Part shown: positions 1-21,782 of the stretch, piece by piece
Numbering within the stretch: the first letter of the stretch is position 1
How the letters are laid out: every line of letters begins with the position of its first letter
IMG/VR virus record: IMGVR_UViG_3300004461_000509
Span: 1-21,782 of that record
DNA: 21,782 bases
Reading direction: 5' to 3' (one strand)
From: a virus
Notes under the pieces: model-generated
Seen by the model: only the letters and a program-made list of their open reading frames with translations
Databases searched by the model: none
What the model was told of the DNA's origin: nothing
Translations under genes and position numbers: made by a program

Positions 1-1139
1 AAAAGCTCAGAAGCAGTAACCGTGGCCTCCGAACCTCCAACCCCAAGGTCGTCGTCCAAATTACGACCGCCAGACGTTGTCGCGGTTGTGTTATAATCTC
101 TTGGAGCGAGGCCAACGTAATTGCCATTTGAGTTAACATAATATTTAAGCGGGTTGTCGGCGTATTCTCCGTCAGTTAAATATTTAACCTGAACAGTTTC
201 ACCATTATAGGTCTCAGTCTCCGGGGCGTCAGTCACAACATCCGTGTAAGCCGTCAAAGACTCGTCCGTGTCACTCGTAGCAGCCTCAGTATAATCTTTA
301 CCACTGGAAGTGGTGCTATCATCAAAAGGGGTTTGTGAAACAGGATCCGCAACAAAAACCGTGTCGTTGTAACTGTCCGTCGATGCAACAGTGTTCGTGT
401 TCTTAACACCCGTATAATCCACATTTGTTGCCGCAACCTGGTCTAGACCACTCAAGTCATTCTCGCCAGCAGCCTCTAACTTCTTCTGATAATCCGTCTT
501 CTCAACCTCAACCTCGTTCTCCGGAACCAGGCCTATAAAGGTGCCAGCCTCGTCCACATAGTACTCTCGTCCGTTGCTCAAGGCTTGTTTAGTTAAACCA
601 GAAGTGGAGGCTGAAGGAAGAGCATCGTAGTTGCCAAAAAGATCGTCACCACTAAGTCTTTCTTGCTGATCTGAAGCGATCATATCGTTGCCAGCATCTA
701 ACTCAACCTGAGTCGCACCAGTGTAAATGCTCTCACCCTCATTACGAGTGTTAGACGTGATGTTAATCGTCTCGCCAGCCTTAATATTGTTAATATCAAT
801 ACCAGGATTGTCCGCCTTGATCTGCTCAATCGTCGTGTTGTTATCCAACGCAAGCTGAGAAACAGTGTCACCAGAATTAATCTTCTGTGAGCTAGTGTTG
901 TCGTCGTTGTCGGTGCTGTGCCTACCAACTGTACTAACCTGCGTCCCCGGCTTGCTCGGATCAGTGTCTAACTTAGGGTTGTTCGGATCACTGTAATCGT
1001 TCTCATAAACCGTGGGAGGAGGGGCACTGCTCGGACCATCGTCGCTGTCGCCGCCGCCACCACCCGGATCATCACCCTTAAAGGTCCGAGGATCAAGAAA
1101 CGCCGAAAACAAAAACGGGTTGTATAAACTACTGCTCAT
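1..1139 (-). CDS. LysM-domain phage protein (3' end off the left edge)
   Basis: An open frame starts at ATG 1139 and reads without a stop to the window edge, giving at least 379 residues. The N-terminus is followed by a Gly/Asp/Pro-rich linker. Residues about 85-129 form a LysM-type module: the GDTVSQLALDNNT start, a central IKADNPGI and a closing IKAGETINI match the family pattern (GDTxxxIA, LxxxNPxI, IxxGqxixI). LysM domains bind peptidoglycan, so a virion- or lysis-associated role at the cell wall is likely but inferred. The rest is Thr/Ser/Asp-rich and acidic, and contains a 14-residue motif twice (YYV-x5-G-x-[IV]GL-x-P, encoded at 522-563 and 102-143). The start is one base after the stop of the GNAT gene, with a GAGGAAGG Shine-Dalgarno inside that gene's end. 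It is the third gene of a leftward operon. Confidence 0.85.
   Translation of the reverse strand, partial: MSSSLYNPFLFSAFLDPRTFKGDDPGGGGGDSDDGPSSAPPPTVYENDYSDPNNPKLDTDPSKPGTQVSTVGRHSTDNDDNTSSQKINSGDTVSQLALDNNTTIEQIKADNPGIDINNIKAGETINITSNTRNEGESIYTGATQVELDAGNDMIASDQQERLSGDDLFGNYDALPSASTSGLTKQALSNGREYYVDEAGTFIGLVPENEVEVEKTDYQKKLEAAGENDLSGLDQVAATNVDYTGVKNTNTVASTDSYNDTVFVADPVSQTPFDDSTTSSGKDYTEAATSDTDESLTAYTDVVTDAPETETYNGETVQVKYLTDGEYADNPLKYYVNSNGNYVGLAPRDYNTTATTSGGRNLDDDLGVGGSEATVTASEL
522..563 (-). repeat. Intragenic repeat copy 1 (YYV...GL.P motif)
   Basis: The 42-nt stretch encodes YYVDEAGTFIGLVP inside the LysM protein. A second, diverged copy (YYVNSNGNYVGLAP) is encoded at 102-143 in the same frame. 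Both are preceded by acidic Thr/Ser-rich sequence. This is a protein-level repeat seen directly in the translation; its function is unknown. Confidence 0.6.
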
Positions 1140-1140
1140 C

Positions 1141-1620
1141 TTAGACCTTCCTCACAAAGTACGAACCAACAAACTCGTAACCCTTACTACCCAATATCCC
1201 ATTAAACACCTTCGGATCAAGCTGGGATGTCTGACCAATCCGTAAATCCTTCGCACCATGGTCTAAAGCCCAACGCTCAAACAAAGAAAGTAACTGCAAA
1301 CCAACACGAGAACCACGGTGCTCAGGTAAAACATACCACAAAATGTCTTCCGCAATCAAATCACGGCTGAAAAACAAAGGTCGAACCTTGCCGCCAAAAA
1401 TACCAATAGGAGTTTTGTAGCTCCAAGCTACCCAAAAAGCGCACTGAGGGTCAGAAATAAACCTACGAACATTAGATAAACCATAATCAATGTCTAACGT
1501 CATGTGACGGTGGGCACTCTCCTCATGAGCAATCGTGCCTAACGAAACTAGCGCAGAACCAAAGCTGACAGAAAAATCATCTATAAACTCAAATGAAATT
1601 GTATCGGAAATTTTTGTCAT
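1141..1620 (-). CDS. GNAT-fold acetyltransferase-like phage protein
   Basis: 159 residues. The centre carries the GNAT motif A signature: beta strand 93-98 (ILWYVL), then P-E-H-R-G-S-R-V-G at 99-107 and an amphipathic helix to about 120, matching the acetyl-CoA pyrophosphate loop pattern (Q/R-x-x-G-x-G/A). The C-terminal GSKGYEFVGSYFVRK resembles the final strand of GNAT proteins. GNAT enzymes move an acetyl group from acetyl-CoA to amines; the substrate cannot be read from the sequence. In T7-like phages GNAT-like proteins also occur near virion genes, so a structural role is possible. The start (ATG 1620) overlaps the upstream stop by 4 nt, and an AAGG lies about 9 nt upstream. Second gene of the leftward operon. 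Confidence 0.75.
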   Translation of the reverse strand: MTKISDTISFEFIDDFSVSFGSALVSLGTIAHEESAHRHMTLDIDYGLSNVRRFISDPQCAFWVAWSYKTPIGIFGGKVRPLFFSRDLIAEDILWYVLPEHRGSRVGLQLLSLFERWALDHGAKDLRIGQTSQLDPKVFNGILGSKGYEFVGSYFVRKV

Positions 1621-1871
1621 TTGATTTGAGCCTTCCCCGCAGTTTTCGTGCGGCGATAACTACGGTTCTTAGACTTGGACAAAACTCCCAAATTCTTAGA
1701 ACTGTTGTCCCGAGGATTGCCATTCCGATGAGTAACGTCCTTCCCATCACCCTTCTTAACGCGACCAGACTTCTCCATCGCACGACGAGCCGCGTTCCGA
1801 GCTGCACGGTTTTTCTTCTGCTTAGGCTTGGAATGGTAATTGCGGTACTCGGCAGCATAATCACGGGCCAT
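1617..1871 (-). CDS. Small basic HNH-like phage protein
   Basis: 84 residues, very rich in Lys and Arg. The N-terminal half (AAEYRNYHSKPKQKKNR) is a basic helix. Residues about 47-68 read KDVTHRNGNPRDNSSKNLGV, close to the HNH core pattern (DxxHxxGNxxxNxxxNL), but the first His of the usual HH pair is Thr and no final catalytic His is evident, so nuclease activity is doubtful. Similar short proteins are common in tailed phages and usually annotated HNH endonuclease-like; that is family knowledge, not proof. The ATG at 1871 has an AAGGAG at 1879-1884 with good spacing. It is the first gene of the leftward operon, directly behind the 1900-1928 promoter. Confidence 0.8.
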   Translation of the reverse strand: MARDYAAEYRNYHSKPKQKKNRAARNAARRAMEKSGRVKKGDGKDVTHRNGNPRDNSSKNLGVLSKSKNRSYRRTKTAGKAQIK

Positions 1872-1899
1872 GGATGTTCTCCTTGTGTTCTCAAATGGT

Positions 1900-1928
1900 A
1901 TTATACCCGAATGAATTTACAAAACCAA
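1900..1928 (-). promoter_or_regulatory. Sigma70-like promoter of the leftward operon
   Basis: On the minus strand, TTGGTT (1923-1928), a 17-nt spacer and a perfect TATAAT (1900-1905) lie just upstream of the Shine-Dalgarno and ATG of the HNH-like gene. The predicted start is near 1893. It could drive the whole late block if transcription wraps round a circular or permuted genome. Confidence 0.65.
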
Positions 1929-1937
1929 CACTATAGG
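1929..1937 (+). promoter_or_regulatory. CACTATAGG, core resembling T7/SP6-type phage promoters
   Basis: The nine bases CACTATAGG match the core and start of T7 promoters and most of the SP6 core. The upstream recognition bases do not match either phage. The site points rightward into the structured non-coding region, back to back with the leftward promoter. No single-subunit RNA polymerase gene is in the window. A 9-mer match can arise by chance. Confidence 0.2.
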
Positions 1938-2238
1938 ACGCAGGGTAGCCCGTACCCCTGTATATAGGGGGGTAAGGGGGTCGGCGCCCCCTGTGGATAT
2001 CGATCGGTATCTGCTCCAGTAACCCCCAGGCTCGCACCCCTTTCCAAAACAGGTAGGCTATCCAGGTGTTAGGCCATAGGACCACGTGTCTACGTACCCC
2101 GGGGGGTCTTACTGTTACCAAAAACTTTGGACCTCTAACCTTTTGCACCCCACTGCAATGGTCGGGCGTCCGGGCAGGCTCTCGTGAATCGAGTCTCCTT
2201 CGTCGTCTCGACCCTACGGGCTTCGATCCTTGACGCAT

Positions 2239-2322
2239 ACGATCCTTGAGGGATCGTGTCGGTCTCCGAACCGACAGTCGGCCAACGGCTAGCCGCCCCG
2301 TTGGATCGCGCTGCGGACAGCG
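2239..2322. repeat. Row of four adjacent short hairpins
   Basis: Four perfect inverted repeats follow one another: ACGATCC/GGATCGT with loop TTGAG (2239-2257), TGTCGGT/ACCGACA with loop CTCCGA (2257-2276), CCAACGG/CCGTTGG with a 9-nt loop (2282-2304), and CGCTG/CAGCG with loop CGGA (2309-2322). A direct repeat GATCCTTGA sits at 2225-2233 and 2241-2249. Stems of 5-7 bp in tandem suggest a folded RNA or protein-binding array. Confidence 0.65.
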
Positions 2323-2594
2323 GAACCGTCCCGATATGCGCCCAGTCAGGGCCTGCGCTCCCTCTCCACTCTACGTCGATGTAACATTACACGGGGCCCT
2401 CTTCGAGGACCTCACGCTCCATGTTCCATCGTCGTTGAGCGGAGCCTCTTCCGCTGGTCAGCCTTCCTGAGTGCGCCAGCTCTTAAACTACTACACACAC
2501 ACATGAACCCCCGTGCGGATTGTCCCCCCGGGAGGCCATCCCATTTAATGCGTCGTCAACCCCACATGCTCCAACGCTACGCTTATGTGCGCGT

Positions 2595-2761
2595 GAGGGG
2601 TCGGGAGTTTACCCAAAATACAACATCACAGAACCTGACGCAACGTCATGGGGGTCTCGCTCCAAGGATCACCCTCAGTGCCAGTGAGCCCATGACGTAG
2701 CATCAGAACCTGAGATCTTGCATTTTGGGCCGCTCTGCTAAACTCCCTTGACCATCCCCTC
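2595..2761. repeat. Large imperfect inverted repeat (about 167-nt hairpin/cruciform)
   Basis: Paired blocks from the outside in: GAGGGG 2595-2600 with CCCCTC 2756-2761; GGGAGTTTA 2603-2611 with TAAACTCCC 2739-2747; CCCAAAAT 2612-2619 with ATTTTGGG 2722-2729; CAA 2621-2623 with TTG 2718-2720; then a symmetric 19x19 segment in which about 12 positions still pair; then ACGTCATGGG 2643-2652 with CCCATGACGT 2689-2698. The loop is 36 nt. The right arm carries one 9-nt bulge (2730-2738). Both arms also share CAGAACCTGA as a direct repeat. The fold reads on either strand; it lies about 95 bp upstream of the first rightward gene. Confidence 0.8.
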
Positions 2762-2855
2762 GTAAACTCGGCGCGATTAAATGTGCGGCAAGGAGATGGG
2801 ACAATGCACGAAGTTCCATGTGCGTTGTAGTTGTAACCAACCATAGGAGGCCATC

Positions 2856-3140
2856 ATGGCTAAATCAATAACCACATCAGCAGCACAAACACCAATCGAT
2901 ATCAGGTTCGATAACTTGTACGACCTCGAGCACATAATCGACGCACTAACAGAACTGCTTCAACTCACAAAACACACTCAGTACAGCAGGTACGGGTTCT
3001 TGAGAGACGAGCTTATCCAAGCAAGACTAGACGCGCTCAAGGCGTTGGAGACGAGCAGCAAGTACAACTCAGATCGAGACAAGTACAAGGTGTCTACGGG
3101 TGACATCGTCAAAGAACGCAACCAAGGAGAAGCAGCATAA
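2856..3140 (+). CDS. Hypothetical small phage protein, first early gene
   Basis: 94 residues, no family recognised. The middle (residues about 17-65) is predicted helical, with the pattern LYDLEHIIDALTELLQL and a Tyr-rich stretch QYSRYGFLRDELIQARLDAL. The C-terminus is charged. The start has the strongest Shine-Dalgarno of the area, AGGAGG at 2845-2850, five bases before ATG. The stop overlaps the next start as TAATG, so translation is probably coupled. Its place as the first gene after the structured non-coding region, in a run of short ORFs, is typical of early phage genes acting on the host; no specific role is visible. Confidence 0.8.
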   Translation: MAKSITTSAAQTPIDIRFDNLYDLEHIIDALTELLQLTKHTQYSRYGFLRDELIQARLDALKALETSSKYNSDRDKYKVSTGDIVKERNQGEAA

Positions 3141-3358
3141 TGATCAAACCGTCAGGGTTCTTCAACACTCCTGACACGTGGGAGGATCTAGAGAAATGGA
3201 TCCTCCAGCACTCTCGAGATCAGCACGTGTCACTACTAACCTCAGCCCACATGGCTCGCAACTACACAATCAAACAAATTCAAGAGGACGACAAAGTCAA
3301 TCGCGTAAGTCTAAAAGATTGGTCACTCAACTCAACTAAGGAATCAGACAATGGATAA
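3140..3358 (+). CDS. Hypothetical small phage protein
   Basis: 72 residues with no recognised domain. Aromatic and charged residues in the N-terminal part (SGFFNTPDTWEDLEKWILQH) suggest a small soluble helical protein. It begins in a TAATG overlap with the previous gene, with GGAGAAGC just upstream as ribosome site, and ends in an 8-nt overlap with the next start. This tight packing supports it being translated. Function unknown. Confidence 0.7.
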   Translation: MIKPSGFFNTPDTWEDLEKWILQHSRDQHVSLLTSAHMARNYTIKQIQEDDKVNRVSLKDWSLNSTKESDNG

Positions 3359-3587
3359 TCTTACAACACAACTCACCGACATCATCATCGCCATCATTCA
3401 GGACAAGGTGGACGAGCGGATCGAGATGAAGCTCGCCGACATTCAGGAGGGTATCGACACCGCAGCATCGTTCGACATCGAGGACCATCGGTCGGACATA
3501 CTCTCAATGGTCGAGGAAGACTTCGACATAGACGACAAGGTCGACCACATCCTCAACATGAAGACCTTCACCGTCACTGTAGACTAA
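3351..3587 (+). CDS. Hypothetical small acidic phage protein
   Basis: 78 residues, strongly acidic (many Asp/Glu, few basic residues), with alternating hydrophobic positions, including the helical start LTDIIIAIIQDKVDERIEM and a second helix DILSMVEEDFDIDDKVDHIL. It starts inside the end of the previous gene (8-nt overlap) behind AAGGA. Small highly acidic phage proteins are sometimes DNA mimics that block host nucleases; that is only a possibility here. A TTCG stem-loop follows 8 nt after the stop and ends this three-gene set. Confidence 0.7.
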   Translation: MDNLTTQLTDIIIAIIQDKVDERIEMKLADIQEGIDTAASFDIEDHRSDILSMVEEDFDIDDKVDHILNMKTFTVTVD

Positions 3588-3594
3588 CCAACCA

Positions 3595-3614
3595 GCGGGG
3601 GCTTCGGCTCCCGC
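3595..3614 (+). terminator. Stem-loop with TTCG tetraloop after the first three early genes
   Basis: GCGGGGGC-TTCG-GCTCCCGC forms an 8-bp stem with a single G.T(U) wobble and the very stable TTCG loop. It starts 8 nt after the stop of the acidic protein gene. No T-run follows (ACCACAC), so it may be an mRNA stabiliser or processing site, not a true rho-independent terminator. Confidence 0.6.
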
Positions 3615-3635
3615 ACCACACATAGGAGAACTAAC

Positions 3636-4328
3636 ATGAAAAGCGGAATCATTTACAAGGGGCCTAGCCAACTCGACGGTAAGCCTATTGTGGTTATCGC
3701 CACATACTCTAACCGCAACACCAAGACAGGAGCCGTCGTGCAGACGTACATCCTGACCACGGAGAATCCTCTCGAAGCCAGCAAGACAGGCCGAGACTCA
3801 ACCATCTGCGGCAGCTGCATCATGCGCGGCACCCCAACAGATGACCCCAAGCGCAAGATCGCCAAGGGCCGACGCTGTTACGTCAACCTCGGGCAGGGTG
3901 TCCTGATCGTCTTCAAAGCATTCGAGCGCGGCGTATACCCAATGGCCGACAGTCCAGATGCACGAAGATCACTTGGCGCTGGGCGATTCATTCGCATCGG
4001 CACATACGGAGATGGAGCTGCCGTACCCGACTACGTTTGGGACGAGCTACTCAGTGACGCGGACAACCACACAGGTTATAGCCATCAGTTCGGTTGGAGA
4101 CCAGACATCGCAATGCAGTCAGCGGACTCATACGAGGAAGCTCTAACACACTGGGAAGCTGGTCATCGCACCTTCAGGGTCGTAGCAGACATACTCAAGG
4201 TCGATCCAACACGCGAGGTCCTATGCCCCGCATCCAAAGAGGCAGGCCGTCGAGTACAATGCACCGCCTGCAAACTCTGCAACGGGAACACATATAACGC
4301 CAAGTCCATCGCAATCGTCGAACACTAA
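3636..4328 (+). CDS. DUF7227-like phage/plasmid protein with Cys motifs
   Basis: 230 residues. The opening (GIIYKGPSQLDGKPIVVIAT followed by YSNRNTKTG) and the segment CGSC-x-M-R-G-T-P-x-D-D-x-x-R-K-x-A-K-G-R-x-C-Y-V-N-L-G-Q-G are the hallmark of a conserved phage and plasmid protein family I recall as DUF7227. Cysteines 58, 61 and 81, and a C-terminal group at about 197, 209, 212 and 215 (CTACKLC), suggest bound zinc or an Fe-S centre. The family's function is not known to me; Cys-rich replication or single-strand DNA related roles have been guessed for such genes. The start has TAGGAG 8 bases upstream. A TTCG stem-loop lies on each side, so it is an independent unit in the early region. Confidence 0.8.
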   Translation: MKSGIIYKGPSQLDGKPIVVIATYSNRNTKTGAVVQTYILTTENPLEASKTGRDSTICGSCIMRGTPTDDPKRKIAKGRRCYVNLGQGVLIVFKAFERGVYPMADSPDARRSLGAGRFIRIGTYGDGAAVPDYVWDELLSDADNHTGYSHQFGWRPDIAMQSADSYEEALTHWEAGHRTFRVVADILKVDPTREVLCPASKEAGRRVQCTACKLCNGNTYNAKSIAIVEH

Positions 4329-4335
4329 CACCACA

Positions 4336-4355
4336 GGAGGGGCTTCGGTCCCTCC
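4336..4355 (+). terminator. Second stem-loop with TTCG tetraloop
   Basis: GGAGGGGC-TTCG-GTCCCTCC: an 8-bp stem with one G.T wobble, 8 nt after the stop of the 230-residue gene, followed by TTCAACT. The architecture is the same as at 3595-3614 with a different stem sequence. It probably ends or stabilises the rightward early transcript before the leftward nuclease gene. Confidence 0.65.
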
Positions 4356-4377
4356 TTCAACTACTATCATACATGGA

Positions 4378-4429
4378 GTCGCCTAGTCGGCGACAAGATT
4401 TCTAAAGAAAAATTGAGTGCCTTCGGCAC
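4378..4429. terminator. Further small hairpins in the convergent intergenic region
   Basis: GTCGCC/GGCGAC with loop TAGTC (4378-4394), the short palindrome TTTCT-AA-AGAAA, and GTGCC/GGCAC with loop TTC (4417-4429) follow in close order. The stretch lies between convergent genes (rightward to 4328, leftward stop at 4493), so these hairpins may end transcription from either side. No long T-run is present. Confidence 0.4.
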
Positions 4430-4469
4430 AAGGTGTTTGTTGGTCCTCGTTCCTCGGACGGGAAACCGG

Positions 4470-4488
4470 CGCGTGGGGCCGCAGGGCT
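4470..4488. repeat. GC-rich direct repeat, copy 1 of 3
   Basis: CGCGTGGGGCCGCAGGGCT occurs here and again at 4535-4553, 65 bp away. The inner 17 bases (GCGTGGGGCCGCAGGGC) recur at 8179-8195 inside the zinc-ribbon gene. The first copy lies just past the stop of the nuclease gene; the second encodes its ALRPHA residues. The C-terminus of the nuclease may have been altered by this duplication. Confidence 0.7.
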
Positions 4489-4492
4489 CGCC

Positions 4493-4918
4493 TCAAGGCC
4501 AACGGGCGCCGGCGCTGACACCAAGAATGGACGCCGCGTGGGGCCGCAGGGCTTCAAGCGCGGACCGCACGTTCTCGAACCGCTCACCGTCTGCACCAGA
4601 CAGGCCTTTTTCCAATAATCGTGGACCCTGATCCCCGCCAAACAAATATACATCCTTGGTAGAGGCCGACTTTACTAAGAAGAAATTTGCGCCACCTCGA
4701 GAGTAATAGGCCATATTCCACGCAATTTGATGCGGGGACAGTTTTACTGCATTACTTTTACAGACTTTGAGCTCTAGCCAAAAAGGAACACCATCCGCAA
4801 CAACGTGCACGTCAGGTACACCTCCGCCGTGCTTGTTCTCAATCCTCGTCACGAACCACTTTTTCGGTAAGTTCTGCCTTATCGAGTTCCAAAAGTTCGC
4901 CTCCGGTCCCTTGCTCAT
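4493..4918 (-). CDS. PD-(D/E)XK nuclease, VRR-NUC / resolvase-like
   Basis: 141 residues. The first 85 residues look like a compact PD-(D/E)XK nuclease: E27 in RIENKHGGG, then G-V-P-D at 33-36, then E-L-K at 49-51 at the end of the next strand, and a helix with Q64 (SPHQIAW), as in VRR-NUC or Holliday-junction-resolvase-like phage enzymes. Such enzymes cut branched DNA using a metal ion, for example to clear replication intermediates before packaging. The C-terminal 40 residues are Ala/Gly/Arg-rich and overlap a GC-rich repeat, so they may be a non-conserved extension. The start overlaps the terminase gene by 80 nt; the N-terminus (FWNSIRQNLPKKW) fits the family, so this start is preferred. 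AAGGA lies 11 nt upstream. Confidence 0.78.
   Translation of the reverse strand: MSKGPEANFWNSIRQNLPKKWFVTRIENKHGGGVPDVHVVADGVPFWLELKVCKSNAVKLSPHQIAWNMAYYSRGGANFFLVKSASTKDVYLFGGDQGPRLLEKGLSGADGERFENVRSALEALRPHAASILGVSAGARWP
4535..4553. repeat. GC-rich direct repeat, copy 2 of 3
   Basis: Perfect 19-bp copy of 4470-4488, within the 3' end of the nuclease coding region. A third copy of its inner 17 bases is at 8179-8195 in the same orientation. Confidence 0.7.
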
Positions 4919-5405
4919 TTGGTGTCACATCCTTCATGTCTAAATCAAAAGCCTGCGGGTATTGTTTCCTCAAAGCATCCAAGCGAGAAACAATCTGATC
5001 GCGTGTAAGTTGGTCAACACTGTTGATGTTTTCTCTTCGATCAATCGTCAAACCACCTAGGGCTGACCTGATCTTTTCAGCGTTGATTGCAGCAGAAAAC
5101 TGGCCCGCGTCTTCGGCGCCCCTAGACAACTCATGCAGTCGTTCCAATTGTCCAATCGTAGTGACCCCATACCTACGCTCGCGCTCATCTCGTAGCTGTT
5201 TCACATACTCTACGACATGAGGGTAGTCTCTGCCGTTTAGCAAAACAGAGGCCTGCTTTGCGGCAAGGTCTGATGAGTAGCCAGCCTTTCTGGCACACTC
5301 AGCGTTGCTATATATTCCTTCAACGATGTGTCTGGAAAAAGTCATCTGACGATTAGTCAGTGTTCGATCGTGCTTGTCTTCTACATCAGCTTTTATGCTC
5401 GGCAT
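4839..5405 (-). CDS. terS: Terminase small subunit
   Basis: 188 residues. Residues about 17-72 match the DNA-binding N-terminal domain of small terminases: LTNRQMTFSRHIVEG, then SNAECARKAGYS as the helix-turn-helix and AAKQASVLLN before a helical segment (HVVEYVKQLRDERERRYGV), the usual Terminase_2 layout. The protein recognises the packaging site and loads the large subunit, which is not in the window. The middle is helical and fits an oligomerisation region; the C-terminus is acidic. The start at ATG 5405 has GGGAG six bases upstream and a good leftward promoter at 5431-5460. It is followed by, and overlaps, a nuclease gene. Its isolation from other late genes and its opposite strand to the neighbours are notable. 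Confidence 0.82.
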   Translation of the reverse strand: MPSIKADVEDKHDRTLTNRQMTFSRHIVEGIYSNAECARKAGYSSDLAAKQASVLLNGRDYPHVVEYVKQLRDERERRYGVTTIGQLERLHELSRGAEDAGQFSAAINAEKIRSALGGLTIDRRENINSVDQLTRDQIVSRLDALRKQYPQAFDLDMKDVTPNEQGTGGELLELDKAELTEKVVRDED

Positions 5406-5430
5406 CGGTCACTCCCAATGTTGGTAATCA

Positions 5431-5460
5431 AATATAGAACTCTTTAAAACGAGTTGTCCA
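5431..5460 (-). promoter_or_regulatory. Promoter with inverted repeat in its spacer, upstream of terS
   Basis: On the minus strand TGGACA (5455-5460), an 18-nt spacer and TATATT (5431-5436). The spacer contains an inverted repeat AACTC-N8-GAGTT (5438-5442 and 5451-5455) where a repressor could bind. The predicted start is about 20 bases before the ATG of terS. Confidence 0.5.
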
Positions 5461-5543
5461 TATAGGGGATTTACCACCCCTACTACAAAACTTCAATTTC
5501 TCTGTTTGGGGTACTGATCTGGGTTCGTCCAACTCAGATATGA

Positions 5544-5644
5544 TGTCATCATGATGACACTGTGATGACAAAGGACCAAGGACCGGTGACCCCTTATTAT
5601 TATGACCTTTCACCTATGATGATGACGCTGATGACGCTGATGAC
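5544..5644. repeat. TGATGAC iterons with a 16-bp palindrome
   Basis: TGTCATCATGATGACA at 5544-5559 is a perfect palindrome. The heptamer TGATGAC occurs at 5552, 5563, 5620, 5629 and 5638 on the plus strand and once inverted at 5545-5551. The last three are in 9-bp register (TGATGACGC, TGATGACGC, TGATGACAC). A variant TGATGAT lies at 5742 in the promoter spacer. The arrangement suggests cooperative binding of a protein, possibly an initiator or repressor encoded nearby. Confidence 0.65.
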
Positions 5645-5727
5645 ACCATTTCTGTTTTTTATTTTTACAAAAACACATGCACCCCCATATCCTCTATATA
5701 GCAACTCGTTTTTTCTCAAATTAATTG

Positions 5728-5756
5728 TTGAAATTAATACCTGATGATACTATATA
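5728..5756 (+). promoter_or_regulatory. Sigma70-like promoter of the rightward early operon
   Basis: TTGAAA (5728-5733), a 17-nt spacer and TATATA (5751-5756). The predicted start is about 5763, which leaves a 24-nt leader with AGGAG before the ATG at 5787. This argues against using the ATG at 5763 as the gene start. Confidence 0.7.
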
Positions 5757-5774
5757 AGACATATGAAACCTAAC

Positions 5775-5795
5775 AGGAGAAATCAGATGCCTAAT
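5775..5795 (+). repeat. Duplicated ribosome-binding/start region, copy 1
   Basis: A 21-nt sequence from AGGAG through the ATG and CCTAAT is repeated exactly at 5989-6009. In both places it is the ribosome site and first codons (ATG CCT AAT, MPN) of a gene. The next genes also start MPN (6201 and 6650). Confidence 0.75.
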
Positions 5796-6008
5796 CTACA
5801 AGAGTTTTACAACCTGATTACAGAAGCCACCGATATTATATCCGCGTTATGGTTTGATGATGGGTGGACGGGTGACTACCCGTACAAGACGCACACTGAC
5901 GGCAGTGTTCATTACACTGCCGAGGCGCAAGAGTTTTACAATCAGATTGAGGATCAGGTTAAGGGAATCCTGATTGGTTATTTCGTGAAGGAGAAATCAG
6001 ATGCCTAA
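5787..6008 (+). CDS. Hypothetical phage protein, first gene of main early operon
   Basis: 73 residues from the ATG at 5787, chosen because AGGAG lies 7 bases upstream and because the promoter start would make the upstream ATG (5763) leaderless. No family recognised. It is acidic and aromatic-rich, with WFDDGWTGDYPYKTHTDGSV in the middle and two similar helical pieces, QEFYNLITEATDI and QEFYNQIEDQVKGIL, which suggests a small internal duplication. The stop overlaps the next gene by 8 nt. Function unknown; position right after the strongest rightward promoter suggests abundant early expression. Confidence 0.7.
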   Translation: MPNLQEFYNLITEATDIISALWFDDGWTGDYPYKTHTDGSVHYTAEAQEFYNQIEDQVKGILIGYFVKEKSDA

Positions 6009-6009
6009 T
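5989..6009 (+). repeat. Duplicated ribosome-binding/start region, copy 2
   Basis: Exact 21-nt copy of 5775-5795. Here the same bases also encode the last residues (EKSDA) and stop of the preceding gene, which overlaps this start by 8 nt. Confidence 0.75.
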
Positions 6010-6201
6010 ACAAAAATAGTTACGTTCCAAGTAATGCGTCAAGAGACGTGGTATCCTGAGTACGAGGTTCCTGCACATTTAGAGGGTGACGAGTTGATAG
6101 AGTACATCAGCAACGAGGCCCCTGCTTCGGTGTTCGATGAGATGTGCAACAAGAGCACGTTGGACACTGAAACTTATATTCAACCTGTGGAGGAAGTGTA
6201 A
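6001..6201 (+). CDS. Hypothetical small phage protein
   Basis: 66 residues, no recognised family. The pattern (TKIVTFQVMRQETWYPEYEV, then GDELIEYISNEAP) alternates strands and a helix like a small alpha/beta fold, and it is acidic. The ribosome site and first codons are an exact copy of those of the previous gene. It ends in a TAATG overlap with the Api92-like gene, preceded by GAGGAAG, so the two are likely translated together. Confidence 0.68.
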   Translation: MPNTKIVTFQVMRQETWYPEYEVPAHLEGDELIEYISNEAPASVFDEMCNKSTLDTETYIQPVEEV

Positions 6202-6650
6202 TGCCTAACCATTGCTATCAGAGTGTGTACCTTCGGGGCCCGAGCCATTTGATCCATCACCTACACAAGGCGCTGTCGAAGTCGGAGCCAGAGTTTTGCA
6301 GCACGATTGCGCCCATGCCGTTTGAGTTGTGGGCCAAGGAGACGCAGCCGGATCAGGTGATGCCTGACTGGTACGAGTGGAGGTGCGAGAACTGGGGCAC
6401 GAAGTGGGATGTCTGCGAGGCTGAGATCGACGAAGATGGTCTTGAGTATTCGGATGATCGGAAGGTTGCGTGGTTCTCGTTCCGTTGTTGGACGGCATGG
6501 GGTCCGCCTGTTCCTGTGTGGGATCGCCTTCATGCGATGGGCATTGAGGTCGAGGCTGATTATCAGGACGAGGGCATGAACTTTGAGGGTGCGTACAGAG
6601 AAGGCGAGGAGTCAAACTGGAACATCGTGCATGAAGCGGAGGAAGCATGA
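6201..6650 (+). CDS. Api92-like phage protein (ferredoxin-like fold, DUF1281-type)
   Basis: 149 residues. It starts MPNHCYQSVYLRG and has F-C-S-x-I-A-P-M-P at 32-40, then W-R-C-E-N-W-G-T-K-W-D at 60-70 and W-T-A-W-G-P-P-V-P-V in the second half. These are the conserved features of the Api92/DUF1281 group of phage proteins, which has a ferredoxin-like domain (a fold, not an iron-sulphur protein). Members occur in many phages and plasmids; their role is unknown to me. It begins in a TAATG overlap and ends in a TGATG overlap with the HTH gene. Confidence 0.8.
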   Translation: MPNHCYQSVYLRGPSHLIHHLHKALSKSEPEFCSTIAPMPFELWAKETQPDQVMPDWYEWRCENWGTKWDVCEAEIDEDGLEYSDDRKVAWFSFRCWTAWGPPVPVWDRLHAMGIEVEADYQDEGMNFEGAYREGEESNWNIVHEAEEA

Positions 6651-6835
6651 TGCCCAACGCAGACAAAGGACAATACAAAAGAGAGCACAGTCGGAAGTGG
6701 ACCGACGACCAAATCCTTGAGGCGCTATGGATGCGCGACGAGGGGTATACGTTTCAGCAGATCGGCAATCACTTCGGCGTAACAAAGAACGCGGCAATTG
6801 GAGTGCTGCACAGAGTAATGAAAGAAAGCGCATGA
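6650..6835 (+). CDS. GcrA-like helix-turn-helix protein
   Basis: 61 residues. The sequence W-T-D-D-Q-I-L-E-A-L then EGYTFQQIGNHFGVTKNAAIGVLHRV closely follows the DNA-binding N-terminus of GcrA, the alphaproteobacterial cell-cycle regulator (pattern WTDERVELLKKLW, then IAxxLGVTRNAVIGKVHRL). GcrA acts at methylated GANTC sites with sigma70; a short phage relative could alter host or phage transcription. The C-terminal half of GcrA is absent, so it is only the DNA-binding part. Two ATGs lie in tandem (6647 and 6650). The second is chosen because GGAGG then has 7-nt spacing and the start becomes MPN like its neighbours. It overlaps the next start by 4 nt (ATGA). Confidence 0.72.
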   Translation: MPNADKGQYKREHSRKWTDDQILEALWMRDEGYTFQQIGNHFGVTKNAAIGVLHRVMKESA

Positions 6836-6987
6836 GCCAAAAAGAAGACAACTTGGTCAATAATTTAAAGAGTAAAATATCTATCCAACGAACTGAAATC
6901 GCTAGATTAACTCAAAAACTAGAAAGACTAACCAAAGAAAAGTCTGAATTACTCAAAGACCTGAAATGGATGAGAGGAGAGAAATAA
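6832..6987 (+). CDS. Small coiled-coil phage protein
   Basis: 51 residues from ATG 6832 (ATGA overlap with the HTH gene); an upstream in-frame ATG would run through the HTH gene and is rejected. Almost the whole protein is a charged heptad pattern (IQRTEIARLTQKLERLTKEK then SELLKDLKW), that is, a basic coiled coil. Codon choice is AT-rich compared with the genes on either side. It may be a partner of the HTH protein, but that is inferred only from adjacency. Confidence 0.65.
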   Translation: MSQKEDNLVNNLKSKISIQRTEIARLTQKLERLTKEKSELLKDLKWMRGEK

Positions 6988-7418
6988 TGTTAAGTACGTT
7001 ATCTTGTATCGCGATGGCGGTTTACTTCGAGGCTCGAGGAGAGAGCACCATAGGCCAACGCGCTGTCTCTGAGGTTATTATGAACAGGGTTGCTGATCCT
7101 CGCTGGCCTTCGTCTGCCTGTGAAGTTGTTAAGCAATCTCGCCAGTTTAGTTTCTACAAGGCTGGCAAGAAGTATAAGACGGACCCTTCATTGTACGCTC
7201 GATCGGAGGCTGTAGCACGGGGGGCCATGGGCGGCGACACGTTGAACACGGGGGCTTTGTATTACCATTCGACCAAGGTGCACCCTGTTTGGCGCCATGA
7301 TCTAGAGGTTCTCGGTACGATTGGCTCGCATGTATTTTACACAGACAAATCTCTGGCGCCTTTGACCAGCGTCAGACCTAAACTAAGACCTAAAAAATTG
7401 GAGAGAGATGATGAGTGA
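6987..7418 (+). CDS. SleB/CwlJ-type cell wall hydrolase (endolysin-like)
   Basis: 143 residues from ATG 6987 (TAATG overlap, AGGAG 8 bases upstream). It matches the Hydrolase_2 family along its length: A-V-Y-F-E-A-R-G-E at 11-19, with E15 the expected catalytic Glu; then QRAVSEVIMNRVADPRWP; VVKQSRQFSF; A-L-Y-Y-H at 90-94; and G-S-H-V-F-Y at 113-118. This family cleaves peptidoglycan glycan strands. The N-terminus is somewhat hydrophobic (MLSTLSCIAMAVYF) but overlaps the catalytic motif, so a signal peptide is not likely. No holin is apparent beside it. Lysin genes are usually late genes; this one sits in the early operon, so timing may be set otherwise. Confidence 0.85.
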   Translation: MLSTLSCIAMAVYFEARGESTIGQRAVSEVIMNRVADPRWPSSACEVVKQSRQFSFYKAGKKYKTDPSLYARSEAVARGAMGGDTLNTGALYYHSTKVHPVWRHDLEVLGTIGSHVFYTDKSLAPLTSVRPKLRPKKLERDDE

Positions 7419-7602
7419 TTATGATGAGGGATACCGAGCAGGAATGCAGAAGATGCGTGAGGTAGGGCAACGCCGCATTGAGGAACTGGAAGCCAAGCTG
7501 GCGAAGGCGGTGGAAGTTGTCGAAGTGATTGCATCGACTGATCATGAGATGGAAGACATGTTGGACGAGGTATTTCGCAATGTGTTTAGGGAGAAGTGGT
7601 GA
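7411..7602 (+). CDS. Hypothetical small coiled-coil phage protein
   Basis: 63 residues. Two tandem ATGs (7408, 7411) follow GGAG at 7400-7403; the second has better spacing. The start overlaps the lysin gene by 8 nt and the stop overlaps the next start as TGATG. The sequence begins YDEGYRAGMQKMREVGQRRI, a pattern common to small phage proteins of unknown role, continues as a coiled coil (EELEAKLAKAVEVVEVIA) and ends acidic then basic. No enzyme motif is seen. Confidence 0.65.
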   Translation: MSDYDEGYRAGMQKMREVGQRRIEELEAKLAKAVEVVEVIASTDHEMEDMLDEVFRNVFREKW

Positions 7603-7877
7603 TGGGTATTAAAGATGAGTTCATTCGATTGCAGGAGACGCCTGTTATGGAAGCATGTTCCGAGTGCGAAGGTACGGGGACCGTTGAGGTTGAGGTTGCT
7701 CGTCGTCAGAGTTTCAGCCGTGACATTGGCGAGATCGACATCGAGGAGGAGACTTGCGAGGCCTGTGGCGGCGGCGGCGAGGTCGAGCGTTTGTGCGGTT
7801 GCGGGGAGTGGGTTACGCTGATCATGGGCGAGGATGCCACAATTTGCGAGGAGTGTGCAAATGACGGACGACTTTAA
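7602..7877 (+). CDS. DnaJ-type zinc-finger (CxxCxGxG) protein
   Basis: 91 residues from ATG 7602 (TGATG overlap, AGGGAG 8 bases upstream). Two CxxCxGxG elements, C-S-E-C-E-G-T-G and C-E-A-C-G-G-G-G, match the cysteine-rich centre of DnaJ; a further C-G-C-G and a C-terminal C-E-E-C could bind a second zinc. There is no J domain, so it is an orphan zinc-binding module. In DnaJ this part binds substrate protein. In some marine phages a partial DnaJ centre is fused to the DNA polymerase; here it is separate. It is acidic overall. The 3' end overlaps the next gene by 17 nt. Confidence 0.72.
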   Translation: MGIKDEFIRLQETPVMEACSECEGTGTVEVEVARRQSFSRDIGEIDIEEETCEACGGGGEVERLCGCGEWVTLIMGEDATICEECANDGRL

Positions 7878-8166
7878 AGACGTGCTATTGATATCAACTA
7901 AATTTACGGCCACGGAAGACGGCGAGGGCACACGTTTAGATTGCGTTACTCGATTTGGCATGAGCCCAGAACTACAGCAGCAATCCTATGAGTTTCAGCA
8001 CGACCTTCTCGAGCAGGTCTATTCTGCTTTCGAAGAGTTGCTAGAGCAGTTGGCTTATAAAGTAATGGAGGAATCAGGTTTAGAGGAAGAATGGGAAGAA
8101 GAATGGAACCGAGGCGTTGAGGCTTATGAAGCGATGAACGCCGAAAAAAGGAGGAAGATGAATTGA
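7861..8166 (+). CDS. Hypothetical acidic helical phage protein
   Basis: 101 residues from ATG 7861, preceded by GAGGAG; an earlier in-frame ATG at 7834 lies deeper inside the previous gene and lacks a ribosome site. No known family. The first 40 residues may be a small beta-rich piece (DVLLISTKFTATEDGEGTRL); the rest is helical and strongly acidic (FQHDLLEQVYSAFEELLEQL, then EESGLEEEWEEEW) and ends basic (AEKRRKMN). The 3' end contains the AGGAGG that serves the next gene. Confidence 0.65.
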   Translation: MTDDFKDVLLISTKFTATEDGEGTRLDCVTRFGMSPELQQQSYEFQHDLLEQVYSAFEELLEQLAYKVMEESGLEEEWEEEWNRGVEAYEAMNAEKRRKMN

Positions 8167-8375
8167 TAAAGTTTATTGGCGTGGGGCCGCAGGGCCAGAA
8201 GCATCGCACCCTTGATCTGTATTGTGAGGATTGCGAATTTGAATGGGTGGCTGCTCGCTTTCCCATGTCCCTGGAAACGATTGAGGCTATTACAAATAGC
8301 TTATGCCCCAACTGTAAGAGCAAAGATGTCAGCGTTTTCGAAGACAATCTAAAAGATCCAAACAATGCAGAATAA
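8163..8375 (+). CDS. Zinc-ribbon phage protein with TTG start
   Basis: 70 residues. The start is TTG at 8163, chosen because AGGAGG at 8149-8154 lies exactly 8 bases upstream and no ATG is available. Two CxxC pairs, C-E-D-C-E-F and C-P-N-C-K-S, separated by about 27 residues, form a zinc-ribbon pattern. Such small proteins occur in phages as nucleic-acid or transcription accessory proteins, with no clear role here. The DNA for G-V-G-P-Q-G-Q contains the third copy of the GC-rich repeat otherwise found at 4470 and 4535. It overlaps the previous gene by 4 nt and the next by 11 nt. Confidence 0.68.
   Translation: MIKFIGVGPQGQKHRTLDLYCEDCEFEWVAARFPMSLETIEAITNSLCPNCKSKDVSVFEDNLKDPNNAE
8179..8195 (+). 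repeat. GC-rich repeat, copy 3 of 3
   Basis: GCGTGGGGCCGCAGGGC, identical to the inner 17 bases of the repeats at 4470-4488 and 4535-4553, inside the zinc-ribbon gene. Its GC content stands out from the neighbouring AT-richer codons. Confidence 0.6.
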
Positions 8376-8571
8376 ACGAAACTACTATCATCCCGACCTA
8401 ACCGATGAAGAAGTTTCAATACTAAGATTTTTAAGACAGGAGGCAGACAGATGCGAAAGCGAAGTTAGAGTTCACCAACCCAATAACAATAGTTGGCAAC
8501 GACTATGGTACGCGAAAGAAAATCTCGCACGATACGTAACACAACTTAGAAAGAACGGAAAAAACCTATGA
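8365..8571 (+). CDS. Hypothetical small phage protein
   Basis: 68 residues with no recognised family. It is helical and charged: DLTDEEVSILRFLRQEADRC, then WQRLWYAKENLARYVTQLRK. The layout (two amphipathic helices with Arg, Trp and Tyr) would suit a small nucleic-acid or protein-binding module; this is a guess. There is no clear Shine-Dalgarno; the start overlaps the previous gene by 11 nt and the stop overlaps the next start by 4 nt, so it is probably translationally coupled. Confidence 0.6.
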   Translation: MQNKRNYYHPDLTDEEVSILRFLRQEADRCESEVRVHQPNNNSWQRLWYAKENLARYVTQLRKNGKNL

Positions 8572-9170
8572 AACACAATAACTTCTCTGATGTATCAGAC
8601 ATGATCGAGCACAAAACATTTATTGTAAACCACATCACCATCCGAGATGAACGGGTCGTGGCTTGTTTTGGTCAAGCAGTTGAAGATTTGACCAGTTGCT
8701 ACATCACACCGAGCCTTGTTTACAAACACGAGCTCTCGGAGGGGCTGCTGATTAAAGCCCTAGTAGTAAAAAATTTGCATCAACAAAACAGCCGCACAGA
8801 ATGGCGTGTGGTGTCTATTGTAGCCACTGGTTACTTGGATCAAGAAGAGCCTGTCGATGTTAAAGAGCAGGTCGTTGAGGAGCCCGAGGTTTCTATCGAA
8901 GAACGTGTGAAGCATCTTTTCTCAGGCATGCCAGAAGAGTGTTTCACTTCGAGAGAGGTGTGCGAACTGGTGTTGGAAACTAAGGGCGTAAACGTCACGG
9001 TACGAGACGTTCTTCGAACGATGCACAGGTTAGGTGAGATTTGTCAGCTTAGAATAAAGACAAAGGCTTCGAATCGGCGCGGCACAATCCTTTGGGGTCT
9101 GAACATCTCATCCTTTGGGTTTACTGACGATGAGGTCGAGGACGAAGAAGTTGAAGTATACGAGGAGTAG
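8568..9170 (+). CDS. Phage protein: beta-rich N-domain, winged-helix-like C-domain, acidic tail
   Basis: 200 residues, no family recognised by name. Residues about 15-95 alternate hydrophobic strands (TFIVNHITIRDERVVACFG, YITPSLVYKHE, EGLLIKALVV, EWRVVSIVATG), which would suit an OB-like or other small beta fold. A Glu/Val linker follows (about 96-120). Residues 121-180 resemble a winged helix: ERVKHLFSG, EECFTSREVCELVL, VNVTVRDVLRTMHRLGEICQL, then a basic wing (RIKTKASNRRGTILWG). The tail is nearly all Asp/Glu. Beta domain, winged helix and acidic tail together recall single-strand DNA-binding and replication-accessory proteins, but I infer this from pattern only. ATG 8568 overlaps the upstream stop by 4 nt. 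Confidence 0.7.
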   Translation: MKHNNFSDVSDMIEHKTFIVNHITIRDERVVACFGQAVEDLTSCYITPSLVYKHELSEGLLIKALVVKNLHQQNSRTEWRVVSIVATGYLDQEEPVDVKEQVVEEPEVSIEERVKHLFSGMPEECFTSREVCELVLETKGVNVTVRDVLRTMHRLGEICQLRIKTKASNRRGTILWGLNISSFGFTDDEVEDEEVEVYEE

Positions 9171-9173
9171 AAC

Positions 9174-9404
9174 ATGTCACCAGAACTAGAAGAAAAACTA
9201 GGCAAGGCGATGGCTGCAATGGCGATCGCAGAAAACGAGCGCATGGCACAATCACTGGGAAGCTCTTATGCCAACAAGGGTTTGCGAAACAGGCTTGCCC
9301 GACAGCAACAGGGCAAATCTGGAGGGCGTCCCAAAAAGAGCAAGAAAGAACTCGAGATTGAACGCCTTAAAAAACGACTCGAGAAACTAGAAGAACAGAA
9401 ATAA
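9174..9404 (+). CDS. Small basic coiled-coil protein with AT-hook-like motif
   Basis: 76 residues. The start has AGGAG 6 bases upstream. The N-terminus is a helix (ELEEKLGKAMAAMAIAENER). The middle is Arg/Gln-rich, and S-G-G-R-P-K-K-S-K-K resembles an AT-hook (GRP core with flanking basics). The C-terminus is a Lys/Glu coiled coil (ELEIERLKKRLEKLEEQ). This looks like a small DNA-binding or nucleoid-like protein, inferred. It is the last gene of the early operon; a 9-bp terminator hairpin starts 4 nt after the stop. Confidence 0.68.
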   Translation: MSPELEEKLGKAMAAMAIAENERMAQSLGSSYANKGLRNRLARQQQGKSGGRPKKSKKELEIERLKKRLEKLEEQK

Positions 9405-9408
9405 AAAG

Positions 9409-9429
9409 AGGGCGCCCAATGGGCGCCCT
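9409..9429. terminator. Bidirectional terminator between convergent genes
   Basis: AGGGCGCCC-AAT-GGGCGCCCT, a 9-bp perfect GC-rich stem with a 3-nt loop, preceded by AAAAA (9403-9407) and followed by TTAGTTTG. Read either way it has A/T-rich flanks, so it can stop the rightward early operon and the leftward SNF2 cassette. Confidence 0.78.
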
Positions 9430-9464
9430 TAGTTTGTCTGGGAGGTAATGTCCCCAGTTTAGTT

Positions 9465-9650
9465 CTAATCGAATAAAAAAGGCAACGATTTTTTAGGGTC
9501 GTCCAATTTTACTACGATTGATTTACTGCCGGTGAAGAACTCGTACTCATCTTCTTGGAGCCATATAACGTAATCAATCGCAGGGACGTGAACCCAAACG
9601 GTCCTGTCGTTTCGATCAAGACCTTCAATAAACATTTCGGGTGGTATCAT
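9465..9650 (-). CDS. Hypothetical small protein, last gene of SNF2 cassette
   Basis: 61 residues, unknown family. It is acidic and aromatic-rich (TVWVHVPAIDYVIWLQEDEY then FFTGSKSIVVKLDD), a pattern compatible with a small beta-sheet protein. AAGGAG sits upstream within the previous gene, and ATGATA at 9650 overlaps that gene's TGA by 4 nt. It is translated with its neighbour and ends 36 nt from the shared terminator. No function can be named. Confidence 0.62.
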   Translation of the reverse strand: MIPPEMFIEGLDRNDRTVWVHVPAIDYVIWLQEDEYEFFTGSKSIVVKLDDPKKSLPFLFD

Positions 9651-9841
9651 CTCTTATTCTCCTTTTTGTATCCGCGCACTTCGGGTTTTGATAACCGTGA
9701 CCATCCCCTCGAAAACGCTCTTGCTACATCCAAATCCAATCCCGTTAATTTGGATATCTCTTTCGCACAGGTCAGCTCTGAGGCGTAACCTGTGCATCGT
9801 TCTTCCAGTAACTTTGTTATTTCGGGCTTATACTCAGCCAC
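9647..9841 (-). CDS. Hypothetical small helical protein in SNF2 cassette
   Basis: 64 residues, unknown family. Helical pattern: KPEITKLLEERCTGYASEL, then AKEISKLTGLDLDVARAFSRGW, which could be a helix-turn-helix-like pair, and a basic end (RGYKKENKR). It begins inside the 3' end of the SNF2 helicase gene (25-nt overlap) and overlaps the next gene by 4 nt. The strict coupling suggests it serves the helicase, but no direct evidence is visible. Confidence 0.6.
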   Translation of the reverse strand: MAEYKPEITKLLEERCTGYASELTCAKEISKLTGLDLDVARAFSRGWSRLSKPEVRGYKKENKR

Positions 9842-11289
9842 TGCCTTGCTTCCTCACCAAGAACCTTGGCACCCAGTTCGATCTTCGCCTGAAGTGACTT
9901 CACAATCTTCTCGTCGATTGTGTTTTCAGTGATCAGATCAACGTAAGTAACTCGGTTCTTCTGTCCTATCCTGTGGGCTCGATCCTCAGATTGCATCCGA
10001 GTTTCGAGGTTAAAGTCGTTAGCATAATAGACCACAAGATTTGCTTCCGTCAACGTAAGACCATAACCGGCGGTCGCGGGGTTACCCACAAAGTACCGCA
10101 GCTTCTGTCCGTCTTGAAAATCTTTCACGATGTTGTTTCTATCATCGTCAGAAGTGTCCCCAAAATAAGAAGCGGCGCATCCCTCACCAAACTCATCGTT
10201 CAGCATGTCTGTGATCATCTTGATGTCGTGCCGGAATCGAGACCAGATGATTGCTTTGCCGTCATGCTCATGCAAAATATCTTTTAATGCATCGATGCGT
10301 TTAGTTTTAAACGTGTGCATCACATCGTCGTCATCTTTCAGATGTCCCGACAGCACTTGCTGCAACCGCAACAACTGTGTGATAACAGCCGGCGTAGAAA
10401 CAATCGCCGATTCGCCGGCGTCATCATCGAACATCTGCAATGCATACTTGCGGATATTCTCGTACATTTGTGTCTGGTCTTCTGTCATTTCGACATGCCG
10501 CACAGTGTAAACCTTTTCCGGTAGGTCAAGACAATCTTTCTTGAGCACTCGATATGAAAAGCTGTCGATCTTTTTTGTGAGCTCTTCAATATTTTTGTAC
10601 CCCATCACTTGGTTAAAAACCTTCATTCCCATTTTCTGTTTCATGATTACGGCGTACCGCATCTGAAAAGTATAGAAGGAGTCATGACCTAGGATGCCTT
10701 TACCAAGGAACTCGGCCTGTTGATATATATCAAGAGGGCTTTTTGTAATAGGCGACCCGGTCAACAGACGTTTGTATTTAAACATGGCAGAAATTTCGCA
10801 AAGGTTTTTGCTGCGCTTTGCCTTGTTGTTTTTGATGGTTGTGCTCTCATCAATAGCGATCATACCTTGGCGACCAAACATACGACCAAACCACTGGCCT
10901 ACCTGTTTACCTTTCAACGTTGAGAACGCTTCAACGTTCATGACAAAAATAGTTAACCCGTCGAATGGGTTTTTAACCTCCGCCATTTCTTTTTGTTGTT
11001 TCTTGCTAGCACTGCTAACCCATCGAACAACTCGATTCGGCACATCATCAGGCATGTGTTGCGGCAACTCTTTGCTCACCCAATTGCGATACACACCCTT
11101 TGGTGCGATTATTAACGCGAAGTTAATCTCGCCGGCTTGATACAACATTCCCATATTGTCTATCAAAACCTTTGACTTACCCGTTCCCATCTCCATAAAA
11201 AATCCAAACGAGCGTTTGGATCCCGCAATGTCTAATGCGGTCTGTTGATGTTTATACGGTTTAGTTTTGAAATTGTACTTGCAATCCAT
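9817..11289 (-). CDS. SNF2-family DEAD/DEAH-like helicase
   Basis: 490 residues from ATG 11289, chosen because AGGGAG lies 6 bases upstream; an earlier in-frame ATG at 11334 has no ribosome site. Superfamily 2, SNF2-type motifs in order: Walker A M-G-T-G-K-S at 34-39, motif II D-E-S-T at 147-150, motif III L-T-G-S-P at 176-180, motif IV KAIIWSRF, motif V GYGLTLTEAN and motif VI Q-S-E-D-R-A-H-R-I-G-Q at about 433-443, the last typical of SNF2 enzymes. Such ATPases translocate on duplex DNA; in phages they are thought to help replication or recombination. It lacks extra chromatin-type domains. It is the first gene of a leftward cassette between two rightward operons, sharing a 72-bp divergent control region with the replication operon. 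Confidence 0.87.
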   Translation of the reverse strand: MDCKYNFKTKPYKHQQTALDIAGSKRSFGFFMEMGTGKSKVLIDNMGMLYQAGEINFALIIAPKGVYRNWVSKELPQHMPDDVPNRVVRWVSSASKKQQKEMAEVKNPFDGLTIFVMNVEAFSTLKGKQVGQWFGRMFGRQGMIAIDESTTIKNNKAKRSKNLCEISAMFKYKRLLTGSPITKSPLDIYQQAEFLGKGILGHDSFYTFQMRYAVIMKQKMGMKVFNQVMGYKNIEELTKKIDSFSYRVLKKDCLDLPEKVYTVRHVEMTEDQTQMYENIRKYALQMFDDDAGESAIVSTPAVITQLLRLQQVLSGHLKDDDDVMHTFKTKRIDALKDILHEHDGKAIIWSRFRHDIKMITDMLNDEFGEGCAASYFGDTSDDDRNNIVKDFQDGQKLRYFVGNPATAGYGLTLTEANLVVYYANDFNLETRMQSEDRAHRIGQKNRVTYVDLITENTIDEKIVKSLQAKIELGAKVLGEEARQWLSISPK

Positions 11290-11308
11290 CTCATTCTCCC
11301 TATATGGT

Positions 11309-11332
11309 CTTATACATGGACCACGGTGGTTC
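11309..11332. promoter_or_regulatory. Operator-like dyad and -10 element between divergent operons
   Basis: GGACCAC-G-GTGGTTC (11318-11332) is a 15-bp dyad with one mismatched pair, in the 72-bp gap between the SNF2 gene and the replication operon. On the minus strand TATAAG (11309-11314) could be the -10 of the SNF2 promoter, with the dyad lying in its spacer. No good -35 is seen. The nearby HTH proteins are possible binders; this is inference. Confidence 0.4.
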
Positions 11333-11361
11333 ATAAATCAACCCTGAAGAGGAAAAAACTT

Positions 11362-11922
11362 ATGACAAATATATTCGAAGACATTTTCGATGAAGGCGAT
11401 GCACTCGCTAACATCGACAGTGGAACTGGCAAGCAACTTAGCACGCTGGTTCGAAGTCTCCGTGAGGTCGAGAATCAAATCGAGAAAACGGAGAACGTTC
11501 TCAAACAACTGAAGTCCGAGAAACACCGCATGTCGGTGGAAACTATTCCTGGACTGATGGATGAGATGGGCGTGGAGCGTCTGGATGTTGATGGTTTGAC
11601 CGTCGAACGCAAGATGATGGTCCATGCATCGATCCCACAAGATCGTAAAGAAGATGCGTTCGCATGGTTACGTGAGAACGGGTTGGACGACATTATTAAG
11701 AATGATGTCACGTGTTCGTTTGGAAAAGGCGAAGACAACGTTGCGGGTGATGTTGTTGGGATTCTACACGAGCGAGGGTTTAACCCCAAAACAAAGACCC
11801 ACGTGCACCCATCTACACTGAAGGCGTTTGTGAAGGAACGTGTGACAGAGGGTAAACCAATCGATCTCGACATGTTCGGGGCATTTATCGCAAACGCAGC
11901 TCAAATCCGGAGGAAATCATAA
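11362..11922 (+). CDS. Gp157-like coiled-coil phage protein
   Basis: 186 residues from ATG 11362, behind AAGAGG; the longer frame from 11245 would cross the divergent promoter region and overlap the SNF2 start, so it is rejected. A long coiled coil at about residues 25-58 (LVRSLREVENQIEKTENVLK then QLKSEKHRMSVETIP) is followed by LMDEMGVERLDVDGLTVERK, a short beta segment typical of phage Gp157/Gam-like proteins that accompany SSB and recombination genes. The last third includes H-P-S-T-L-K-A-F-V-K-E. I assign this group by pattern with moderate confidence. It is coupled (TAATG) to the SSB-like gene and is the first gene of the replication operon. Confidence 0.68.
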   Translation: MTNIFEDIFDEGDALANIDSGTGKQLSTLVRSLREVENQIEKTENVLKQLKSEKHRMSVETIPGLMDEMGVERLDVDGLTVERKMMVHASIPQDRKEDAFAWLRENGLDDIIKNDVTCSFGKGEDNVAGDVVGILHERGFNPKTKTHVHPSTLKAFVKERVTEGKPIDLDMFGAFIANAAQIRRKS

Positions 11923-12722
11923 TGGGTAACGCAGTAGCAAAGAAAAAGAATGCAGAGTTAAGCACAGATGTAATGGACGACATCTTGGAGTTCGCCGGCG
12001 AAGGCGCCGTGTTCGACAGTTCCGAGATGCAAATTCCATTTTTGCGTGTACTACAGGCACTGTCACCTCAGCTAAACAAGAAGAAGGCTGAGTACATTGA
12101 GGGTGCTTCCTCTGGGGACTTGTACAACACAGTCACCAATCAATTCTTTGACGGTGAAGAGGGTGTTATTGTAATCCCGTGCTTCCAAACAGTGAAGTAT
12201 TTAGAGTTTACACCTCGTGAACAAGGGGGCGGATTCCGTGGAGAAATCCAAGCATCGGATCCGATGTTGCAACGCACTGAGCGTGTGGGTTCCAGAGAAA
12301 TTTTGCCGACTGGAAATGAGTTGGTAAAATCCGATCAGCACTACTCAATGCTTGTGCTGCCTGATGGCATGTATCAACCTGTAGTCATCGACATGAAGTC
12401 GACCCAGTTAAAGGTTAGTCGTCGGTGGAAGACCTCCATCGCTGCCAATCGGGTCAAGCATCCGAAGACGGGAAAGCTCATAACACCTCCTGTCTTTGCT
12501 TCTATGTGGAAATTGTCTACAGTTGAAGAGAGCAATGACCAAGGTTCATGGTCCAACTACAAGGTCGACCCTATGGGCCTTGTCCAAGACCGTGATTTAT
12601 TGCTTGAGGCTAAAGCGTTCCGCGACAGTGTTGCGGCAGGCGAAGCTAAAGCTGCACCGGAAGAGGGGGTCTCCCAAAACTCCTCTGCTAGTTCCACCTC
12701 CATGGACGACATTCCGTTTTAA
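11922..12722 (+). CDS. SSB-like protein with DIPF C-terminal tip
   Basis: 266 residues. The core (F-L-R-V-L-Q-A-L-S-P-Q then EGASSGDLYNTVTNQFFDGE and EGVIVIPCFQTVKYLEF) belongs to a widespread phage protein group found beside Gp157-like and replication genes, and I recall it as ssDNA-binding by annotation only. A Ser/Ala-rich linker leads to a C-terminus M-D-D-I-P-F (261-266), the same as the tip of bacterial SSB (DDDIPF in E. coli), which docks partners such as RecO, PriA, Exo I and Pol III chi. This supports a single-strand DNA-binding role, though a classic OB motif is not obvious to me. GGAGG lies upstream, and the start forms TAATG with the previous gene. A long hairpin follows the stop. 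Confidence 0.72.
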   Translation: MGNAVAKKKNAELSTDVMDDILEFAGEGAVFDSSEMQIPFLRVLQALSPQLNKKKAEYIEGASSGDLYNTVTNQFFDGEEGVIVIPCFQTVKYLEFTPREQGGGFRGEIQASDPMLQRTERVGSREILPTGNELVKSDQHYSMLVLPDGMYQPVVIDMKSTQLKVSRRWKTSIAANRVKHPKTGKLITPPVFASMWKLSTVEESNDQGSWSNYKVDPMGLVQDRDLLLEAKAFRDSVAAGEAKAAPEEGVSQNSSASSTSMDDIPF

Positions 12723-12729
12723 GCAGCTA

Positions 12730-12769
12730 GAGGGGGCCGCTCCGTTGCAGGAAAATATGCGGCCCCCTC
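12730..12769 (+). terminator. 11-bp stem-loop between SSB-like and primase genes
   Basis: GAGGGGGCCGC pairs perfectly with GCGGCCCCCTC across an 18-nt loop; the sequence after it is GTCTATTT. It starts 8 nt after the SSB-like stop and ends 20 nt before the primase ATG. It may partly terminate or process the mRNA, setting higher levels of the SSB-like protein than of the downstream replication enzymes. Confidence 0.65.
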
Positions 12770-12788
12770 GTCTATTTGGGAGATTAAC

Positions 12789-14324
12789 ATGACAATAGCT
12801 AAAAGAATGCTCGACGCTTTTGAGGGGTCGGATGCGGGTTATCTTGTTACTGTTGTTGGAGACAAGGGTAAAAAGGGTAAGACCGAGGCCGACTATCGTA
12901 CGCGTCACGGTCAGGTCACAGAGGGTTTACTTCAAGATCACCTCGATGGCCTCAAAGGGATCGGCATTGTCCCAATTAAAAAAGATGTCTGCAAATTTGG
13001 TGTCATCGATATTGATGACTACGGTCTCGATCACGCGATACTTCAGAAGAATATACAGCGTCTTAAAATGCCTCTGGTGCATTGCCGGTCCAAATCGGGT
13101 GGGGCGCACCTATATTTGTTCTTCAATGACTGGGAGTCATGTGCCGTTGTTCGTGATCTTTTAGAGGAGCTACGGGCTGCGTTAGGTTACAGTGGTTCGG
13201 GAGACTTATTTCCTGCACAGGACACCGTTAACCAGGAAGAAAATCAGATTGGCAATGGGATTAACATTCCGTATTTCAACGCTGAACTACCTACACGCTA
13301 CGCGTACGGGACTGACATGAACGCGCTCGAGGTCGAAGAGTTTTTAGACTTAGTGGAGAACTCTCGAGTGTCTCTGGCCTCTATCCAAGAACTTGATTTT
13401 GCTGGAGAAAAGCAGCTCTTTTCTGATGGACCAATTTGTTTGCAGTTAATTGCAGCGGAGGGGTCGATCACTGAGTCAAGAAACATATGCATGTTCAACA
13501 TTGGCGTGTACTGTTTAATGAAGTGGCCTGATGATTGGGAGCATCACATGGAGGAGTACAACCGTACGTTGTGTGACCCGCCCCTACCGGCTTCCGAGAT
13601 TGTTGCCCTGCAAACATCATTGAAAAAGAAGGCGGGGTACTTCTACCAATGCACAATTTGTCCGTTAAAAGATTTCTGCAACAAAGCAAAATGCAAAATG
13701 CAGAAGTATGGTATTGGCTCTGGCGGAGAAGACTATGCTGACATCAGTGGTATTACTATCATGCTGTCTGAGCCGCGTTTATATTTTATGAGCGTCGACG
13801 GTAAAAACCTTACGCTCAAGACGGAAGACCTACAGAACCCGCATCTGTGGCAAAAGGCTTGCATGGAGCAACTAGACATCATGCCGCCGAAACCTAAGAA
13901 CGCAGACTGGCAGCAGCTAATTAACTCGATGCTGAGTACTGCCACAAAACAAGAGGTTTCAAAGGAGCTAACGTGGTCAGGTAAGTTTGAAAACCTTCTG
14001 CGTCAGTATTGTACCAGCTACGTGAGAGCGGTAGCGCCCGAGGAAGTGTTGCTTGGAAAGCCTTGGACGGACAATGGTAAAACCATGTTTAAGATTGATG
14101 CGTTGGAAAAGTATCTGCGTAACAATGACTTCACAAGATATGACACCGGTCAGATTCAAGATCGCATTCAAAAGTTGAATGGAGAGTCTAAATGCCAGGG
14201 TCATTTGAATTACCACAAGGAGGATGGAAAACGATCCAACACTCGTGTGTGGTGGGTTCCGGAGTTTGGGGACGACGAAGTAAAAGTAGAGATAAAGGAA
14301 GACAAGTATGACATACCGTTCTGA
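12789..14324 (+). CDS. Archaeo-eukaryotic-type primase (AEP)
   Basis: 511 residues. AEP active-site motifs: D-I-D at 74-76 in FGVIDIDDYGLD (the hhhDhD metal site), R-S-K-S-G-G-A-H at 100-107 (the sxH motif), D-L-F-P-A-Q at 139-144 and GNGINIPYFN at 155-164. This order matches AEP primases of TOTE and phage type, which make primers without a DnaG fold. C288, C291, C297 and C302 (CTICPLKDFC then KAKC) form a possible zinc finger. The remaining C-terminus is not assigned; no helicase Walker motif is seen. The last residues are K-Y-D-I-P-F, an SSB-tip-like ending shared with the preceding gene's product. The ribosome site GGGAG is upstream of ATG; the stop overlaps the HTH gene by 17 nt. Confidence 0.82.
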   Translation: MTIAKRMLDAFEGSDAGYLVTVVGDKGKKGKTEADYRTRHGQVTEGLLQDHLDGLKGIGIVPIKKDVCKFGVIDIDDYGLDHAILQKNIQRLKMPLVHCRSKSGGAHLYLFFNDWESCAVVRDLLEELRAALGYSGSGDLFPAQDTVNQEENQIGNGINIPYFNAELPTRYAYGTDMNALEVEEFLDLVENSRVSLASIQELDFAGEKQLFSDGPICLQLIAAEGSITESRNICMFNIGVYCLMKWPDDWEHHMEEYNRTLCDPPLPASEIVALQTSLKKKAGYFYQCTICPLKDFCNKAKCKMQKYGIGSGGEDYADISGITIMLSEPRLYFMSVDGKNLTLKTEDLQNPHLWQKACMEQLDIMPPKPKNADWQQLINSMLSTATKQEVSKELTWSGKFENLLRQYCTSYVRAVAPEEVLLGKPWTDNGKTMFKIDALEKYLRNNDFTRYDTGQIQDRIQKLNGESKCQGHLNYHKEDGKRSNTRVWWVPEFGDDEVKVEIKEDKYDIPF

Positions 14325-14547
14325 TGACGAAAAACATCTACCCATGTTAATGAGGATTAAAGATGTTTGTGATCTATTGAAGATTTCAAGGGCAACTGTT
14401 TACAGGTGGGTGGAAGAAGGTAAATTTCCAGAACCTGTCGTTCTAGGACAAGAAGACGGAAAAAGGTCTGCAATTCGCTGGTACACTCACGACGTAACTG
14501 ATTGGTTAGTTGGGCGTCCAAAAGGGATTCAAAAGAATGATACCTAA
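14308..14547 (+). CDS. AlpA/excisionase-like helix-turn-helix protein
   Basis: 79 residues. L-M-R-I-K-D-V-C-D-L-L-K-I-S-R-A-T-V-Y-R-W-V followed by EEGKFPEPVVLGQEDGKRS and R-W-Y-T-H-D-V-T-D-W-L is the complete AlpA/MerR-type winged HTH pattern (recognition helix SRATVYRWV, then wing FPEPV, then DVxxWL). In phages it is a regulator or, in integrating phages, an excisionase-type protein; no integrase is visible here, so a regulator is more likely. It overlaps the primase gene by 17 nt and the helicase gene by 11 nt, and is expressed with the replication operon. Confidence 0.8.
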   Translation: MTYRSDDEKHLPMLMRIKDVCDLLKISRATVYRWVEEGKFPEPVVLGQEDGKRSAIRWYTHDVTDWLVGRPKGIQKNDT

Positions 14548-16075
14548 TTCGGAATTGTTGTTCGGACCTCCGGGCACAGGGAAAACCTACACGCTTATTA
14601 AAGAGGTTGAGAAGGCCCTTACAAGCGGGGTTGCCCCTGACCGCATAGGTTACGTGTCTTTTACCAAAAAGGCCATCAGCGAGGCTCGAGAGAGGGCGTG
14701 TTCGCAGTTTAACCTAGATGAGAAACAGCTTCCTTGGTTCAGGACTCTGCACTCTTGGGGGTACAATGGAATCGGCGTCACTCATACAGATATGATGGGT
14801 TCAGAAGACTGGTCCGTGATGCGGGACGCTACGGGCTTGAAGTTTAGCGGCACTTCAACAGTAAACCCTGACGATGGAATACTTCTTCCAACTGGTTCCT
14901 TTGGTCAGGGAGACCAATACCTCAAGCTGATCGACCGCTCTCGCTACCGCATGGTTTCTATTCTACAGGAGTACAACGATAGCGAGGCTCGAGAGTTACA
15001 CTCTAGTATATTAAAAAGAGTGGACCAAGAGTATGCTTTGTATAAGTCTAAGATGCAGAAGGTAGACTTCGTAGATTTGATAGAGCTCTACATAAAATCG
15101 GGCGTCCCACCAAAACTAGACCTTCTAATTGTTGACGAGGCCCAAGACCTAACACCGTTGCAATGGGACATGGTTAAACATATCGCTCCACATTCACAGA
15201 GAGTGATCATTGCAGGAGATGACGACCAAGCGATACATCGCTGGACTGGCGTAGAGGTTTCCTTGTTTCTAAATGCCTCTGACAACGTACGTGTTTTGAA
15301 TCAGAGCTACCGCATGCCTGTGTCTGTCCACAATCTGTCTCAACGCATTGTGCATCGGATTAAAGAGCGTAAGCAAAAAGACTTTCTTCCAACAGACGAA
15401 GAAGGCCGCGTGGTATACCACATGTCCCACAACGAGCTCGATCTGAGCCAAGGTTCATGGACCTTGATGGCTCGAACAAACTCTATGGTTCGCGATTGGG
15501 CTGCGGCGATTAAACAGGACAACCATATGTTGTCTGTGAAGGGTGTAAGCAGTGTAGATCAAAATTGTGCTCTTGCGTTAAAGACATGGGAGCGTCTGCG
15601 TAATGGTGAAGGTGTCGAGCTCGGAGCAGTCAAACAGTTATACTCACACGTTCGCAAACAGGGCGATGGGGCAGTTGTTTCTCGTGGGTCATCAGGGTTG
15701 TTAGATTCTGCGTCACCTGACTCGTACCTTACGCACGAAAAATTGGTCAACGAGTACGGCATGAAAGCCGAGAAGCATTGGGACGGTTTTGAGATAGCCC
15801 GATTCGGGGAACAGGATCGACGGTACATCGAGGCGCTGCAGAGACGTGGCGAAGACATCACCTCCAAACCTAGGATCAAGGTGTCTACCTTTCACCGCAT
15901 GAAAGGCGGAGAGGATGACAACTGCGTAGTGTTTACAGGACAGAGCGCACAGGGCGACCTGCGCAAAACAAAATATCCTGACGATGAGCACCGTGCGTTT
16001 TACGTTGGCCTTACCAGAGCCCGTAAGAACCTACACATTTTAGTTTCTCCATCGAAGAACAGCTATGAGCTCTAG
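14537..16075 (+). CDS. Superfamily 1 (UvrD/PcrA-like) DNA helicase
   Basis: 512 residues from ATG 14537, preceded by AAGGG; a TTG in frame at 14510 lies deeper in the HTH gene and is less likely. All SF1 motifs are present: Walker A G-P-P-G-T-G-K-T (10-17), Ia VSFTKKAISEARERA, motif II D-E-A-Q-D (200-204), motif III A-G-D-D-D-Q-A-I-H-R-W (226-236), IV SYRMPVSVHNLSQRIV, V STFHRMKGGEDDNCVVFTG, and VI R-A-F-Y-V-G-L-T-R-A-R-K (486-497). UvrD-like enzymes unwind DNA 3' to 5'. In this operon it may be the replicative or repair helicase, as no DnaB-type gene is seen in the window. The protein is shorter than UvrD (720 residues), with reduced accessory subdomains. Confidence 0.88.
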   Translation: MIPNSELLFGPPGTGKTYTLIKEVEKALTSGVAPDRIGYVSFTKKAISEARERACSQFNLDEKQLPWFRTLHSWGYNGIGVTHTDMMGSEDWSVMRDATGLKFSGTSTVNPDDGILLPTGSFGQGDQYLKLIDRSRYRMVSILQEYNDSEARELHSSILKRVDQEYALYKSKMQKVDFVDLIELYIKSGVPPKLDLLIVDEAQDLTPLQWDMVKHIAPHSQRVIIAGDDDQAIHRWTGVEVSLFLNASDNVRVLNQSYRMPVSVHNLSQRIVHRIKERKQKDFLPTDEEGRVVYHMSHNELDLSQGSWTLMARTNSMVRDWAAAIKQDNHMLSVKGVSSVDQNCALALKTWERLRNGEGVELGAVKQLYSHVRKQGDGAVVSRGSSGLLDSASPDSYLTHEKLVNEYGMKAEKHWDGFEIARFGEQDRRYIEALQRRGEDITSKPRIKVSTFHRMKGGEDDNCVVFTGQSAQGDLRKTKYPDDEHRAFYVGLTRARKNLHILVSPSKNSYEL

Positions 16076-16232
16076 TTGGCCTTACTATTGGAAAGCTGAA
16101 GAAGATGCGTTGTACATCTGGAACGACAAGGGTGCCTTAGTTGCCAAGATACCCTCTGAACATTTTGCGGCAATGGTTGCTGATATAGCGGAGCAAGTTA
16201 AATGGCGAGAAGCAAAGCGGACAAAACCCTAG
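16065..16232 (+). CDS. Small overlapping ORF between helicase and polymerase
   Basis: A 55-codon frame from ATG 16065 to TAG at 16232 overlaps the helicase end by 11 nt and the polymerase start by 31 nt, filling the 126-nt gap between them. It reads MSSSWPYYWKAEEDALYIWN at its start and is acidic and aromatic-rich, followed by a helical piece (SEHFAAMVADIAEQVK) and a basic end. A GAAG lies about 8 nt before the start, a weak ribosome site. Codon use looks natural and the frame spans the gap cleanly, which favours a real gene. Function unknown. Confidence 0.55.
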   Translation: MSSSWPYYWKAEEDALYIWNDKGALVAKIPSEHFAAMVADIAEQVKWREAKRTKP

Positions 16233-18124
16233 CGTTTTTAGAACGTATGGAAATGGACCACCCCGAACCAGATTGGGGGTGCCCGTCAGAGTATCCGGAT
16301 CTTTCGCACTACAAAACAATCGCAGTGGACTTAGAGACCCGTGATCCAAACCTCATGACCCTAGGCCCAGGATGGCCTAGGAATGACGGTTACGTGGTCG
16401 GCATAGCCATTGCTGCCGGCGATCGCTCTTGGTACTTTCCAATTCGACACGAGCGGGGCCAGAACATGGATCCTAAGTTTACAATCAAGTGGTTGAAAAA
16501 ACAGATGTCGACTCCGAACGTGACCAAGCTGTTTCACAACGCCACGTATGATGTAGGCTGGTTATTGGCTGAAGGTGTCGAGGTGCAAGGGCCGATCATC
16601 GATACCATGATTGCCGCTCCACTGATTGACGAGAACCGTTTCTCCTACAGTTTGAACAACCTGGGCTTTGATTATGTGGGCGAACGAAAGAGTGAGCGAA
16701 GCCTTCGAGCCGCTGCCGAATCTTTTGGGTTAGACCCCAAGGGTGAGATGTGGCGCCTACCTGCAAAGTATGTCGGCGACTACGCTGAACAGGATGCTGC
16801 GTTGACTCTTCGTTTGTGGGAACGTCTTAGAACACTGATCAACGAACAAGATTTACATCACATCTTTAACCTTGAGACGAGCCTTATACCTTTGATGGTA
16901 AAGATGAGGGCCAACGGTGTGCGTGTGGATTTAGATCGCACCGAACAGGTTAAAGAAAAGTTAACGGAGAAGTGCGCTGAGTTAACCAAACAGATAAAAC
17001 ACCTCACTGGGGTTGAGGTAAACCCGTGGGCTAGTTCTTCTGTGGCAAAGGTGTTTGATTCTTTGGGGTTGTCTTACCCCATGACAGAGTCGGAAAAGCC
17101 CTCCCCTTCATTTAAGAAAGCGTACCTGCAATCTCACCCCCATGAGGTGGCGCAAATGATCGTGAAGTTGCGAGAGTTTGACAAGGCAGGGGGAACGTTT
17201 ATTGAATCTATTCTGCGCCACGAGCACAAAGGGCGCATTCACACCGAGTTTCATCAGCTTCGCAATGATGGCGGCGGCACGGTGACCGGTCGGTTTTCTT
17301 CCTCAAACCCTAATCTGCAACAGATTCCTGCGCGTGACCCTGACATCAGGCAGATGATACGTGGACTGTTTATTCCGGAGGAGGGAACACAGTGGGGATC
17401 TTTCGATTACTCGAGCCAAGAACCGAGGCTCTTGGTGCACTTTGCAGCGTCCATGCCTGACGCTATGCGGCACCCTGTGGTTGATACAATCGTTGATGAG
17501 TACAACACGGGTGACGTTGATCTACACCAGATGGTTGCAGACATCGCCGGCATCAAGCGCAAAGAAGCCAAGGTTGTTAACCTTGGTATCATGTACGGAA
17601 TGGGTAAAGCTAAACTGGCGTCTCAACTTAGTATTAGTGAAGCGGAGGCTGCGCAGCTTTTAGACACACACAAAGAGAAGGTTCCGTTTGTGCGTCAGCT
17701 TGCGACAATCGCGAGCAAACGTGCCGAAGAGAATGGACAGATACGAACCCTTCTGGGACGAGTTTGTCGGTTCGACAATTACGAGCCCAAGACGTTCGGC
17801 TATAGTCAAGCCTTGCCGTTAGAGGAAGCGGTGAAAAAATATGGCAGTGTTGCTGGTTTAAAAAGAGCGTTTACCTACAAGGCGTTAAACAAACTGATCC
17901 AAGGTTCCGCTGCCGACCAAACCAAGAAAGCGATGGCAGACTGTTACGAAGCTGGGTTGACCCCTCTGTTAACGGTGCACGACGAGTTGTGCTTCTCAAT
18001 AGAGAGCGACGACCAAGCCAAACAGATTAAGGATATAATGGAAAATGGGTTGTCCGATATTTTAAAAGTCCCCTCGAAGGTAGACTTCGAAGCTGCCGAC
18101 GATTGGGGAGGCATAGAAGGATAA
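16202..18124 (+). CDS. polA-like: Family A DNA polymerase with 3'-5' exonuclease domain
   Basis: 640 residues. The exonuclease domain has D43 and E45 (Exo I, AVDLE), N113 and D117 (Exo II, FHNATYDVGW) and Y194 with D198 (Exo III, YxxxD), so proofreading should be active. There is no 5' nuclease domain. Polymerase motif A has D402 (F-D-Y-S-S-Q-E-P-R). Motif B has R453, K457, L461 and Y465, equivalent to E. coli Pol I R754, K758, F762 and Y766, so position 762 is Leu. Motif C has H593, D594, E595 (T-V-H-D-E-L). Q-G-S-A-A-D lies at 567-572. The gene is the last of the replication operon, with GGAG nine bases upstream of its ATG. It ends 2 bp from the convergent large structural-type gene. Confidence 0.93.
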   Translation: MARSKADKTLAFLERMEMDHPEPDWGCPSEYPDLSHYKTIAVDLETRDPNLMTLGPGWPRNDGYVVGIAIAAGDRSWYFPIRHERGQNMDPKFTIKWLKKQMSTPNVTKLFHNATYDVGWLLAEGVEVQGPIIDTMIAAPLIDENRFSYSLNNLGFDYVGERKSERSLRAAAESFGLDPKGEMWRLPAKYVGDYAEQDAALTLRLWERLRTLINEQDLHHIFNLETSLIPLMVKMRANGVRVDLDRTEQVKEKLTEKCAELTKQIKHLTGVEVNPWASSSVAKVFDSLGLSYPMTESEKPSPSFKKAYLQSHPHEVAQMIVKLREFDKAGGTFIESILRHEHKGRIHTEFHQLRNDGGGTVTGRFSSSNPNLQQIPARDPDIRQMIRGLFIPEEGTQWGSFDYSSQEPRLLVHFAASMPDAMRHPVVDTIVDEYNTGDVDLHQMVADIAGIKRKEAKVVNLGIMYGMGKAKLASQLSISEAEAAQLLDTHKEKVPFVRQLATIASKRAEENGQIRTLLGRVCRFDNYEPKTFGYSQALPLEEAVKKYGSVAGLKRAFTYKALNKLIQGSAADQTKKAMADCYEAGLTPLLTVHDELCFSIESDDQAKQIKDIMENGLSDILKVPSKVDFEAADDWGGIEG

Positions 18125-18126
18125 CA

Positions 18127-21100
18127 CTAAGCTCTACCTAGAGCTTGAGCCAACGCCTGTGTTGCTGGATCCCCGCCCAATAATTCGGGGGAGACTTGGG
18201 CTGAGGCTGTCTGGGTGGGAGCCTGTGGTAGAGATATCGAAGCTGCCTGGGTGGGAGCCTGTGGAATAGACATCGAACCTTGCTGGTCTATTAGGTCCTG
18301 AAACACGTTGCTCGGGGCAGGAGCAGGAGCAGTTGGAATTAGGTCATCAAACATGTTTCTCGGGACAGTAATACGGTCGGCTGATAATGATTCACGCATA
18401 CGGTCACGGGCACGTTGATTAAACGGGGTAAAGTCCGTCATTTTCGTCATGAACTTGCGCCCTTCTTGTTGCCGCAACTGAACTAAATCTTTCCATAGCT
18501 CTTTACTTGCAGTGGTAGGCCAAAACTCGCCTTCCATAATAGCGTTTGCTTCCGCTCGACCCATGTTGCCTGATGTAATGAGGTTTCTTCGGATATCGTC
18601 GTTTGATAAACCCAAGGTCCTAGCCGCTCGGACATCGCTGTATAGCTTGCTTTGCTCACGATACAGGTTATCCATATAGGTGTCCCACTCACGCAGCATG
18701 TCGCCCTCAGTTAGGTTCGCCTTCTTCATTGCCGACATGGCTGCGCTTTTAGTTTCCGTACGACGGGGCGTGTATTCCAGCGCGGAGTATTTAAAATCGT
18801 TTTGCATGTCTAGTTCCATGGGGGTAAACCCAGTAACTAACCGTGCCGCTTCTTTAAATGGGTCATACTCTACTCCTCGACCATCCGGAGTACCTGTCAT
18901 GGACCGCATTACACGACCTTGATTAAACGATTCTCGTAGATTTCCAGAAAGAGGTTTATCAAATTCCGCAATCATAGCGCCATACGAAGGAATAATACCG
19001 TTCATAAGGTGGCCTAGACTTTTGTCCATCTTAGTACCAAGGCTGTCAGTACCCTTGTAAACGTCGTAACCTTCTTTTGTTTTACCTGCTCGACCAACAA
19101 CAGCCTCTTGTGGCAACACATCTCTCAGGCGTTCATATATTAAAGACTCTTCACCAAAAGGTGACGCAAACATTTTCAACCCTTGGAATGCGCCCGCACC
19201 TATGCGCTCGACCTGAGACTTATCTAGTTTGCCTTGCTCGTTGTATACCTGCAACGCAGCCCGAGCAGGGTCGATGACAAAGGCGTACGGACTTACGTAA
19301 CTTAAATCGATATAAGCAATATTACCGTTCTTGTCGTTGCTTAGAATTGGAGTTTGGTGACCCTTCATAAAATCAGGAAGCTGGCTTTGAAAAGCCTCAT
19401 ATTCTGCTTGAGTCGTGCCTGTCGCGTACATGGACGCCTTAACAGCTTGCGTTGGGGCGATGGTTGCAACTGAGAGGTACGACATCAAACGCTGTGACCC
19501 ACCGCCACGGACCTGCTTCTCAAAGATAGACGCAGCTTCTTCGCCAATTTGCGCTCTAACATTTGGGGGCACGGTAAACGCCATTTCTTTTAACCCGCGC
19601 TCTAATATATTGGAAGAGTTTCGAATGTTTTCTGACGCAAAAGAAGTGAAGTTACCAAGTAGAGGGAACACATCTAAGGCCCTCACGGCCTTCCCGATCC
19701 GAGGGTAGATAGGCATCGTATCTTTTACGATATCAGCAGCCATTACTTCCAAAGGCGAAAGTGATTGACTACCTGTCATCTCGGTAACAGGGCTGGAGAA
19801 ACGTTTAGCTAGCCCCTGGTCTACCATAGCCTCATACATTTCCGGGCTAAGAGTTGCGTCTAATCCTGCAGCGTCGAATGCAGCCAATAGTTTTTTCTCT
19901 TCTCCTAAAAGTGCGAGACCTTTAAAGAAAGAGTCCGAGTCAGAATAAACTTTTTCAAAAAGCTGCATAAAAGGAACGTTGTCTTGAAACAAATCAATTG
20001 CTTTGGACACCTTGCTTTGAGTAGATGTCAGATCCTGCCCCGCTTTTCTAAATTCTTTCAAGGCTCTAACAACTAAGCTCGTGTCCTCAACACCCGACAA
20101 TGAGATCTTTTTTGCCAATCGAGTCAAACCTGCTTCGTCCACGTCCGCTAGGCTGGATGTGAATATCTTAAACATATCGCTAAAATCGGTATCTCTGCCC
20201 AGGTTTGCGTTTGCCCCGAGCATCATAAGGTTGCCCGTTATGTTACGAACTTGTGCCCCAGGGTTAGGAACAATGGTCATCTTTTGAGACAACGAACGGA
20301 GTTGAGAAAGGATGCCTGCAGTTTCTCCTAAAAGAGTGTTGCCCGCAAATTTCATAGGCGCAGAAATTGCACCAAGAGTTTCAGGAGAAACCATACGCCC
20401 CATCAAAGCACCGTATGACCCCCCAAACACGTTCTGAATGTCTCGGGAATCCCCTAGTTGAGTGTACCCTTTCTGATCCAAAGCAGTTTGATACTCTTTT
20501 AACACTTGTTCGTCGGGCATAAGCATAGATTCAGAGTCGTACTTCAAACCTCTGTCTCTTGCCTCATCTTTAAAAGGCTGCATAGCTGCCTCGTATTCCA
20601 CGTCCGTCATACGCAGGCGGTCGGGGATATCGACCATCGCAGGTCGTCCCCCTTTGTTCAAAAGTTTCAACGCTTCTACAGGGCCAACAGCTAGGTTTAG
20701 TTCTTTACTTCCCATAGCCCGGTACATGTCTGCAGCAGCGTTGGCCTGCGCCATGTCAGAAATTGTTTTTACATACACTTCTTGTGTGTCAGTAAGCATC
20801 CCTTTAATCTTTTGCAGAGATGGACTCTTGTCGATCAAAGGTTCACGGGCCACGAATATATCGTCTATCGCAGCCAAAACAGGTTGTCGTTTCTGTGTTC
20901 CAAGAGCCTTGTTACCTTTAGCGGCCCTGGTAACATCAAACAATTTTCTTTGTAGCGCACTTTCTGGAGACTCTCCAGCCAAGGCTCTTAATCCAAGACT
21001 TGTTAAGACAGTCTCTTTTGCCGCCACTAAATCACCATTGGTGTTTGCGGCTACCTCAATTACTGCATCGTCAAACTCTTTAGATTTTAAATCTAGGTTT

Positions 21101-21782
21101 TTGTAAAACGTAACAGGGTTGGTGTACTGTTCAAACTGACGACGCATGTAGCCTAATTGCAGATCTTGATTCTTTTTTATCTCTGCAAGAGCTTCCATCG
21201 CTTTCATTTTTGCTGGAGTGTCCGGGGTCAAAAGATCTCCGGTTTTCGGGTCAATGCCAATCTCTGTCTCCAACTGACGAATTAAATCATCTTCTAAGCC
21301 GGATCTAACATTGACCATATTATCCGCTGCCGCGATCATGTCTTTGTTGCCAATTTCTTCTAGGATTTTTCTATTACCCATAAGAAATTGTTTTAAACCC
21401 TCTTGATATCTTTGGGCGTCAACAGGAGTTTTCTTTCTTAACTTTGATTTCTTAAAAAACTTTTTAAGGGCTTTGTCCCAATCTGCAGACGCCTGCACTC
21501 CACGCTTTTCAGACATGTCAGCTACAGCTCGAGCATCCTGCACAGTTTCGTAAACGTTAACATCCGCTCCGCCACTGGCAGTAAAGTACTCCCTAAACTT
21601 GTCCCTTGCTCCAGCAGCGCCTTTGTTTACAGCACCCAGCCCGATAGCTTCAAAACCGTTTGCCATACCGGTAGAAACTTTTCCTGGTGCAGCAAGCACC
21701 GCTTTAGCAGCTTTAGACCCTCGTTCTGTTCGTCCAATCGCACGGGCGCCGGCCCCAAATAAAGTAAGGCCAGTGTCTACAA
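18127..21782 (-). CDS. Very large helical phage protein, probable virion/ejection protein (5' end off the right edge)
   Basis: The frame is open at the right edge (no stop and no definite start), giving at least 1217 residues; an internal GTG at 21699 is not likely to be the true start. The sequence is mostly long amphipathic helices with many Ala, Lys, Glu and Leu, without an enzyme motif I can name. The C-terminal about 60 residues are Pro/Ala/Gln-rich with two 12-residue repeats and two similar motifs N-M-F-D-D-L-I and N-V-F-Q-D-L-I. Size, helix content, lack of enzymatic motifs and location at the end of a leftward block fit an internal virion (ejection) protein like the large gp16-type of T7-like phages, but there is no sequence match I can state. 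It is 2 bp from the convergent polymerase gene, with no terminator in between. Confidence 0.75.
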   Translation of the reverse strand, partial: VDTGLTLFGAGARAIGRTERGSKAAKAVLAAPGKVSTGMANGFEAIGLGAVNKGAAGARDKFREYFTASGGADVNVYETVQDARAVADMSEKRGVQASADWDKALKKFFKKSKLRKKTPVDAQRYQEGLKQFLMGNRKILEEIGNKDMIAAADNMVNVRSGLEDDLIRQLETEIGIDPKTGDLLTPDTPAKMKAMEALAEIKKNQDLQLGYMRRQFEQYTNPVTFYKNLDLKSKEFDDAVIEVAANTNGDLVAAKETVLTSLGLRALAGESPESALQRKLFDVTRAAKGNKALGTQKRQPVLAAIDDIFVAREPLIDKSPSLQKIKGMLTDTQEVYVKTISDMAQANAAADMYRAMGSKELNLAVGPVEALKLLNKGGRPAMVDIPDRLRMTDVEYEAAMQPFKDEARDRGLKYDSESMLMPDEQVLKEYQTALDQKGYTQLGDSRDIQNVFGGSYGALMGRMVSPETLGAISAPMKFAGNTLLGETAGILSQLRSLSQKMTIVPNPGAQVRNITGNLMMLGANANLGRDTDFSDMFKIFTSSLADVDEAGLTRLAKKISLSGVEDTSLVVRALKEFRKAGQDLTSTQSKVSKAIDLFQDNVPFMQLFEKVYSDSDSFFKGLALLGEEKKLLAAFDAAGLDATLSPEMYEAMVDQGLAKRFSSPVTEMTGSQSLSPLEVMAADIVKDTMPIYPRIGKAVRALDVFPLLGNFTSFASENIRNSSNILERGLKEMAFTVPPNVRAQIGEEAASIFEKQVRGGGSQRLMSYLSVATIAPTQAVKASMYATGTTQAEYEAFQSQLPDFMKGHQTPILSNDKNGNIAYIDLSYVSPYAFVIDPARAALQVYNEQGKLDKSQVERIGAGAFQGLKMFASPFGEESLIYERLRDVLPQEAVVGRAGKTKEGYDVYKGTDSLGTKMDKSLGHLMNGIIPSYGAMIAEFDKPLSGNLRESFNQGRVMRSMTGTPDGRGVEYDPFKEAARLVTGFTPMELDMQNDFKYSALEYTPRRTETKSAAMSAMKKANLTEGDMLREWDTYMDNLYREQSKLYSDVRAARTLGLSNDDIRRNLITSGNMGRAEANAIMEGEFWPTTASKELWKDLVQLRQQEGRKFMTKMTDFTPFNQRARDRMRESLSADRITVPRNMFDDLIPTAPAPAPSNVFQDLIDQQGSMSIPQAPTQAASISLPQAPTQTASAQVSPELLGGDPATQALAQALGRA
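18206..18277 (-). repeat. Tandem 36-bp repeat in the large protein gene
   Basis: Two adjacent 36-bp units (18206-18241 and 18242-18277) differ at a few positions. They encode the Pro-Gln-Ala-Pro-Thr-Gln repeat (S-[IL]-P-Q-A-P-T-Q-[AT]-A-S) near the C-terminus. Such tandem units change number easily by slippage or recombination. Confidence 0.7.

Follow-up and report, generated by a model that had tools for sequence, protein, structure and literature searches.

A gene-free region between divergent operons

The window analysed here is a 21.8-kb virus record (IMGVR_UViG_3300004461_000509, 21,782 nucleotides), probably a fragment, from a marine tailed phage related to Pelagibacter phage HTVC023P. 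Its DNA polymerase matched those of the nearest isolates at 52-53%. In the ORF list of the window, reading frames stop at 1871 and restart at 2856, between a leftward HNH_3 gene and the first gene of a rightward operon (Table 1). Four ORFs of 65-115 aa within this region had no Pfam match and were not preserved among relatives. The 984-bp gap between divergent operons, which the sequence-only reading had described as gene-free, is therefore real. The terS gene lies about 2 kb past its right end. Among the genes downstream of the region in the window, no anti-defence or SSB function was recognised, and no conjugation genes were recognised among the proteins scanned.

Table 1. Features of the non-coding region and adjacent genes, in window coordinates.
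Feature	Position	Strand	Remarks
HNH_3 gene, 84 aa	1617..1871	minus	left operon, divergent, start at 1871
Whole non-coding region	1872..2855		between divergent early (right) and late/HNH (left) operons
Invariant AT-rich divergent element, 37 bp, ATTATACCCGAATGAATTTACAAAACCAACACTATAG	1900..1936		30 distinct contigs, one copy each
R1, three-way junction, ~76 nt, 23 base pairs, GNA loop CCC-GTA-GGG	2160..2237	minus	covariance model, window 83.4 bits
Hairpin ACGATCC-TTGAG-GGATCGT	2239..2257	minus	alignment; compensatory variants among relatives
Hairpin GTCGGT-CTCCGA-ACCGAC	2258..2275	minus	alignment; variants GTCAGT/ACTGAC, GTCTGT/ACAGAC, GCGGTT/AACCGC
Hairpin CCAACGG/CCGTTGG	2282..2304	minus	alignment; variants CAAACGG/CCGTTTG
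13-mer GGCCTGCGCTCCC	2350..2362		also in F and R100 Frpo regions after R1
Long imperfect hairpin	2612..2729	minus	where F has its Frpo hairpin
First gene of rightward operon, 94 aa	2856..3140	plus	no assigned function

Viral contigs were scanned with the neighbouring proteins and the conserved left-end motif, which turned up about 60 loci carrying the left-end element; 30 of these were distinct. A homologous region of 758-1217 nt was present at the equivalent position in 29 distinct loci of related phages, namely those reaching far enough. In all 29 the order was an HNH-type gene, the 37-bp element, a stretch without a conserved ORF, and a similar operon of small genes. The non-coding sequence was mosaic; some contigs were 95-97% identical to the window in the right half and only about 76% on the left. 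Mosaic matches together with a constant order indicate a maintained, recombining, non-coding locus. A blastn search of the full 984 bp against phage records gave no match, and a 77-nt block was required to find matches. The sequence CCTCGTTCCTCGG was present in another intergenic region of the window (about 4442-4460) and, in two relatives (L073 and L089), as an insertion within the structured region, a distribution that suggests exchange of palindromic modules.

The 37-bp element, with the consensus ATTATAnnCGAnnnAATYTAnnAnACCAAYAYTWTAG, was the most conserved sequence of the locus. A sigma70-like promoter on one side and a T7-core-like site pointing into the region had been proposed as flanking signals. 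Both sequences are present, and they overlap within this single element. The minus strand carries TATAAT with TTGGTT 17 nt upstream, and the plus strand carries the T7-core-like ACCAACACTATAGG (CAYTATAGG) directed into the region. The promoter assignments fared less well, as TTGGTT-17-TATAAT fell below the standard sigma70 threshold, and PF00940 (T7-type RNA polymerase) was absent from the window and from four relatives of 31-56 kb, all possibly incomplete, under a search that detected the HTVC011P positive control. A CAYTATAGG core beside an AT-rich stretch at the early/late divergence resembles a T7-type promoter or primary origin. However, there is one copy per contig here, and the cognate single-subunit polymerase is missing from the window and from the four relatives of up to 55.8 kb, so a T7-type promoter is unlikely. 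The simplest reading of the element is a putative double-stranded divergent promoter for the host polymerase.

In a 55.8-kb relative, the structured locus lay at the divergence of the late (minus) and early (plus) genes and bordered a GC-skew minimum (4-8 kb) in which gene direction confounds the skew. The skew of the window, similarly confounded by gene direction, changed sign with a minimum near 5.5-6 kb. An AT-rich intergenic stretch at 5406-5762, with GATGATGACGCT-type direct repeats and the GC-skew sign change, is a candidate double-strand replication origin. The adjacent HNH_3 gene and the nearby terS gene would suit a packaging site or genome terminus. However, the 55.8-kb contig continues across the structured locus and lacks end repeats, and the R1 module described below, where it occurs in plasmids and microviruses, has no link to tailed-phage packaging. 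We give a packaging or terminus function very little credence.

Folding of the region and the R1 module

Positions 1872-2855 folded better than 20 of 20 dinucleotide shuffles on either strand, with z-scores of -4.38 for the plus strand and -6.47 for the minus strand. In 10 relatives, the structure was mainly in the right half and the first 200 nt or so were unstructured. For a subset of the relatives, the mean z-score was -7.0 on minus and -5.6 on plus with RNA parameters, and -8.1 and -6.1, respectively, with DNA parameters. Counts of G-U versus A-C pairs in the 3' domain leaned modestly to the minus strand (15 v 4 in shared pairs). The dense structure predicted by the sequence-only reading was borne out by these scores, and the giant hairpin that it described exists, with 41-nt arms at 2612-2652 and 2689-2729 that are 80% complementary. 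The non-template arm of this long hairpin contains TTGCGT-17-TATTTT, which was no better than other hairpin arms or background.

R1 was the best conserved block in the alignment of marine loci. Its minus-strand fold comprises outer and inner stems, the inner one with a conserved A.G mismatch, together with the mini-hairpin CCC-G(A/T)A-GGG and a longer hairpin that contains another A.G mismatch. In the 14 phage variants, both-sided changes occurred in 7 of the 23 pairs, and 95% of cells paired; when the partner was slid by one column, pairing fell to 51%. All four cells with one-sided changes were G-U on the minus strand and would be A-C on the plus strand. The conserved mismatches are A.G if read on minus and C.U if read on plus. 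The comparative covariation check that had been proposed for the region thus returned compensatory changes, both in R1 and in the neighbouring hairpins.

A covariance model was trained on the 14 marine phage sequences only and was searched against other replicons. In 15 outside matches, compensatory changes were found in 17 of the 23 pairs and 99% of cells were paired. None of 500 shuffles reached the covariation score of these matches; since the outside alignment was fitted to the R1 model, the slid controls, in which no more than 53% of cells paired, give a fairer comparison.

R1 in plasmids and microviruses

R1 is homologous across plasmids, microviruses and tailed phages. On plasmid F, the model gave exactly two matches in the 21 kb searched (E 3.2e-11 and 5.6e-10). 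Each precedes the first gene of an early operon by about 470 nt: ssb follows one of them, and a gene pair ending in DUF932 follows the other. Judged by position, the two matches are the published Frpo2 and Frpo1 regions (PMC9849209). Other matches were found in R100, in E. albertii (twice), in Klebsiella (75.5 bits), Pseudomonas (upstream of ssb), Azospirillum and Xanthomonas plasmids, in a gokushovirus (68.8 bits) and two further microviruses, and in Sphingopyxis phage VSN-002. A blastn search with the block also gave intergenic matches in ssDNA microviruses and in VSN-002. With the phage version of the block (E up to 0.01), 2068 plasmid records were matched, 1706 of them conjugative; the microvirus version (E up to 1) matched 3645 plasmid records. 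Written as a DNA pattern, R1 occurred in 105 stretches of bacterial genomes and 73 of viral contigs. Pfam assignments of the genes after R1 (n=68) included ParB_N (7), ArdC (5), Antirestrict (5) and DUF932 (2).

R1 was absent from the ColIb-P9 leading region, which has two other segments of the F region. It was also absent from the searched stretches of HTVC023P, 023Pt_psg01 and DSL-LC04, which by polymerase are the closest cultured phages. Two marine relatives (L170 and L192) kept the 37-bp element and the non-coding locus and had other hairpins in place of R1.

The orientation of R1 relative to genes was scored in each group. In bacterial contigs carrying the 105 pattern stretches, the gene was opposite the R1 strand in 54 of 55 gene-element pairs, which are not all independent because a locus may contribute several genes. 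The counts were 12/12 for ardC, 10/10 for DUF932, 8/8 for psiB, 7/7 for yfjA/ParB, 4/4 for ardA, 1/1 for ardB and 12/13 for ssb. In the microviruses (two contigs scored and three annotated), Rep and VP1 were on the R1 strand, which is the virion strand. The R1 block was present in 27 of 29 aligned marine loci, and all 27 had the plasmid orientation. In the window, R1 is on the minus strand and the operon on the plus strand; the strand that folds there also serves as template for the operon downstream.

In plasmids, R1 opposite the genes means that it folds on the template strand of the leading genes, and the template strand of a leading region is the strand transferred first (PMC11541004). Since R1 is opposite the genes in plasmids and on the same strand as the genes in microviruses, a single DNA strand is the sole state common to both, and no one RNA sense fits. 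By the rule of plasmid orientation, the minus strand folds in the window, and the rightward operon is read from it.

These counts, rather than folding energy, weigh most heavily against a large ornate structured RNA of the GOLLD/ROOL type, running rightward from the 37-bp element or leftward on the minus strand. The region does resemble GOLLD, ROOL and OLE RNAs (PMC12286853) in being about 1 kb long, ornate and phage-associated with covarying helices. Its size, hairpin density, compensatory changes and length of 758-1217 nt among relatives would all suit such an RNA, as would the promoter-like invariant element at the left end and the conserved GGG-GCACACAG sequence after it. Unlike those RNAs, it has no covariance-model match, and the strand evidence favours DNA. 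Rfam searches at gathering and relaxed thresholds, GOLLD and ROOL included, gave no match, and the best below-threshold E value was 0.41. A plus-strand RNA would be antisense to the microvirus genes, a minus-strand RNA would be antisense to the plasmid leading genes, and the conserved mismatches are A.G on minus and C.U on plus. In addition, the region yielded no terminator-like site, and visual inspection of its right end showed no conserved promoter on the minus strand. The region is not a GOLLD or ROOL RNA, and a large RNA that works like them is unlikely. Of the three guesses in the sequence-only reading, which were a large RNA, an origin and a terminus, the homology and orientation of R1 disfavour the first and fit a folded DNA strand, which belongs with the second.

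The same counts bear on two further explanations. A cis-acting structured 5' leader RNA of the rightward operon, for instance in antitermination or processing, with an incidental DNA fold, would account for the plus-strand orientation upstream of genes in plasmids and marine relatives. The reverse sense in microviruses and the better folding of the minus strand make it very unlikely. Mobile palindromic modules of the REP/MITE kind, accumulating between the genes of phages and plasmids without a conserved job, would explain the module exchange among relatives and the occurrence of R1 in many replicons, in some as multiple copies. However, orientation to leading genes is fixed (54/55 pairs), the place is constant in the marine family, and compensatory conservation is long-term, so mobile modules are highly improbable as an explanation.

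A probable single-stranded DNA element

PMC9849209 and PMC11541004 cite Masai and Arai (1997) for Frpo1 and Frpo2 of the F leading region as ssDNA promoters. As a single strand, Frpo takes up a fold that restores -10 and -35 boxes and brings in RNA polymerase; in vivo it drives leading genes (PMC9849209, PMC11541004). The region in the window shares several features with the Frpo1 and Frpo2 regions. R1 is in both F regions and in R100 with the same strand logic, a hairpin-rich non-coding stretch lies upstream of an early operon, and a long hairpin lies between R1 and the gene. The 13-mer GGCCTGCGCTCCC, as a second shared module, agrees with F in order, but its E value of 0.82 makes it weak on its own; the F segment that contains it is common to ColIb-P9. 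Unlike the Frpo regions, the window belongs to a double-stranded-DNA tailed phage, its downstream genes are unrelated, and its RNA start is only predicted. The AT-rich Frpo hairpin itself had no sequence match in the region. The region also resembles ssi sites (complementary-strand origins), in that microvirus R1 is intergenic and on the virion strand, as a complementary-strand start site would be. This likeness is one of place and strand, and priming by R1 is putative.

We consider it probable that the region is a leading-region-type (Frpo/ssi-like) ssDNA element, whose folded minus strand lets RNA or primer synthesis start rightwards. What the analysis establishes is homology, conserved structure, the strand that folds and its position. 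From the known behaviour of Frpo we infer a priming or promoter function, the enzyme involved and the production of RNA, and from the map a stage at which the DNA is exposed as a single strand in the phage. Once made single-stranded, the minus strand would fold into R1, a series of small hairpins and the long imperfect hairpin. This fold would allow a rightward RNA start by host RNA polymerase, as in Frpo, or by primase, as at other ssi sites. The RNA may serve as a primer for the plus strand, as the early transcript of the operon from 2856, or as both, and the 94-aa gene is the predicted first product read off the folded minus strand. The simplest way to expose the minus strand would be its displacement by a fork that starts at the GC-skew minimum, a few kb further right, and travels left; the map is consistent with such a fork, although gene direction confounds the skew. 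In the double-stranded form, the 37-bp element would act as an ordinary divergent promoter.

Several points count against the ssDNA element. Tailed phages inject double-stranded DNA, and the ssDNA stage of this phage is putative. Two relatives have the promoter element and lack R1. The -35 and -10 boxes of the long hairpin are no better than those of other arms, leaving the long hairpin a putative promoter, and the downstream genes have no recognised anti-defence or SSB function.

A further point against concerns the part played by R1 itself. In F, the AT-rich Frpo hairpin is some 230 nt downstream of R1, and ColIb-P9 retains that hairpin without R1. Together, these observations make a promoter role for R1 itself only putative. 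Because ColIb-P9 has Frpo-like segments without R1, R1 may be a helper of Frpo and not the start site. As a broader and more tentative proposal, R1 could be a general ssDNA start element of conjugative plasmids, microviruses and tailed phages, and the marine lineage could use it for transcription or priming from one displaced strand, which would give these phages an ssDNA stage with its own gene programme; we regard this as possible, with the chances somewhat against it.

Single-stranded promoters are already known from the part of conjugative plasmids that is transferred first, and there they allow anti-defence genes to work while the DNA has yet to become double-stranded. In the literature outside subscription papers and supplements, no report was found that linked elements of the Frpo type to tailed phages or to microviruses. 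What appears to be new is a covariance-supported motif shared across replicons, along with its occurrence in a lineage of double-stranded phages. If the proposal is true, a widespread marine phage lineage would have a previously unsuspected single-stranded-DNA stage. R1 raises the questions of its role beside Frpo and of whether double-stranded phages have a stage in which one strand is read. It is a compact searchable motif (76 positions) for sites where DNA works single-stranded, and it may aid the search for leading regions and anti-defence genes where elements lack annotation.

Several gene arrangements were observed around R1 in other replicons. Sphingopyxis phage VSN-002 (L201), which has an annotated telomere resolvase, carries three R1 copies around its ERF recombinase genes (5966-6047, 8517-8602 and 8977-9065), and R1 was near ERF or SSB genes in several other viral contigs. 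In the genome contigs L213-L317, from Pseudomonas, Alphaproteobacteria and Enterobacteria, R1 was upstream of ArdC, antirestriction (ArdB/KlcA-type), DUF932, PsiB and ParB-like genes. Genes without an assigned function that follow R1, such as those at 1896-2582 of L361 and 291-683 of L249, are candidate anti-defence or establishment genes.

Follow-up and report, generated by a model that had tools for sequence, protein, structure and literature searches.

The closest described counterparts of the element reported here are Frpo1 and Frpo2 (ssiD) of plasmid F, together with ssi2 and ssi3 of ColIb-P9, the likenesses discussed below being drawn from the F loci. Sites of this type fold as single-stranded DNA, are read by the host RNA polymerase, prime the complementary strand and drive the early genes of the leading region (PMC7690428, PMC9849209, PMC7736820, PMC11541004). 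Frpo/ssi promoters thus account for the expression of anti-defence genes in conjugative plasmids ahead of double-strandedness. In the literature that we searched, mostly papers open without subscription, Frpo elements are described only in plasmids, and we found no report of them in phages.

The window, that is the whole stretch of DNA analysed here (IMGVR_UViG_3300004461_000509, positions 1-21,782), is a 21.8-kb virus contig whose DNA polymerase is closest to those of the Pelagibacter phages HTVC023P and HTVC027P and of the phages 023Pt_psg01 and DSL-LC04 (49-53% identity). A nucleotide search of a phage collection gave no match, either with 2300-3700 or with the whole window; the relatives used below were retrieved with two queries, the HNH protein and a 22-mer from the hairpin. 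The locus is laid out as follows:

1617-1871, minus strand: HNH endonuclease gene, 84 aa (Pfam HNH_3, 4.6e-07), flanking the interval on the left
1872-2855, minus strand: structured non-coding interval separating the minus-strand HNH gene from the first gene of the plus strand, without conserved ORF, at the same position in relatives
2595-2761, minus strand: hairpin as first reported (conserved form 2603-2747)
2856-3140, plus strand: first downstream gene, 94 aa, of no family but with known relatives, transcribed away from the element
3636-4328, plus strand: fourth gene of the plus-strand block, 230 aa (phrog_2554), kin of terminal genes of Roseobacter and Caulobacter phages

The 94-aa product gave no match in Pfam and PHROG searches. 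Its gene opens a group of four small plus-strand genes (2856-4328) to the right of the interval. Because relatives of the 230-aa gene sit close to the genome ends in Roseobacter and Caulobacter phages, and because a terminase small subunit gene is found at 4839-5405, we infer that the plus-strand genes from 2856 form an early block, perhaps near the packaging end. Elsewhere on the contig, domains named from TOTE conflict systems are matched by a primase (AEP-TOTE, 12789-14324) and, below threshold, by the ORF at 8568-9170 (S1CSD-TOTE), and a 1190-aa ORF on the minus strand (18127-21699) has no match in Pfam or PHROGs. Ahead of the HNH gene stands a promoter-like pair, TTGGTT-17-TATAAT (1900-1928, minus), conserved in many relatives; on the plus strand it is overlapped by CACTATAGG, which mimics a T7-type promoter. 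We rejected this last sequence (1919-1937) as a start of plus-strand RNA, since it is the only such site in the window, no T7-type polymerase was found in 12 records, and the same bases make up the sigma-70-like HNH promoter on the minus strand.

The first-pass annotation of this DNA had singled out the hairpin at 2595-2761, and the inverted repeat is indeed present: its arms (2612-2652 and 2689-2729, 41 nt each, 80% complementary, with a loop of 36 nt) are the top inverted repeat within 1-6300. Folding of both strands, which that annotation advised for 2580-2780, gives for 2595-2761 with RNA parameters -70.3 kcal/mol for the plus strand (z -5.94) and -91.3 kcal/mol for the minus strand (z -8.75), energies reached by none of 200 shuffles on either strand; DNA parameters give z -6.5 (plus) and -6.7 (minus). 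The paired blocks that it listed do form a hairpin, except that the outermost one (2595-2600 with 2756-2761) falls outside the conserved fold: in the consensus of nine contigs the hairpin spans 2603-2747, and 2558-2602 is a separate hairpin. The direct repeat CAGAACCTGA, which the arms were said to share, is a near-palindrome (TCAG-AAC-CTGA) found in each arm and gives no sign of duplication; being near-palindromic in both arms, its two copies come to lie opposite each other and pair around a 3x3 internal loop. That no gene explains the hairpin agrees with our alignment A1, in which no reading frame is conserved and which contains indels of 1 nt and larger.

The hairpin is, according to the consensus folds, predicted to be one arm of a domain of about 350 nt, itself within a structured element of about 950 nt. 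The RNAalifold consensus of the nine contigs closes 2487-2834 on itself by a stem of about 45 bp, inside which come the inner helix, the side hairpin and then the hairpin 2603-2747. The parts of this predicted domain are:

2487-2529, minus strand: terminal stem, 3' arm, with changes mostly of wobble type
2542-2555, minus strand: inner helix, 3' arm, with compensated pairs in 2542-2549
2558-2602, minus strand: side hairpin of the multibranch domain, almost invariant across the nine contigs
2769-2783, minus strand: inner helix, 5' arm, 2776-2783 pairing with 2542-2549
2795-2834, minus strand: terminal stem, 5' arm, ending about 20 nt ahead of the start codon at 2856

Three observations argue that the minus strand is the folded one: the consensus energy of the nine contigs that carry this hairpin (type A) is better (-161.0 kcal/mol, against -126.8 for the plus strand), G.T prevails over A.C, and some changes are both-sided. 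Among the cells of consensus pairs, each strand being judged on its own consensus, the minus strand has 137 G.T and 2 A.C, the plus strand 30 G.T and 11 A.C; the arms as found without any folding show, in plus-strand letters, four A.C oppositions and not a single G.T. The variable pairs on the minus strand change chiefly by wobble, and of the six pairs with both-sided changes five belong to the inner helix, both arms of which have changed in contigs L087 and L088. We therefore take the minus strand to be the predicted folded molecule, and a plus-strand RNA was rejected for its poorer energy and its A.C breaks. For the interval as a whole (1872-2855) the z score is -8.6 on the minus strand and -7.5 on the plus strand. 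In 13 of 15 relatives the whole gap beats its shuffles (12 each) by more than 2.5 SD on both strands, the minus strand having the more extreme z in 10 of the 15.

Nine contigs, the window included, carry the module 2484-2855, most copies being 93-97% identical to that of the window and one 87%. In other relatives the gap between the same genes holds quite different sequence with other long hairpins, so that the gene-proximal hairpin appears to be exchanged for unrelated ones, and the part of the gap distant from the plus-strand genes is more widely common to relatives. (In contig L035, the structured gap upstream of the HNH gene contains GTGGCACGGGACTTACGCCCGTGC in three near-identical copies.) This wholesale swapping of the gene-proximal module is what one could expect of a functionless remnant of a mobile, MITE-like hairpin element, close to the "remains of a hairpin element" that the first-pass annotation considered. 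We find no support for such remains and think this origin extremely improbable, given a constant position between the same genes, a conservation of 93-97% in most carriers against about 87-90% for the neighbouring stretches, and compensatory changes. The alternative preferred by that annotation, a selected structure rather than a recent duplication, is borne out: homologous hairpins exist in all nine contigs and differ by compensatory and wobble changes, where their lack in related genomes would have spoken against it.

It is farther from the plus-strand genes that the locus meets the plasmid systems. This part of the gap contains a compact predicted structure, kept in most relatives:

2166-2236, minus strand: core plus closing helix, GCGTC (2232-2236) with GACGC (2166-2170)
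2175-2232, minus strand: 56-nt core, a three-way junction with a G-N-A loop and tandem G.A (67.5 bits with model R1, which includes this very sequence)

The closing helix reads GCGTC/GACGC, GCGAC/GTCGC or GCGAT/ATCGC among relatives. In 22 diverse cores, 98.9% of the pair cells are standard, and the helices show 26 double-sided changes and not one single-sided; when the structure is slid along the sequence, the paired fraction drops to 33-64%. The hairpin loops are of the form G-N-A or G-N-N-A in 55 of 57 cores, loops known to make very stable DNA mini-hairpins, and one subgroup has Watson-Crick pairs in place of the tandem G.A. No match to the core was obtained in L086, L088 and L089, three contigs that do carry the type-A hairpin, which indicates that core and hairpin are separable modules.

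R1 is a covariance model built from eleven cores, all from phages, with a structure given by hand. Plasmid F was fetched by accession and tested on hypothesis, and R1 finds in it two cores, at 58110-58168 (55.7 bits, E 1.8e-13) and at 63498-63556 (48.1 bits, E 3.7e-11), whereas 18 control phage loci, with a relative of the HNH gene and another sequence in the gap, gave no match. The two positions are those described for Frpo2 and Frpo1, respectively (PMC9849209). Both cores are on the opposite strand to the leading genes, within a pair of 559-bp repeats (58070-58621 and 63458-64011, 89% identical) placed upstream of ssb (58643) and of a gene at 64032. Judged by these sequence and model scores, we consider the homology of the core to the Frpo loci to be firm; outside the core, no similarity to Frpo was seen.

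The likeness extends to the arrangement. In F, in enterobacterial plasmids, in Thalassospira and in a Rhodovibrionaceae bacterium, the downstream genes lie on the strand opposite the core and are transcribed away from it, and the phage is organised likewise, its core and giant hairpin being on the template strand of the plus-strand genes from 2856, as they are in F for the genes downstream. When folded as T-strand DNA, both F loci are predicted to form a giant imperfect hairpin beside the gene with the core farther out, a layout equal to that of the phage, and the intergenic stretches are similar in size. The phage element differs from Frpo in belonging to a tailed phage, in being present once per genome and in the unrelated sequence of its hairpin.

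Searched directly, minus-strand 2232-2175 matches thousands of plasmids, which often have two to four copies each, and matches Microviridae and a Sphingopyxis phage at unannotated positions. The plasmid matches that we inspected are in leading regions, next to psiA, psiB, antirestriction and DUF1380 genes, and R1 gives 44-58 bits for pETEC_74 and a Klebsiella plasmid. A scan of genomes with a 24-mer specific to the phages gave no match, while a 20-mer of the common core retrieved 47 stretches of bacterial genome contigs, most of these chromosomal loci scoring about 40-72 bits. The microviruses 60Brd01 and SD_MC_78 reach 64-67 bits (E 5e-16 and 8e-17). As the microvirus and chromosomal loci had been found with the core sequence, their scores confirm the matches and do not discover them. 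ORF orientation taken naively around the chromosomal cores was discounted, being too noisy in GC-rich DNA.

Several individual loci deserve mention, the first of them alphaproteobacterial. In L119 and L126 (Rhodovibrionaceae and Thalassospira) the core precedes ardC by about 250 nt, on the strand opposite to that gene, and a gene with a ParB domain comes next; in a Hyphomonadaceae bacterium it lies near a relaxase gene. In Pseudomonas (L122, L124, L133, L137, L145, L152) a constant CAAGCGGAGCGCGCAGGCG precedes many core copies, several of which occur within a few kb of one another. The Sphingopyxis phage VSN-002 (L181, record positions 11222-14282), which has a telomere resolvase gene, contains three cores, of which one is on the strand opposite the other two.

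The main rival explanation is a large structured non-coding RNA of the minus strand, transcribed toward the HNH gene and comparable to GOLLD and ROOL. The likeness consists in a big, ornate, phage-borne fold in their size range, whose 3' half is conserved and whose 5' half is swapped, as published for GOLLD (PMC12286853), and phage ICP1 makes an ncRNA of about 800 nt from an ORF-less gap (PMC7567579). The wobble of G.U type on the minus strand and the GNRA-type loops (GUAA or GCAA in L010, L018 and L035) would also suit an RNA, although wobble cannot separate RNA from single-stranded DNA because G.T pairs occur in the latter too. Unlike GOLLD and ROOL, the window has no Rfam match at gathering score (up to E 10 it gave only three chance-level matches, to other families, and ten loci gave none up to E 1) and no tRNA near the element, the tRNA/tmRNA search having returned nothing. 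A minus-strand promoter upstream of the fold was searched for and not found, single-sided changes are absent from the core in 22 sequences, and the core is part of plasmid elements that are described to work as single-stranded DNA. We dropped the classification as a GOLLD relative once the core had matched plasmids and microviruses, and we now regard such an RNA as doubtful.

The microviruses bring in a second rival, a single-strand or lagging-strand initiation site (a primosome or primase site) that serves replication only and has no promoter function. Their intergenic elements share the core with the phage and differ in the ssDNA genome, the short gap and the genes lying on the core's own strand. 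In these gaps the core is on the viral strand, and since the genes share that strand the element would be no promoter for them but only an initiation site, any RNA made there being a primer. Priming of the complementary strand is known for Frpo/ssi sites too (PMC7690428). We nevertheless think a purely replicative role unlikely in the phage: there, as in the plasmids examined, the element faces genes that use its strand as template, an orientation that priming alone does not need.

A third possibility follows the model of phage N4: a hairpin promoter would be extruded from supercoiled double-stranded DNA and recognised by a polymerase of the phage or of the host. The phage element resembles the N4 early promoters in having stable G-N-A loops and in preceding, in a dsDNA phage, what are likely early genes, with the terminase small subunit gene nearby, and N4 offers the precedent of hairpin promoters on injected dsDNA (PMC4496689). 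Two differences count against this possibility, which we consider very unlikely. N4 hairpins are of a few bp, far smaller than the hairpin here. They are also read by a virion RNA polymerase, and a T7-type RNA polymerase (PF00940) was absent from the 12 records searched, a search run without positive control on contigs that may be fragments.

We think that the region may instead be a relative of Frpo/ssi in a tailed phage, a single-strand promoter or initiation region that would serve the genes from 2856, prime plus-strand synthesis, or both; we give this reading about an even chance. The minus strand would become single-stranded during strand displacement or lagging-strand replication, during genome entry or in an extruded cruciform, and would then fold into the giant imperfect hairpin and the conserved core. 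This fold would recruit host machinery, most simply RNA polymerase, and an RNA started on the minus strand as template would proceed rightwards and act as an early message of the genes from 2856, as a primer of the plus strand, or as both. That the element acts as DNA, that RNA polymerase is its reader, and when the strand is single are thus proposals based on the plasmid parallel. The cruciform origin or regulatory RNA hairpin suggested by the first-pass annotation was in part well aimed, as an origin-like or regulatory role is plausible, but the minus strand, the larger element and the shared core had escaped it. Several points count against a Frpo/ssi-type region: tailed phages generally inject dsDNA, the core is absent from the named phages whose DNA polymerases are closest (HTVC023P, HTVC027P, 023Pt_psg01 and DSL-LC04), core and hairpin are separable, the microvirus element would be no promoter for its genes, and similarity to Frpo was seen in the core only. 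A scan of the folded strand gave no convincing -35/-10 pair (at best 7-9/12 in the phages); it is uninformative because the F Frpo loci were missed too (7/12).

It is surprising to meet, in a tailed phage presumed to inject double-stranded DNA, a core that belongs to regions carried by conjugative plasmids and ssDNA phages for their single-stranded stage. The presence of this core ahead of the early genes of such a phage, as well as in ssDNA phages, suggests that a DNA fold of wide distribution is recognised by host machinery. We would suggest, tentatively, that a lineage of tailed phages known from metagenomes uses plasmid-type ssDNA promoters for early transcription and/or second-strand synthesis, one 56-nt DNA fold possibly being a signal common to tailed phages, microviruses and conjugative elements; the genome of such a "double-stranded" phage would then have to pass through a programmed single-stranded stage. 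Which protein of the cell reads the fold, and whether some tailed phages do have a single-stranded stage, become testable questions, and with the calibrated model R1 unannotated mobile elements can be screened for leading regions and, through these, for candidate anti-defence genes.
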